DNA of 64,000 nt from Bifidobacterium pseudolongum subsp. globosum. Lineage in GTDB: Bacteria; Actinomycetota; Actinomycetes; Actinomycetales; Bifidobacteriaceae. The notes beneath the pieces were generated by a model. The model did no database searches, was not told where the DNA came from, and was given only the letters and a program-made list of their open reading frames with translations. Every line of letters starts with the position of its first letter. Position 1 is the stretch's first letter. Position numbers and translations under genes: made by a program. Shown in pieces: positions 1-64,000 of this stretch. The stretch is from NCBI RefSeq assembly GCF_004155535.1, contig NZ_RYUH01000009.1, forward strand, positions 248,001-312,000, written 5' to 3'.

Positions 1-206
1 AAGTTGAGGATCGCCGAGCCGGCACCCCCGCCGTACACCACCTGTGTGCCAAAGGGGGTCAGGGTGAGCTGGGCCATCTTGAACGCCTGCTTGCCCACCG
101 GGATGCCGATGATCGTGATGCATAGGATGACGCCGACCACAGCCCAGCCGAACGCTAGCGCAAGGCCGCCGAGCACAAGCCACAGAATGTTTCCGATAAG
201 TCTCAT
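1..206 (-). CDS. yccF: YccF-family (DUF307) inner membrane protein, 3' part outside the window
   Basis: Only the first 68 codons are visible; the gene runs off the left edge. The reading begins MRLIGNILWLVLGG and contains LCITIIGIPVGKQAFK, the hallmark of the YccF (DUF307) family of small membrane proteins, whose biochemical role is not established. Two hydrophobic helices, about residues 4-22 and 23-40, would anchor it in the membrane. The ATG at 204-206 is the natural start because the family begins right at the GNILW segment. It is transcribed away from the tenA riboswitch. The family call is firm; no function is inferred. Confidence 0.8.
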   Translation of the reverse strand, partial: MRLIGNILWLVLGGLALAFGWAVVGVILCITIIGIPVGKQAFKMAQLTLTPFGTQVVYGGGAGSAILN

Positions 207-317
207 GCCCCACCAGTGTAATGTCGGCGGGCATGGTTGTCACGCGGTGTCCGCGGTCCGGTGACATTGGCCGCACGCCATGGCATACTGGCCTATGGCG
301 CCAACCGGCGCCCACGG

Positions 318-404
318 TACGCAGGGGGACTCGCATACGAGTTGAGAGGGCCATCACATGGCCCGACCCTTTGAACCTGTTGGTTAACACCATCGTAGGG
401 AGGC
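318..404 (+). promoter_or_regulatory. TPP riboswitch (THI element) of tenA
   Basis: The leader carries the THI-box core in order: a G-run (GCAGGGGGA), TTGAGAGGG, then ACCCTTTGAACCTG, a TTGGTTAACACCA hairpin and CATCGTAGGGAGG. This is the classic thiamine pyrophosphate aptamer. The 3' conserved GTAGGGA merges directly with the tenA Shine-Dalgarno (GGGAGG at 398-403), so ligand binding could block ribosome access without a separate expression platform. That mechanism is inferred from position. Confidence 0.93.
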
Positions 405-411
405 GACGACC

Positions 412-1149
412 ATGGCATTCGAGCCACAAGAACCCATCACCCTGACCAATCTTCCACCATTCGCGCAGCGCATGCGCGACGCGGCGGACGTGGTATGGGA
501 GGAAGGCTACCGGCAGCCGTTCATCCGCGAACTGGGCGCGGGCACACTGCCCAGCGACACCTTCGCGTTCTATTTGATCCAGGACGAGCTCTACCTCAAC
601 GACTACGCGAAGGTGCATGCGCTCGCCGTCACCAAAACCGACGACAACGAGGTCATGGCGTTCATGGCGCAGGTGCAGCATGCGATCTTCCATGTGGAAA
701 AGACGCTGCACAACGAGTACCTCGCCTCGTTCGGCGTCACGGCACAGGACATGCGCGATGCGCGCCAATCCGCGTTCGCCCGGGCCTATACCGCGAACAT
801 GCTTGCCACCGCCTATGGCGAGGACCTGATCGACATCCTCGTGGCCGTGCTGCCGTGCGCATGGGTGTACGCCGACTATGGGCAGCGCCTTGCCCGCGAG
901 TTCGCCGGCACCTTGGACTCCAACCCGTACCGCAGCTGGATCGACACGTACTGCACCGACGAGTTCTGGCAGTCCTCCGTGTGGCTCATCGAACACATCG
1001 AGACCATGGTCCAAACGCTCGACGAACCGCGCAGGCGCAGGCTCGTCGAGCACTTCGTGCGCGGTGTGGAGTACGAATACATGTTCTGGGCGAGCGCCTA
1101 CGACCATCAGATGAGCTGGCGCCCGGAGTGGAACGGGCTCGCCGACTGA
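412..1149 (+). CDS. tenA: TenA-family aminopyrimidine aminohydrolase / thiaminase II
   Basis: TenA proteins hydrolyse aminopyrimidine thiamine breakdown products to hydroxymethylpyrimidine and so salvage the pyrimidine half of thiamine in the cytoplasm. The 245-residue product has the usual family length and keeps the nucleophile-type cysteine in LPCAWVYADYG (Cys149) and the C-terminal glutamate segment YEYMFW (Glu222), both typical of the thiaminase II subfamily. The ATG at 412 is 8 bases after GGGAGG, which is the end of the TPP aptamer, so expression should fall when TPP is plentiful. It is monocistronic, with a strong hairpin 20 bases after the stop. The family is clear; the exact substrate is inferred. 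Confidence 0.93.
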   Translation: MAFEPQEPITLTNLPPFAQRMRDAADVVWEEGYRQPFIRELGAGTLPSDTFAFYLIQDELYLNDYAKVHALAVTKTDDNEVMAFMAQVQHAIFHVEKTLHNEYLASFGVTAQDMRDARQSAFARAYTANMLATAYGEDLIDILVAVLPCAWVYADYGQRLAREFAGTLDSNPYRSWIDTYCTDEFWQSSVWLIEHIETMVQTLDEPRRRRLVEHFVRGVEYEYMFWASAYDHQMSWRPEWNGLAD

Positions 1150-1167
1150 GCCACACACTTCTCATCG

Positions 1168-1217
1168 TATGGGAAGAGGCCCCTGATGTTGTTGTGCATC
1201 AGGGGCCTCTTCCCATA
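1168..1217. terminator. Bidirectional hairpin terminator between tenA and yhbY
   Basis: A perfect 20-bp inverted repeat (ATGGGAAGAGGCCCCTGATG at 1169-1188 against 1197-1216, 8-base loop) lies between two convergent genes. It has no long T-run on either side, but the position and strength suit transcription termination from both directions. Confidence 0.8.
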
Positions 1218-1231
1218 TGCTCTGTGCCGCT

Positions 1232-1537
1232 CTACTCGCGCACGAGGCGGATGTGCTCCACGTCGTCGCGCTTGGAGCGGCGGTAAAGCACGCAACGGTT
1301 GCCGATCACCTGCACGACCTCGGCGCCGAGGCGTTCGGCGAGCATGTCGGCCGCCTCGTGGGAGTCGAGGCCGGAGCCGTCCTGCACCTGCACCTTGATC
1401 AGTTCGCGCTTCTCGATCGTCTCGTCGGCCTGGTTGACAGCGGTCTCGCTCAGGTCGTTCTTGCCGATGTACACGAGCGGCTTGATCTGGTTCGCCGCGG
1501 CGCGCAGCTGCTTGATCTGCTTCTTCGTCAATGCCAT
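1232..1537 (-). CDS. yhbY: YhbY/CRM-domain RNA-binding protein
   Basis: This 101-residue protein matches the single-domain YhbY family across its length: MALTKKQIKQLRAAA, then IKPLVYIGKN, the helix ELIKVQV, and a C-terminal GNRCVLYRRSK segment. CRM (chloroplast RNA splicing and ribosome maturation) domains bind structured RNA, and bacterial YhbY associates with pre-50S particles. The usual GxxG loop is represented by IGKND, a slight departure. The start has an AAGGAACGA-type Shine-Dalgarno 8 bases upstream. It stands alone between two hairpins. The family call is secure; the ribosome-assembly role comes from homologues. Confidence 0.9.
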   Translation of the reverse strand: MALTKKQIKQLRAAANQIKPLVYIGKNDLSETAVNQADETIEKRELIKVQVQDGSGLDSHEAADMLAERLGAEVVQVIGNRCVLYRRSKRDDVEHIRLVRE

Positions 1538-1571
1538 GTGTTCGTTCCTTTAAGTCCTGCGTATGCACATG

Positions 1572-1620
1572 CGTGTTGCCGCTCCATCGTAACGGAACGG
1601 CACGATGGAGCGGCAACACG
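1572..1620. terminator. Hairpin terminator between the aldo/keto reductase and yhbY
   Basis: A perfect 19-bp inverted repeat (arms 1572-1590 and 1602-1620, 11-base loop) sits just after the stop codon of the leftward aldo/keto reductase gene and before yhbY. It probably isolates the two transcription units. Confidence 0.75.
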
Positions 1621-1627
1621 GCAACGG

Positions 1628-2458
1628 TCAGAAGTCGAAGTCGTTCGGGTCGGGGCCGTTGCGCTTGCCGGTGTCGAGCGAGCTGATGAGCTGCATCTCC
1701 GATTCGTCGAGCTCGAAGTCGAACACGTGGATGTTCTGCATGATACGGGTGCTGTGCACCGACTTCGGCAGCGGGATGACGCCGCGCTGCAAGTCCCAGC
1801 GCAGCACGACCTGTGCGGACGACTTGCCGTATTTCTCGCCGATGTCGAGCAGGCGCTGGTCGGTGAGCAGGTTGCCGCCGGTGCCGCCGAGCGGGCTCCA
1901 TGCCTCGACGGCGATGTCCTTGCCATGGCAGAAGTCGATGAGGTCCTGATTGGGGAATGTGGGGGAGGACTCGACCTGATCCACCGCGGGCAGCACGTCG
2001 GTCTGCTCGAGCAGGTCGGTCAGGTGGTTCCGTTCGAAGTTGCTCACGCCGATCGCGCGCATGCGTCCTTGCGCATAGAGCTCCTGCATGGCGGCCCACG
2101 CATCCTGCCAGCCTTCGGCCGGCCAGTGGATCAGATACAGGTCCACATAGTCCAGACCGAGCCGGTCCAGGCTCTCCTGGAACGCGTCCTTGGTGCGGTG
2201 TTTGCGAATGTCGTCGTTCCACAGTTTCGTGGTGACGAACAGGTCGGCACGGTCCACATCGCTTTCGGCGATGGCCTTGCCCACCGAAGCCTCGTTGCCG
2301 TATACGCTCGCCGTGTCGATATGGCGGTACCCGTCCTCGATGGCGGTGCGCACGGCGTCCACGGTCTGTGGGCCGTCCTCGACCTGGAACACACCGAAGC
2401 CGATCTGTGGGATCATCACGTCGTTGTTGAGCGCGGTGCAATGGTTCTCTTGTGCCAT
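1628..2458 (-). CDS. Aldo/keto reductase (2,5-diketogluconate reductase-like)
   Basis: A 276-residue NADPH-dependent cytosolic aldo/keto reductase of the AKR5-like type. The catalytic tetrad is all present: Asp48 and Tyr53 in DTASVYGNE, Lys78 in TTKLWNDD, His111 in LIHWP. The cofactor-side features SNFERNHL and the C-terminal PLPKSVHSTRI complete the barrel. A longer in-frame start exists at 2614, but its extra 52 residues are not barrel-like, and GAGGAATC just before the ATG at 2458 makes that the real start. A 19-bp hairpin follows the gene. The physiological substrate cannot be told from sequence; reactive aldehydes, ketones or keto-sugars are all possible. Confidence 0.92.
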   Translation of the reverse strand: MAQENHCTALNNDVMIPQIGFGVFQVEDGPQTVDAVRTAIEDGYRHIDTASVYGNEASVGKAIAESDVDRADLFVTTKLWNDDIRKHRTKDAFQESLDRLGLDYVDLYLIHWPAEGWQDAWAAMQELYAQGRMRAIGVSNFERNHLTDLLEQTDVLPAVDQVESSPTFPNQDLIDFCHGKDIAVEAWSPLGGTGGNLLTDQRLLDIGEKYGKSSAQVVLRWDLQRGVIPLPKSVHSTRIMQNIHVFDFELDESEMQLISSLDTGKRNGPDPNDFDF

Positions 2459-2807
2459 GATTCCTCGATTCATGCAGGGAAGACGGCGAAGGCCGTCACT
2501 GCCCTCCATCGTAATCGAGTGGCACCGCGTGCCGTGGGCGTCGTGCTCTGCGAGAACAGGCGCGGGGCGGTGGCGGAACAAAGAAATGTGCACCCGGCAG
2601 TTGGCCGGATGCACATTCAGTCACGACTCGGCGGTTCGCGCCCTGCCATGGTCGCGTCCTTGTGGGACCCATGCGAGAGCCTGATACAAACCGTTGACGT
2701 TGAACCCGTCTTCTCTCAACGGACCGCCCGGTGATTGTGTCATCGCGCGATCCGATGGTCGCTATATATCAATATGTCGTATTGTGCCGGTGTGGCGCCA
2801 CTTCGGC
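2459..2807. other. Intergenic region with the riboflavin-transporter terminator
   Basis: No gene is apparent in this 349-base stretch. It holds the upstream region of the aldo/keto reductase and one clear hairpin (2586-2616) reading leftward from the ECF transporter. A weaker CCGTTGA/TCAACGG inverted pair lies near 2690-2720. Confidence 0.6.
2583..2616 (-). terminator. Intrinsic terminator of the ribU-ECF operon
   Basis: A 13-bp stem with one mismatch (arms 2586-2598 and 2604-2616, 5-base loop) is followed on the minus strand by TTTCTT. It lies about 190 bases past the stop of the fused ECF gene, so it probably ends the leftward riboflavin transporter transcript. Confidence 0.6.
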
Positions 2808-5066
2808 TCATATTGTGAACACGGCGCTGAGTGCGAGCGCGCACAGCACAGCGGCCACTCCGGAGAGGAACCACCAGTCGCGCGCACGCATGCGCAATGC
2901 ATGCCAATGGGAACGCGGCTCGCCCTCCTGATAGCAGCGGGCGTCGAGCGCGAGCGCGAGGTCGTCCGCGTGGCGGATCACCCCCGCGAAGATCGGCACG
3001 ATGATCGCGCACATGGCGCGCACCCGCTGGGTGGGCGAGCCGGTCTCGATCGAGCCGCCGCGGGCCGCCTGCGCGTCGCGGATCGACACCGTTTCGTCGG
3101 CGATCGTCGGCAGGAACCGCAGGGCGAGCGACATGACGAGCGCGATCTCCTGCACATGCAGGACCTTGCGGAACACCGACATCATCGATTCGAACGCGTC
3201 GGTGAGCGCGGTGGGCGTGGTGGTGAGCATGATGACCGCGCCGAGCACGATCACGAGCATGAAGCGGATGGTGTAGAGCGCGGCGACGGTGAGGCCTCCC
3301 GTCGTCAACGCCCAGTCGCCGATATGCAGCAGTGGCGTGCCGCTGCGCACCACGAGCATGTTGAACAGGCCCATGATCAACAGCACGACCGCGAACATGC
3401 GCGTCGAACGCCACAACACACGCACGCCGAGCCTGCTCGCGGACGCGATCGCCAAGGTCGCCGCGCACCCCACGGCCAACTGCGTCCACGATGTCATCGT
3501 GAACGCGGAGAACATCAGCGCGAGGAATCCGATGACCTTCGCGCGCGGGTCGAGCCGGGAGATGACCGAATAACGCGCGTCCGACGGCGCGATGCGCGGT
3601 TCGGGCGCCTCTTCGCGCGCCGTCGTGCGCCCGCCGAACACGAGCATCGCATCGGCGAGCTGTTGCGCGGCGTGCATGTCGTGCGTGATGAGCAGGATCG
3701 TGACGCCTTGACTGTGCAAGGTGCGCATGATGGCGTGCACACGCTCCACAGCCGCCTCGTCGAGCGACGCCGTCGGCTCGTCCATGACGAGCACGCGCGG
3801 GCGGCAGGCGAGCACGCCGGCGATCGCGGCGAGCCGCTGCTGGCCTCCGCTGAGCGAGAACGGGTCCCTATCGGCGAGGTCGGCGATGCCGACGAGGTCG
3901 AGCGCCTCCTGCACGCGCGCACGCACGGCGGCGTCATCGAGCCCCTGGTTGCGTGGGCCATAGGCCACGTCGTCGCGCACGGTGGCGGCGAACAGCTGCC
4001 GTTCGGGGCGTTGCATGATCAGGCCGAGCGAACGGCGCAACGCCTTGCGTTGGCGCCGTTTGGCATGGTGCCAACGCAAGGCCTCGACGCATATGGCGCC
4101 TTCGTCGGGGGCGATCAGCGCGCACAGCAGACGCGCGAACGTCGTTTTGCCCGATCCGTTGGGGCCGATGAGCGCCACGGTGGAACCGCGTTCGATGCCC
4201 ACGGTCAGATCGTCGATCACCGGCGCGCCGTGGGCGTAGGCGAACGAGACATGGTCGAACACGACCGCCGGGTCGTGTGCGGCACGCCCCACGCGCGGCA
4301 GGTCGGGCAACGCGGCGCCGGGGCTGTGCACTTGGCTTGGTGTGCCGTGCGCGTGCGCATACCGTGCGGTCACGTCGCGCACCACGCCGTGCTCGACGGC
4401 GAGGATGCGGTCGGCGTGGGCCACTTCATCGGGGTGGTGCGTGACCATCACGATCGCGGTGCCGCGTTGGTGCACGCGTTCGATGATCGCGAGCACGTCG
4501 GCGCGCGCCTGCGGGTCGAGCATCGCCGTCGGTTCGTCGAGCACGAGCACGCGGCTGTCCATGGCGAGCATGCCGGCGATCGCGACACGCTGCTGCTGGC
4601 CGCCGCTCATGGCGGTGGGGTCGGCGTCGCGCAGGCCGTCCATGCCCACCGCGCTGAGCGCATCGTGCACACGGTCGCCGATCAGTGCCGGCGCCACGTT
4701 GAGGTTCTCCGGGCCGAACGCCACATCCGCGGCCACGGTCGTGGTCACGATCTGGTCTTCGGGATTCTGGAATACGACGCCGATCGAGCGGCGCGCCTTG
4801 CGGTATGCGTCGGCGTCGGCGCCATGCGCGTCATCGAACACGGTGTGGCCCATCAGTCTCACCGTGCCGTGGTCGGGGGCGGCCAACCCGGCGATCAGGC
4901 GCGCGAGCGTGGATTTGCCCGCGCCGTTGGGGCCCACGAGCGCGATGCGCTCACCGGGCCCGACGCGCAAATCCACGCCGTCGAGCACCCAAGTGGCGCC
5001 GCCGTCGTAGCTGAACCGCACGCCGTCGAGTTCGATCGGCGCGCGCGTGCCTGCGCCTCCCGTCAT
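2808..5066 (-). CDS. Fused ECF transporter EcfA-EcfA'-EcfT (riboflavin module)
   Basis: One 752-residue polypeptide joins all three energising parts of an energy-coupling-factor importer. ATPase 1 has Walker A at 45-53 (GPNGAGKST), signature SGGQQQR near 154-160 and LVLDEPT at about 174-180. ATPase 2 has Walker A at 301-309 (GPNGSGKTT), signature LSGGQQR near 405-411 and VMDEP at 428-431. From about residue 500 it is EcfT: several membrane helices and the two cytoplasmic coupling motifs AARGGS and LDARCYQEG. The ATG at 5066 overlaps the ribU stop in an ATGA, so translation is probably coupled. Separate EcfA, EcfA' and EcfT subunits are more usual; the single-chain form fixes stoichiometry. 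It powers RibU and may also serve other S components. Confidence 0.93.
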   Translation of the reverse strand: MTGGAGTRAPIELDGVRFSYDGGATWVLDGVDLRVGPGERIALVGPNGAGKSTLARLIAGLAAPDHGTVRLMGHTVFDDAHGADADAYRKARRSIGVVFQNPEDQIVTTTVAADVAFGPENLNVAPALIGDRVHDALSAVGMDGLRDADPTAMSGGQQQRVAIAGMLAMDSRVLVLDEPTAMLDPQARADVLAIIERVHQRGTAIVMVTHHPDEVAHADRILAVEHGVVRDVTARYAHAHGTPSQVHSPGAALPDLPRVGRAAHDPAVVFDHVSFAYAHGAPVIDDLTVGIERGSTVALIGPNGSGKTTFARLLCALIAPDEGAICVEALRWHHAKRRQRKALRRSLGLIMQRPERQLFAATVRDDVAYGPRNQGLDDAAVRARVQEALDLVGIADLADRDPFSLSGGQQRLAAIAGVLACRPRVLVMDEPTASLDEAAVERVHAIMRTLHSQGVTILLITHDMHAAQQLADAMLVFGGRTTAREEAPEPRIAPSDARYSVISRLDPRAKVIGFLALMFSAFTMTSWTQLAVGCAATLAIASASRLGVRVLWRSTRMFAVVLLIMGLFNMLVVRSGTPLLHIGDWALTTGGLTVAALYTIRFMLVIVLGAVIMLTTTPTALTDAFESMMSVFRKVLHVQEIALVMSLALRFLPTIADETVSIRDAQAARGGSIETGSPTQRVRAMCAIIVPIFAGVIRHADDLALALDARCYQEGEPRSHWHALRMRARDWWFLSGVAAVLCALALSAVFTI

Positions 5067-5662
5067 CGGTTGAGCAGATTCGAGATCGGCTTGTAGATGA
5101 GGAAGGTGATGACGCCGTGCAGCGTGAACTTGATCAGGTTGAACGGCAGCAGGATCGGCACGATCATCTTGGCCACCGCGGCCATCGACATGTGCGCGTA
5201 GAGCGGCGTGATGAACAGGTTGCCGATGATCGCGGCCACGATCGCGCACAGTGCGCCGACCACGATGCCGGCGAGGGCGCCCTTGCGCGAGGTGTGGCGC
5301 CGGTAGACCAACGCGGCCGGCACCGAAAGCGCCAATGCGACGCCGATCGCCATGATCGAGCCCCACGGATTGGTGAAGATGTGCGGCAGGAACCCGAGCA
5401 CGCTCACGATCGCAGCCGCGGAGGGGCCGTACGCGAAGCCGGCCACAAGGCAGACGATGCCGGACGGGTCGTATTTGAGCCACGGCGCCGCCGGCATGAG
5501 CGGGAACTCGAGGAAGCTGACAGCCATCGCGAGCGCCACGAACAGCGCATACATGGCGATGCGTTTGGTGGACCAGCGGCCTTGGTCGCCGGCTCCGGTC
5601 GTGTGCGCGTCGTCTGGGCGGCGGCTGCGAGGGGTGGATGAGGATATGGTGGACTTGCCCAT
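5063..5662 (-). CDS. ribU: RibU-type riboflavin S component of ECF transporter
   Basis: A 199-residue membrane protein with about six hydrophobic helices after a polar 30-residue N-terminus. It carries the RibU-like C-terminal FNLIKFTLHGVITFLIY and an LEFPLMPAAPWLKYDPSG region typical of riboflavin-specific S components, which bind vitamin outside the cell and hand it to the EcfAA'T module. The start at 5662 has AGGAG 9 bases upstream, placed just after the FMN aptamer. The riboswitch makes riboflavin by far the likeliest substrate. It overlaps the downstream fused ECF gene by four bases. Confidence 0.92.
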   Translation of the reverse strand: MGKSTISSSTPRSRRPDDAHTTGAGDQGRWSTKRIAMYALFVALAMAVSFLEFPLMPAAPWLKYDPSGIVCLVAGFAYGPSAAAIVSVLGFLPHIFTNPWGSIMAIGVALALSVPAALVYRRHTSRKGALAGIVVGALCAIVAAIIGNLFITPLYAHMSMAAVAKMIVPILLPFNLIKFTLHGVITFLIYKPISNLLNR

Positions 5663-5683
5663 AGGGGGTTCTCCTGTTTCTTC

Positions 5684-5820
5684 CATCCGGACTATGACCG
5701 TTGGCTCTGGATTCCGACCAGATCCACCGCTGCACGCGGGTTGCGGGCTCCGCCTTGGTCCGCCCTTGGGGCGTATGGCGCTACCGCCAGTAAGGAATTG
5801 CACCTTCCCTGAAACTTGGC
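5684..5820 (-). promoter_or_regulatory. FMN riboswitch (RFN element) of ribU
   Basis: Read on the minus strand, the leader shows the RFN blocks in order: CAGGGAAGGTGCAATTCC, TACTGGCGGTA, GAGCCCGCAAC, GGATCTGGTCGGAATCC, AGAGCCAACGG and ATAGTCCGGATGGAAG. These match the five-helix FMN aptamer. The ribU Shine-Dalgarno begins only a few bases after its 3' end, which fits translational control by FMN. Confidence 0.95.
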
Positions 5821-6077
5821 AGCACCATCTATACGCCATCCACACGATAATCGGACGGTTTGATGGCGGCCGTCTGTGGAAAACGACATCAAACCGGGAG
5901 TATCATGGAGTGTGTTACACGGCAGTACGAGTGGGAACAATCGTTTCCAGAGAAATGCGTCCATTATGTGAACACTCGCACTGGGGTGCAATATTTAACC
6001 ATTGAACTAATATATGATGGGAATGACGGCTTGAAGACGTGCCGTTGTGACGCGCACATACCATAGGAGAGGTTGCG

Positions 6078-6848
6078 ATGATTGAGACCGCACAGGCATT
6101 CGGCGTAGACATCGGGGGATCCGGCATCAAGGCTGCCCCGGTCAATCTGGAGAAGGGCGAGTTTGCACAGCCGCGCCTGAAGATCCTCACCCCGGAGCAT
6201 TCCACCCCCAAGGCCGTGGGCGACATTGTGCGCCAGCAGCTCGAGCATTTCGAGGTGCCCGAGGACGCGCCGGTCGGCATCGCGTTCCCCGCGCCGATCC
6301 ACCCGGGCAAGAAGCTCGACTTCATGGCCAACCTCGACCAGTCGTGGATCGGCGTGGACGTGACCGAGGTCTTCTCCGAGGCGTGCGGGCGCCCGGTGAC
6401 CGTGGTGAACGACGCCGACGCCGCGGGCCTCGCCGAACAGCAGTTCGGCGCGGCCAAGGGTCAGGAGGGCCTTGTCATCGCCACCACGCTCGGCACCGGC
6501 ATCGGCACCGCGCTCATCTACGACGGCGTGCTAATCCCGAACACTGAACTCGGCCACATCCAGCTGCCGAAGGGCAAGGGCGACGCCGAGAAGTACGCGG
6601 CCTCGTCGGTGCGTGAGAAGCTCGACATGGGCTACAAGAAATGGGCCAAGCGCCTGACCAAGTACTACAGCCTCATGGAGCTCTACTTCAGCCCGGAGCT
6701 GTTCGTGGTCGGCGGCGGTGTGAGCCGTGTGTCCGAGAAGTTCCTGCCGTACGTCGACATCAAGACCCCGATGGTGGCGGCCACGCTGCACAACGAGGCG
6801 GGCATCATCGGCGCCGCCTACTACGCGAGCGTGCAGCAGCACGACTGA
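6078..6848 (+). CDS. ppgK: Polyphosphate glucokinase (ROK family)
   Basis: PpgK phosphorylates glucose to glucose 6-phosphate using polyphosphate (and often ATP) and is characteristic of actinobacteria. The 256-residue protein opens with the phosphate-binding GVDIGGSGIKAA, has VVNDADAAG as the glucose-binding/catalytic-Asp segment, then TTLGTGIGTALI, ELGHIQL, and VVGGGVSR near the C-terminus. The QYSLMELYFSPELFV-like region distinguishes PpgK from simple ROK repressors or kinases. AGGAGAGG sits 6 bases before the ATG. It is monocistronic, closed by a 15-bp hairpin. It supplies glucose 6-phosphate for central metabolism. Confidence 0.95.
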   Translation: MIETAQAFGVDIGGSGIKAAPVNLEKGEFAQPRLKILTPEHSTPKAVGDIVRQQLEHFEVPEDAPVGIAFPAPIHPGKKLDFMANLDQSWIGVDVTEVFSEACGRPVTVVNDADAAGLAEQQFGAAKGQEGLVIATTLGTGIGTALIYDGVLIPNTELGHIQLPKGKGDAEKYAASSVREKLDMGYKKWAKRLTKYYSLMELYFSPELFVVGGGVSRVSEKFLPYVDIKTPMVAATLHNEAGIIGAAYYASVQQHD

Positions 6849-6883
6849 TCGCGGCCGGTCGGGCCTGGGCGTATCCAAGCCAA

Positions 6884-6925
6884 GCGAAGGGGCGTTGCGT
6901 GCATTGGCATGCAACGCCCCTTCGC
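6884..6925 (+). terminator. Hairpin terminator after ppgK
   Basis: A perfect 15-bp stem (GCGAAGGGGCGTTGC at 6884-6898 with 6911-6925, 12-base loop) lies 35 bases after the ppgK stop. It ends just before the -10 element of the next gene. Confidence 0.75.
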
Positions 6926-6936
6926 CATGCCTGGCG

Positions 6937-6942
6937 TACAAT
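6937..6942 (+). promoter_or_regulatory. -10 box of the aminotransferase; predicted leaderless start
   Basis: TACAAT ends 7 bases before the ATG at 6950, and no Shine-Dalgarno fits in the gap. A transcript beginning 7-8 bases past the -10 box would start at the initiation codon itself. Confidence 0.55.
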
Positions 6943-6949
6943 CACACCC

Positions 6950-8113
6950 ATGCGTTTTTCCCACCGAGTCGACATCAGCGAACCCAATCCGATCGCCCTC
7001 GCGGAGCGTGCGATGCGCGCGCGTGGCGCCACGCCCATCGCGCTCAATGATTCGAACCCCACCCACCATGGGTTGGCGCCCCACCTGCTGCCCGAACCGT
7101 ATGCGGCGGAACCGCGCGGCCAGTGGTATGCGCGCGAGGCGCTCGCCGCGTATCTGGGCGGCGGCGCGGGCGCGGACGACCTCTATCTGCTCAGCTCGAC
7201 GTCGCAGGCCTACGCGTGGCTCATGAAACTGCTGTGCGACGCGGGGGACGCCGTGCTCGCGCCGAAGCCCGGCTATCCGCTCATCGAATCGATCGCGCGC
7301 CTCGAATGCGTGGAACCGCGGTTCTACCAGCTGCGGTTCGACGGATCGTGGACGATCGACACCGCGCAGATCGAGCAGTTGCTGCGTGACGACACCGGGC
7401 ACCGCATCCGCGCGCTCATTGTGATCAACCCGAACAACCCCACCGGCTCGTACGTCAAACCAGGCGAACGCGAACAGCTCGTCGCCCTGTGCCGTGCGTA
7501 CGACGTGGCGATCATCGCCGACGAGGTCTTCTTCGACTACGCCCTCGAACCGTTCGAAGGCAACCGCAGGTTCGCCGGTGAAAGCGGCGTGCTGACCTTC
7601 GCGCTCGACGGCTTCTCCAAGACCCTGGCCGCGCCGCACGCCAAAGTCGGGTGGATCCGCGTCTCCGGCCCTGATGACGATGTGCGCGAGGCGACGCGCC
7701 GGCTCGACGTGATCGCCGACGACTTCCTGCCGATGAGCGAACTCGTGGCACGCGCCGTGCCGCCGATGCTCGCCGCGGCGCCCGATCAGCTGCAGCGGGT
7801 GCGCGCACGCACGCAGGGCAATCTGCGCCACCTGCATGAACTCCTGCGCGCTGACGCGCTTGGCGTGGTCGATGTGCTGCGCGCCGAAGGCGGCTGGAAC
7901 GTGCTGCTGCGGTTCCCGAGCGTGATCGATGAGAACGAGCTCGTGCTGTCGTTGATCGAGTGTGCCGGCGCGAGTGGTCAGCCCGGGTATTTCTTCGATA
8001 TGCCGGCGAACGGCTACCTCGCGCTTTCGCTGCTCGCCGAACCGGAGCGGTTCGCGTCGAATGTGCGGCTTGTGCTCGACGCAGTGTCGCGTGCGCTCGA
8101 TGTGAGCGACTGA
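6950..8113 (+). CDS. Pyridoxal-phosphate aminotransferase, class I/II
   Basis: A 387-residue fold-type I aminotransferase. PLP-binding features are visible: VINPNNPTGS, IIADEVFFDY (Asp that pairs with the pyridine nitrogen, Tyr partner) and the Schiff-base lysine in GFSKTLAAPHAKVGWI (Lys224). The C-terminal domain holds GWNVLLRFP. These features fit an aspartate- or alanine-type transaminase; the amino donor cannot be fixed from sequence. Longer upstream starts would run back through the ppgK terminator, so the ATG at 6950 is preferred. That ATG follows TACAAT by 7 bases with no ribosome-binding site. The last 100 bases overlap the convergent ABC ATPase gene. Confidence 0.88.
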   Translation: MRFSHRVDISEPNPIALAERAMRARGATPIALNDSNPTHHGLAPHLLPEPYAAEPRGQWYAREALAAYLGGGAGADDLYLLSSTSQAYAWLMKLLCDAGDAVLAPKPGYPLIESIARLECVEPRFYQLRFDGSWTIDTAQIEQLLRDDTGHRIRALIVINPNNPTGSYVKPGEREQLVALCRAYDVAIIADEVFFDYALEPFEGNRRFAGESGVLTFALDGFSKTLAAPHAKVGWIRVSGPDDDVREATRRLDVIADDFLPMSELVARAVPPMLAAAPDQLQRVRARTQGNLRHLHELLRADALGVVDVLRAEGGWNVLLRFPSVIDENELVLSLIECAGASGQPGYFFDMPANGYLALSLLAEPERFASNVRLVLDAVSRALDVSD

Positions 8114-8895
8114 TATTTGCTGCGGATGAGCTGCGTGTAGAACGAGGCGGCACGTTGCGGTTCGCCGTCGAACACGAGATGCGTCTCGTCCATGACGATC
8201 GTACGGGTGATGCCATACGACTCGTGGGTGATCAACCCCACGTCGTGCGTCGAGAAGATGACCGGTGTGCCGCAGCTGAGCAGTCGGCGCGCCACATGCG
8301 CGGAACTGATCTCATCCAGACCCCGCGTGGGCTCGTCGGCCACGAGGATGGCGGGGGATGTGGCGCTCGCCACAGCCCCCGCGAGCAGGTGCAGGCGTTC
8401 GCCGTCCAGTTCCTCGTACGGCACATGCCTGACCTCAAGCAGGTCAAAGCGTTCGAGCAGTGCGCCCACGCGTGCGATGCGCTCGTCGAGCGACACACCA
8501 TGGCGTTTGAGGTATTCGAGCAGCGCGGCCTCCACACTCGATGCGCGCCGGAAATGCGATTCGACATGCGCAAGGTCCACGATCCCCACGGCCGCCTCGA
8601 TCCTGCGGCGGCCCGCATGGTGCGTGGGTTCGCAGTCTGTGCCGTCCAGATTGAAGGCGATCGATCCGCCTGTGGGAATGGCCGCGGCGCCCAACAGCCT
8701 GACGAGGGTGCTTTTGCCGGCGCCGTTGAGTCCGATGATGGCCACGTTGCCTTCACCGGGGGCGAATGTGCAGCTCGTGGGGGCCAGTCCCACGGTGCCG
8801 TCCGCGTAATGGTATGACGCATCGGTGAGCGTGATGCCCACATGGCTGGGCGTGTGGGGCGGATCGCGATGCAGCAGGGTCGAAAGAAAGTTCAT
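8014..8895 (-). CDS. Stand-alone ABC/ECF-type ATPase
   Basis: A 293-residue nucleotide-binding protein with Walker A GLNGAGKST (around residues 55-63), Walker B ILVADEPTRGLD and switch histidine in FSTHD. The ABC signature is degenerate: LDGERLHLL stands where LSGGQ is expected. That and the overall layout resemble the EcfA/CbiO family, yet no membrane partner is adjacent. The last 33 residues are Ser/Arg/Ala-rich and encoded antisense to the aminotransferase C-terminus, so the original stop may have been lost. The ATG at 8895 lies 8 bases from TACAAT, again without a Shine-Dalgarno. It could energise an S component encoded elsewhere. Confidence 0.82.
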   Translation of the reverse strand: MNFLSTLLHRDPPHTPSHVGITLTDASYHYADGTVGLAPTSCTFAPGEGNVAIIGLNGAGKSTLVRLLGAAAIPTGGSIAFNLDGTDCEPTHHAGRRRIEAAVGIVDLAHVESHFRRASSVEAALLEYLKRHGVSLDERIARVGALLERFDLLEVRHVPYEELDGERLHLLAGAVASATSPAILVADEPTRGLDEISSAHVARRLLSCGTPVIFSTHDVGLITHESYGITRTIVMDETHLVFDGEPQRAASFYTQLIRSKYQSLTSSARDTASSTSRTFDANRSGSASSESAR

Positions 8896-8903
8896 AAGTG
8901 CCC

Positions 8904-8920
8904 ATTGTAGGCATGCCTAC
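8904..8920 (-). promoter_or_regulatory. -10 box overlapping a perfect 14-bp palindrome
   Basis: On the minus strand TACAAT (8909-8904) precedes the ATPase ATG by 8 bases. It overlaps GTAGGCATGCCTAC (8907-8920), a perfect 14-bp palindrome and a plausible operator. The palindrome also spans the stop of the upstream membrane-protein gene. Confidence 0.45.
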
Positions 8921-11010
8921 GGCAGCAGCGTGAACCACGAGCGCACCGCATGGTAGAGCCCCGGCTCGTTGACCACAAGCATGTCGTCGCGCCCCACCAC
9001 GAAGCACGACAGCACCCACACCGCGATGGCATAGGCCACCACGATCGCCACGATCGCGCGCACCCACCGACTGCCTTGCATGGCGCGTGCCGCCACGGGC
9101 AGCGCGCACAACATGAACAGCCACCCGAAATCGGCCATGTAGCGCCATCCGAACCCACCCACAATGGAGTCGAACACCAGCAGCACAACAGCCAAGGCGA
9201 GCATCGTGACCAACGTGGGCCACAATGTTCCCAGGCGCCGCCGCAGGAACGGTACCGCGAACGCGAGCGCGGCGAGCGGCATGAGCACGCACAGTCCGCC
9301 GATGGACGGTTCGGTGAACGACCATGCGGGCAACGGGGTGGGGGATATCTCGAGGAACGGGAACGTGCCGGTCGGGCGCAACGGCAGGAACAGATAGTAC
9401 AAGATGGTGCCCGGCACATTGCACCATGGCGTGCTGAAGCTCGTCATGTCGGTCACGGTGATCTGGTAGGCGTTGCCGAAATCGAACGGCGAACCGAACC
9501 GCAACTGGTTGTATGCCAGGACCGGGGCCGCCACCACGGCGGCCGGTACGAGCATCCACATGCACCAAGCCCCCAATCCATGCCAGTCACGGGCATGGAA
9601 CCATACGCACAGATGACGCCAGAACAACGGCAACGCCAGCACCGCGGTGAGTGCGAATGTGGGCCGGCACCCGAGTGTGGCGGCGATGCATGCGGCGCCC
9701 GCGGCCACGTGAGGCCACGAGAGCGTGCCGTCGCCGCGTTCGGCGCCCAGCCACAGCCACAACCCCCATGCCACCAGCAACAGCGAGGCCGCGAATGGAA
9801 TCGAATAGAAATTGGTGCGGAACCACAGGTACGGCGCGGTGGCGCCAATCAGATACGCCACACAGGCAAGCACCACAGTGGCGAGCGGTACGGCGCCGAC
9901 GATGCGCTTGAGCACGCGGATCACCAACAGGCACGAACACACCGCCATGCCGAACATGAGCAGCAGTTCGGCGCAGCGTGCGGGCAGCATCACGCCGCCG
10001 GGCACGAACCACGACGAGACCACACGGAACGGCGCGAACAGCAGCAGCGACGGCAGCACACCGAAATACGAGTACCAGTGGCCGTCGCGGAACGCGTAAT
10101 CCCAGTAGACCGGCGAGACCCCCTCGTCGAACAGATGGTCGCGTTGGGCCACGTCGTACGGGTTGGCTGCCTGCGTCAACTCCTGCGGCACCGGCAGATC
10201 GAGCCACAGCCGGCCATGCAACAGCGCATCGGCGACATGCCCATACTGGTCGAAGTCGTAGGTGTAGCCGCCGTCGGTATGGAACCGCAACGGTGCGGCA
10301 AACCGGATGCCCCACACCACATGCCAGACCGTATACAACGCCAGGGGAGCGAGCGCAAGCGCGAACAGCCACCGCTGCCGCTTGCTCGCCGTGTCCAGCC
10401 GGGTGCGCCACAGCCATGAGCCGGGCAGGAACGCGATCACCACAAGCGCCATGGCCATCATCGTACCCACGCGGACCCAATCGAAATCGAATGGCACACG
10501 CACATTGGCGCGCACGTTCTCGATCGGCACGAGTGCGCCACGGGTCTCTTCGATCCAGATCGTGGTGGTGCCCGTCGCGTTGTCGCGGATGTACAGCGAC
10601 CGCGGGGCGTACGGGCTCACCGATTGCTCGGCCCCGCTCACGCCATGCGCCTCGAGGCGCAGGTGCACGGTCGTGACGACGTCATCGGACCACGGTCCGG
10701 CGAGCGTCGCGTCGATCCTCCGCATAGGCGTCGGATCCACGCGCCAATACGCCGACGAGCCGTCCGACTGCGTACGCAGCCACGCCGTGGTCGGGTCGGT
10801 CACCTTGAGCATTCCCTCAGCGGTGCGCTGCAGTCCAGGGCCGAGCTCGTTGCGCACGGAGACGGAATCGCCGCTCGCGCCGATCGACAGCACGTAGGGC
10901 AGGTTGAACCACGCGCATTCCACGAACACGACGAGGAAAACGGCGATGAGTACGCGGCGCGTCAGGCGGAGCAGACGCGCGCGGCGGGGCAGCGGTGAAG
11001 TCACGTGCAT
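8917..11010 (-). CDS. Large polytopic membrane protein of unknown function
   Basis: About 697 residues. An N-terminal helix (roughly 20-40) is followed by a soluble, probably extracellular, domain of about 160 residues, then about eleven hydrophobic helices to the end. Segments such as YTYDFDQYGHVADALLHGR and GHWYSYFGVLPSLLLFAPF resemble GT-C glycosyltransferase-like or O-antigen-type membrane enzymes, but no catalytic motif was certain. The ATG at 11010 lies one base after a TAGAAT box on the minus strand; an in-frame GTG at 11004 is exactly 7 bases after it and would be the leaderless start. It diverges from the next gene with only 47 bases between the ATGs. Confidence 0.7.
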   Translation of the reverse strand: MHVTSPLPRRARLLRLTRRVLIAVFLVVFVECAWFNLPYVLSIGASGDSVSVRNELGPGLQRTAEGMLKVTDPTTAWLRTQSDGSSAYWRVDPTPMRRIDATLAGPWSDDVVTTVHLRLEAHGVSGAEQSVSPYAPRSLYIRDNATGTTTIWIEETRGALVPIENVRANVRVPFDFDWVRVGTMMAMALVVIAFLPGSWLWRTRLDTASKRQRWLFALALAPLALYTVWHVVWGIRFAAPLRFHTDGGYTYDFDQYGHVADALLHGRLWLDLPVPQELTQAANPYDVAQRDHLFDEGVSPVYWDYAFRDGHWYSYFGVLPSLLLFAPFRVVSSWFVPGGVMLPARCAELLLMFGMAVCSCLLVIRVLKRIVGAVPLATVVLACVAYLIGATAPYLWFRTNFYSIPFAASLLLVAWGLWLWLGAERGDGTLSWPHVAAGAACIAATLGCRPTFALTAVLALPLFWRHLCVWFHARDWHGLGAWCMWMLVPAAVVAAPVLAYNQLRFGSPFDFGNAYQITVTDMTSFSTPWCNVPGTILYYLFLPLRPTGTFPFLEISPTPLPAWSFTEPSIGGLCVLMPLAALAFAVPFLRRRLGTLWPTLVTMLALAVVLLVFDSIVGGFGWRYMADFGWLFMLCALPVAARAMQGSRWVRAIVAIVVAYAIAVWVLSCFVVGRDDMLVVNEPGLYHAVRSWFTLLP

Positions 11011-11011
11011 T

Positions 11012-11017
11012 ATTCTA
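11012..11017 (-). promoter_or_regulatory. -10 box for the leftward membrane protein gene
   Basis: TAGAAT on the minus strand. The in-frame GTG at 11004 begins 7 bases after it, while the conventional ATG at 11010 would lie upstream of the expected transcription start. Confidence 0.4.
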
Positions 11018-11044
11018 TCGGCACCATCGGCATGGAGCGCGTTG

Positions 11045-11050
11045 TACATT
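11045..11050 (+). promoter_or_regulatory. -10 box; predicted leaderless start of the 1063-residue protein
   Basis: TACATT ends 7 bases before the ATG at 11058, and the intervening AGAGAGC is too close to serve as a normal Shine-Dalgarno spacing. Together with the oppositely directed box at 11012-11017 it forms a very compact divergent promoter. Confidence 0.45.
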
Positions 11051-11057
11051 AGAGAGC

Positions 11058-16849
<5,792 letters not shown>

Positions 16850-16889
16850 GCGCGGGCAGTCGTACTGCCGGCCGACTGTGGTGTGGAAC

Positions 16890-16926
16890 AATGTGGATAG
16901 CGGCGTGTCGCCCACTTATCCACATT
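16890..16926. promoter_or_regulatory. Inverted pair of DnaA-box-like sites
   Basis: A perfect TTATCCACA (16916-16924) faces TGTGGATAG (16892-16900, one mismatch) on the other strand. The arms form a 10-bp inverted repeat, AATGTGGATA / TATCCACATT, around a 17-base spacer. It lies between ligA and an unknown gene. It could be a DnaA titration or regulatory site, or simply a hairpin. Confidence 0.45.
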
Positions 16927-17019
16927 ATTCGCTCCAACGATTGCCCACCTGCGCGTGGTGTGCCAAGCTGCTCACGGGGCGCCACCCGGCGTGCCCGGCC
17001 CGCAGTGGAAAGGAACACC

Positions 17020-18381
17020 ATGCCCAGCGCATTCGCCACACACCCACCCATCCTGTTCAACACCCACGGTTTTCTGCGTGATGTGCGCGCAGTGCAATGC
17101 CGGTTCGAGACGCTTGTCAGCGAACACCACCACAGGCCGTTCACCCTGACCGACGATCTTGACTACACCGACGCCGAGCTGACGCCGCTCGCCGAACGCC
17201 TGTTCGGTGGCACGGCATGGCCCGACACGCTGCACTTGGCGATTGTGACCGGCGAACCGGCGATCGTGGAGCAATGCCGCGGATTCCTCGACGCCATCGT
17301 CGGCGAGACCGAGGACCGTGGTTGGCAATGCTGGCTCATGCGCATCGTCGTCGACGGCATCATGGCCATGTGCGCGAACCGTACACTCGACGGCCTACCA
17401 ATGGCGTTGCGCGTACGCCGCAGGAAGGCGTTGCGCAAAACGCTGCGTTCGCGCCGTCCCTACCGGTCGGACGACGGGCGCAAATGCTACGAGGACCATA
17501 TGGCATACGCTCGGCAGAACCAATGGCTGTGCGCCACGACACTGCTGCGCTGGGGCACGCCGGGGCAGACGACGGTGCGCGCCGCCCGCCAGTTCATGAT
17601 GTGCCACGAGAGCGCGCTGATGCTCATCGACGACGGCGAATGCTTCACGCACGGCGAGACCGTGCGCATCGGTGGTGATGACGCATGCCCCGGCACGGCG
17701 GCACCAGGCACATCGCCGATCGACGACTACCTGCAGCGTCTGCGCAGCCAGGCCGACGCCGCATACCGCGCGTCGACGCGCCGCCAGCAGATCGCGCAGG
17801 AACTCCACACCAGCCGTGGCATGCAACCGTCCGACTCCGATGTACGGTACGTGTACGACGCCGAACGGCTCATCGACGCCTACCAGCGCCTGCAGTACGA
17901 CGATATGCCCACCCACACGGAGCTCCTGACGCAGGTGCTGCTGTACGACGAGCCGACGGGCATGGACCTGTGGGAGAACCCGGTGTATCTGTTCGACATG
18001 GCCTGTTCGCTGCTCGGTTGCACGGAGGGCTTCCGTACAGCACGGTTCTTCGAAACGCACTGCCAAAGCCAACACGCCGTCAGCCTCGACCTGTTGGAAG
18101 ACCATGTGCGCGTGGTGCGCGACGAAGGATTGGCCCAGCTGCCATTGCGGATCGTCGGCGAGACGCAGGAACTGTACTCCCAAGTGGACGAGGTGAGCCC
18201 CTCGTACCGCACGTCATTGCACCACTACCACCGGCGCAACCGCGCCGACGCGTTCTCCATCATCCTCGACCGGCTCCCGGCCCGCAATCCCGCGCGCGTG
18301 CGCGACATCGCCCTGTGCTTCGCGGATGAACGGTACGACGACTATGCGCGCATGGTCGAACCGTTCGTGGCGGCAGCCTGA
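17020..18381 (+). CDS. Conserved protein of unknown function, 453 residues
   Basis: I recognise no family. The protein is soluble, rich in His, Cys, Tyr and acidic residues, and shows no signal peptide or membrane helix. It contains a basic patch LRVRRRKALRKTLRSRRPYR around residues 127-146 and helical blocks after residue 230. The ATG at 17020 is preceded by GGAAAGGAACACC; an earlier in-frame start would lie within the DnaA-box region and lacks a ribosome-binding site. Its 3' end overlaps the convergent mrp gene by 40 bases. The paired DnaA-type sites upstream might bear on its control. Confidence 0.7.
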   Translation: MPSAFATHPPILFNTHGFLRDVRAVQCRFETLVSEHHHRPFTLTDDLDYTDAELTPLAERLFGGTAWPDTLHLAIVTGEPAIVEQCRGFLDAIVGETEDRGWQCWLMRIVVDGIMAMCANRTLDGLPMALRVRRRKALRKTLRSRRPYRSDDGRKCYEDHMAYARQNQWLCATTLLRWGTPGQTTVRAARQFMMCHESALMLIDDGECFTHGETVRIGGDDACPGTAAPGTSPIDDYLQRLRSQADAAYRASTRRQQIAQELHTSRGMQPSDSDVRYVYDAERLIDAYQRLQYDDMPTHTELLTQVLLYDEPTGMDLWENPVYLFDMACSLLGCTEGFRTARFFETHCQSQHAVSLDLLEDHVRVVRDEGLAQLPLRIVGETQELYSQVDEVSPSYRTSLHHYHRRNRADAFSIILDRLPARNPARVRDIALCFADERYDDYARMVEPFVAAA

Positions 18382-19499
18382 TCACGGCGCATGAGCGTGC
18401 GCGCCAGGTCGGCGAAGGTGCGGCCGAACGCGTCGTCACGCAGCGAACCATCGGCGTTGAGCACGGCGGGGCGGCCGCCCTCGCCGGTCTCGCGCACCTC
18501 CGGGTCGAGCGGCAATTGCGCCAGCAGCGGCACATCGTAGCCGAGCGCGCGGGTCAACTGCGCACTCACGCGCTCGCCGCCGCCCGCGCCGAACAATGCG
18601 AGGCGCTCGCCGGCGTGGTCGAAGTAGCTCATATTCTCGATCACCCCACGCACATGCATCGGCACCTGCAGGGCGACGAGCCCGGACCGCACGGCGATGT
18701 CGGAAGCGGACGGCTGCGGGGTCGTGACGACGACGAGTTCGGCGTTCGGCAGCGCCTGCGCCACCGAGATCGCCATATCGCCGGTGCCGGGGGCCAGGTC
18801 GAGGATCAGCACGTCCGGCTCGCCCCACCATACGTCGGCGAGGAACTGTTCGAGCGAGCGCTGCAGGCGGGGGCCTCGCCACAGGATCGCGCGGTCGGAG
18901 CCGGCGAACATGCCGATCGACATGAGCTTGACACCCCACGCGGTGACCGGCATGAGCATGCCGTTGAGATTCGTCGGCTGGCTGTGTGTGCCAAACAGGC
19001 GGGGCAGCGAGAAGCCGTAGATGTCGGCGTCGATCGCGGCCGTGTCGTAGCCGAGCGCGGCGAAGGTGGCCGCGAGGTTCGCCGAGATCGACGATTTGCC
19101 GACGCCGCCCTTGCCGGATGCGATCGCGAAGACGCGGGTCTTCGTATCTGGTTTGTTGAACGGGTTCTCACGGCGGGCCGCCTTCAGACCGTTCACCAGC
19201 GACTTGAGTTTCTCCTCATCCATCGCGCCGACGACAAGGTGTGCGTTCAATTCTGCATCGGGATAACTGTGCACTGCATCTTCGATTTGTTGACTGATCT
19301 GCTCCGATAACGGGCAACCGGGAACGGTGAGTTCGACGTCGATGTTGACGTCGTAGCGATTGTCTCCTACCTCATGTACGTCGATGCCGGCAATCATGCC
19401 CAGATCGGTGATGGAGCGCCCTAGCTCGGGGTCGATCACATGACTGAGTCTATCCCTCACCATTGTGGCGATACGCTCGATGCGGTTCTGATTAGTCAT
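18342..19499 (-). CDS. mrp: Mrp/ApbC-type P-loop ATPase with N-terminal MIP18 domain
   Basis: Mrp proteins carry or deliver iron-sulfur clusters. The 385-residue product has an N-terminal DUF59/MIP18 domain (about 10-100, with VPGCPLSEQI) followed by a deviant Walker A ASGKGGVGKSS (Lys at 130 and 135) and the ATPase core with DADIYGFSLPRLFG and LAPGTGD. The CxxC cluster-binding pair normally after ENMSYF is absent; ENMSYFDHAGERLALFG stands there, as in several actinobacterial homologues. AGGAGGAAGGC precedes the ATG at 19499, ruling out a longer start at 19589. A decayed second copy lies at 21.8-22.5 kb. Confidence 0.93.
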   Translation of the reverse strand: MTNQNRIERIATMVRDRLSHVIDPELGRSITDLGMIAGIDVHEVGDNRYDVNIDVELTVPGCPLSEQISQQIEDAVHSYPDAELNAHLVVGAMDEEKLKSLVNGLKAARRENPFNKPDTKTRVFAIASGKGGVGKSSISANLAATFAALGYDTAAIDADIYGFSLPRLFGTHSQPTNLNGMLMPVTAWGVKLMSIGMFAGSDRAILWRGPRLQRSLEQFLADVWWGEPDVLILDLAPGTGDMAISVAQALPNAELVVVTTPQPSASDIAVRSGLVALQVPMHVRGVIENMSYFDHAGERLALFGAGGGERVSAQLTRALGYDVPLLAQLPLDPEVRETGEGGRPAVLNADGSLRDDAFGRTFADLARTLMRRDQAAATNGSTMRA

Positions 19500-19656
19500 G
19501 CCTTCCTCCTGCTGTAATGCTGAACTGCAGAAACTACCGCACCCAATATATTGCATGTGCGTATGACGCGCTAGAACCTGTGAATTCATGGGTATGGCCT
19601 CTCATCGAAGCCTTTGGCCTACAGGTATGTCATGAATTGCGGCTACATTCAGCACA

Positions 19657-19744
19657 GACACGGGGGCTTGGTATAACAGGCTGAGATGGGGCGAACGCTC
19701 CGACCGCATGAACGTATACCGGGTAATGCCGGCGCACGGATGTC
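19657..19744 (+). promoter_or_regulatory. TPP riboswitch of the broken ykoE copy
   Basis: THI-element blocks are clear: GACACGGGGGC, AGGCTGAGAT, CCGACCGCATGAACGTA, CCGGGTAATGCCGG and GCACGGATGTC. P1 can form between GACA (19657) and TGTC (19741). Downstream, CCCGTGTCTTTC (19752-19763) can pair either with the aptamer's GACACGGG or with the Shine-Dalgarno GAAAGGCAC (19772-19780). This is a thiM-like translational switch. Confidence 0.92.
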
Positions 19745-19785
19745 TTGGGAACCCGTGTCTTTCCATGAATAGAAAGGCACAACAA

Positions 19786-20357
19786 ATGAACGGCAAACGA
19801 TGGAGAGTCGTTGATATCACCGTGGCTTCGGTCATCGGTGTGACATCGGGACTCGTTTTCTGGCTCTGGGATTTCATCTGTGATCCCCTCTGTGAGATGG
19901 TCGGCGCCCTGACGCCGGGATTCAATGGGCTTCTCAATGGTTTCTGGTTGTTTGCGGGTCCCCTGGCCGCGGTCATCGTACGAAAGCCGGGAGCGGCTTT
20001 GTACGGTGAGATGTTGGCGTCGCTAGTGGAGCTCACCCTTGGCAACTCCTCGGGTATACGAGGTTTTGCATTGGGTTTCTTTCAAGGGCTCGGTGCCGAA
20101 CTCGCTTTTGCCATCTTCGCCTATAAGTTGTGGAATGTCATGACCGCAATGCTGTCTGGAGCCCTTGCCGGTGTGGGATGCGGTGTGTTCCACTGGGTCA
20201 TCAATCCCGGTTGGGGGTGTTACGGTCATTGACATACGTGGGCACATCTATCGCAGGCGGTGCTGTATGCGGGCTGGTGTGCTGGCTGCTTGACAGGGCC
20301 ATTGCGCGGACCGGGGTGCTGAGCCAGTTCGCATATATGCGGGTCGAACGAGATTAA
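19786..20357 (+). pseudogene. ykoE: YkoE-type thiamine/HMP ECF S component, frameshifted
   Basis: The first 148 codons read as a YkoE membrane protein (RWRVVDITVASVIGV, PGFNGLLNGFWLFAGPLAA, IVRKPGAALYGE), the substrate-binding part of a thiamine or hydroxymethylpyrimidine importer. After NPGWG the frame ends at 20232. One additional G in the run at 20213-20217 restores VLRSLTYVGTSIAGG through to a stop at 20357, giving a normal 190-residue protein. So this is a single-base loss in a five-G tract: a recent pseudogene, an on/off slippage site, or a sequencing error. Its start, Shine-Dalgarno and riboswitch are intact. It is the mirror image of the copy at 22.5-23.1 kb. Confidence 0.85.
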
Positions 20358-20484
20358 TGCAATATGCCCTCTTCCATTTCCATTGGCTCGGCATGGCCGT
20401 CCAGAGGATGAACGTATATGGAAGGGTGTGCGCAATGGATGAGCTGCGCCTCAAAAGTCGGATGCTGTTTATCATGATGGCGTC

Positions 20485-20670
20485 CTAGACCATCAGGGTC
20501 ATATTCCGGTACTCGACCGGGGTATGACCCTGATCTGCACCACCCATATCTGTTGCTTCCTTGCTGAGTCCAGCGCTACCGACAAGGTAATCGGTAGGAA
20601 ACTTAGGGAATGCCTTCGAGAAAGTAGTCAAGGCAAAGCCCTTGCGGTTAATTCCTCTCCATTTTGACAT
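20485..20670 (-). mobile_element. Possible IS3-family transposase C-terminal remnant
   Basis: A 61-codon reading ends in QGHTPVEYRNMTLMV. TPVEYR is typical of the last residues of IS3-type OrfB transposases, but the upstream residues do not look like a transposase core. It is at most a scar, and the similarity rests on one short motif. Confidence 0.25.
20492..20534. repeat. 12-bp inverted repeat with 19-base spacer
   Basis: ATCAGGGTCATA (20492-20503) and TATGACCCTGAT (20523-20534) are perfect reverse complements. The hairpin sits between the broken ykoE and the foreign hydrolase and could be a terminator or a mobile-element end. Confidence 0.6.
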
Positions 20671-20775
20671 AAATTGGGCTTTGTGGATTTAAGCATTGAA
20701 TGAGAATCTGGCAGTCTGGAATACACGCCTATAGTATGGGAGCGTTGGATTAAGATTTTATGTAGAGGTTATGCT

Positions 20776-21378
20776 ATGAAGAAAGCAGTTTTATATATTC
20801 ATGGAAAAGATGGAAATCATTTGGAGGCCGAACGGTACAAGAAAAATTGTTTGGGCTTTGATTTGATTGGTGTAGAGTACGATGACTATCTTCCGTGGAT
20901 TGTGCAAAAGAAATTTAAATCTGTTTATGAAACAGTTTTCGAAAGATACGACAGTGTTTATTTGATTGCTAATAGTATAGGTGCTTATCTTGCAATGTAC
21001 GCATTGCAAGATTTTGATATTGCAAAGGCTTTGTTTATATCACCTGTGCTTGACATGGAACGTCTTATACTTGACATGATGAGTTGGGCAAATGTATCGG
21101 AGGGGGATTTGCGCGAGAAGGGAGAGATTCCTACGGAGTTCGGGGAAACATTATCGTGGAAATATTTATGTTTCGCTAGGGAAAATCATATAACATGGAA
21201 TGTTTATACAGAAATTTTATATGCAGAGAACGATAATCTTGTGTCGCGCCAAACGATAAATCAGTTTATTGGCGCACATAATGCAAATCTAACAGTAATG
21301 GAAAATGGGGAGCATTGGTTCCATACAGACGAACAGCTTGCGTTTTTAGATAGTTGGATGGAAAAAGCAATACGATAA
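20776..21378 (+). CDS. Alpha/beta hydrolase, AT-rich, probably acquired
   Basis: A 200-residue single-domain serine hydrolase. The fold starts with VLYIHGKDGNH; the nucleophile serine lies in LIANSIGAYLAMY (about residue 67), a probable acid in YAENDNLVS, and the histidine in NGEHWFHTD. Substrate unknown; the family includes small esterases and RBBP9/YdeN-like proteins. Base composition drops far below the surroundings, codons end mostly in A/T, and the protein is Lys/Ile/Tyr-rich, all pointing to transfer from a low-GC donor such as a Firmicute. GAGG lies upstream of the ATG. It sits between the inverted ykoE copies. Confidence 0.85.
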   Translation: MKKAVLYIHGKDGNHLEAERYKKNCLGFDLIGVEYDDYLPWIVQKKFKSVYETVFERYDSVYLIANSIGAYLAMYALQDFDIAKALFISPVLDMERLILDMMSWANVSEGDLREKGEIPTEFGETLSWKYLCFARENHITWNVYTEILYAENDNLVSRQTINQFIGAHNANLTVMENGEHWFHTDEQLAFLDSWMEKAIR

Positions 21379-21381
21379 CTT

Positions 21382-21771
21382 TCGGTTCATCAAGAAATAA
21401 GGAAGTGGCGGAGAATGGAACAGGCACGCCGGACGATGAAACGATACGTGCCACCGGCATTGAAAAACTGGTGAAGGGGGCTGACAAGTGAGTTCGTTGA
21501 AGATCCGTTGTTCTCTATGTTTCACATCATGTGGTTGAGCGAGATGCCATTTGCGGAACGGCTTCCCTATACACAGAAGTTGATCGGATACATCGATCAG
21601 AATGTTGCGACGGAAGAAGGCTTTTCCTGTCTGGGCGGACTGAAGGAGATTATTCCTTGCTATAACGCGATGCTTCTTGAAGCATATGGTCGATTGTCTT
21701 TGACGGAGAGCAGGCAAGCACAGGCGGCTCCGCGTTGGATCAAGCAGTACAGGCTCTGGGGCCGGGGGTAG
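21382..21771 (+). pseudogene. Frameshifted fragment of an unrecognised protein
   Basis: Two overlapping frames read as one protein: GIEKLVKGADK ends at a TGA (21489-21491), and dropping the T at 21489 continues as EFVEDPLFSMFHIMW through FAERLPYTQKLIGYID and IIPCYNAMLLEAYGRL to a stop at 21769-21771. No start with a ribosome-binding site is visible for the whole. The composition is intermediate between host and the AT-rich hydrolase. I cannot name the family. It looks like the 3' end of a larger acquired gene, left after rearrangement. Confidence 0.5.
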
Positions 21772-21799
21772 TGGCATCCCCGGTCGCAGTAGATGACCG

Positions 21800-22461
21800 G
21801 ACGCTCGCCGCCGTGTCGTAGCCGAGGGCTGCGAAGATGGGCGCGAGATGCGTCGAGATGGAAGACTCTCCCGCACCGCCCTGCCGGAGGCGACCGCAAA
21901 AATGCGGGTCCTAATGCCGGGCTTGTCGAACGGGTTCTCTCGGCGCGCGGCCTTGAGGTCGCTGACGAGCGCGTGCAGTTTCGCGTCGGCCATCGTGCCG
22001 ACGTTGATATGAGGCGTGAGCCTCGCGTACGGGTAGCTCGCCACCGCCTGCTCGATCTGCGCGGCGATCTGCTCGGACAAGGGGCATCCCGGCACCGTCA
22101 GCTCGACGTCGACGACGACGTCATGGGCACCGCCGGTCAGGTCGTATGCATCGCTACGGGCGGCATCGCTGGGGTCGTCGCCAGTAAGCGTGGCGGAGAC
22201 GCTGCCGATAACGGCGGAGGAAGGGGCGTCGGATGTTGGAATGATGGTGACGTTGGCGATCATTCCCAGTTGCGTCACGGAACGACCCAATCCGGGGTCT
22301 ATGACGTGATCCAGACGTTCCAGCATGGCGTGCTCAATGATCGTCGTCTCCTGTATTGCAAGCGTGTTGGACGCGCCAGAGGCGAACGGAACGGAAACGG
22401 GCGGCGTGGTCCGGGAAGGATGGACCGCACCGCCCGCAGGATCGGATGTGAAAGAGGTCAT
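21800..22461 (-). pseudogene. Decayed second copy of mrp
   Basis: From the ATG at 22461 the reading follows the intact mrp at 18.3-19.5 kb: HVIDPGLGRSVTQLGMI, VELTVPGCPLSEQI, LKAARRENPFDKPG, TRIFAVASG. It then shifts frame inside the Walker A motif. Restoring one base gives GGAGESSISTHLAPIFAALGY, so even in frame the catalytic Lys of GKGGVGKSS has become Glu. Similarity stops near GYDTAA, about 21813, and the rest of the ATPase is missing. The N-terminal domain also carries an extra stretch of about 35 residues. It is clearly non-functional as an ATPase and marks a duplication. Confidence 0.85.
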
Positions 22462-22465
22462 GTTG

Positions 22466-22524
22466 GCCGGATGCCGCCCGTAAGCGCGGTATGCGTATGC
22501 GTCGGCGGCTACGGGCGGTCCGGC
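22466..22524 (-). terminator. Hairpin between the second ykoE and the decayed mrp
   Basis: CCGCCCGTA (22474-22482) and TACGGGCGG (22510-22518) are perfect complements, with flanking GGCC/GGCC reinforcing the stem. It lies just past the ykoE stop on the minus strand. Confidence 0.45.
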
Positions 22525-22537
22525 CGGGAAACGGACG

Positions 22538-23143
22538 TCATTGGCGTCCGGATGCGAAATGGTCGAGCGCGCCGGTTTTCATTAGCATCCGGTAGAGCAC
22601 CCAGCTCAGACCGCCTGCGATGAGCGCGCCGGAGACCACCGACGTGGCCAGATAGACGCTTGCGCGCAGCACGCCCCAGCCGGGATTCGTGATCCAGTAG
22701 TAGATGCCGCAGCCGAGTCCCGCCAATGCTCCTGAAAGCATCGTGCTCGCCAGATTCCACACCCGGTAGGCGAGCAGTGCGAAGCCGAGCTCGGCGCCGA
22801 CCCCCTGCATGATGCCGACGACAAGCGAACCGCCGGCGCCCCATTGGTTGCCCAGCAGCAGTTCGAGCATCGCCGCGACGGTTTCCGCATACAACGCCGC
22901 GCCGGGTTTGCGAATGATGATGGCCGCAAGCGGGCCTGCGAACAACCAGAACGCGTTGAGGATGCCCTCGAATCCGGGGGTGACGGCGCCGAACAGCGTC
23001 AGCGGCGCGGTGCAGATGAAATCCCACATCCAGAAGACAAGCCCGGAGGCGGCAGCGATGGCGGTGGCGGTCACCAGATCGACGACGCGCCATCGGCGCG
23101 ATGTGTACGGGATGCGGGCGGCATCGATTTCAGTATTGGTCAT
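22538..23143 (-). CDS. ykoE: YkoE-type thiamine/HMP ECF S component, intact copy
   Basis: A 201-residue membrane protein with the YkoE pattern: RRWRVVDLVTATAIAAASGLV, TPGFEGILNAFWLFAGPLAAI, IRKPGAALYAETVAAMLELLLGN, MLSGALAGLGCG and the C-terminal GALDHFASGR. About five to six helices. YkoE is the substrate-capture subunit of the YkoEDC thiamine/HMP importer. No ATPase or EcfT gene is adjacent, so it would have to share the fused module at 36.8-39.3 kb or another one. The ATG at 23143 follows GGAAAGGCAC, and a TPP riboswitch lies directly upstream. It is the intact, inverted counterpart of the broken copy at 19.8-20.4 kb. Confidence 0.9.
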   Translation of the reverse strand: MTNTEIDAARIPYTSRRWRVVDLVTATAIAAASGLVFWMWDFICTAPLTLFGAVTPGFEGILNAFWLFAGPLAAIIIRKPGAALYAETVAAMLELLLGNQWGAGGSLVVGIMQGVGAELGFALLAYRVWNLASTMLSGALAGLGCGIYYWITNPGWGVLRASVYLATSVVSGALIAGGLSWVLYRMLMKTGALDHFASGRQ

Positions 23144-23197
23144 GGAAGTGCCTTTCCTTGTCATATGCATATATATGGTGGAAGGCACGGGGAAAGA

Positions 23198-23284
23198 GAC
23201 GTCCGTGCGCCGGCATTATCCGATTCACGTTCATGCGGTCGAAGCTCGCGCTTCCTCTCAGCCTGCTTGGCAAGCCCCCGTGTC
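23198..23284 (-). promoter_or_regulatory. TPP riboswitch of the intact inverted ykoE
   Basis: On the minus strand: GACACGGGGGC, CAGGCTGAGAGG, CGACCGCATGAACGTGA, GGATAATGCCGG, GCACGGACGTC. Past the aptamer, CCCCGTGCCTTCC (23192-23180) can pair with GACACGGG of the aptamer or with the Shine-Dalgarno GGAAAGGCAC (23157-23148). Confidence 0.93.
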
Positions 23285-23502
23285 CGCATCCAGTAAAGCA
23301 GAGACCATGCACTTTCGTCGTTCGAACGGATTACAGGGCGTCGGCGGCGCGGAAGATCGACGGAAGAAAGATATCCCAATGAGAAGGGCGCTACCCGTAA
23401 CGAAAGCGCCGCCCGTACAGGGCATACTGGCCGCAGGGAGAGTGAGGATTCCTCTTACGGGCAGTCGAGAGAGGGGATGGCGGCACTCAGGGCGATGATG
23501 AT

Positions 23503-23538
23503 GAAAAACGGGCGGCACCGGAAGGGTGCCGCCCGTTG
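23503..23538 (-). terminator. Intrinsic terminator of glnA
   Basis: A perfect 12-bp stem (ACGGGCGGCACC with GGTGCCGCCCGT) ends, on the minus strand, in GTTTTTC. It lies about 25 bases after the glnA stop. Confidence 0.88.
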
Positions 23539-23561
23539 TGGCTCATCGGATCCGGGAAGGA

Positions 23562-24998
23562 TCAGATATGGAAGTAGAGCTCGTACTCGAGCGGCGTCGG
23601 CTGCAGGCGGGCCTGGTCGATCTCACCGCGCTTGAGGTCGATCCACGTCTCGATCAGGTCGTCGGTGAACACGTCGCCGGCGGTCAGGAAGTCGTGGTCC
23701 TCCTCGAGGGCGTCCATCGCCTCGGCGAGCGAGCTCGGCACCTGCTTGATGCCGGCATGCTCCTCCGGAGGAAGCTCATAGAGATCCTTGTCGACCGGCT
23801 CCGGCGGCTCGATGTGGTTGAGGATGCCGTCGAGGCCCGCCATGAGCTGTGCGGAGAACGCCAGGAACGGGTTGCACGACGGATCGGGGGCGCGGAACTC
23901 GATGCGCTTGGCGGCCGGCGAGGTGCCCGCGAGCGGGATGCGGATCGCAGCGGAACGGTTGCGGGCCGAGTAGACGAGGTTGACCGGCGCTTCGAAGCCC
24001 GGGACCAGACGGTGGTACGAGTTGAGCGACGGGTTGGTGAACGCGAGCACGGCGGAGGAGTGCTTGATCAGGCCGCCGATGTACCAGCGGGCCAGATCGG
24101 ACAGGCCACCGTAGTTCTTCTCGTCGTAGAACAGCGGCTTGCCGTCCTTCCACAGCGACTGGTGGCAGTGCATGCCGGTGCCGTTGTCGCCGGCGAGCGG
24201 CTTGGGCATGAACGTCGCGGCCTTGCCGGCGAGCGCGGCGGTCTCGTGGATCACGTACTTGTACTTCATCAGGTCGTCGCCGGCGTGCTGCAGCGAGTTG
24301 AAGCGGTAGTTGATCTCCTGCTGGCCTGCACCGCCGACCTCGTGGTGGGCACGTTCGAGGATCAGGCCGACCTTCTGCAGGTTGGCGACCATGTCGTCGC
24401 GCAGGTCCTGCGTGTGGTCCATTGGCGGGACCGGGAAGTATCCGCGCTTGACGCGGTTCTTGAAGCCGATGTTCGGGGTGCCGTCGGCCTCGACGTCCAG
24501 ACCGGAGTTCCACGGGGCCTCGATCGAATCGATCTCGTAGAAGGAGCCGCGCATGTCGTTGCCGAAGCGCACCTTGTCGAAGATGAAGAACTCGGCTTCG
24601 GGGGCGAACGACGCGGTGTCGGCGATGCCGGTGGACTTGAGGTAGGATTCGGCCTTGGCCGCCACCTGGCGCGGATCGCGCGAATACGGCTCATCGGTCA
24701 GCGGGTCGACGATGGAGAATGCCACGTCGAGCGTCTTGTGCTTGCGGAACGGGTCCACGAACGCCGTTTCGATATCCGGGACGAGCTTCATGTCGGATTC
24801 GTTGATCGCCTGGAAGCCCTCGATGGAGGAGCCGTCGAACGGCATGCCCTCGTCGAACGCATCCTTGAGGAACTCGCTGGCAGGGACCGTGAAGTGCTGC
24901 TGAACACCAATCAGATCAGTGAAGCGAACGGAGACATATTCGATGCCTTCCTTGTTGATGAGGGCCTCGGCGTCTGCCTTGGTTTCGAGTGTGGTCAC
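23562..24998 (-). CDS. glnA: Glutamine synthetase type I
   Basis: GlnA makes glutamine from glutamate, ammonia and ATP and is the main ammonium-assimilating enzyme. The 478-residue chain is full length for GSI, with [10 protein letters not shown], the metal-binding [11 protein letters not shown] and [16 protein letters not shown], and [25 protein letters not shown]. The adenylylation segment is present as [10 protein letters not shown] (Tyr407), indicating the regulated GSI-beta type. The start is GTG at 24998 with AAAGGAG 7 bases upstream. A terminator follows. GlnR-like half-sites are spaced at 11-bp intervals about 55-90 bases upstream. Confidence 0.97.
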
Positions 24999-25049
24999 GG
25001 GACCGCTCCTTTCGTAAGTTGGTTACGAGTACTCAGCATAGGGCCGCGA

Positions 25050-25087
25050 GTTTCGCCCACTCGAAGGTTGGGTTACGAATATGTTTC
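25050..25087 (-). promoter_or_regulatory. GlnR-like operator upstream of glnA
   Basis: On the minus strand GAAAC (25087-25083), six bases, GTAAC (25076-25072), then after 17 bases GAAAC (25054-25050). Starts are 11 and 22 bp apart, as in the GTnAC-n6-GAAAC repeats of actinobacterial GlnR sites. The site is inferred from spacing and motif only. Confidence 0.4.
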
Positions 25088-25195
25088 GTCTGTCTGGATA
25101 TGATCGCGTGAATGCCGCAAAACCTTGGTATTGCAAGTTTTCTTCAGTATTGGACAGCCGGTTTGGATGGCTTACGGGCCCATTGCGCAATATGG

Positions 25196-25232
25196 ACGAG
25201 GTCCCGATCCGGTGGGGGGATCGGGACCTCGT
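25196..25232 (-). terminator. Hairpin terminator after the DUF4191 gene
   Basis: A perfect 15-bp stem (ACGAGGTCCCGATCC at 25196-25210 with 25218-25232, 7-base loop) begins 20 bases past the stop of the leftward DUF4191 gene. Confidence 0.75.
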
Positions 25233-25252
25233 GGACGTTTGGTGTGCGCCTG

Positions 25253-26041
25253 TCAGCGGCCACGCATGGCACGGCGGCTGACCTTCTGCGTGCGCATCGG
25301 GTCCATGCCCTTGGGGATGCCCATGCCGTTCTTGCGCTGCAGGGTGTGCAGACGCTCGTTGAGCGTGGTCAGCTGGTCCTTGCTCATCATGAACCGTGTG
25401 CGCGGGCGCAGTTTGCGCATGAGCGCGTTCTTGTGCGTGCCAGGGAGGTACGTGCGCTTCTTGATGATGGTCTGGCGCAGGTCCTTGAGGCGTACCTGCT
25501 TGGGTCCGGTGCCGACGCAGATGCGGTAGACCGGGATGTCCGAGCCTGCGGTCACGCCTTTGATCTGCTTTTCGAGGCGGTCCATGGCGCGCATGACGCG
25601 GCCGTACTCGCCTTCGCCGACCAGATAGATGCCTTGGTAGCCAGTTCCACGCCACACGGCGTCCTTGGAACGGGGGTCGACCCACACCGGTTCCTGCGGG
25701 AAATCGAATCCGGCGCGCTTCATGTTGCCGAGCACGCTGATCGCGGCGCCCGGATGGCCCTCGAGCTGCTTGAACCCCACCGCGTCGGCGCGGCGTGTGA
25801 GCACGATCGTGAACAGCAGCAGGCCGATCATGAGCGCGAGGATGATGGATGTGATCCATGCGAACCAACCCCAATGGAACACAAGACCCAGCACCACGCA
25901 CAGGATGACCGGCGCGATGAACGCGCCGCCGCACAGCCACGGCAACGCCTTGTCTTCTTTGTAGGTGAACGCGAAGATCTGCTTCAACTGGCTGAACATG
26001 CCGCGCTTCTTCTGCGCCGGCTGTGCTTCCTTCGATGCCAT
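25253..26041 (-). CDS. DUF4191 membrane protein
   Basis: A 262-residue member of DUF4191, a family widespread in actinobacteria and usually near lipoate or lipoamide genes. After a polar N-terminus, two hydrophobic helices lie at about 37-55 and 58-78 (PVILCVVLGLVFHWG and SIILALMIGLLLFTIV); the remaining 180 residues are cytosolic, with QYLGEG-like IYLVGEGEYGRV and basic C-terminal repeats. GAGAGG precedes the ATG at 26041. Function unknown. Its neighbour lpd, 88 bases upstream and on the same strand, is a recurring partner. Confidence 0.85.
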   Translation of the reverse strand: MASKEAQPAQKKRGMFSQLKQIFAFTYKEDKALPWLCGGAFIAPVILCVVLGLVFHWGWFAWITSIILALMIGLLLFTIVLTRRADAVGFKQLEGHPGAAISVLGNMKRAGFDFPQEPVWVDPRSKDAVWRGTGYQGIYLVGEGEYGRVMRAMDRLEKQIKGVTAGSDIPVYRICVGTGPKQVRLKDLRQTIIKKRTYLPGTHKNALMRKLRPRTRFMMSKDQLTTLNERLHTLQRKNGMGIPKGMDPMRTQKVSRRAMRGR

Positions 26042-26129
26042 GGGCTGCCTCTCTATGTGCTCTACTGTGATGTCACGACGAACATACTGTATCAGTTGAC
26101 GTGCCCGCCGCACGGCACGGCGGTGCGGT

Positions 26130-27605
26130 TCAGCGCATATGCAACGGGCGGCCGTCCGCCTTGAGCAGCGTCTCGCCGATCATCTCACTGAACGTGGGGT
26201 GCGGGTGGATCGCATTGGCGGCCTCGTGCAGCGGGATGTGGTTCGCCACGATCTGCTGCGCCTCGGCGATCAGGTCGCTCGCGTCCGGCGCCACCACATG
26301 CACGCCGAGCACGATCTGCGTGCCGTCGCCGTCGCGCAATGCACCGGTGACGATGGAGAACGAGCCGCCCATGCCGCTCATGACCATGCGCGCGTTCGCC
26401 ATGACCGGGAATATCGTCTCATGCACGTTGGCGTACCGCTCGTCCGCCTGCGCCTCACGCAACGTCAGGCCGACAGTCGCGAATTCCGGCGTGGAGAAGA
26501 TCACGCTCGGCACCGTGTGCTCGTCGACCGGCTGCGGGTCGAGGCCGCCGATCGATTCCGCAATCACCAATCCTTGGGCGAAGGCGCGGTGCGCGAGCAG
26601 TTGCCCGCGCGTCACATCGCCCACCGCCCACACATGGTCGAGATTGGTGCGCCCATACGCGTCGGTGGGGATCATGCCGTCGTCGTCCACCTGCAGCCCG
26701 CTGCTCGCGAACCACGGCGCCTGCGTGTTCGGCGTGCGGCCGATCGCGACGAGCGTGAGCTCGGAGGCGAACGTCTGCTCGCCGCCGTCGGCCGTGGTGT
26801 AGTGCACGACCGCGCCCAGGTTCTCGCCGGTGTCCACATGCGTGACCTGCGCGTTGGCGACAATCGTGATGCCGAGCCGCTTGAGTTCGCGGTTCAGTGC
26901 GAGCGCGGCGCGGCGGTCGCTGTGTGAGAGGACGTTGCCGTGGCGGATGAACAGCGTGACGTCGCAGCCCGCCGACCGCCACATCGACGCGAATTCGAGC
27001 GCGACGGCCCCTGAGCCGATGATCGCGGCGCTGTGTGGGAACGTGTTGAGTTCAAGCGCGTGCGTCGAATCGATGACCGCGGCGCTGAACGGCGTGCCGG
27101 GCAGCGGGCGGGGCGAGGAACCGGTGGCGATCACGACGTCGGTGGCCTGGATCTCCAAGTGCTCGTCGACGTCTTCGAAACCGCCGTCCTCCGCATACCG
27201 CCGCACATGCGCGTTGCCGTCCGAGGGTGCGACATGCACCGTGTGGTCCGCGTCGAGCGATGCCTCGCCTTGGTACACGGTGATGCCGCGGAACGCGACC
27301 AGGCCGCGCAGGCCCTGCGTCATCGTCGAGACGGTGTGTTCACGGTAGTCGCGCAACTGGCCGAAGTCGATCTCGTCAAGCGAGGCCACAATGCCCATCT
27401 GCCTGCCATGCCGCATCGTGTCCAAGGTGCGCGTGGCGGTGATGAGCGCCTTCGAGGGGATGCAGCCGCGGTTGAGGCATGTGCCGCCGAGCGTGGCGTC
27501 ACGCTCGACCATGACGACGCGCTTGCCCAGTTGCGCCGCCCGCAATGCGGTGGCGTACCCGCCGGGACCCGCGCCGATGATCGCGATATCGAACTGTTGT
27601 GCCAT
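26130..27605 (-). CDS. lpdA: Dihydrolipoamide dehydrogenase
   Basis: A 491-residue flavoprotein disulfide reductase. FAD is bound by the N-terminal IIGAGPGGYATALRAA; the redox-active disulfide is Cys43/Cys48 in GGTCLNRGCIPSK; NAD binding uses IIGSGAVALEFASMW; the second FAD contact is VWAVGDV; the C-terminal catalytic His-Glu pair is in HPHPTFSE. It reoxidises lipoyl groups of 2-oxoacid dehydrogenases or the glycine cleavage system; which complex it serves here is unknown. The ATG at 27605 has AAAGGAGCACG upstream, so the 73-codon extension to 27824 is not used. Confidence 0.94.
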   Translation of the reverse strand: MAQQFDIAIIGAGPGGYATALRAAQLGKRVVMVERDATLGGTCLNRGCIPSKALITATRTLDTMRHGRQMGIVASLDEIDFGQLRDYREHTVSTMTQGLRGLVAFRGITVYQGEASLDADHTVHVAPSDGNAHVRRYAEDGGFEDVDEHLEIQATDVVIATGSSPRPLPGTPFSAAVIDSTHALELNTFPHSAAIIGSGAVALEFASMWRSAGCDVTLFIRHGNVLSHSDRRAALALNRELKRLGITIVANAQVTHVDTGENLGAVVHYTTADGGEQTFASELTLVAIGRTPNTQAPWFASSGLQVDDDGMIPTDAYGRTNLDHVWAVGDVTRGQLLAHRAFAQGLVIAESIGGLDPQPVDEHTVPSVIFSTPEFATVGLTLREAQADERYANVHETIFPVMANARMVMSGMGGSFSIVTGALRDGDGTQIVLGVHVVAPDASDLIAEAQQIVANHIPLHEAANAIHPHPTFSEMIGETLLKADGRPLHMR

Positions 27606-27685
27606 CGTGCTCCTTTGTGGGATCGACCCGGACCCGAAAAACGGCCGGCTGCCCCCGATTGTAGTCGTAGTACAGGGTTCAAGAA

Positions 27686-27719
27686 AGGGCGGTCCGATCG
27701 CACACGATCGGACCGCCCT
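27686..27719 (-). terminator. Hairpin terminator after the DUF3043 gene
   Basis: A perfect 15-bp stem (AGGGCGGTCCGATCG at 27686-27700 with 27705-27719) with a 4-base loop, followed on the minus strand by TTCTTG. It separates DUF3043 from lpd. Confidence 0.8.
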
Positions 27720-27741
27720 GAAGCGAATGGGTGCACAGGCT

Positions 27742-28347
27742 TTACTTCGGCCAGTGCCCGCGCTTCTTGTAGCGCGGCTTGGGAAGACGCCAGCGGCGCA
27801 GCTGGATCGCGCGGCTCCACGCATAGGAGCCGGTGCGCATGCCCTTGGCCACGGACTGTTCGCCGTACTTGGCGATCAGGAGCTTCTTGAGCTTGCGCCA
27901 CATCACCACCACGTCGATGACGATCGCGAACAGGTACACGTACAGGACCGTCATCAGGATCAGTGTGATGACCGGGTCGGGGTAGACGGCGGTGAGGATC
28001 ACCGACGCGATCAGGATGACGAGGGCGACGGGGATGAAGAACTCGCCGATGTTGAACCGCGCGTCGATGTAATCGCGCGTGTAGACGCGCCACGGCAGGC
28101 GCTCGGCCTTGGGCATGTGCTGCAGGTCGCCGGTGCGCATGGCCTCGTATTCGATGTTCTCGCGCTCGCGAATGCGGGCCTTGGCGCGCTTGCGCTGCTC
28201 CTTGCTGTCTTTGGGCACGAGCGGGCGGAGTTTCTGCGCCTGGGCCTCTTTGCGCTTGGGGGTGGGGCGGCCTTTGCCCGTCTGTTCGCTCTGCGCTTCA
28301 ACCTTCTGTTCGGAAGCGGAATCCTTGTCTTGCTTCAACACTGCCAT
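27742..28347 (-). CDS. DUF3043 membrane protein
   Basis: A 201-residue DUF3043 protein, another actinobacterial family of unknown role. The N-terminal 90 residues are highly charged (KGRPTPKRKEAQAQKL), then two membrane helices at about 100-120 and 125-145 (VALVILIASVILTAVY and LYVYLFAIVIDVVVMW), and a basic C-terminus. The ATG at 28347 is 8 bases after TACGCT on the minus strand with no ribosome-binding site, so it may be another leaderless start. It diverges from the M20 peptidase gene. Confidence 0.83.
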   Translation of the reverse strand: MAVLKQDKDSASEQKVEAQSEQTGKGRPTPKRKEAQAQKLRPLVPKDSKEQRKRAKARIRERENIEYEAMRTGDLQHMPKAERLPWRVYTRDYIDARFNIGEFFIPVALVILIASVILTAVYPDPVITLILMTVLYVYLFAIVIDVVVMWRKLKKLLIAKYGEQSVAKGMRTGSYAWSRAIQLRRWRLPKPRYKKRGHWPK

Positions 28348-28447
28348 GGTTCGCAAGCGTACGGGAATCCGTAGACGCGCCCCAAGTCATTACAATGTCT
28401 CACGGACACAGATTCGAGACCCTTATGACTATACGAAGGAAGCAAGC

Positions 28448-29815
28448 ATGATCCTGACCGCCAAAGAGATACGCAACCGTGTGGATGACGATTGGAACGG
28501 CATCCTCGACGTGGTGAAGCGCCGCATCGCGCTCAAGGCCATTTCCTCGCAAGGCATCGCCGGCGAGCACATGCGTCGCTCCGCCGAATATGTGGCTTCG
28601 CTGCTGCAGGAGGCGGGTGTGGATGCGCGGGTCGCGCAGGCGACGGGCGCCGATGGCCAACCGGGCGCATGGGAGGTCATCGGTTCGCTCACCGTGGACC
28701 CCGAGGCGCCGACCGTGCTGTTGTATGCGCACCATGACGTGCAGCCGGTGCCCGACGCGGGCGAATGGGACACGGACCCCTTCACCGGCACGCAGGTGGG
28801 TGACCGCCTGTACGGCCGCGGGGCATGCGACGACGCCGGTGGCATCGCCATCCACTACGGCGCGCTCAAAGCGCTGGGCGACGATCTGGGTGTGAACATC
28901 AAGGTGTTCATCGAAGGCGAGGAGGAGATGGGCAGCCCCAGCTTCATCCCGTTCATCCAGGAGCATCGTGACGAGTTCGCGGCCGACGTGATCATCGTGG
29001 CCGATTCGGGCAACTGGGCCCCGGACGTGCCGTCGCTCACCACGAGCCTGCGCGGCAACGCCACATGCGATGTGCACGTGAAGGTGCTGGACCATCCGGT
29101 GCATTCGGGCCAGTACGGAGGCCCGGTGCTGGACGCCAACACACTTGCCGCAATGCTCATCGCCTCCATGTACAACAAGCATGGCGAACTCGCCATCCCC
29201 GGTCTGGAAGGCGGCGAACCCATCGGCGGCCTGGACCGCGATATCGAGGAAGTGGACATGCGCGCCGACAGCGGTGTGGTCGATTCCTACCAGCTCGCCG
29301 GCACCGGCTCGCTCGCCTCGCGCCTGTGGACCAAGCCGAGCGCCACGGTCATCGGCTTCGACGCGCACCCCGTGGACGGGTCGTTCAATGTGATCAGCCC
29401 CGAAACGCGGTTCCGCATCAGCCTGCGCGTGGCTCCCACCCAGGAGCCGCACGCCGCGATGCAGGCAATGGTGACGTTCCTTGAATCACATGCGCCCTTC
29501 GGTGCCGAAGTCCATGTTGCGCCGCTCGACGAGGGCATGGGCTGGGCCATGGACCCGCAGTGCGAGGCCACCCGCGATGCCGAGGAGGCGTTGCGTGAGG
29601 CCTTTGGCGTCGATCCGGTGAACAAGGGCGAAGGCGGCTCCATCCCGTTCATCCCTGAATTGCAGCGCATCTTCCCCCATGCGCAAGTGCTCGTGACGGG
29701 CCCCGAAGACCCCCAGTCCAACGCGCACAGCCCCAACGAATCTGTGAGTGTTCCCGGTCTGCGCAACGACGTGGTGGCGGAGGCGCTGCTGCTCGACAAA
29801 CTCAGCAACCGCTAA
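28448..29815 (+). CDS. M20-family metallopeptidase (dipeptidase)
   Basis: A 455-residue zinc-dependent dipeptidase of the M20 family, similar to carnosinase-like enzymes. Metal ligands are in place: His95 and Asp97 in YAHHDVQP, the GRGACDDAGG aspartate, the catalytic Glu pair in EGEEEMGS, and a late His in SNAHSPNE. The dimerisation lid lies between about residues 210 and 380. It would trim imported peptides to amino acids. The ATG at 28448 follows GAAGGAAGC; TACAAT at 28391-28396 is a likely -10 box. The substrate is not determinable. Confidence 0.92.
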   Translation: MILTAKEIRNRVDDDWNGILDVVKRRIALKAISSQGIAGEHMRRSAEYVASLLQEAGVDARVAQATGADGQPGAWEVIGSLTVDPEAPTVLLYAHHDVQPVPDAGEWDTDPFTGTQVGDRLYGRGACDDAGGIAIHYGALKALGDDLGVNIKVFIEGEEEMGSPSFIPFIQEHRDEFAADVIIVADSGNWAPDVPSLTTSLRGNATCDVHVKVLDHPVHSGQYGGPVLDANTLAAMLIASMYNKHGELAIPGLEGGEPIGGLDRDIEEVDMRADSGVVDSYQLAGTGSLASRLWTKPSATVIGFDAHPVDGSFNVISPETRFRISLRVAPTQEPHAAMQAMVTFLESHAPFGAEVHVAPLDEGMGWAMDPQCEATRDAEEALREAFGVDPVNKGEGGSIPFIPELQRIFPHAQVLVTGPEDPQSNAHSPNESVSVPGLRNDVVAEALLLDKLSNR

Positions 29816-29821
29816 GATGGG

Positions 29822-29867
29822 ATGATGCATCCAATGACCATGTGAATAACAGGAGGACATGCATCAT
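29822..29867 (+). promoter_or_regulatory. Inverted repeat around the ribosome-binding site of the small peptide gene
   Basis: ATGATGCAT (29822-29830) and ATGCATCAT (29859-29867) are perfect complements; the second arm includes the first two bases of the start codon, and AGGAGG (29851-29856) is in the loop. Such a hairpin could limit translation initiation. Confidence 0.4.
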
Positions 29868-30027
29868 GGGCATCTCATCATTCATTGCGACCATCGCATT
29901 TGTGGCGACCACCGCCGTCGCGCCGGCCGCGCCGGCCGACATGCGTTCGATGGAACTGGGGGAGGGCAGGAATCCGTCCACGATGGAATATTGCCCTCCC
30001 TGGGCCCATGCGCTCGGGCTGTGCTGA
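29866..30027 (+). CDS. Small secreted-type peptide with C-terminal Cys-X9-Cys
   Basis: A 53-residue reading with a perfect AGGAGG 9 bases before its ATG. Residues 1-24 are hydrophobic and end in APAAPA, resembling a signal sequence although no basic N-terminal residue is present. The rest is short and ends in YCPPWAHALGLC (Cys43 and Cys53, the last residue). No known family was recognised. The gene lies 93 bases before a histidine kinase, in an island that also encodes a regulator and an ABC operon. A pheromone or modified-peptide precursor is plausible but unproven. Confidence 0.5.
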   Translation: MGISSFIATIAFVATTAVAPAAPADMRSMELGEGRNPSTMEYCPPWAHALGLC

Positions 30028-30120
30028 CCGTTACCCGAACCAGCCAGGAGTAAGGGCCTCCTTCCAGTCAACGGGCTGGCCCCTTACCATGACGGCATGT
30101 TTGTTTTTAGGTAATACATC

Positions 30121-31263
30121 ATGAAGCAAAAACTCATCGACATCCTCGGCCACATCCGGCATCCCTATCTTTTCCTGGTCATTGCGATGTTCTCGTGCAT
30201 GCTGCAATTCGATATATGGAACTTCGGCAAAGCCAACGGCGCCGCGATCATCACCGCCCTCGTCATCGTGCAGGCCCTGGCGGTCACATGCTACTGGTTC
30301 CCTGTCCAGGCCGCGCTCGCCATCCTCGTGTTCAATGGCATAGGCGAATACGCCATTGCCGGGTATGGGTTGTTCACGTCGTATATGATGCTCATGGCGT
30401 TGCTCATCCTGAGCTATAAACTGGGCAACCGCGGCGCCATCGCCGTGTATGTGGCCGTGATCTGCTACACCATCCTCGAAGGTGTGCTGCGCCCTGAGTT
30501 CATGCCTGCGCAAACGGTGACGTCATTCTGCGCTGCTTACACGCTCATCGTCGTTCTCGGACGCTTCTTCCGGTGGAACAGCGAACGCAACCGCAAGTAC
30601 CGCCAACTGCTGCGCGCACAATCCGAACTGCGCATCCTGCGCCGCGACCAGATGCTCGCCGCGCACATCCACGACACCTTGTCTCAGAAACTCTCCGCCA
30701 TCTCGATGATTGCCCAGTTCCAACACACTGCTGATGGCGAGGATGCGGATGTCTGGCGGCGGATCGTGGAATACAGCAGCGCCGCCCAGCTGGACATGCG
30801 CACACTGATCCGCCAATTGCACGACAGCGGCGAAAGCGAGGAACTTCAGTTCGATGCGTTCACGCGGGACCTGCGTGCGGAAATCGACGAAGACGAACAA
30901 TACCTGCGCGACAACGGCTTCCAAGGGCATACCGATGTGCGCATCGATGAACACGCGGCCACAACGCGCGTCCTCCAGACCTCGTCGGTCGCCTTGATGG
31001 TGGTGCATGAGATCTATACGAACATCTTCAAACACGCCGATCCCGCGCAGCCATATGCGGTGTCCATCGGCATCAGTGCAGACGGCATCCGCATGGATGC
31101 GCGCAACACCATCGCCGCCGAGGGCCAAGTGGTGGACTACGGCGGCAGTGGGTTGCAGTCCCTCACCACCGTGGTCCGTGAACTCGGTGGCACACTGGTT
31201 GGGTCAGCGGATGGGGTCCAATGGCATACACGGGCGTTCATTCCTTTGCAGGAGGCTGAATAG
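30121..31263 (+). CDS. NarL-type sensor histidine kinase
   Basis: A 380-residue membrane kinase. Five or six helices fill residues 15-150, with almost no extracellular loop, a layout typical of sensors that detect ligands in the membrane or short peptides. The HisKA_3-type dimerisation helix begins near 160, with the phospho-acceptor His184 in AAHIHDTLSQKLSAI. The ATPase domain is reduced: HEIYTNIFKHA replaces the N box and GSGLQSL the G box. The likely partner is the LuxR-type regulator at 32.1-32.8 kb, which lies on the opposite strand with a lipoprotein gene between. No strong Shine-Dalgarno is present (TAGGTAATACATC). Confidence 0.88.
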   Translation: MKQKLIDILGHIRHPYLFLVIAMFSCMLQFDIWNFGKANGAAIITALVIVQALAVTCYWFPVQAALAILVFNGIGEYAIAGYGLFTSYMMLMALLILSYKLGNRGAIAVYVAVICYTILEGVLRPEFMPAQTVTSFCAAYTLIVVLGRFFRWNSERNRKYRQLLRAQSELRILRRDQMLAAHIHDTLSQKLSAISMIAQFQHTADGEDADVWRRIVEYSSAAQLDMRTLIRQLHDSGESEELQFDAFTRDLRAEIDEDEQYLRDNGFQGHTDVRIDEHAATTRVLQTSSVALMVVHEIYTNIFKHADPAQPYAVSIGISADGIRMDARNTIAAEGQVVDYGGSGLQSLTTVVRELGGTLVGSADGVQWHTRAFIPLQEAE

Positions 31264-31272
31264 GCCGCCCTG

Positions 31273-31980
31273 TCAGCCTAGTGGTTTCCATATCTCCAAC
31301 CGGGGTTGGAGAAGTGTTGGTGCGGTTGTGGCCATGCAGGTGAGCGTGTCACTGTCGTTGATGTCGAAGCTGAACCGGTCGAATGCGTGTTCGCTCGTAT
31401 CATTCATATACAGGTCGGACTCCTTCCGGTATTGGTCCATCGTGTAGTTCTGTGGCACCAGGTTCTTGCGGTGCAGGCAATCGACCAAAGCTACCTCAGG
31501 ATCGCCATAGAACTCAGGATTGCCGAGCCGTGTCCGGTATGCCAAATCGATGGCAGCAACCCGTGATGTTCGGCATTCACCGATGTCGTCATTCAGTTTG
31601 CGGTCTTGCTCTTCCGTTAGACCCTCAGACGATACGTATGGCGGTGCGAAGTAAATGCCGTTGGTGAGATTCTGCGGTGGTTTGGTGTACCCCTTATCTA
31701 CCAAGCACTGCCTATAGGACTCCCATGCTGCACTGTAGGAAGCATACGAAATCTCCCCATCGTGTTGCAGCGCAGCCCGTAGGACTTCTTTCTGTGACTC
31801 ATCGTATTGGTCATCATCAAGCAACGAATCGATAAGGTCGGTCATTCCGCTTGCAAATTTTCCGGTATCAACTCCTGTCATGGCATTGTTGGATTCGGCT
31901 TCGCTCTTCGAGCAGGACGACAGGCTGGCAACACAAGCGATGATTGTGACTACTGACAATATCTTGTGAATGCTTCTCAT
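31273..31980 (-). CDS. Lipoprotein of unknown function
   Basis: A 235-residue protein starting MRSIHKILSVVTIIACVASL, a lipoprotein signal sequence with lipobox LSSC (Cys at about residue 23), so it should be anchored outside the membrane. The mature part is acidic and helical, with four cysteines (RQCLVDKG, GECRTSR, VDCLHRK, LTCMATT) that could form two disulfides. I recognise no family. The start at 31980 has GAGGGG 5 bases upstream. It lies between the kinase and the regulator and runs in the same direction as the regulator, 116 bases downstream of it. Confidence 0.75.
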   Translation of the reverse strand: MRSIHKILSVVTIIACVASLSSCSKSEAESNNAMTGVDTGKFASGMTDLIDSLLDDDQYDESQKEVLRAALQHDGEISYASYSAAWESYRQCLVDKGYTKPPQNLTNGIYFAPPYVSSEGLTEEQDRKLNDDIGECRTSRVAAIDLAYRTRLGNPEFYGDPEVALVDCLHRKNLVPQNYTMDQYRKESDLYMNDTSEHAFDRFSFDINDSDTLTCMATTAPTLLQPRLEIWKPLG

Positions 31981-32096
31981 GATACCCCTCAAATGGTGAC
32001 TTCTCCGTCGAGTACAGTCCAAATATTTTATTATAGCCGTTTCGGGGAAAGCTCGTGGCAAACCGTGCGGTGTTGTCGGCAAAAGACTACATGGCA

Positions 32097-32768
32097 TTAT
32101 TCGCCCCGTCTGTCGCGCCATGCGATGATCGCCTCGACCTTTGTGCGCACACCCAGTTTCGCGTAGATGCGCTGCGCATAGGTTTTGATGGTGGACTCGG
32201 AGGTGTTGAGCCGTCTGGCGATCCACGAGGTTGTTTTGCCCAGATCGATCCACGTCATGACTTCTTCTTCGCGCGGAGACAGCATGACCATGCGAAGAGG
32301 GGCCACCTGCTGTTCCTCGCTGAGACGGCGGTGGGCCTCGGCAGCGCTTTCCGTGGAGAAACGCCCGTCGGCGGGTATCCGGCATTCGCAGAGAGCCATG
32401 ACGGCTTGGCAGATGGCCTGCGGCCTGTCCTTGGGCAGCAGGCATTGCGCCCCACCGTCCAGCATTGCGTCATGGAAGCGGGCAAGGATGAACGAAGTCA
32501 CTCCCACGAGTATGATCTCGGCATCGTTGGCGCGGATGCGCCGGCAGACCTCACTTCCGGTCATGCCTTCCAAGGAGGCGTCAATGATGAGCGCGTCCGG
32601 CTTGGTGGCGGGTGCCGAGCAGAGGGACACCGCCCTGTTCCCGTCGGTCTCTTTCCAGATCACCTCGCTCTGCGGCAGATAGGTACGGACCACATACTGC
32701 AAGGCCTCCAAGGCAAGGGCGTCGTTGTCCACGATCCCGATTCTGATGTGTTTTCCCGGATAGCGCAT
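32097..32768 (-). CDS. LuxR/NarL-type response regulator
   Basis: A 223-residue two-domain regulator. The receiver has the acidic pair in IVDNDAL, the phospho-accepting Asp63 in ALIIDASLEGMTG and a conserved Lys in LLPKDRP. The C-terminal LuxR helix-turn-helix is SPREEEVMTWIDLGKTTSWIA followed by ESTIKTYAQRIYAKLGVRT. AGAAGGGGG lies 4 bases before the ATG. It is the natural partner of the kinase at 30.1 kb. Its gene diverges from the ABC operon at 33.1 kb; the 325-base gap contains a tandem decamer that could be its binding site. Confidence 0.92.
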   Translation of the reverse strand: MRYPGKHIRIGIVDNDALALEALQYVVRTYLPQSEVIWKETDGNRAVSLCSAPATKPDALIIDASLEGMTGSEVCRRIRANDAEIILVGVTSFILARFHDAMLDGGAQCLLPKDRPQAICQAVMALCECRIPADGRFSTESAAEAHRRLSEEQQVAPLRMVMLSPREEEVMTWIDLGKTTSWIARRLNTSESTIKTYAQRIYAKLGVRTKVEAIIAWRDRRGE

Positions 32769-33093
32769 TATTCCCCCTTCTGAACATGTCCCATCATACT
32801 AATGGAGACGGTGCATGCAGCGGCACATCAATGCGGAGCATCAGAGTCGCCTTCGCTGTTGGTCTGAAAATAACCGCCATACGACTTAATAAGGCTTAAT
32901 AAGGCGCACAAGTGACTATATCTGCTGTCATCCAAAGACGACAACAACACCCGTGGTGCGGAAAATCCCGTGAGGCTCTCTATGCTTTGGGAGGTGTTGG
33001 ACATACACATAACGCGCATGCCGGTTGCGCTCGCAGGAAGTGTGCGCGAGACTGGATATGCACTGTGGCATACCGCGAGGCAGGGGAGGGGTC
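32769..33093. other. Divergent intergenic region with a tandem decamer
   Basis: No gene is evident in this 325-base gap between the response regulator (leftward) and the ABC operon (rightward). Its left half is comparatively AT-rich and includes the decamer repeat at 32885-32904. It probably contains both promoters. Confidence 0.55.
32885..32904 (+). promoter_or_regulatory. Tandem direct repeat, candidate regulator site
   Basis: CTTAATAAGG occurs twice with no gap, so the copies are 10 bp apart, about one helical turn. It lies 116 bases upstream of the response regulator start and 190 bases before the ABC operon start, where an activator might bind. Confidence 0.4.
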
Positions 33094-34182
33094 ATGACGA
33101 GGAAGCAGCAACACAATGGCAAGCGCAGAGCCGCACCCGCGTTGACTTGGGTGTTGCTTGCGGCGGCCACCGCCGCCGCGCTTACGGTGGGGGCGTGCGC
33201 ATTGTGGTTGCCGGACCGCGCGCCGTCGGTGCTTGGCGCCCCAAGCATGGTGGAATCGGCGCCGGCCAGTGTGCAGGAATACTCCGGCACACAACAGGTG
33301 AACGTGGTGCCCACGGTCTCCGGCAACCGCGACCTGCTGGGCAACGCCAGCGGCACCGTGACCGAGAACTGGACGGTGGGAGAGCTGCGTTCCGGTACAC
33401 GCGCCTACCAGGTCAACGATAGGACCGTTGTCGCCCTGCACACCGCAACACCCTTGTACCGCGACCTCAAGGTGGGTGACAAGGGCGAGGATGTCCGCTC
33501 GTTGAACGACGAGCTTGGCCGGCTGGGCTACGACAGTGTGCCGCAATCCGCGGAATACAACTGGAACACCGGCAACGGCTGGCGCCAGCTCATGGTGGAC
33601 TCAGGCAATTCGGACGGCGTTGCGCCAGAGGACATGGACATGCGTCTGTCAGACACCATGTGGATTCCCGAGGATGTGGTGAACGTGCGGGACTGGACGG
33701 CAGCCCAGGGCAGCGCCGTGCAGGCGGGCGCCCCGTTGGGTACGGTGCCGGGCGGCTTGGTGAAGCTCGCGATCCGCAACGGATCGCCTTCCGACAAGGA
33801 GCGCACACTGACGGTGTTCGGTGTTGCGGCACCACTGCCCGCAGGCTCCACGGAGATCACCGATGCCGGCCTGCTCGCACAGATCGCCGCCACGGAAGGC
33901 TACCAAGGCAAGACACCGGAAGAACGGGCGGCAGGCATGGACGCCCAGCTCACGCTGAACCAGACCATCCAAACGCTGCGGGTACCCGCCGGCGCCGTGT
34001 TCGGTACCGATGGGGCCTCGGCTTGCATCGCCACGGGCACGACGCAAGCGCCCGAGACGGTACCGGTGCGCATCATCACAAGCGAATTGGGCGCATCGCT
34101 TGTACAGCCCGAACACATGGATGCCAACGACGTGCATGATGTGCTGATCGGCCCCACGCTGGCCACCTTGCGGTGCGGGTGA
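33094..34182 (+). CDS. Membrane-anchored peptidoglycan-binding / membrane-fusion protein of an ABC system
   Basis: A 362-residue protein with an N-terminal membrane helix (about 17-38, WVLLAAATAAALTVGACALWL) and an extracellular remainder. Around residues 125-150, YRDLKVGDKGEDVRSLNDELGRLGYD matches a PG_binding_1 repeat; the flanking beta-rich parts resemble HlyD/MacA-type adaptors. Such proteins pair with MacB-like exporters in Gram-positives. The ATG has GGGGAGGGG just upstream. It is the first gene of a tight operon: its TGA overlaps the GTG of the ATPase gene. Confidence 0.75.
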   Translation: MTRKQQHNGKRRAAPALTWVLLAAATAAALTVGACALWLPDRAPSVLGAPSMVESAPASVQEYSGTQQVNVVPTVSGNRDLLGNASGTVTENWTVGELRSGTRAYQVNDRTVVALHTATPLYRDLKVGDKGEDVRSLNDELGRLGYDSVPQSAEYNWNTGNGWRQLMVDSGNSDGVAPEDMDMRLSDTMWIPEDVVNVRDWTAAQGSAVQAGAPLGTVPGGLVKLAIRNGSPSDKERTLTVFGVAAPLPAGSTEITDAGLLAQIAATEGYQGKTPEERAAGMDAQLTLNQTIQTLRVPAGAVFGTDGASACIATGTTQAPETVPVRIITSELGASLVQPEHMDANDVHDVLIGPTLATLRCG

Positions 34183-34799
34183 GCGGCATGCGGTTGGTAG
34201 TGCATGACCTGGCCCACCGGTTCCCCGGAACCGATCTGCTGTTCGAACATCTTGACATGACCGTTGAGCCGGGAATGACCGTGGCGATCTGTGGCCCGTC
34301 CGGTTGCGGGAAGTCCACGCTGCTGTCGATTCTCGCCGGTTGGGAAAAGCCGTATGCGGGCAGTGTGGAACGCGAGGGCATCGCCCGGACCGGCTGGGTG
34401 TTCCAGAATCCGGTGGGTGTGGCGCAACGAAGCGCATTGGACCATGTGGTGTTCCCGCTGCTTGCCAAGGGATTCAGCCGTGAGGAAGCGGAACCGCAGG
34501 CCTTGGAGGCGATGGGGCTGTTCGATCTGGACCATGCGGCCGACCGGCGGTTCAGCGAGCTGTCTGGCGGCGAGGCGCAACGGCTCATGTTGGCGCGCGC
34601 CGTGTGCTCACGGCCCGACATGCTGCTCGTGGACGAGCCCACGGCACAACTGGACACACGGACCGCGCATTCGGTGAGCCATGTGCTCGGCAATCTTGCG
34701 AACCAAGGCATGATCGTGCTGGTGGCCACGCATGATCCCGATACCAGGGACGCCTGCGACCATGTGGTCGATCTTGCACAGTACGCACCCGAGGCGTGA
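34179..34799 (+). CDS. ABC transporter ATPase (MacB/LolD type)
   Basis: A 206-residue ATPase subunit. Walker A is GPSGCGKST, Q-loop VFQNPVG, signature LSGGEAQR, Walker B MLLVDEPTAQLD, and switch histidine in VATHDPDT. Small size and these features fit the MacB/LolD group that drives FtsX-like permeases. GTG at 34179 overlaps the previous stop as GTGA, implying translational coupling; an ATG at 34188 is an alternative. Its own stop is again GTGA before the permease gene. It would energise the permease encoded 14 bases downstream. Confidence 0.88.
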   Translation: MSGMRLVVHDLAHRFPGTDLLFEHLDMTVEPGMTVAICGPSGCGKSTLLSILAGWEKPYAGSVEREGIARTGWVFQNPVGVAQRSALDHVVFPLLAKGFSREEAEPQALEAMGLFDLDHAADRRFSELSGGEAQRLMLARAVCSRPDMLLVDEPTAQLDTRTAHSVSHVLGNLANQGMIVLVATHDPDTRDACDHVVDLAQYAPEA

Positions 34800-34813
34800 A
34801 CAGGGGGAAGGCC

Positions 34814-35899
34814 ATGAGACTCAAGTCGATACTCTCTGAGGCGATGCGCAATGTGGGCAGTGGCACTGCGCACGCCATAGCACTGTTCCTCGCCGTGCTG
34901 CTCGGTGGCGTGCTGCTGGGCGGTTACGAAGCCTATACGGTCGTGGCCATGGAACATGAGGCCATGACGCGCGTGGAGGCCATGGCCGACGTGGACACAG
35001 TGGTCGGCGGCACGGTGGACGGCAACGCATGCGACCGGCTCGCCCATGTGCCAGACGCCCCCGTCGCGCAATCGGGCGCCATGCGCACCGGTGAGGAGGT
35101 CACGCCGTTGTCCACACCGAACAACGCCCTGCAATCATTCGAGGTCACGCAGGGCATGCTGGCGCTCATCGCGTCGAATGGCGCCGTCGCCTCACCAATT
35201 GACACGTCGGGGATCTGGGTGTCGACCGACGTGGCGCATGACTTCGGGCTCACGGTCGGCTCCATATTGGCCACGGACCATGGCAACGCCACCGTGGCGG
35301 GCGTCTACCCCTGGCCCAACGACGGCCGGGACACACGGTTCGCCTACGCGTTCCTTGTGCCACGCGCCGCCTCCTTGGGCGACTACAACGAATGCTGGAT
35401 ACGCCAATGGCCGCGTTCGGAACCGACGAGCAACCTCTTGTACGCCACGCTGCGTGTGGGCAATGGGCAGAACCAGGCCGGTGTGGTCGCGCTCAACAAG
35501 GGTTTCGACGCGCACTACGACCCGTATGCCACGTACATGGCGCGCACCACCCGTTTGATCCCGTTCCTCGCGGCGTTTCTGGGCCTTGCCATCGGTGTGA
35601 TCGCCGTGCGCATGCGCAGACTCGAATACGCCGCCGCGCTGCATTCAGGGGAGTCAAAACCGGCGCAATTGCTCGGCATATGCGTGGAGACGCTCGTATG
35701 GGCTGGATTGGCCACGGCGGGCTCATGCGCGCTCATCGCCGCCTACGGTGTGCGCATGGCCGTCGGGGACACCGCGTTGGTCATCGCGACCGCATGCCGT
35801 GCCCCAGTGGCGTTGCTGTGCGCCGTGGTGCTTACGGCGCTCGCCAGTGGCCTGGCTGTGCGGCAGTCGCAATTGTTCCGCCTTTTCAAAGGCCGGTGA
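34814..35899 (+). CDS. FtsX/MacB-like ABC permease
   Basis: A 361-residue permease with FtsX/MacB topology: one N-terminal helix (about 18-42), a large extracellular domain of 190-200 residues, then three helices from about 245 to the end (FLAAFLGLAIGVIAVRM, a helix near 290, and ALLCAVVLTALASGLAV). A RLEYAALHSG-like coupling segment follows the second helix. AGGGGGAAGGCC precedes the ATG at 34814. With the two upstream genes it forms a complete adaptor/ATPase/permease system that may export a peptide, possibly the 53-residue product at 29.9 kb, or give resistance to one. Confidence 0.82.
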   Translation: MRLKSILSEAMRNVGSGTAHAIALFLAVLLGGVLLGGYEAYTVVAMEHEAMTRVEAMADVDTVVGGTVDGNACDRLAHVPDAPVAQSGAMRTGEEVTPLSTPNNALQSFEVTQGMLALIASNGAVASPIDTSGIWVSTDVAHDFGLTVGSILATDHGNATVAGVYPWPNDGRDTRFAYAFLVPRAASLGDYNECWIRQWPRSEPTSNLLYATLRVGNGQNQAGVVALNKGFDAHYDPYATYMARTTRLIPFLAAFLGLAIGVIAVRMRRLEYAAALHSGESKPAQLLGICVETLVWAGLATAGSCALIAAYGVRMAVGDTALVIATACRAPVALLCAVVLTALASGLAVRQSQLFRLFKGR

Positions 35900-35944
35900 G
35901 CCGGACATGTGGCCCGGGTTGTGAGGCCGGTCCCCGGCCTGCCT

Positions 35945-35950
35945 TAGACT
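35945..35950 (+). promoter_or_regulatory. -10 box upstream of the third ykoE riboswitch
   Basis: TAGACT lies 9 bases before the start of the TPP aptamer, so a transcript beginning 6-8 bases after it would include the whole riboswitch. Confidence 0.4.
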
Positions 35951-35958
35951 CGGAACTC

Positions 35959-36052
35959 GACACGGGGGCTGATGCGCGCGGCGCATCGGCTGAGAGAGGC
36001 CAAGCCTCGACCGATTGAACGTGAATCCGGACAATGCCGGCGCACGGACGTC
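35959..36052 (+). promoter_or_regulatory. TPP riboswitch of ykoE-ECF operon
   Basis: Blocks in order: GACACGGGGGC, a long GATGCGCGCGGCGCATC hairpin, GGCTGAGAGAGG, CGACCGATTGAACGTGA, TCCGGACAATGCCGG, GCACGGACGTC. CCCGTGCCTT (36059-36068) can pair with the aptamer's ACACGGG or with AAGGCAC of the Shine-Dalgarno (36114-36120), as in the other two copies. Confidence 0.94.
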
Positions 36053-36125
36053 GAATTTCCCGTGCCTTATCGCCATGGGCGCCACACCGGCGTCCATATG
36101 GACAGGAAAGAGAAAGGCACTCATT

Positions 36126-36746
36126 ATGTCTGCTTCGGTTGTGGAAGCAAAACCCGTTTTGAAATGGCGTGTGGTCGACATCGCCGTGGCTTCGGTCATC
36201 GGCGTGGCATCCGCCCTCATCTATTGGGCTGTGGCGATCTTCAGCGCCGCCCCTTGGTCCGTGCTCGAGGCCGTGGTGCCCGGGCTCGCGGGCGTCTTCA
36301 ATGGCCTATGGCTGTTCGCCGGGCCGCTGGCCGCCGTCATCGTGCGCAAACCGGGGGCTGCGCTCTATGCGGAAGTTGTCGCCGGCGTGCTCGAAGCACT
36401 CATGGGCAACATGTGGGGTGGGGTCGAAACATTCCTGATCGCGTTCGTGCAGGGCCTGTGCGCTGAAATCGCATTCGCCGTGTTCGCATACCGCAAATGG
36501 AACTTGCCGGTCATGATGTTCTCCGGTGCGCTCAGTGGCTTGGGATGCTGGGCGTATTCGTTCTTCACCCACCTGCAGGCCATCGACATCAGCGGCTCCT
36601 ACGGCATCGTCTATCTGGTCACGACCGTGCTGTCGGGGCTCGTCTTCGCCGGCGTCGCCATGTGGTACCTCTACATCGGCATCGCCAAGACCGGCGCGCT
36701 CGACAACTTCGCATCCGGCCGCATGGTGCGCAACCGCACTCGCTGA
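36126..36746 (+). CDS. ykoE: YkoE-type thiamine/HMP ECF S component, operon copy
   Basis: A 206-residue S component closely related to the two copies in the 19.8-23.1 kb patch: KWRVVDIAVASVIGVASAL, VPGLAGVFNGLWLFAGPLAAV, IVRKPGAALYAEVVAGVLEAL, MFSGALSGLGC, and KTGALDNFASGR near the end. It captures thiamine or its pyrimidine precursor outside the cell. AGAAAGGCAC lies 5 bases before the ATG. Unlike the other two, it is followed 74 bases later by its own fused ATPase-ATPase-EcfT gene, so this is probably the ancestral, complete importer. Confidence 0.93.
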   Translation: MSASVVEAKPVLKWRVVDIAVASVIGVASALIYWAVAIFSAAPWSVLEAVVPGLAGVFNGLWLFAGPLAAVIVRKPGAALYAEVVAGVLEALMGNMWGGVETFLIAFVQGLCAEIAFAVFAYRKWNLPVMMFSGALSGLGCWAYSFFTHLQAIDISGSYGIVYLVTTVLSGLVFAGVAMWYLYIGIAKTGALDNFASGRMVRNRTR

Positions 36747-36820
36747 ACCAATCCCGATGCCCCGGCCAAACGCGCCGGGGCATCGGCATATCCACCACCG
36801 CAAAGGAACCAGCAGAAACC

Positions 36821-39340
36821 ATGACCACTCCAGCATCTGCACCACAGGCCGCCTCGATACAGTTCCGCGACTGGGGCTACCGGCATGCCTCACGCAACCA
36901 TTTCGCCGTGCGCAAGCTCAACCTCACGATCAACGCCGGCGAGCGCGTCCTGCTGTTGGGCGCTTCCGGCATCGGCAAATCCACGATCCTCGAAGGTGTG
37001 GCCGGTCTGCTCGGCGACGAATCCGCCGCACAGACCGCGGCGCAAGACACCGGCGTGCAGGTCGAAGACGCGGACGGTGGTGTCACCGAAGGCGAGATCC
37101 TGGTCGGCGGCGTCGAAACGCATGCCGCGCGCGGCGCCGTGGGACTCGTACTGCAGGACCCGGAGGCGCAGGCCGTCTTCCAGCGCCTCGGCGACAATGT
37201 GGCGTTCGGCCCGGAAAACCTCGACGTGCCTCGTGAGCGGATCTGGCCGCGCGTCGACGCCGCGCTCGCCGCGGTCGGCATGGGCGGCCTGCAGCTCGAC
37301 CGTTCGGTCATGCATCTGAGCGGCGGCCAGATGCAGCGGCTCGCCCTCGCCGGTGCGCTCGCGATGCAGCCGCGTGTGCTGCTGCTCGACGAGCCGACCG
37401 CCAATCTCGACCCCGACGGTGTGGCGCAGATCGTCGGCTCCGTGGGCGATGTACTCACGCGAACCGGGGCGACGATGGTGCTCGTCGAGCACCGCGCCGA
37501 CCGGTGGGTCGACATGATCGACCGCGTCGTCGTGCTCGGTCTGGAAACCGAACACGACGCGCGCCAAGTGGAGCAGCGCGGGTTCGAGGAGGAGATCGAC
37601 CGCAGCACATTCCGCAACACCGTGGTCGTGGCCGACGGCACGCCCGAAGCAGTGTTCACCGACCCCACACTTGACTTCGCGCAACTCGGCATCTGGGTGC
37701 CCGAACGGTTCCGCCGCGCCGAAGACGAGATCACGCGCATCCGTACCGAGGATGAGCCCGCATACGAGCCGGCCGATGGCATAGGCGAACCGGTGCTCAC
37801 GACCGACGACCTGGCGATTGGGCGGGGCGGCGATGCCATCGCCGAGCATATCGACCTCGCGTTCCGCCCGGGCCAGATCACCGCGCTCGTCGGTGCGAAC
37901 GGCGCGGGCAAATCCACCCTGTCGCTCACCCTCGCTGGACTCCTCGAACCCATCACCGGCCGCGTCGTCGCCGGAGCGGCGCTCGCCCCCGACGCACAGC
38001 ACTCGTGGCCGGTCGACTGGACGTCACGCCAGCTCGCCTCGCGGATCTCCTACGTCTTCCAGAACCCCGAGCACCAGTTCGCCTGCTCAAGCGTGCTCGG
38101 CGAAGTCATGCTCGGACCCACACGCACCGGCGTGGACGAACAGACGGCCTGCGAGCGCGGCATGGAACTGCTGCGCCGGTTCCACCTCGACCAATACGCG
38201 CGGATGAACCCCTACACACTGTCCGGCGGCGAAAAGCGGCGTCTGACCGTGGCCGCCGCGCTCGCCGCCGCACCGCGCGTGCTGATCCTCGACGAGCCGA
38301 CCTTCGGGCAGGACCGGCGCACATGGATGCAGATCGTGCGCCTCATCCACTCCCTGCGCTCCGACGGTGTCAGCATCATCGTCGTTACGCACGACCGCGA
38401 GCTCGTCACCGCGCTTGGCGCGCGCGTCGTCGAACTCGTGCCGCATGACGCACACGGTGAATGGGTTGCGGATCCGCAGTCCGCGCATGAGCCGGACCTG
38501 CATGCCGCGCCCGCCGCGCACGCCACCGACATCGCGGTCAGCGCGGTCAACGATCGCGAAGACACGATCAAACCGGCGAGCAGGTCGCCCCTGCTCGCCT
38601 CAATCAACCCCGTCTGCCGGTTGTGCGGCGCATTCTTGGCCTCACTGCCACTGCTGTTGAGCCTCGACTGGGTCTCCGCGAGCGTGGCGCTCGGACTCGA
38701 GGTGCTCATCCTCATGGCCATTGGCTTCACGCCGTGGCGCATCGTGCGCTCCACGTGGCCGATTTTCATCGGCGCGCCCGGCTCCGCCCTGGCGGTGCTG
38801 CTGTACGGCAAATCGGGCGGCAGCACATGGTGGCACTGGGGATGGATCACCGTGACCGACCGGTCCGCCGAGCTGGCGCTCGCCACGGCGTTGCGCATCC
38901 TCGCGATCGGCATTCCCGCGATCATCGCCGTGCTCGGCATCGACGCGACCGATCTGGCGGACGGGTTCAGCCAGCTGCTGCACCTGCCCGACCGGTTCGT
39001 GTACGGCGGGCTCGCCGGCATGCGCCTGTTCTCCGTGCTGCAGGACGACTGGGCCGCACTCACCGCGTCACGCCGGTCGCGCGGACTGGGCGACGACAAC
39101 AAATTCAAGTCGTTCTTCCCGCAGGCCTTCGCGCTGCTCGTGCTGTCGATACGCCGTTCCACCACGCTCGCCGTGGCCATGCAGGCGCGCGGGTTCGGCT
39201 CCGACGAGCCGCGCAGCCACGCGCGCGTCAGCGTGGTGCGCGCGCGTGACCGCTGGTTCCTCGTGGTCTGCCTGCTCATCCCGGTGGCCGCGCTCACAGC
39301 CGCCCTATGCGCAGGCACGTTCTCGTTCCTCGGCAACTGA
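36821..39340 (+). CDS. Fused ECF transporter EcfA-EcfA'-EcfT (thiamine module, YkoDC-like)
   Basis: An 839-residue fusion. ATPase 1: Walker A GASGIGKST at 47-55, signature LSGGQMQR near 166-173, LLLDEPTANLD after it. ATPase 2: Walker A GANGAGKST at 358-366, signature LSGGEKRR near 467-474, LILDEPTFGQD. A linker of about 80 residues leads to an EcfT membrane domain from about 590, with coupling motifs SRRSRGLGDD and MQARGFGSDE. It energises YkoE; the two orphan YkoE copies could use it too. AAAGGAACC lies 10 bases before the ATG. The same fusion architecture recurs in the riboflavin transporter at 2.8-5.1 kb. Confidence 0.92.
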   Translation: MTTPASAPQAASIQFRDWGYRHASRNHFAVRKLNLTINAGERVLLLGASGIGKSTILEGVAGLLGDESAAQTAAQDTGVQVEDADGGVTEGEILVGGVETHAARGAVGLVLQDPEAQAVFQRLGDNVAFGPENLDVPRERIWPRVDAALAAVGMGGLQLDRSVMHLSGGQMQRLALAGALAMQPRVLLLDEPTANLDPDGVAQIVGSVGDVLTRTGATMVLVEHRADRWVDMIDRVVVLGLETEHDARQVEQRGFEEEIDRSTFRNTVVVADGTPEAVFTDPTLDFAQLGIWVPERFRRAEDEITRIRTEDEPAYEPADGIGEPVLTTDDLAIGRGGDAIAEHIDLAFRPGQITALVGANGAGKSTLSLTLAGLLEPITGRVVAGAALAPDAQHSWPVDWTSRQLASRISYVFQNPEHQFACSSVLGEVMLGPTRTGVDEQTACERGMELLRRFHLDQYARMNPYTLSGGEKRRLTVAAALAAAPRVLILDEPTFGQDRRTWMQIVRLIHSLRSDGVSIIVVTHDRELVTALGARVVELVPHDAHGEWVADPQSAHEPDLHAAPAAHATDIAVSAVNDREDTIKPASRSPLLASINPVCRLCGAFLASLPLLLSLDWVSASVALGLEVLILMAIGFTPWRIVRSTWPIFIGAPGSALAVLLYGKSGGSTWWHWGWITVTDRSAELALATALRILAIGIPAIIAVLGIDATDLADGFSQLLHLPDRFVYGGLAGMRLFSVLQDDWAALTASRRSRGLGDDNKFKSFFPQAFALLVLSIRRSTTLAVAMQARGFGSDEPRSHARVSVVRARDRWFLVVCLLIPVAALTAALCAGTFSFLGN

Positions 39341-39341
39341 C

Positions 39342-39790
39342 CTACCGTTGCGCCGGGGCCAGCCGCAGCACCGCGTCGGACATCTCGGCGATCTGCGGGC
39401 TGTGCGTCACGATGATCACGCAACGGCCCTGCTGGTGCGCAAGGTCGAGGAAGATGCGCATGATGTCGTCCTGCGTGGCCGGGTCGAGATTGCCGGTCGG
39501 CTCGTCGGCGATGATCACCCGCGGGTCGTCGCTCAACGCGCGGGCGATCGCCACGCGCTGCTGTTCGCCGCCCGACAGGTGCAGGATGCGCTCGTCCGCA
39601 TACCGCTCGGGCAGATGCACCTGCTTGAGCAAGTCGAGCGCGATCTCGCGTTTGGGACGGTCGAACCGTTTGCCCGAGGCGTCCATCGTGAGCATGATGT
39701 TCTCCAGCACGGTCAATCTGGGCAGCAGGTTGTAGCTTTGGAGGATCACACCGATGTCGCGGCTGCGGTACCGGTAGCGGTCGATTGACG
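39342..39790 (-). pseudogene. ABC ATPase remnant lacking Walker A
   Basis: The reading (about 135 residues from 39749) has the Q-loop ILQSYNLLPRLTVLEN, signature LSGGEQQR, Walker B RVIIADEPTGNLD and switch His in VTHS, but its first 60-70 residues including Walker A are gone. Upstream codons IDRYRYRSRDIGV belong to the same ATPase and abut permease sequence in another frame. A deletion has removed the ATPase start together with the permease end, so the product cannot hydrolyse ATP. The stop is one base past that of the fused ECF gene on the other strand. Confidence 0.82.
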
Positions 39791-40875
39791 CCAGATCGCG
39801 GTGAGCACACCGATCTCGTATTTGCGTTCGCGGATGTTGAAGACCGTGAGCACGACGAGGACCACCGCGCCGACGTACAGCACGACGACGAGCAGGGTCT
39901 TCGCGAATTTCGCCAGGTTGTTCAACGGCACGAGGCTCGCTTCGTATGGTTGGACGTCAGCGGACGAGACGGTGTATGCGTCGGCCGTCCGGACGTCCTT
40001 GACGAACCGGTCGTACTGTGCCTTGCCGTCGAAGACATAGGTGTAGCTCAATTGCGCCACCTGCATCTCGCGGGTGTCGCCACGCGCGTCGGTGACCTCG
40101 ATCGTCTTGCCACTCGTCAGGCCCAGCGCATCGAGTGGGGACACCGAGGTGTAGATCGCGTTCGCGGGGTCGTTTGCGGTGGAGGCCATGGGTCCGCCCA
40201 TCGGCATCGTGTTCTCGGCGCTGTTGCTGTAGATGCCGACGATGGTGAACGTGTAGGTCGTGGTGTCATCGGTGATGTCGGCGACCTTGAACGTGTCGCC
40301 GACCGACAGGTCATTGGCTTCGGCGAGTGTCTTCGAGATGATCACATCGCCATCATCATGCCGCCTTTGCCGCCACCGGCGCCCGGCATGACGCCCGCGC
40401 CCTCGTCACCAGCCGCCTGGGGCCGCTCGGCGGACTGGTTCTCGTCCATGGCTGGCTGGCCCTTCTGGCTTGTCACGGTGCCGTTGGAATCCACCGGCTC
40501 GACGCCGCCGTCCACGGCGGCGGCCGAAGCCGTCTCGGTGTAATACGATGAGGCGACGCCATACTCCGTTTTGTCGTATTTCTGGTAATCGGCGAGGGTG
40601 AGTTGCTTGCTGGCCATCGCCTCGCGCATCGACTGCATGTCCACGCCGCCGGACTGCGTGTCGCGGGCCTTGCCGATCATCGCACTGCGGTCGATCGAGA
40701 TCTGCACGCTAATCGTGGTGTCATCCAAGGCTGAAGCGCGTGCGCGTTCCGCCGCCTGCACGATTGCGAGCGCCACGGTCGCGACCGCGGTGATGATGGC
40801 GACGATGATGATCATCAGCGCGTTGCGGCCTTTGTTGCGCACCACATTGTGCAGTGCGTTCCTGACTATGAACAA
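39746..40875 (-). pseudogene. MacB/FtsX-like ABC permease, frameshifted and truncated
   Basis: From a TTG start at 40875 with AAAGGAACCAACC upstream, the reading has an N-terminal helix in NALMIIIVAIITAVATVALAIV and an extracellular domain, then a stop after MMMAM. Around 40345-40351 a one-base shift resumes as GDVIISKTLAEANDLSVGDTF and continues to a second helix (TLLVVVLYVGAVVLVVLTVF) and ERKYEIGVLTAI. There it runs into out-of-frame ATPase sequence near 39790 and ends at 39746. Two lesions, one frameshift and one deletion, show that this MacB-like pair is dead. Confidence 0.82.
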
Positions 40876-41115
40876 GGTTGGTTCCTTTTGCGGATCAATC
40901 GATGGGTGGGGTGGGCCTGCGGCCGTCCGGTGCATGGCGCAGTGCAGGGCATATGCCCGGAGCATAATCAGCGTTGGTGTGATTGCGCTTTGACGCCACT
41001 GCGATTCGACTCGGTACTTCGTGGCCGCGTGCTGAACGCTCGCTGGGAGTTTTTCTGAAAACAGGTGGTTGATGGGTGAGATGACGGAAGGCCGGCGCTT
41101 GCCCCGCGCTGGCGG

Positions 41116-41121
41116 TAGGGT
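41116..41121 (+). promoter_or_regulatory. -10 box; predicted leaderless start of the rRNA methyltransferase
   Basis: TAGGGT ends 6 bases before the ATG at 41128, leaving no room for a Shine-Dalgarno in the transcript. Confidence 0.45.
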
Positions 41122-41127
41122 GGGCAT

Positions 41128-41997
41128 ATGCCGATTGATGCAACTGTGATGACCAATGTGAAGGCGGAACGTGTACGACGCGCCGCCGACCTTGCCTCCC
41201 GCAAACACCGTGAACGCAGCGGAAGGTTCCTGATCGAAGGCCCCCAGGCGGTGCGCGAGGCACTCACCTGGCAGCCTGGCGTGGTGCGCGATCTCTATGT
41301 GGCCGTGGACGGCACCGAACCCGACGCCGGATTCGCCAACCCCACCGTCGCCTCGCTCGCGGGATTGGCCATGGGGGAGGGCATCTACGTGCACAAGGCC
41401 ACGGCCGATGTGGTGGCGCATATCAGCCGTGACGCGCAAGGCGTGGTGGCCGTGGGCGACCTCGAGGCGTGCCGTACGCAGCTCACCCAGTCGCCGTCCA
41501 CGCCGCATCCGTTCATCGCGGCGTTCTGGCAGGTGCGCGACCCCGGTAACGCGGGCACCGTCATCCGCAGCGCCGACGCCGCAGGCTGCGATGCCGTGGT
41601 CATGGTCGGCTCATGCGTGGACGTGTTCAATCCGAAGGTCATTCGCGCCACGACCGGCTCGCTGTTCCATCTGCCGGTGCTCGCGATGGACGAAGATGGG
41701 TTCTTCGCATTCTGCGCCAACCATGCCACCACCGTCATGGCCGCCGACGTCTACGGCACGGAAGGCCGGCCGCCGGAAAGCCTGCCCGACGTGGTGCGCG
41801 AAGGCGACGCGCTCGACGGCTCGATCGCCGTGCTGTTCGGCAACGAAGCCCGCGGTCTCGAGCCCGGCCTGCTCGACCGGGCGGACATCATCACCTCGAT
41901 TCCGATCTACGGCAAGGCCGAATCGCTCAACCTCGGCACAAGCGCCGCGGTGATGCTCATGACCTTGGCTATGTCGAGTCGTATTGAAAGAATGTGA
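41128..41997 (+). CDS. SpoU/TrmH-family RNA 2'-O-methyltransferase
   Basis: A 289-residue SPOUT enzyme that methylates ribose in rRNA or tRNA with S-adenosylmethionine. An N-terminal substrate-binding domain (SRKHRERSGRFLIEGPQAVREAL) is followed by the trefoil-knot domain with the three motifs WQVRDPGNAGTVIRSADAAG, LFGNEARGL and SLNLGTSAAVMLM. The target nucleotide cannot be assigned. The ATG sits 6 bases after a -10-like TAGGGT. It is located just upstream of pheS, a common arrangement. Confidence 0.93.
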   Translation: MPIDATVMTNVKAERVRRAADLASRKHRERSGRFLIEGPQAVREALTWQPGVVRDLYVAVDGTEPDAGFANPTVASLAGLAMGEGIYVHKATADVVAHISRDAQGVVAVGDLEACRTQLTQSPSTPHPFIAAFWQVRDPGNAGTVIRSADAAGCDAVVMVGSCVDVFNPKVIRATTGSLFHLPVLAMDEDGFFAFCANHATTVMAADVYGTEGRPPESLPDVVREGDALDGSIAVLFGNEARGLEPGLLDRADIITSIPIYGKAESLNLGTSAAVMLMTLAMSSRIERM

Positions 41998-42061
41998 AGT
42001 CGGTAAATCGTTGGAATGACGCGTTTTCGCGTCTCCGATGCATGTGACGGAAAGGTATCTC

Positions 42062-43129
42062 GTGGCACAAGGCACACAATTTGATGCCGATGCGGTGGCC
42101 AAAGCGGTTGCCGAAGGCATCGCCGCAATAGCACAGGCCTCCAGCATGGAGGAGCTCAAGGCGATCAAGACGCAATACGCCGGCGCCCAGTCCGCAATGA
42201 CGATGGCCAGCAAGGCCATCGGCTCGCTCGATAAGGACCAGAAGAAAGAGGCCGGCAAGCTCATGGGCAAGCTGCGCGCCGACTTCGGCCGCGCCTACGG
42301 CACGAAGGAAGCCGAGGTGAAGGCCCAAGAGGAAGCCCGCGAACTGGCCGCCGAAACCGTGGACATGACGCTGCCTGTGCGCCGCAATCCGCTCGGCGCG
42401 CGCCACCCGCTGCCCAAGCTCATGGAAGACGTCGAGGACTTCTTCGTCGGCATGGGCTGGCAGATCTCCGACGGCCCCGAGGTGGAAACCGAATGGTTCG
42501 ACTTCGACGCGCTGAACTTCGGCCCCGACCACCCGGCACGTCAGATGCAGGACACGTTCTATGTCAAGGGCAACCAGGCCAAGGACGCAGCCGGGTTCGT
42601 GGGCTCCAACATGGTGCTGCGCACGCAGACCTCATCGGACCAGGTCCGCGGGCTCATCGCCCATGGTGTGCCGCTGTACATCGCGTGCCCCGGCCGTGTG
42701 TTCCGCACGGACGAGCTCGACGCGACCCACACGCCGGTCTTCCATCAGGTCGAGGCGCTCGCCGTGGACAAGGGCCTGACGATGGCCGATCTCAAGGGTG
42801 TGCTCGACAAGCTCGCCGTTGCCATGTTCGGCCCCGAGGCCAAGAGCCGCCTGCGCCCCAGCTACTTCCCGTTCACCGAGCCGAGCGCCGAACTCGACCT
42901 GTGGTTCCCCGACAAGAAGGGCGGCCCCGGTTGGATCGAATGGGGCGGCTGCGGCATGGTCAACCCGAATGTGCTGCGTTCCGCCGGCATCGACCCGGAT
43001 GTGTACACCGGCTTCGCGTTCGGCGTGGGCGTCGAGCGCACGCTGCTGCTGCGCCACGATATCAACGACATGCACGACCTGGTCGAAGGCGACGTGCGAT
43101 TCAGCGAACAGTTTGTGATGGGGGAGTGA
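42062..43129 (+). CDS. pheS: Phenylalanyl-tRNA synthetase alpha subunit
   Basis: The 355-residue catalytic subunit of the (alpha-beta)2 enzyme. An N-terminal coiled-coil (about 1-90) precedes the class II core: motif 1 near HPLPKLMEDVEDFF, motif 2 GRVFRTDELDATHTPVFHQVE, and motif 3 GFAFGVGVERTLLLRH. GTG at 42062, preceded by GGAAAGG, is chosen because the longer ATG form adds only eight residues with no ribosome-binding site. A small GACGCG/CGCGTC hairpin (42018-42033) lies just upstream; no T-box is seen. pheT follows 6 bases later. Confidence 0.96.
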   Translation: MAQGTQFDADAVAKAVAEGIAAIAQASSMEELKAIKTQYAGAQSAMTMASKAIGSLDKDQKKEAGKLMGKLRADFGRAYGTKEAEVKAQEEARELAAETVDMTLPVRRNPLGARHPLPKLMEDVEDFFVGMGWQISDGPEVETEWFDFDALNFGPDHPARQMQDTFYVKGNQAKDAAGFVGSNMVLRTQTSSDQVRGLIAHGVPLYIACPGRVFRTDELDATHTPVFHQVEALAVDKGLTMADLKGVLDKLAVAMFGPEAKSRLRPSYFPFTEPSAELDLWFPDKKGGPGWIEWGGCGMVNPNVLRSAGIDPDVYTGFAFGVGVERTLLLRHDINDMHDLVEGDVRFSEQFVMGE

Positions 43130-43135
43130 TTCGAG

Positions 43136-45745
43136 ATGCCCATGGTAGATATTGATTGGCTGCGCGACCACGTGGAGGTGCCCGAGGGGCTCACGTACGA
43201 GCAGCTCGCGAAGGACCTCGTGCGCGTGGGCCTCGAAGAGGAGGAGATCCACCAGTCGCAGGTCACCGGCCCGATCGTGGTGGGCTATGTCGTCGACGCC
43301 ACGCCCGAACCGCAGAAGAACGGCAAGGTCATCAACTGGTGCCATGTGGACGTGGGCGACCGGTACAACGACGTCGACGATCAGGGCAACAAGGTGCCGC
43401 GCGGCATCATCTGCGGCGCGCCGAACATGAAGGCCGGCGAGAAGGTCGTCGTCACCCTGCCCGGCGCCGTGCTGCCCGGCGACTTCCGCATCGAGCCGCG
43501 CAAGACCTACGGCCACATCTCCGACGGCATGTGCGCCTCGGAGCGTGAGCTCGGCCTCGGCGACAGCCACGACGGCATCATCCTGCTGCGTGACTACGGC
43601 TTCACCCCCGAGGAATACGAGGCGCTCAAGCCCGGCGACGACGCGATGCACCTGCTGCACCTCGACCAGCCGATCCTCGAGATCAATGTGACGCCGGACC
43701 GTGGTTATGCGTTCTCCTACCGCGGCATCGCGCGCGAATTCCACAATTCCACAGGCGCCGAGTTCACCGACCCGGTCGGCGAACTCAATGCGCATGTGCC
43801 GCAGATCGAAGAACAGGCCGCGGACACGACGCATGACATCGACGTGATCATCGACGACGAGAACCCGATCCACGGTGTCGTCGGCTGCGACCGGTTCTAT
43901 GCGCGCGCCGTGCATGGCTACGATGCCGCGAGCAAGACGCCGAACTGGATGCGCCGCCGCCTGACGCGCGCCGGCATGCGTTCGCTGACGCTGCCTGTCG
44001 ACGTGACGAACTACGTCATGCTCGACTTGGGCCAGCCGATGCACGCCTACGACCTCGACAAGATCGAAGGGCCGATTGTCGTGCGCCGTGCGCGCGCTGG
44101 CGAAACGCTCACCACGCTCGACGGCAAGGACCACGACCTCGACCCCGAGGACCTGCTCATCACCGATTCGCCCAACGGCGAGCAGGGATCGCGCATCCTC
44201 GGCATCGCCGGCGTCATGGGCGGCGAATACGGCGAGGTCACGAGCGAGACGACGAACATCCTGCTCGAAGCCGCGCACTTCGACCCCATCTCCGTGGCAC
44301 GCTCCTCGCGCCGCCACAAGATCCCCTCGGAAGCCGCACGCCGTTTCGAACGCGGTGTGGACGACCAGATCCAGCCGGCCGCCGCGCAGATGGCGTGCGA
44401 CCTGCTCGAGGCATACGGGTCGGCGACCGCCTCGCAATCGCCGCGCGACGTGAACAACACCAAGCGCCGCCAGCCGATCGTGTTCAAGGCGAGCGAGGTC
44501 AAGCGCATCGCGGGCCTTGATCTGGACCTCAACGACATCAGCGCGATCCTGACCGACATCGGCTGCACCGCCGCTGGTGGCGGCAACGGCGAATTCTCCG
44601 TCGTGCCGCCGTCGTGGCGCCCGGACCTGAACGAGCCATGCGACCTGGTCGAAGAGGTCGCGCGCATCTACGGCTACGACAAGATCCCCGTGCATGTGCC
44701 GCACGCGCCGGTGGAAGGCCATGTGGGCCTCACCTCCGACCAGCTGCACAAGCGCCAGGTGGCCGACGAGCTCGCCGAGTACGGCATGGTGGAAACACTG
44801 AGCTACCCGTTTGTGGGGCCTGCCGACTACAAGGCGTTCATGATCGATCCCGATGCGGTGGAGCCGGTGAGCGTGGCGATCGTCAACCCGCTCGCCGACG
44901 ACCGTCCGTATCTGCGCCGTCAGATCCTGCTTACGCTGGCACAGACGGTGCAGCGTAACATCCGCCGCGGTCTTGACAACGTGGCCTGCTACGAGCTCGG
45001 CCACGTGTATCTCGCCTCACCGGACGCGCCTGCGATCCCGGCGCTGCCCGGCGGCGTGCGCCCCACGCCCGAACAGCTTGCCGCGCTTGACGCCGGCCTG
45101 CCTGACCAGCCGCTGCATGTGGCCGGCATGATGACCGGTCTGGCCGAAGACGACGGCTGGCTTGGCGACCGCCGCGCCGTCGACTGGAGCGACGCCGTCG
45201 AAGCGGTGCGCCGCATCGCCGCGCGCCTCGGCGCCGATGTGACCTTTGACCAGCCCGCCGCGCAGGATGTGCCCGCGCAATGGCACCCCGGCCGTGGCGC
45301 CCATGTGGTGGCCGGCGGCAAGCGCGTCGGCTTCGTCGGAGAGTTGCACCCCAAGGTCGACGACGCGCTCGGCATGCCGCACCACACCGCCGCCTTCGAA
45401 CTCGACCTGACCGCGCTGTTCGGCACCCTGAGCAACAAGCCGGTGCAGGCCAAGCCGATCTCCACGTTCCCGCCGGTCAAGCAGGACCTCGCGTTCACGG
45501 TGCCCGACACGGTGAGTGCGCATGATCTCGGTGAAGCGATCCGTGACGCCGCCGGCGACATGCTCGAGTCCATCGAACTGTTCGACGTGTATACGGGCGA
45601 CCAGGTGGGCGAAGGCAAGAAGTCGCTCGCGTATGCGGTCACGTTCCGCGCGCCGGACCGCACCCTCACTTCCGAAGACAGCGAGGAGATCCGCCAGCGC
45701 ATCGTCGACAAGGCATCCGAACTCGGTGCGCAACTGCGCGCCTAG
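43136..45745 (+). CDS. pheT: Phenylalanyl-tRNA synthetase beta subunit
   Basis: An 869-residue beta subunit of full bacterial length. Domains in order: N-terminal helix, EMAP-like tRNA-binding domain (about 40-150, IVVGYVVDATPEPQ ... IICGAPNMKAGEKV), B3/B4 editing domain (about 220-400), B5 domain (about 425-500), the inactive class II-like core, and a C-terminal FDX-ACB anticodon-binding domain (from about 775, STFPPVKQDLAFTV). GGGGAG lies upstream of the ATG. It is co-transcribed with pheS. Confidence 0.96.
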   Translation: MPMVDIDWLRDHVEVPEGLTYEQLAKDLVRVGLEEEEIHQSQVTGPIVVGYVVDATPEPQKNGKVINWCHVDVGDRYNDVDDQGNKVPRGIICGAPNMKAGEKVVVTLPGAVLPGDFRIEPRKTYGHISDGMCASERELGLGDSHDGIILLRDYGFTPEEYEALKPGDDAMHLLHLDQPILEINVTPDRGYAFSYRGIAREFHNSTGAEFTDPVGELNAHVPQIEEQAADTTHDIDVIIDDENPIHGVVGCDRFYARAVHGYDAASKTPNWMRRRLTRAGMRSLTLPVDVTNYVMLDLGQPMHAYDLDKIEGPIVVRRARAGETLTTLDGKDHDLDPEDLLITDSPNGEQGSRILGIAGVMGGEYGEVTSETTNILLEAAHFDPISVARSSRRHKIPSEAARRFERGVDDQIQPAAAQMACDLLEAYGSATASQSPRDVNNTKRRQPIVFKASEVKRIAGLDLDLNDISAILTDIGCTAAGGGNGEFSVVPPSWRPDLNEPCDLVEEVARIYGYDKIPVHVPHAPVEGHVGLTSDQLHKRQVADELAEYGMVETLSYPFVGPADYKAFMIDPDAVEPVSVAIVNPLADDRPYLRRQILLTLAQTVQRNIRRGLDNVACYELGHVYLASPDAPAIPALPGGVRPTPEQLAALDAGLPDQPLHVAGMMTGLAEDDGWLGDRRAVDWSDAVEAVRRIAARLGADVTFDQPAAQDVPAQWHPGRGAHVVAGGKRVGFVGELHPKVDDALGMPHHTAAFELDLTALFGTLSNKPVQAKPISTFPPVKQDLAFTVPDTVSAHDLGEAIRDAAGDMLESIELFDVYTGDQVGEGKKSLAYAVTFRAPDRTLTSEDSEEIRQRIVDKASELGAQLRA

Positions 45746-45774
45746 TGCACACCAACCACCAAACGAACAGGACC

Positions 45775-46467
45775 ATGATGAGCCAACCGGACCAGTATCC
45801 ATCGTCGCAGCCGCAGCAGGCGCCGAACGGGGCCAATGCTGCTCCGGTCGACTCATCCGGCCCTGCAGCCGGCACACAAGGGGCCAACCAGCCGAGCTAC
45901 GGGCAATATCTGCGCCCGGCGTACGGCGCGATGGACAACCAGTTCCCACAGGATTACGACCCCTACATCTTCGGGCGTCCCGACCCCGAGCCCCAGCCGG
46001 CGGAAGCAACGCAAGCGGGGCCGACGCCGGCAGTGCCGCAGCCGAACCAGACGCCCACACAACCGTGGGTCGGGCAGCAGGCGCAGGCGCCGCAAGCACC
46101 TGGCGCCACCCAGCAGGGCGGCAAATACCCGCGCTACGTCAACGGCATTGACATGGAGGACCCCAACCAGAACATCTTCTACGGGCGGTGGGACGCCGGC
46201 GCGATCATCGCGTTCGTGTTCGCGTTGTTCCTGCCCGTGCCGATCATGCCCGCGATCCTGGGCGCACTGAGCATGCGCCGCACGCGCATCATGCGCATGA
46301 AAGGGTATGGGCTCGCCCTGGCCGCGGTCATCATCAACGTGCTCTACACAATCGCGTTCGTGTGGCTCATGATCAACGGCGTCTCGATGGACGACGTGAT
46401 GAACCAGATGCTCCAGTCGCTCAACTCCTCCACGTCCAGCGGCTCTGGCGACTCCGTGCAGGCGTGA
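45775..46467 (+). CDS. Proline/glutamine-rich membrane protein
   Basis: A 230-residue protein. Residues 1-135 are low-complexity, rich in Gln, Pro, Ala and Asn; then two hydrophobic helices, IIAFVFALFLPVPIMPAILG and LALAAVIINVLYTIAFVWLM, separated by a basic loop (SMRRTRIMRMKGYG), and a Ser/Gly tail. This is the DUF4190-like arrangement common in actinobacteria; function unknown. AACAGGACC precedes the ATG at 45775, with a second ATG right after. It follows pheT by 29 bases. Confidence 0.72.
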   Translation: MMSQPDQYPSSQPQQAPNGANAAPVDSSGPAAGTQGANQPSYGQYLRPAYGAMDNQFPQDYDPYIFGRPDPEPQPAEATQAGPTPAVPQPNQTPTQPWVGQQAQAPQAPGATQQGGKYPRYVNGIDMEDPNQNIFYGRWDAGAIIAFVFALFLPVPIMPAILGALSMRRTRIMRMKGYGLALAAVIINVLYTIAFVWLMINGVSMDDVMNQMLQSLNSSTSSGSGDSVQA

Positions 46468-46512
46468 GCGGCGCTCGGCGACACGCACAGACGGCTCCCC
46501 AAGAACGTATAG

Positions 46513-46542
46513 TTATGCATTGTTCTGCATAAAGTGTATACT
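46513..46542 (+). promoter_or_regulatory. argC promoter with ArgR-type operator
   Basis: A perfect palindrome TTATGCA-n6-TGCATAA (46513-46532) resembles an ARG box and ends 4 bases before a TATACT -10 box (46537-46542). ArgR bound there would cover the -35 and spacer. Confidence 0.65.
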
Positions 46543-46573
46543 CGGCAGCTAACCAAGCACAGAGGAGCTGACC

Positions 46574-47668
46574 ATGGGCAAACATACCGTCGCCGTCGCA
46601 GGCGCCACCGGCTATGCCGGCGGTGAGATGCTGCGTATTCTGGCTGCGCATCCGGACTTCGAGGTCACCACGGTGGCCGGGCATTCGTCGGTGGGGCAGC
46701 CACTGGGCGCCTTCCAGCCGCATATTCCCCAATTGGCCCACCTGATCGTCGAAGACACCACACCCGAGGCATTGAACGGGCACGATGTGATTGTGCTCGC
46801 CCTGCCCCATGGCGCATCTGGAGCCCTCGCCGCGCAGCTCGACGACGACGCGGTGATCGTGGACCTGGGCGCCGACCACCGCCTCGAACAGCAGCAGGCG
46901 TGGGACGACTATTATGGTGGCGCGTTCTACGAGCATTGGGTGTACGGCATGCCCGAACTCATCCTCGGCAAGGACGCCAATGGCGCATACCGGCGCCAGC
47001 GCGAGCGGCTCTTGGGGGCCAAGCGCATCGCCGGTCCCGGTTGCAACGTCACCGCCGTCACCTTGGCCATGCAGCCCGGTATCGCGAACAACCTCGTCGT
47101 GCCACACACGATCGTCGCCGACCTGGCCGTCGGGTATTCCGGGGCCGGCAAGAACCTCAAGCGCACCAACCTGCTCGCCTCCGAGGCGCTCAATTCGGCG
47201 GTGCCGTATGCGGTGGGCGGCACCCACCGCCACATTCCCGAAATCCTGCAGAACTTCGCCCACGCTGCCGGTCTGGACGCCGCGGCGGCCGGCGAGTTCA
47301 CCCTCGCGTTCACCCCGATGCTCGTGCCGATGTCGCGTGGCATCCTCGCCTCGGTGAGCGCGAAACTCACCGACGCCGCCATGGACCTGACCGACGAGCA
47401 GATCCATGCCATATGGACCGGCGCATACGAGGGCCAAGGGTTCATCAGCGTGCTCGCCCCCGGCGCCATGCCGGCCACGCAGAACGTGCTCGGATCGAAC
47501 GCCGCGCATGTGCAAGTGGCCGTGGACCGGCGCAGCCGAACCCTGCACGCGTTCGCCGCGATCGACAACCTCAACCGCGGCACGGCCGGCCAGGCGGTCG
47601 AATCCCTCAACCTGGCCTTCGGACTCAATGAGGAAAACGGTTTGACGAAGATTGGAGTCGCACCATGA
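46574..47668 (+). CDS. argC: N-acetyl-gamma-glutamyl-phosphate reductase
   Basis: ArgC reduces N-acetylglutamyl phosphate to the semialdehyde with NADPH, the third step of arginine synthesis. The 364-residue product opens with the nucleotide-binding GATGYAGGEMLRIL and has the active-site cysteine in IAGPGCNVTAV (Cys157); GTHRHIPEI and the catalytic His are further on. GAGGAG lies 7 bases before the ATG. It is the first gene of an eight-gene cluster; its stop overlaps the argJ start (ATGA). An ArgR-type palindrome covers its promoter. Confidence 0.97.
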   Translation: MGKHTVAVAGATGYAGGEMLRILAAHPDFEVTTVAGHSSVGQPLGAFQPHIPQLAHLIVEDTTPEALNGHDVIVLALPHGASGALAAQLDDDAVIVDLGADHRLEQQQAWDDYYGGAFYEHWVYGMPELILGKDANGAYRRQRERLLGAKRIAGPGCNVTAVTLAMQPGIANNLVVPHTIVADLAVGYSGAGKNLKRTNLLASEALNSAVPYAVGGTHRHIPEILQNFAHAAGLDAAAAGEFTLAFTPMLVPMSRGILASVSAKLTDAAMDLTDEQIHAIWTGAYEGQGFISVLAPGAMPATQNVLGSNAAHVQVAVDRRSRTLHAFAAIDNLNRGTAGQAVESLNLAFGLNEENGLTKIGVAP

Positions 47669-48837
47669 GCGTGACATTCGCGCAAGGATTCTCAGCGGCC
47701 GGTGTCGAAGCCGGCATCTCGGCCACACCGGGCAAGAAAGACGTGGCGCTCGTCGTGAACGAGGGGCCGCTCACGGCCGCCGCCGGCGTGTTCACCACCA
47801 ACCGGTTCTGCGCCGCGCCCGTGCAATGGTCGCGCAAGGCCGTGGCCGACGGTTCGCTCAAGGCCGTCATCCTCAACTCCGGCGGCGCCAACGCATGCAC
47901 CGGCGAAGCGGGGTATGCGCAATCCGCGGCAACCGCACATGAGGTTGCCGGGCTGCTCGGCACCGAAGACGGCGAAGTGGCCGTATGCTCCACCGGCCTC
48001 ATCGGCGAACTGCTGCCGCTCGACAAGGTGCTCGACGGCGCCGCGCGCGCCTTCGCCGCGCTCGAGCCGACGATGCCCGCCGGCGAGGACGCCTCGCACG
48101 CCATCATGACGACCGACACCAAGCCCAAGACGGTCACGCGCATGGGATCGAATGGGTTCCGTGTGGGCGGCATGGTCAAGGGCTCGGGCATGATCGCCCC
48201 GCAGCTCGCCACGATGCTGTGCGTGATCACGACTGACGCCGTGGTGAGCGCAGGCCAGCTCCAGGCGGCGCTGGGCGCGGCGGCCGACACCTCGTTCAAC
48301 CGCATCGACGTGGACGGCTGCATGTCCACGAACGACACCGTGCTGCTGCTCGCCTCGGGCGCCTCGGGCATCGAACCCGACCCGGACGAGTTCAACGACC
48401 TCATCGCGAACTGCTGCGCGAGTCTGGCACGCCAGATCATCGGCGACGGCGAAGGCGCGAGCCACGACATCCGCATCACCGTGGCCGGTGCCACAAGCGA
48501 GGACGCCGCGCTGGCGTGCGGGCGCGCGATCGCCGCGTCGAACCTGCTCAAATGCGCGATCAGCGGCAACGACCCCAACTGGGGGCGCATCGTGAGCTCC
48601 TTGGGCACCGTGCCGGCGGACGTGGCGCCCTACGACCCCGACGAGGTGACTGTCGACGTCAACGGCGTGCGCATCTGCGACGGCGGCAAGCCGGGCCACG
48701 ACCGCAGCGAGGTCGACATGACGCCACGCCAGATCGACATCGACGTGGACCTGCATGCGGGCACGGAAGCCGCCACTGTGTGGACCGACGACCTGACCCA
48801 CGAATATGTGCATATCAACGCGGACTACGAGAGCTGA
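47665..48837 (+). CDS. argJ: Ornithine acetyltransferase / N-acetylglutamate synthase
   Basis: ArgJ transfers the acetyl group from N-acetylornithine to glutamate, recycling it within the pathway. The 390-residue precursor contains the self-cleavage site Ala182-Thr183 in [17 protein letters not shown]; Thr183 becomes the N-terminal nucleophile of the beta chain. VKGSGM and the late [10 protein letters not shown] are also conserved. Whether it also acetylates from acetyl-CoA (bifunctional form) cannot be told from sequence; no argA is seen here. Its ATG overlaps the argC stop, and argB starts 5 bases after its end. Confidence 0.96.
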
Positions 48838-48841
48838 GGAC

Positions 48842-49798
48842 ATGGCAAAAGAACTGAAGGGACCGGGATTCCACCTCGACGTGCACACCGACCTGCGCGC
48901 CGACCAGAAGGCGGAGGTGCTCATCGAGGCGCTGCCGTGGCTTGAGGAATTCTATGGCAAGACGATCGTCATCAAATACGGCGGCAACGCGATGGTCGAC
49001 GACCATCTCAAGGAATGCTTCGCCGAAGACATGGTGTTCCTGCGTCAGGTGGGCCTGCACCCGGTGATCGTGCACGGCGGCGGCCCGCAGATCTCGCACA
49101 TGCTCAAGGCCTTGGGCATCCACTCCGAGTTCAAGGGCGGCCTGCGCGTCACGACGCCCGAGGCGATGGACGTGGTGCGCATGGTGCTCACCGGCAAGGT
49201 CTCCCGCGAGCTCGTCGGCCTGATCAACGCGCACGGGCCCCTCGCCGTTGGTCTGTCGGGTGAGGATGCCGCGCTGTTCTCCGCGATCCAACGCAAGCCG
49301 CTCATCGACGGCAAGCCCACCGACATCGGCCTGGTGGGCGACGTCGTCGGCGTCGACGCCTCGGCCGTGATCGATTTGATCAACGCCGGGCGCATCCCCG
49401 TCGTCTCGTCGGTCGCCCCGAACGAGGACGACGCCACCGAGGTGCTCAACGTCAACGCCGATTCCGCCGCGGCCGCGCTTGCCACCGCGCTCGGCGCGCA
49501 CAAGCTCGTCATCCTCACGGATGTGGACGGCCTGTACGCGGACTGGCCCGACCGCAATTCGCTCATCGGCCGCATCGGCGTCGAGGACCTGCGCGACCTG
49601 CTGCCCGACCTCGAATCGGGCATGCGCCCCAAGATGGAGGCGTGCATCCGCGCCATCGACGGCGGCGTGCGCCAGGCGCACATCATCGACGGACGCAAAC
49701 CACACTCCATACTCAACGAGATATTCACCTCGGCGGGCATCGGCACGATGGTCGAACCGGGTGAGGGACTGGAAATGAGGAGCTCATATGGCAACTGA
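48842..49798 (+). CDS. argB: Acetylglutamate kinase
   Basis: ArgB phosphorylates N-acetylglutamate, the second step of arginine synthesis, and is usually the arginine-sensitive one. The 318-residue amino-acid kinase has [21 protein letters not shown], a glutamate-binding [20 protein letters not shown] and the late VEPGEG. An N-terminal helix ([21 protein letters not shown]) like that of arginine-inhibited hexameric kinases suggests feedback inhibition. GAGGA precedes the ATG at 48842. It overlaps argD by 11 bases. Confidence 0.97.
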
Positions 49799-51050
49799 GA
49801 CACAGCCACTGGGGCAGGACACCGCTTGGCTCGGCAAATACGACGACGTGCACATGCACGTGTTCGGCACGCCGCTGCGCGTGCTCGACCACGGGCAGGG
49901 CATGCGCGTGTGGGACGTCGACGGCAACGAATACCTCGACTTCCTCGCGGGAATCGCGGTGAACGCGCTCGGCTACGCACACCCGGACTGGTGCGAGGCC
50001 GTCGCGCAACAGGCACAGCGCGCCGCGCACGTGAGCAACTATTTCGCGACCAAGCCGCAGATCGAACTGGCCACCAAGCTCATCGAACTCGCGGGCGCCC
50101 CGCAGGGCTCGCACGTCTACTTCGGCAATTCAGGGGCCGAGGCCAACGAGGCCGCGCTCAAGATGGCCAAGCTGTACGGCGCCACCCTGCAGACCGACGA
50201 TGCGCGCCCCTACCGCATCCTCGCGCTGACCCACGGATTCCACGGGCGCACGATGGGCGCGCTTTCGGCCACCTGGAAGCCGGCGATCCGCACGTCGTTC
50301 GAGCCTCTTGTGCCGAATATCGAGTTCGTCGAGGCCAACGACCTCGACGCGATGGGCGCCGCGTTCGCCATCGATGACGGCAAAGGCCCGGTGGCCGCGG
50401 TCATCATGGAACTGATTCAGGGCGAGGCGGGCGTGCTGCCACTCGACGCCGGGTACATCCGCGGCGTGCGGGCGCTGTGCGACGAGCACAACGCCCTGAT
50501 GATCGTCGACGAGGTGCAGACCGGCATGGGCCGCACCGGCGCATGGTTCGCGTTCCAGCGCGATGACCTGGGCGGCATCACCCCCGACATCGTGACCTTT
50601 GCCAAGGGCGTGGCCGGCGGATTCCCGATGGGCGGCATGATCTCGTTCGGCGAGGAGCTCTCGGCGTTGTTCTCGCCCGGCACCCATGGTTCGACGTTCG
50701 CCGGCAACCCGCTTGGCGCCGCGGCGGCCCTCGCCACCATCGGCGTGATCGAACGCGAAGGGCTTGTGGCGCAGGCGAACGAGCGCGGCGAGCAACTGCG
50801 CACGGGCATCATGGCCACCGACAACCCGCTGTTCGCGTCGGTGCGCGGCCGCGGCCTGCTCAATGCGATCGTGCTGACGCGGCCGTGTGCGCATGCCGCC
50901 GTGGGATGGGCGCTCGACCACGGTCTGATCATCAACGCGCCGTCGCCGACCGTGCTGCGTCTGGCACCGCCGTTGATCGCGGGCGAACAGGACATCAACG
51001 AGGCCATCGGCATCCTCGCCCTCATGCCGAACGATCTGGCGACCGAATAG
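49788..51050 (+). CDS. argD: Acetylornithine aminotransferase
   Basis: ArgD makes N-acetylornithine from the semialdehyde and glutamate. The 420-residue class III transaminase has [15 protein letters not shown] for the phosphate, Asp241 in [14 protein letters not shown] and the Schiff-base Lys273 in [24 protein letters not shown] contributes the second-subunit contact. AGGAGC lies 5 bases upstream of the ATG, inside argB, implying translational coupling. argF begins 45 bases later. Confidence 0.96.
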
Positions 51051-51095
51051 GCGCGGGAACCGAAAAACCACCCACCATACAGCAAGGAGGCCATT

Positions 51096-52058
51096 ATGGC
51101 GCAGCTTCGGCACATGCTTCGCGATGACGACGTCAATCACGAGGAGCAAAAGCAGATTCTGGAACTGGGCATGAAGTTCCGCGAGAACCGTTTTCACCAC
51201 CGACCTTTCGAGGGGCCGCAGGGCGTGGCCGTGCTCTTCGATAAGCCGAGCACGCGCACGCGCTCGAGCTTCTCGATCGGCGTGGCCGAATTGGGCGGTT
51301 ACCCGCTCGTCATCGACAAGTCCGGGTCCCAGTTGGGCCGTGGCGAGCCAATCAGCGACACGACCGAAGTGCTCACGCGCATGGCGTATGCAATCGTCTG
51401 GCGCACGTTCGAACAGTCGCGCATCGAGGAGATGGCCTCGGTGGCCACAGTGCCGGTAGTCAACGCGCTCACCGACGAATTCCACCCCTGCCAGGTGCTC
51501 GCCGACTTCCTGACCCTGGCCCAGTTCAAGGGCGGCGTCGATGCGCTCGAAGGCATGTCGATCGCGTACTTGGGCGATGCGGCGAACAACATGGCGAACT
51601 CGTACCTGCTCGCGGGCGCCGTGGCCGGCATGCATGTGGCCGTGGCCGGCCCGAACGGCTACCTGCCCGATGAGGCGATTGTGCAGGACGCCGAGGCGAT
51701 CGCCGCCACGACCGGCGGCTCGATCCGCGTGACGACCAATCCGCTCGAAGCCGTGGCCGGCGCGGACTGCGTGTTCACTGACACTTGGGTCTCGATGGGC
51801 GAGGAATCGCAGTACGCCGTGCGTTCCAAGCCGTTCTGGCCCTATCAGGTCAACGAGGAGCTCATGGGGTATGCCAAGCCCGATGCGCTGTTCCAGCACT
51901 GTCTGCCCGCCTACCGCGGCAAGGAGGTGACCGCCGAGGTCATCGACGGCCCGCAGTCGGTCGTGTGGGATGAGGCCGAGAACCGGTTGCACGCGCAGAA
52001 GGCGCTGCTCACCTGGCTCATCGGCAAGCAGCGTGGCGACGAAAGCCTGCTGGTCTGA
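51096..52058 (+). CDS. argF: Ornithine carbamoyltransferase
   Basis: ArgF condenses ornithine with carbamoyl phosphate to citrulline. The 320-residue protein has the carbamoyl-phosphate loop STRTRSSF (Ser52-Arg56), HPCQVLAD, the ornithine-loop DTWVSMG and HCLPAYRG. The ATG has a strong AAGGAGG 6 bases upstream. The argR start codon overlaps its stop (TGATG). Its place in the biosynthetic cluster argues against the catabolic deiminase-pathway enzyme. Confidence 0.97.
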
Positions 52059-52579
52059 TGCCGCAGGACTCCCAGCCGATGCAACGACCGGCGAGCCGCA
52101 TCGCGCGCCTGAACGCGATCGAGCAGGCGCTCGAGAACAATGTGGTCACGTCGCAGGCGGAGCTCTCCGAAATCCTCAGCAGCCAGGGCATCGAGGTGAC
52201 CCAAGCCACATTGAGCCGCGATCTCGACGAGATCAACGCCACGAAGACACGCCTGCCAGACGGCGTGCTCGCCTACACCGTCGGCGAGCACGCGCCGGCG
52301 GAGGCGGAGGGCCACGAGCCCGACGAGCGTGCCCAGCAGCAGATGTCGAAGGTGCTGTCGGGCATCGTCACCTCGGTGGCCCATGCGCGCAACTTCATCG
52401 TGGTGCATACCTCGTCGGGCGCCGCCCAATACGTGGCGAGCGTCATCGACCGCCACGCCGTCTCGGGCATCCTCGGCACGATCGCCGGCGACGACACCGT
52501 GCTGGTGATCTGCCAGGACGACCAGTCGGCCCTGCGGCGCAGCGCATGGCTGCTCGATATCGCGTCCAAACGCGGCTGA
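52058..52579 (+). CDS. argR: Arginine repressor
   Basis: ArgR represses the arginine genes when arginine is bound. The 173-residue protein has an N-terminal winged helix (residues 12-80; [27 protein letters not shown]) and a C-terminal hexamerisation and arginine-binding domain (about 105-170), with [15 protein letters not shown] carrying the arginine-binding Asp pair. It starts within the argF stop, so repressor and biosynthetic enzymes come from the same transcript, giving autoregulation. Palindromes resembling its sites lie before argC and argG. Confidence 0.96.
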
Positions 52580-52585
52580 GCATTC

Positions 52586-52614
52586 GCATTGTGGGCACAT
52601 CGTGTCCACAATGC
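52586..52614 (+). terminator. Hairpin between argR and argG
   Basis: GCATTGTGG (52586-52594) and CCACAATGC (52606-52614) form a perfect 9-bp stem, 6 bases after the argR stop, followed by an AT-rich run. It probably ends the argC-R transcript. Confidence 0.55.
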
Positions 52615-52619
52615 ATATT

Positions 52620-52641
52620 TATACACACTTTTGTATATACT
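52620..52641 (+). promoter_or_regulatory. argG promoter with ArgR-type operator
   Basis: TATACA-n6-TGTATA (52620-52637) is a perfect palindrome of ARG-box type. It overlaps the first bases of a TATACT -10 box (52636-52641). argG would thus have its own ArgR-controlled promoter. Confidence 0.6.
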
Positions 52642-52672
52642 GGCGCGTATCGCACCTGAAGAAAGGCAAGAC

Positions 52673-53911
<1,239 letters not shown>

Positions 53912-53950
53912 GGCACATCACCAGGCGGTTGCATCCGCTGCACGAACAGA

Positions 53951-53995
53951 CGGGCGGCGCGCCCGCGGCACGAGCCGCGCGCGGCCGCCCTTTTT
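53951..53995 (+). terminator. GC-rich hairpin with T-run between argG and argH
   Basis: GGGCGGC at 53952 pairs with GCCGCCC ending at 53990, with further complementary GC tracts inside and ACGA as loop, followed by TTTTT. It has the form of an intrinsic terminator within the arginine cluster. Confidence 0.75.
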
Positions 53996-54028
53996 CGGCC
54001 GGCAAGGCACCGGGAAAGAGAGGAAACC

Positions 54029-55540
54029 ATGACCGAGGGCACCACGCACGAAGGGGAGCATCTGGCATTGTGGGGCGGGCGGTTCTCGTCCGGCCCGTCG
54101 CCCGAGCTCGCCGCGCTGAGCAAATCCACGCAGTTCGACTGGCGTCTGGCCGACGACGACATCGCGGGTTCGCGCGCACACGCCCGTGCCTTGGCCCGCG
54201 CGGGACTGCTCACCTCCGACGAGCTGCAGCGCATGGAAGCGGCGCTCAACGAGCTGCAATACCGCGTGGACACCGGCGCGTTCGCACCGGTCGAGGACGA
54301 CGAGGACGAAGCGACCGCGCTCGAACGCGGCCTGCTGGAGATCGCCGGCGACGAGCTGGGCGGCAAACTGCGCGCCGGCCGTTCGCGCAACGACCAGATC
54401 GCCGCGCTGATCCGCATGTGGCTGCGCCGCCAGTCGCGCGTCATCGCCAACCAACTGCTCGACCTGTGCATGGCGCTCATCGACCAGTCCCTCAAAGCCG
54501 GCCGCACCGTGATGCCCGGCCGCACCCACATGCAGCACGCCCAGCCTGTGCTGCTCGCGCACCAGCTCATGGCGCACGTGTGGCCGCTGCTGCGCGACGT
54601 GGACCGCCTGCGCGACTGGGACCGGCGCATTGATGCGAGTCCCTACGGCTCCGGTGCGCTCGCCGGCAACACGCTCGGCCTCGAACCGGTGGCCGTGGCA
54701 CGCGAACTGGGGTTCACGACCGTCACCGAAAACTCCATCGACGGCACCGCAAGCCGCGACCTCGTGGCGGAGTTCTCGTTCGTCGCGGCTATGGCCGGCG
54801 TCGACATCAGCCGCCTGTCCGAGGAGATCATCATCTGGAACACGCAGGAGTTCGCCTTCGTGCGGCTCGACGACGCGTACTCGACCGGCTCCTCGATCAT
54901 GCCGCAGAAGAAGAACCCCGACATCGCCGAACTCGCGCGCGGCAAGGCCGGACGCCTCATCGGCGACCTGACCGGCCTGCTCGCCACGCTCAAAGGCCTG
55001 CCCACCGCGTACGCGCGCGATCTGCAGGAAGACAAAGAGGCCGTGTTCGACCAGGTCGACACACTCGAAGTGCTGCTGCCCGCGTTCACCGGCATGGTGG
55101 CCACGATGACCTTCGACGCCGCCCGCCTGGAGGCCGAAGCGCCGACCGGTTTCGCGCTCGCCACCGACATCGCCGAGTGGCTCGTCAAGCAGGGCGTGCC
55201 GTTCCGCCACGCCCATGAGCTTTCCGGCGCATGCGTCAAGATCGCCGAAGGCCGCGGCGAAGAGCTGTGGGACCTGACCGACGACGATTTCATCGAGGTG
55301 TTCCGCGAATTCCTGCCCGCCGAACAGGCCGTGGGCGTGCGCGAAGTGCTTTCCACCGAAGGCTCGGTCGCCGCGCGCGCCGGCAAGGGCGGCACCGCGC
55401 CGACCCGTGTGCGCGAGCAGATCGTCTCCGCCAAATCCGCTGTCGAACAGCTGCGCACGTATTTCCACGCGAGCAGCGACGGCACAGCGTATGTCTCGCC
55501 CGAGGCAATCGTCAAACTGCACGACGCCGACCAGGCGTGA
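54029..55540 (+). CDS. argH: Argininosuccinate lyase
   Basis: ArgH splits argininosuccinate to arginine and fumarate, the last step. The 503-residue protein is somewhat longer than the usual 460. It has [28 protein letters not shown], the catalytic His in [14 protein letters not shown], and the family signature [17 protein letters not shown] lies upstream of the ATG. It lies past a terminator-like hairpin, so its level may depend on read-through from argG. Confidence 0.96.
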
Positions 55541-55615
55541 CGCGTCCGGTGTGGCGGCAGCCGCGCATACCGCCGCCACACCGGCTGCAATCCGTGTGCG
55601 CAGGCAGGGGGAGTT

Positions 55616-56110
55616 GTGCTCAGCAGACGCGCGATCGACCGCATCGTGCGCCATTACGGCGCCGACATCCTGACGCATGAGCATATGGAGGTGGAGCGCC
55701 GCGCGTACCAGCACGGCAACGTGACGACCTACGAGCATTCGGTGCGCGTCGCGCGTCTGGCTGTGTGGCTCGCCGACCGCCTGCGCCTGTGGCGGCGCGT
55801 GGACCTGCGCTCACTGGTGCGCGCCGCCCTGCTCCACGACTATTTCCTGTACGATTGGCATGAGCACGACGACGGCACACACCGCTGGCATGGGTTCAGG
55901 CACCCGGCCACGGCCGAACGCAATGCGCGCACCGATTTCGCCATCGACGACGTGGTGGCCAACAGCATCCGCACACACATGTTCCCGCTCACGCCGGTTC
56001 CACCGCGCCATGTGGAAGGCTGGCTCGTCTCCGCCGCCGACAAAATCAGCGCGACCGCCGAGACGTTCTCGCCCGACCGCTTCGCAAAACCCCGCGGCAA
56101 AGGCCGGTGA
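55616..56110 (+). CDS. HD-domain phosphohydrolase
   Basis: A 164-residue single HD domain. Metal-binding residues are visible as the His in YEHSVRVARLA, the His-Asp pair in ALLHDYFLYDWHEH, a His in SIRTHMFPL, and the Asp in SAADKISATAE. HD proteins hydrolyse phosphate esters of nucleotides or similar; the substrate is unknown. Start is GTG at 55616 with AGGGGGAG 3 bases upstream. It stands alone between argH and tyrS. Confidence 0.85.
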   Translation: MLSRRAIDRIVRHYGADILTHEHMEVERRAYQHGNVTTYEHSVRVARLAVWLADRLRLWRRVDLRSLVRAALLHDYFLYDWHEHDDGTHRWHGFRHPATAERNARTDFAIDDVVANSIRTHMFPLTPVPPRHVEGWLVSAADKISATAETFSPDRFAKPRGKGR

Positions 56111-56204
56111 GTGTCTGCGAGCCGTGCGACACTGGGAACCGGCCGGGGCCGTGCTATGCACGCGCCCCGCGTAGACATACGTCAGATTCAGGAGAACATT
56201 AGGC

Positions 56205-57527
56205 ATGGCTCACGTCATCGATTACAAGGAAGCCGGATTCGATTCGGTACTGGATGAATTGGAATGGCGCGGGTTGATTTCCCAGTCGACCGACCGGGAA
56301 CGACTCGCAGAGACGCTCGATGGAGATCCGATCACCTATTACTGCGGGTTCGACCCCACCGCGCCGTCACTGCACATCGGCAACCTCGTGCAGCTCATCA
56401 TCATGCGCCACCTGCAGGCGGCCGGGCACCACCCGATCGCGCTCGTGGGCGGCGCCACCGGCCTGATCGGCGACCCGCGCCAGTCAGGTGAGCGCGTGCT
56501 CAACTCCAAGGACATCGTGGCCGGCTGGTGCGACCGCCTGCGCGCGCAGATCGGCGAAGTGCTCGTGCAGGACGGCGCCAACCCGGTGCGCTTTGTCTCA
56601 AACTACGACTGGACGGCGTCGATGAACGTCATCGACTTCCTGCGCGACGTGGGCAAGAACTTCCGTCTGGGCACGATGCTCTCCAAGGACATCGTGGCAC
56701 GCCGCCTCAATTCGGAGGAAGGCATCTCATTCACCGAGTTCAGCTACCAGGTGCTCCAAGGCAACGACTACCTGCACCTGTACGACAATTTCGACTGCGA
56801 GCTCGAGCTCGGCGGATCCGACCAGTGGGGCAACCTCACGTCGGGCCTCGACCTGATCCACAAGGTGCGTGGTGTCAATGTGAACGTCATGGCCAGTCCG
56901 ATCATCACCGACGCCAATGGCAAGAAATTCGGCAAGTCCGAAGGCAACGCCGTGTGGCTCGACCCCACGATGCTCAGCCCGTACCGGTTCTACCAGTTCT
57001 GGATCAACCGCCCGGACGCTGAGATGGAAAGCCTGCTCAAGGCCTTCACGTTCCTGCCGAAGCAGGAGATCGAACGCCTCATGGAGAGCACCGCCACGAA
57101 CCCGGGCGCCCGCGAGGCCCAGCGTGTGCTCGCATGGGAGGTCACGAGCCTCGTGCACGGCGAGGACGCCACACGGCAGGCCATCGAGGCGTCCGCGGCG
57201 CTTTTCGGACGTGGCGGCGACCTGGCGGCCATCGGAGTGGACACGCTTGAAGCGGCACTCGACGGCCTCAAGGTCGAGAACGAAGATGGAGCCAAGGTCT
57301 TCGCCACGGCCACGGCCGGCGAGCGTGTGAGCGAGGCCGGCGTGCGTGCCGGGTTGTTCAAGTCGATCTCCGAAGCACGCAAGACAATCGCCTCGGGCGG
57401 CGTATACCTCAACAATGCGCGCGTGGAGGACCAGGAGCGCCTGCTGGGCGCCGACGACTTCCTGCAGGGGCGGTTCGCGCTCATCCGCCGCGGCAAGAAG
57501 GCGCTCGGCGTGGTGGAGCTCGGCTGA
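56205..57527 (+). CDS. tyrS: Tyrosyl-tRNA synthetase
   Basis: A 440-residue class I synthetase. The HIGH motif appears as PSLHIGNL, tyrosine binding as [10 protein letters not shown] and [20 protein letters not shown], and the KMSKS loop as [14 protein letters not shown]. The C-terminal 80 residues form an S4 RNA-binding domain ([20 protein letters not shown]). AGGAGA lies upstream of the ATG. No T-box leader is visible. Confidence 0.96.
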
Positions 57528-57640
57528 GTTTACGCTATCGCCCCAATGCGCCGCGTCGACGCTGGCGAGCGATTACACTGAAGACACAAGAACGGATGAG
57601 GCGGGCGCACGGCCCGCCTCTCGAATGCAAAGGGCATAGA

Positions 57641-59245
57641 ATGGCAGACGAACGCGGATCCCAGCATCAATCACACGGGTCGAACCGCCGGTACGGGTCG
57701 AACAATTCCGGCAAGCGCAAGGGCTACGGCCAGCGCAAGGGCCAAGGCGGCGGATCGTTCCACCGCGGCGGCTCCCAGCACCGCAACCGCGACTTCCACC
57801 GTGACGGCGAACGCGGTGAGTTCCGCCAGGACGGCGAACGCCGCCAGCGTTTCCACCGCGACGGCGAGTCGGGCGGTTCGCGCGGCTACCGTTCGGGCGA
57901 CCGCAGGGACCGCAACAACCACGGCAACGGCCAGCGCCGTGATTTCCATCGTGGCGACCGCAGGGATTTCCGCCGTGACGACCGCCGTGACGGTGAGCGC
58001 CGTGACTTCCACCACGACGGCGACCGCAGGGATTTCCGCCGTGATGACCGCCGTGATGGCGACCGCAGGGACTTCCGTCGCGATGACCGCCGCAACAACC
58101 ATCATGACGACCGTCGTGGGGACCGCAGGGATTTCCGCCGTGACGACCGTCGTGGGGACCGCTTCAACCACCATGACGACAAGCGCCGTGAATACATGTC
58201 GAAGTCGCGCAAGAACTCCGATGGCACGGTCAGCTTCCCCTCGCAGAACCCTTACACCGACCGTCGTCCGGGGGAGCCGGTCATGCCCAAGGGGCTGGAA
58301 TGGAACATGCTGAGCAAGGACGAGCGCGAACGTCTGCGCGGCCTGTCGAAGGAGCATGCCGAGAACATCGGCCTGCACATCCTGGCCGCGTACACGCTTG
58401 AGGCCGACGACCCGAAGGCGGCGCTCGAGCACGCCAAGTGGGTGGCCAAGCAGGCGTCGCGCATCGATTTCGCCCGCGAGACGCTCGCGATGGTGGCCTA
58501 CCGCAACGGCGACTACAAGCTCGCGTTGCGCGAGTTCCGCACGGCGTTCCGCATGAACGGCTACTTGGATTACCTGCCGTTCATGGCGGATTGCGAGCGT
58601 GGGCTCGAACAGCCCAAGAAGGCGATCGACATCGCGCTGTCCGACGACGCCAAGCACCTGACCGGCGAACCGAAGGCCGAGATGTTCCTCGTGTACGCCG
58701 GCGCGCTCGCCGATCTGGGCATGTGGGACCAGGCGATCGAGGTCGTGTCGAAGCTGGTGCACGCCAAGGGTCTGGCGGGGGAGTACCGCATGCGCGCCGC
58801 ACAGGCCGAACAATACTTCCTCGAGCAGTCCGGCCGCTCCGACGAGGCTGTGGCGATGGATGAGCTCATCGACGACCTGGAGGCGAAGTACGCCGACGTC
58901 GAAGAGGATGAGACGAGCGACGACTTCGTGGTCGACTACGACGTGGAGGACCTGCCCGAAGACCTGCAAGCCAAGCTCGGCGTGACCGAGGACGACGCGC
59001 AGTACGCGCCGTTCGACGACGAGGATGGTGTGAACATGGACGACGAGACGCGCCTGCCGGAAGAGGAGCAGCGCGAAGGCGCCGCGATGGACATTGAACC
59101 CGCCGAGATGGAGGAACGCAACGAACGCCGTGACGAGGAAGGCGTGATGGCCGACCCCGACCTGACCGACGTCGCTGAGGACTTCAACGAGGAGGACGCC
59201 CAGATCGGCGATGACGAAGAGCAGATCGACAGCGAAACGGAGTGA
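57641..59245 (+). CDS. Arg/Asp-repeat protein with helical core and acidic tail
   Basis: A 534-residue protein in three parts. Residues about 30-200 are low-complexity repeats of RDFRRDD, DRRDG, GDRRD and His-rich variants, strongly basic and disordered, like RNA-binding tails. Residues about 215-410 are helix-rich and TPR-like (NIGLHILAAYTLEADDPKAAL, FMADCERGLEQPKKAIDIAL). The last 130 residues are very acidic. It is cytosolic by appearance, and the function is unknown. The ATG at 57641 follows AAAGGGCATAGA. The gene is followed 6 bases later by a HAD hydrolase. Confidence 0.75.
   Translation: MADERGSQHQSHGSNRRYGSNNSGKRKGYGQRKGQGGGSFHRGGSQHRNRDFHRDGERGEFRQDGERRQRFHRDGESGGSRGYRSGDRRDRNNHGNGQRRDFHRGDRRDFRRDDRRDGERRDFHHDGDRRDFRRDDRRDGDRRDFRRDDRRNNHHDDRRGDRRDFRRDDRRGDRFNHHDDKRREYMSKSRKNSDGTVSFPSQNPYTDRRPGEPVMPKGLEWNMLSKDERERLRGLSKEHAENIGLHILAAYTLEADDPKAALEHAKWVAKQASRIDFARETLAMVAYRNGDYKLALREFRTAFRMNGYLDYLPFMADCERGLEQPKKAIDIALSDDAKHLTGEPKAEMFLVYAGALADLGMWDQAIEVVSKLVHAKGLAGEYRMRAAQAEQYFLEQSGRSDEAVAMDELIDDLEAKYADVEEDETSDDFVVDYDVEDLPEDLQAKLGVTEDDAQYAPFDDEDGVNMDDETRLPEEEQREGAAMDIEPAEMEERNERRDEEGVMADPDLTDVAEDFNEEDAQIGDDEEQIDSETE
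57945..58180 (+). repeat. In-gene tandem repeat encoding RDFRRDDRR units
   Basis: GACCGCAGGGATTTCCGCC and near copies recur about five times, in a roughly 30- to 60-base period, within the basic region of the preceding gene. Units differ mainly at third positions. Confidence 0.75.
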
Positions 59246-59251
59246 CCCCAC

Positions 59252-60283
59252 GTGCTGAAAGCCACCACGACCGCGCTCAGTGAGACCTACCGTCTGGCGC
59301 TGCTGGACCTTGACGGCGTCGTCTATTACGGCAAGCAGCCGGTGCCGCACGCCAGTGCGAGCATCACCGAAGCCCAGCGGCTCGGCATGACAATCGAGTA
59401 CACCACGAACAACTCCTCGCGCATGCAGGGCGTGGTGGCCGGTCAACTCCATGGGTTCGGGCTGGATGTGCAGCCGTGGCAGGTGATCACCTCGTCGGTC
59501 GTCGCCGCGCGCATGGTGGCGCGCCATGTGCCCGCGGGGGCACGCGTACTCGTGGTGGGCGCCGACCATCTGCGTGACGAAGTGGCCAAGCAGGGCCTCG
59601 TCATCGTCGACAATGCCAAGGACGACCCCGCTGCGGTCATCCAAGGCTGGTACCCGCAGATGACATGGCAGCAGATGGCCGAAGCCGCGTATGCGGTCGA
59701 GGCGGGCGCCCAGTATTTCGTGACGAATCGTGACCTCACGATTCCCCGTGAACAGGGCATTGCACCGGGCTGCGGCTCGATGATCCAGGCCGTCGTCAAC
59801 GCCACCGGCGTCGAACCGTTGGCCTCGGCGGGCAAACCCGAGTCGGCGATGTACGACGAGGCGCGCATGCTCGCCGCCCATGATGGTGAGACGATGGTGT
59901 CGGTCGCGCAGAGCTTGGCCATCGGCGACCGCTTGGACACCGACATCGAGGCCGGCAACCGCGGCGGTTATGATTCGTTGCTCGTGCTCACCGGCGTGAC
60001 CGACGAACGGCTGCTCATGTGTGCCCCGGCCGCATTGCGCCCCACGTACATCGCCCGTGACCTGCGCGGACTGAATGTGCCCCACCCGGGCGTCGAACGG
60101 CTCGCGGACGGCGACTGGCGTTGTGGCGGCATGACCGCCACATGGCGCGACGGCGCCGTCGCCGTCAGCGACACGACGAGCATCGACGCGTTGCGCGCCG
60201 CATGCGCCCTGATCTGGGACCGCATGGACAACGGCGTCGACGTCGAGGGCGCCTCCCTGCCGCAGTTCCATCTCGACGACTGA
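59252..60283 (+). CDS. HAD-IIA phosphatase, NagD-like
   Basis: A 343-residue HAD-superfamily hydrolase of subclass IIA. Motif I is LLDLDGVVYYG, motif II is in EYTTNNSSR, motif III near AGKPESAMYDEA, and motif IV is AIGDRLDTDIEAG. The cap region (about 85-200) includes VTNRDLTIP. Such enzymes dephosphorylate small phosphosugars or nucleotides; the substrate is unassigned. Start is GTG at 59252, 6 bases after the previous stop and with a weak ribosome-binding site. tlyA follows by 9 bases, suggesting an operon. Confidence 0.88.
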   Translation: MLKATTTALSETYRLALLDLDGVVYYGKQPVPHASASITEAQRLGMTIEYTTNNSSRMQGVVAGQLHGFGLDVQPWQVITSSVVAARMVARHVPAGARVLVVGADHLRDEVAKQGLVIVDNAKDDPAAVIQGWYPQMTWQQMAEAAYAVEAGAQYFVTNRDLTIPREQGIAPGCGSMIQAVVNATGVEPLASAGKPESAMYDEARMLAAHDGETMVSVAQSLAIGDRLDTDIEAGNRGGYDSLLVLTGVTDERLLMCAPAALRPTYIARDLRGLNVPHPGVERLADGDWRCGGMTATWRDGAVAVSDTTSIDALRAACALIWDRMDNGVDVEGASLPQFHLDD

Positions 60284-60292
60284 CCGGCGGGC

Positions 60293-61042
60293 ATGGCGGG
60301 GATGGAACGGCTTGACGCATACATGGCACGGTGTGCGCTGGCGCCGTCGCGCGCCAAGGCGCAACGCCTCATCCGAGACGGCTCCGTGTTCGTTGACGGC
60401 GTGTGCGTGCGCAAGCCGTCGGCACCTGTGCCCGGCGGAGCGCATGTCGATGTACGCGGCGCCGACGATTACGTCTCCCGTGGAGCCTACAAACTGCTCG
60501 GCGCGTTCAGTGCGTTCGCATCCCACGGTCTACAGCCGCCCGAGGGCCTCGATTGCCTCGACATCGGCGCGTCCACCGGCGGGTTCTGCGACGTGCTGCT
60601 GCGCGGCGGCGCCCGGCGCGTCATCGCGCTCGACGTGGGCCATGGGCAGCTCGATGCGCGCATCGCCGCCGACCCGCGCATCACGGAGATGAGCGGCGTC
60701 AATATCCGCGACGTCGAACCGGAGGACCTGCCGTTCGCGCCGCAGATGGTCGTGTCGGACGTCTCGTTCATCTCACTGACGTATGTGCTGCCGGTCGTCG
60801 CGCGCATCACCGCACCAGGCGCGGCGGTGGTCATGCTGGTCAAACCGCAGTTCGAAGTCGGCAGGCAGGGGCTCGGCAAACACGGCATCGTCACCGACCC
60901 GCAGCTGCGCACACGCGCGTTGGGCGGTGTGGTGCACTGCGCGCGCGAATGCGGGCTGGATGTTGTGGCGACCGCCGTCTCGCCGATCGAAGGCACACAC
61001 GGCAACGTCGAATACCTCATGTACGCGCGTGCCCGCTCCTGA
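60293..61042 (+). CDS. tlyA: TlyA-family rRNA 2'-O-methyltransferase
   Basis: A 249-residue protein with an N-terminal S4 domain (RLDAYMARCALAPSRAKAQRLI) and a FtsJ/RrmJ-like methyltransferase domain: SAM loop DIGASTGGFCDVLL, and a Lys-Asp-Lys-Glu set in RGAYKL, VVSDVSFIS, MLVKPQFE and GNVEYLM. TlyA methylates 16S and 23S rRNA and affects capreomycin sensitivity in mycobacteria. ATG at 60293; ATG at 60302 is an alternative. In many actinobacteria nadK follows directly; here the Ktr genes lie between. Confidence 0.92.
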   Translation: MAGMERLDAYMARCALAPSRAKAQRLIRDGSVFVDGVCVRKPSAPVPGGAHVDVRGADDYVSRGAYKLLGAFSAFASHGLQPPEGLDCLDIGASTGGFCDVLLRGGARRVIALDVGHGQLDARIAADPRITEMSGVNIRDVEPEDLPFAPQMVVSDVSFISLTYVLPVVARITAPGAAVVMLVKPQFEVGRQGLGKHGIVTDPQLRTRALGGVVHCARECGLDVVATAVSPIEGTHGNVEYLMYARARS

Positions 61043-61053
61043 AACCGTCTGCG

Positions 61054-61704
61054 TCAGCCGCGGATGAAGTGGTCGATCTGGTCCTGCTTGCCCATGATGA
61101 TCAGTTCGTCGTTGCGGTGCAGTTCCAGATTGTTCGACGCGTACTGGAACTCATGGCCGGGGGATTTGACGCCGACGATCGTCACACCGTAGCGGTCGTG
61201 GATCTTCGCGTCGCCGATCGTATAGCCCACGAACTGCGCGGGCGTGTGGATCTTGACGACGTTGTACGCGCCTTCGAGCTCGATGTAGTCGAGGTAGTTG
61301 CCCGATACAAGATGCCCCACACGCTTCCCCGCGTCGGTTTCGGCGTTGATGATGTGGCGTGCGCCGATGCGCTGCAGGATGCGCGCGTGCTCCTTCGACA
61401 CCGATTTGGCCCAGATGTCGGAGATGCCGGCGTCGAGCAGGTTGCCCGCGGTGATCACAGACGCCTCGACGCTGTCGCCGATCGCCACGACCGCGGTGTC
61501 GAAGTCCGCGGCGTTGAGCTGTTCGAGCGCCAGCACGTCGGTCATGTCGGCCTGCACAGTGGGGATCTGCGATGACCAGCGGTTCACGAGCTCGGGGTCG
61601 CGGTCCACGGCCAGCACGTCCTGGCCCATCGCGTCGAGCGTGGTGGCCACCGCGCTGCCAAAACGGCCGAGTCCCACCACGAGTACACTGCGGTTGTCCG
61701 CCAT
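61054..61704 (-). CDS. ktrA: Potassium channel regulatory subunit KtrA (RCK)
   Basis: A 216-residue RCK protein: N-terminal NAD/nucleotide-binding Rossmann fold with VLVVGLGRFGSAVATTL and the acidic VDRDPELV, then a C-terminal TrkA-C domain from about 140. It gates the KtrB membrane subunit in response to nucleotides. AGGAGGTAACC precedes the ATG at 61704. It lies 78 bases downstream of ktrB on the same strand, and its 3' end is 12 bases from the convergent tlyA stop. Confidence 0.93.
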   Translation of the reverse strand: MADNRSVLVVGLGRFGSAVATTLDAMGQDVLAVDRDPELVNRWSSQIPTVQADMTDVLALEQLNAADFDTAVVAIGDSVEASVITAGNLLDAGISDIWAKSVSKEHARILQRIGARHIINAETDAGKRVGHLVSGNYLDYIELEGAYNVVKIHTPAQFVGYTIGDAKIHDRYGVTIVGVKSPGHEFQYASNNLELHRNDELIIMGKQDQIDHFIRG

Positions 61705-61782
61705 GGTTACCTCCTGCAAGTTGTGGGTGGATGATGATGAAGAACGATCGGTTGGTATTGGTGTGTGGTGTGTGGCCGCTTG

Positions 61783-63246
61783 TCAGCCCACCACGATCTG
61801 GTCGGTGGGGTAGCGCACCACGTCAAGCTGTTTGGGCCGGCTCACCGCGTAGGCGAGCGTCATCGGGCCCAGCCGGCCTACGACCATCGTCACGGCGAGC
61901 ACGTAGAGCGCCGCATCGCTGCCTTCCTGTGCCACACCCACCGAATAGCCTCCCAGGCCGAATGCCGAGCATGCGTCGAACAGCGCATGGCTGAACGAGG
62001 CGTCGGTGATGAGCATGAGCGACATCGAGGCCACGAGCACGAGTGCGAAGCATGCGGTGGTGATGCTGACGGCCGTCATGATCACATGCGTGTGGATACG
62101 CCGGTGGAACGCGTTCACGTCGTTGTGCCCGGTGAACGCGGCCTTGCACACCAGCAGGATCACGGCGAAGGTCGTGACGCGGATGCCGCCGGCCGTGGAG
62201 GTGCTGCCGCCGCCGATGAACATGACGAAGCTCATGAACACCTTCGTCGCCTCGCTCACCTGCGGCACCCACGAGAGGTCGAAGCCGCTGCTGCGGGGCA
62301 TCACCGCGGCCACCATGGCGCGGCGCATGCGCGTCTCCACATCGGCGTGTTTGAACAGCGCTGGATTGTCCCATTCCACGGCCAGGAACCAGATGAGCGA
62401 CAGCAGCACGATCGCGAACGTGGTGATGAGGGTGACCTTGGTGTGCAGGTTCCAGCGTTTGGGCGGCTGATGGCGGCGTGTACAGCGGAAGATGTTGAGG
62501 ATGACGGGGAAGCCGAGCGTACCGCAGAACGCGGAGAGCATGATCGGCATGCCCACGGCCCAGTTGTTCACATACAGCCCCGCGCCGTCGGGGGTGAACC
62601 CCGCGTTGTTGTACGCCATGACGGCGAAGAACAACGATTCCCACAGGGTGTGCCCCACCGATCCCTTGTTCACATGGAGCAGGCCGGGGAACAGTGCGAT
62701 GAACGTGATGATCTCGATGACGAATGTGGTGGTGAGCACGACCGTCAGAACGCCTTTGATCTCGCTGAGCTTGTCGGTGCCGAGCTCGGAGGCGGTCAGC
62801 AGGCGTTGCATGGCCTTGAGATGGTGGTTGACGGCGAGCGCGATGAGCGAGGCGAAGGTCATGACGCCCAAGCCGCCCATCTGCACGGAGATGATCAGCA
62901 CAGCCTGGCCGAACATGGACCAGTGGCTCGTGGTGTTCACGATGGAGATGCCACATGTCGACAGCGCGCTGACCGCGGTGAAGAACGCAGTGGAGAACGA
63001 CGTGGACTGGCCCTCCTGTGTGGAGATGGGCAAGAGCAGCAGCGACGTGGACAGGCACACCAGCACGACGAAGTAGATGATCGTCAGCCGGCCGGGGTGT
63101 GAGTTGATCCGGTAGGTCAATGAGCGCCGGATCGGTCTGCGTTCCTCGGCGGCGGCTTTCTCGAACGTGTCGCCCGAGAACCACCAGGCATAGCCTTGTG
63201 AAGCGTCGCTGTTCGACGCAGATTCGTCGAACAGGAGATTCGCCAT
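61783..63246 (-). CDS. ktrB: Potassium uptake membrane subunit KtrB (TrkH family)
   Basis: A 487-residue TrkH/KtrB protein with four M1-P-M2 repeats. The selectivity-filter glycines are seen in SALSTCGISIV, YNNAGFTPDG, MPRSSGFDLSW and ACSAFGLGGYS; the gating loop GGGSTSTAGGIRVTT follows the third. A polar cytosolic N-terminus of about 45 residues precedes. It imports potassium with KtrA. GGGGAGGC lies 5 bases before the ATG; a TACAAT box (63299-63294, minus strand) is a probable -10. Confidence 0.94.
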   Translation of the reverse strand: MANLLFDESASNSDASQGYAWWFSGDTFEKAAAEERRPIRRSLTYRINSHPGRLTIIYFVVLVCLSTSLLLLPISTQEGQSTSFSTAFFTAVSALSTCGISIVNTTSHWSMFGQAVLIISVQMGGLGVMTFASLIALAVNHHLKAMQRLLTASELGTDKLSEIKGVLTVVLTTTFVIEIITFIALFPGLLHVNKGSVGHTLWESLFFAVMAYNNAGFTPDGAGLYVNNWAVGMPIMLSAFCGTLGFPVILNIFRCTRRHQPPKRWNLHTKVTLITTFAIVLLSLIWFLAVEWDNPALFKHADVETRMRRAMVAAVMPRSSGFDLSWVPQVSEATKVFMSFVMFIGGGSTSTAGGIRVTTFAVILLVCKAAFTGHNDVNAFHRRIHTHVIMTAVSITTACFALVLVASMSLMLITDASFSHALFDACSAFGLGGYSVGVAQEGSDAALYVLAVTMVVGRLGPMTLAYAVSRPKQLDVVRYPTDQIVVG

Positions 63247-63417
63247 GCTGCCTCCCCGTCAATGCCGTGTACACGATGTGTTCCTACGTAGCCATTGTAG
63301 AGCCACGAGCGACTTCACGGCGCCTGTTCGCGCATCGCTGGGCGATTGGCATGGGATGGCCGATACGAGGCGTCGACTACCATGGTGGCGTACACCCACG
63401 CGAGAAACGGAGCGGCC

Positions 63418-64000
63418 ATGACCAAGACGCGGCATGCCATTGTCGTCACACACGAGCGTCTCATGCACCGGGGGGTTGTGGTGCAGGGCGCGGTCGGGCA
63501 ATTGCAGGAGGCCGGGTTCGACGTGCAGGTCATCGACCGGCTCGACGTGCCCGAATTCGGCCATCCGTGCGAACGGGTGCCCGAAGACACCGAGATCGTC
63601 GTCGTTCTGGGAGGCGACGGCACGATCCTGCGCGCCGCCGAGCTTGTGCACTGCACGGGCGTGCCGATCATCGGCATCAACATGGGTCATGTGGGTTTTT
63701 TGGCCGAATTCGAAAGCTTCCAGATCCACGATGCGATCCGGCGCATCGTCGGACGCGACTACAACATCGACGAACGCATGATCGCGCATGTGGATGTCTG
63801 GCTGCCCGGCGCGCCCGAACCGTTGCGCGACTGGGCGCTCAACGACATCACGATCGAACGCGCCGACCGCGGCAAGATGGTCGAGCTGTCGATCGGCGTG
63901 GACGGTGTGGAGATGAGCTCGTTCGGCTGTGACGGCATCATCTTCTCGACACCCACCGGTTCGACCGCCTACGCGTTCTCCGCCGGCGGCCCGGTGATCT
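63418..64000 (+). CDS. nadK: NAD kinase, cut by the right window edge
   Basis: The first 194 codons of NadK, which phosphorylates NAD to NADP. Visible signatures are VVLGGDGTILRAAEL (the GGDG motif, about residues 62-65), GINMGHVGFLAE, LNDITIER, and FSTPTGSTAYAFSAGGPVI at the edge. CGGAGCGGCC lies upstream of the ATG at 63418. It diverges from ktrB. The C-terminal part lies outside the window; no lesion is seen in the visible part. Confidence 0.93.
   Translation, partial: MTKTRHAIVVTHERLMHRGVVVQGAVGQLQEAGFDVQVIDRLDVPEFGHPCERVPEDTEIVVVLGGDGTILRAAELVHCTGVPIIGINMGHVGFLAEFESFQIHDAIRRIVGRDYNIDERMIAHVDVWLPGAPEPLRDWALNDITIERADRGKMVELSIGVDGVEMSSFGCDGIIFSTPTGSTAYAFSAGGPVI

Follow-up and report, generated by a model that had tools for sequence, protein, structure and literature searches.

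The locus examined here raises the question of what is encoded by a 53-codon gene lying in front of a sensor kinase gene, and how its product relates to the proteins encoded around it. The genes form an island in the 64-kb window (the whole stretch of DNA that was analysed, on contig C23), with an M20 dipeptidase gene (end 29815) on one flank and a TPP-riboswitch-preceded thiW/ykoE-like ECF operon on the other. The following features were assigned to the island.

29851-29856 (+): AGGAGG ribosome-binding site of the peptide gene, read from the sequence, 9 nt 5' of the ATG and retained in both B. pseudolongum genomes
29866-30027 (+): 53-aa peptide precursor, with a leader of approximately residues 1-24, a linker and the core C43-PPWAHALGL-C53
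30121-31263 (+): six-TM sensor histidine kinase of the HisKA_3 class, short-looped, the likely receptor (PF07730, DesK matches in PDB, structural model)
31273-31980 (-): lipoprotein with an SSC lipobox and four more family-conserved cysteines, a likely output (alignment of 28 homologues, model pLDDT 81)
32097-32768 (-): NarL/LuxR-type response regulator (Response_reg and GerE domains)
33094-34182 (+): adaptor-like membrane-anchored protein, a dispensable neighbour (syntenic homologues; no Pfam or NCBIfam match)
34188-34799 (+): ABC transporter ATPase (PF00005, 98.6 bits)
34814-35899 (+): permease-like protein of the ABC operon (syntenic homologues; no Pfam, NCBIfam or PDB-sequence match)

The last three genes make up an adaptor/ATPase/permease operon (33094-35899, plus strand). 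The initial annotation had listed the regulator ahead of the lipoprotein; in fact the lipoprotein comes first, and both genes are on the minus strand.

The 53-codon frame, its perfect AGGAGG, the hydrophobic leader and the cysteine-terminated tail were all recovered as first described, with Cys43 and Cys53 at the positions claimed. The translation is MGISSFIATIAFVATTAVAPAAPADMRSMELGEGRNPSTMEYCPPWAHALGLC, with the tail YCPPWAHALGLC. A tblastn search of 112 genomes of the genus retrieved orthologues with 83% identity in both B. pseudolongum genomes, as well as weak matches in G027, G039, and G033 amid many chance matches. In a separate kinase search, homologous kinases were located directly downstream of exactly these three weak matches. 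Reading the DNA 5' of each kinase homologue revealed the peptide in nine further genomes, in agreement with the predicted recurrence of the short gene and of Cys43 and Cys53 beside related kinases, and both cysteines are retained down to 28% kinase identity. The window peptide has the tail EYCPPWAHALGLC, and its counterpart in G034 and G062 is EYCPDWAHKFGLC. The tails upstream of homologous kinases are ECPAWMHALGWC (G007), GCNAIMHWLGLCLV (G022), GCNAFLHWLGLCLI (G039), DCNAVMHWLGLC (G026), ICLDWMHALGWC (G033), and GCASWMHALGLC (G027); the tail in G005, where the kinase shares only 28% identity with the window kinase, is HCPPILKWLCR.

Comparison of the window peptide gene with its B. pseudolongum orthologue in G034 gave a dS of 0.33 and a dN of 0.10, and the ratio of 0.32, which indicates purifying selection, is close to that of the kinase (0.27). 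This selection and the recurrence upstream of homologous kinases indicate that the small gene is real. Relative to the B. pseudolongum peptide, the leader has hardly changed, whereas residues 25-53 have a dN of 0.15 against 0.04 for the whole kinase, a pattern that in this one comparison resembles pherotype drift.

A profile of nine peptides and then one of 23 were searched against 189 Bifidobacteriaceae genomes. By our count from these profile searches, the family occupies about 57 places in 47 genomes of five genera. Its members share a plan of short hydrophobic leader, variable linker and conserved core. Among the 38 members tabulated, the uninterrupted hydrophobic run has a median of 14 residues and often stands behind Lys/Arg2, and the last two cysteines are spaced by seven residues in 26, nine in 11 and eight in one. 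The N-terminal Lys/Arg is missing from leaders of the window's subfamily. Linkers between the hydrophobic run and the core comprise 15-34 residues. Two core types were recognized, C-P-x-W-L-x-W-L-C (Cx7C) and C-x-x-W-M-H-A-L-G-[LW]-C (Cx9C), and further cores include CPPPLYWLCGK, CPTWLQWLCGKGK, CPPWLLWLCGR, CPAWLSWLCDR, CPPPLEWLCGHKK, and CPIFMHALGMC. The two cysteines are invariant in all 37 aligned members. The cores also have Pro, Trp and Leu positions in common, with Trp present in most, and they are short, with a net charge near zero in most. A second member in the source genome (C18:128406-128561, minus strand; ECPPWIPPWLCS) is divergent from a regulator-kinase pair. The leaders of the peptide genes at L147 (G042) and L142 (G066) contain in-frame stops, and the kinases alongside appear intact; judged by these stops, the two genes look decayed, and the strains are possibly 'receptor only'.

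A scan of 23 peptide members found no consistent Pfam or NCBIfam family, the profile had zero matches among PDB sequences, and PADLOC reported nothing for the window peptide and its neighbours. Among 396 genomes of the order and 396 of the phylum searched with profiles, none outside Bifidobacteriaceae contained a convincing member, and as far as seen the family is restricted to Bifidobacteriaceae. Two outside matches were inspected; they lie inside open frames of 186 and 300 codons and look like chance.

The 23 profile seeds had been gathered partly by their closeness to kinases, so the association with signalling genes was counted on non-seed matches alone. Of 25 such matches in other genomes (E<=0.0021), 23 adjoin a HisKA_3 kinase and/or a NarL-type regulator, which bears out the proposed link between peptide, kinase and regulator. 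The two exceptions are a match on a contig of 3.7 kb, where the lipoprotein is still present, and one in G053 (contig C5), which is another Cys-rich secreted protein and a false positive. The source genome (2.13 Mb) has five HisKA_3 matches over the cutoff, and chance adjacency is therefore expected at about a few per cent. The adjacency is maintained across several gene layouts. In the window's type the peptide gene precedes the kinase gene and the regulator is on the opposite strand; other loci are ordered peptide-regulator-kinase or regulator-peptide-kinase, or have the peptide gene convergent with a regulator-kinase pair or divergent from it. No peptide was detectable beside 14 of the 30 related kinases in the kinase-search set. 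Another locus of the source genome, L179 (G000:C18:56000-70000, positions 4880-9511), has three members of the window lipoprotein's family flanking a regulator-kinase pair, and no recognizable peptide gene was found there.

The kinase (380 aa) matches PF07730 (HisKA_3) with 25.1 bits at a cutoff of 24, its profile matches DesK in PDB (E 4.4e-20), and it carries the dimerisation domain, H box and ATPase motifs of the HisKA_3 class (HPK7, DesK/NarX). His184, Asn301, and Gly344 are invariant. The predicted structure consists of six TM helices with short loops followed by DHp and ATPase domains, consistent with the original description of a kinase with almost no extracellular loops. Orthologues with 93% identity are present in B. 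pseudolongum subsp. pseudolongum DSM 20099 and subsp. globosum LMG 11569, the only two named. Core distance correlates weakly with the distance between kinase sensors (Mantel r 0.19, p 0.006), and the correlation with catalytic distance is lower (r 0.12, p 0.04). On the kinase tree, ring sizes cluster: they change 2 times, compared with 8.8 for shuffled labels. Between the window and G034/G062, the sensor half of the kinase was not significantly enriched in substitutions (p about 0.16).

The lipoprotein was rightly named as a partner in so far as it is a recurrent neighbour. Besides the lipobox, four cysteines are conserved among its 28 aligned homologues, and the family has no Pfam match. The model is fairly confident and mostly helical, and none of the PDB matches listed for its fold was significant (best Z 4.6 over 60 residues). 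Members of this lipoprotein family can also stand in tandem, with up to four copies per region (L065, L092, L094). The ATPase of the ABC operon is ABC_tran; the other two products match no Pfam or NCBIfam family, neither HlyD-type for the adaptor nor FtsX/MacB for the permease, so that 'MacB type' is a tentative label drawn from layout and topology. In G022, G026, and G033, the peptide, kinase and regulator genes have the same M20 and ykoE-like genes on either side, and the ABC genes are missing. The lipoprotein is also absent from G022 and G026, and G033 has only a fragment of it, beyond the ykoE-like operon. The lipoprotein and ABC genes are thus recurrent yet dispensable. A role of the ABC system in exporting or resisting the peptide is not supported, given these three genomes and the signal-peptide-like leader of the peptide itself. 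Since peptide, kinase and regulator are kept without the ABC genes there, the lipoprotein and ABC genes more plausibly represent regulated output than part of the signalling or export machinery. A direct repeat at 32886-32905 (TTAATAAGGC) was considered as a regulator site and rejected, as it is not conserved in B. pseudolongum; with this repeat tested against B. pseudolongum, no autoregulatory or regulator site was found at the island.

The reading that best accounts for the gene, its conservation, its association with kinase and regulator genes and its invariant cysteines is that the 53-aa product is secreted and released as a peptide ligand of the adjacent kinase, which on the sequence data we consider fairly probable. 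The leader would direct export of the precursor, and the released tail would be closed outside the cell, probably by a Cys43-Cys53 disulfide, to which the two invariant cysteines point. Judging from the pairing of the genes, the released core may bind the short-loop sensor of the six-TM HisKA_3 kinase next door, which would then phosphorylate the LuxR-type regulator; such phosphotransfer from kinase to regulator is standard in HisKA_3/NarL pairs. The neighbourhood suggests that the regulator would control the nearby envelope and export genes, namely the lipoprotein and the ABC operon. Autoinduction may also occur, and core and receptor would differ between species, as in pherotypes.

A released signal is favoured because the two cysteines are invariant, because adjacency in 23 of 25 matches far exceeds the expected few per cent and persists through several layouts, because islands can be reduced to peptide, kinase and regulator, and because the peptide gene is under purifying selection and the kinase has short loops. 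The short hydrophobic run followed by a linker of some length, as in secreted precursors, and the weak covariation of core and sensor argue in the same direction. Against this reading, a dedicated exporter, protease or modifying enzyme does not accompany the peptide throughout the family, the window subfamily's leaders do not have the N-terminal Lys/Arg, and nearly half of the related kinases were without a detectable peptide. The weakness of the sensor covariation, the lack of significant sensor enrichment and the lack of an autoregulatory site also count against it.

Several known systems resemble this arrangement. In ComX-ComP-ComA of Bacillus ComQXPA, the kinase has PF07730 and the regulator has a LuxR-type DNA-binding domain, and, as here, a small peptide gene lies next to a polytopic kinase and its regulator (PMC4008528). 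Most bifidobacterial cores have a conserved Trp, and in ComX a Trp near the peptide end is isoprenylated. The bifidobacterial peptides differ in the two invariant cysteines of the core, the signal-peptide-like leader and the several gene orientations, and the kinase has six TM helices compared with 8-10 in ComQXPA. No ComQ isoprenyl transferase is encoded at the locus, and the genome's single polyprenyl synthase is encoded on contig C3, away from the peptide. The system would work like ComX-ComP-ComA, but with no ComQ at the locus it is not a ComQXPA member. In Agr systems, AgrD consists of a hydrophobic leader and a short Cys core, and the kinase receptor has short loops. The bifidobacterial peptide likewise combines a leader with a short Cys core, and the kinase loops are short; it differs in having two cysteines in place of the thiolactone, and a HisKA_3 kinase with a LuxR-type regulator. 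The source genome gave no match to the AgrB model PF04647 (a model that also matched weakly, and in few of the controls), and with no AgrB the system is not an Agr member.

The main rival to a released signal is a membrane-retained, MgrB-like accessory microprotein, whose two-Cys loop would dock on the kinase of its own cell and either inhibit it or act in redox sensing. MgrB, a small membrane protein of bitopic topology, binds the kinase PhoQ, and its periplasmic C28 and C39 are essential and thought to be disulfide-linked (PMC10576120). The bifidobacterial peptide has a similar size (about 50 aa), an N-terminal hydrophobic segment and two conserved cysteines about 10 apart, presumably extracytoplasmic as in MgrB (PMC10576120), and kinase adjacency and invariant cysteines fit this explanation equally well. 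However, the hydrophobic run is shorter than in MgrB and is separated from the conserved core by a long variable linker, and the whole looks more like a cleavable signal peptide; the gene also adjoins its kinase, which belongs to another family than PhoQ. We regard membrane retention as unlikely. Slightly less likely still is a small bacteriocin or secreted effector whose production or immunity is under the adjacent two-component system, with the lipoprotein and ABC genes serving immunity. These genes do recur, and other small secreted proteins are found near some loci, but peptide, kinase and regulator persist without ABC genes, the peptides are strongly tied to kinases and not to ABC genes, and short cores of mostly near-zero net charge do not fit. 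Control of kinase expression in cis, through translation of the small ORF or stalling on it, is highly improbable. In the window's subfamily the ORF does lie a short distance 5' of the kinase gene, and conservation is highest at its C-terminus. But about 20 loci have the gene convergent with the kinase or divergent from the regulator-kinase pair, layouts that exclude a cis leader or attenuator for the whole family, and C-terminal extensions (LV, LI, R, GK, GSEYYA) move the stop codon relative to the core.

With the released-signal reading preferred, bifidobacteria probably have, on this genomic evidence, a peptide signalling system so far undescribed. The chances are about even that the family is a Bifidobacteriaceae-wide peptide quorum-sensing family, in which signal-peptide precursors carry disulfide-closed Cx7C or Cx9C cores that serve as species-specific pheromones for paralogous HisKA_3/NarL systems. 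The peptide family is apparently undescribed; no description was present in the papers found, subscription journals and preprints being outside the literature search. The papers found on bifidobacterial cell-cell signalling or quorum sensing concern AI-2/LuxS, and a 2025 paper calls bifidobacterial quorum-sensing mechanisms poorly understood (PMC12436685). If true, no peptide quorum sensing would have been described before this in bifidobacteria, which are dominant infant-gut and probiotic organisms, and it would operate without a ComQ- or AgrB-like enzyme. Many kinases previously without a ligand would gain candidate ligands, and the defined short cores make the ligand-receptor family directly testable with synthetic peptides. 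The system would also offer ways to influence colonisation as well as envelope and secretion genes, and would supply inducible promoters for use in bifidobacteria.

Some further features of the loci were recorded. The island at L063 (G007; 7385-9897) is degraded: the ATPase is lost, the permease truncated and the lipoprotein frame interrupted, and no regulator was detected beside the kinase; peptide and kinase are intact. Secreted proteins of a family of about 155-165 aa are encoded beside convergent peptide/kinase loci (L132, 3424-3921; L142, 3145-3612; L143, 2219-2683) and are possible output genes. Lactococcin-972-like products were suspected near some loci and set aside, with no Pfam support. 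The 64-kb window contains four TPP riboswitches, at 313-418 (+), 19650-19758 (+), 23184-23291 (-), and 35952-36066 (+), and one FMN riboswitch at 5671-5820 (-). The TPP riboswitch at 35952-36066 is the one that sits before the thiW/ykoE-like ECF operon bounding the island.
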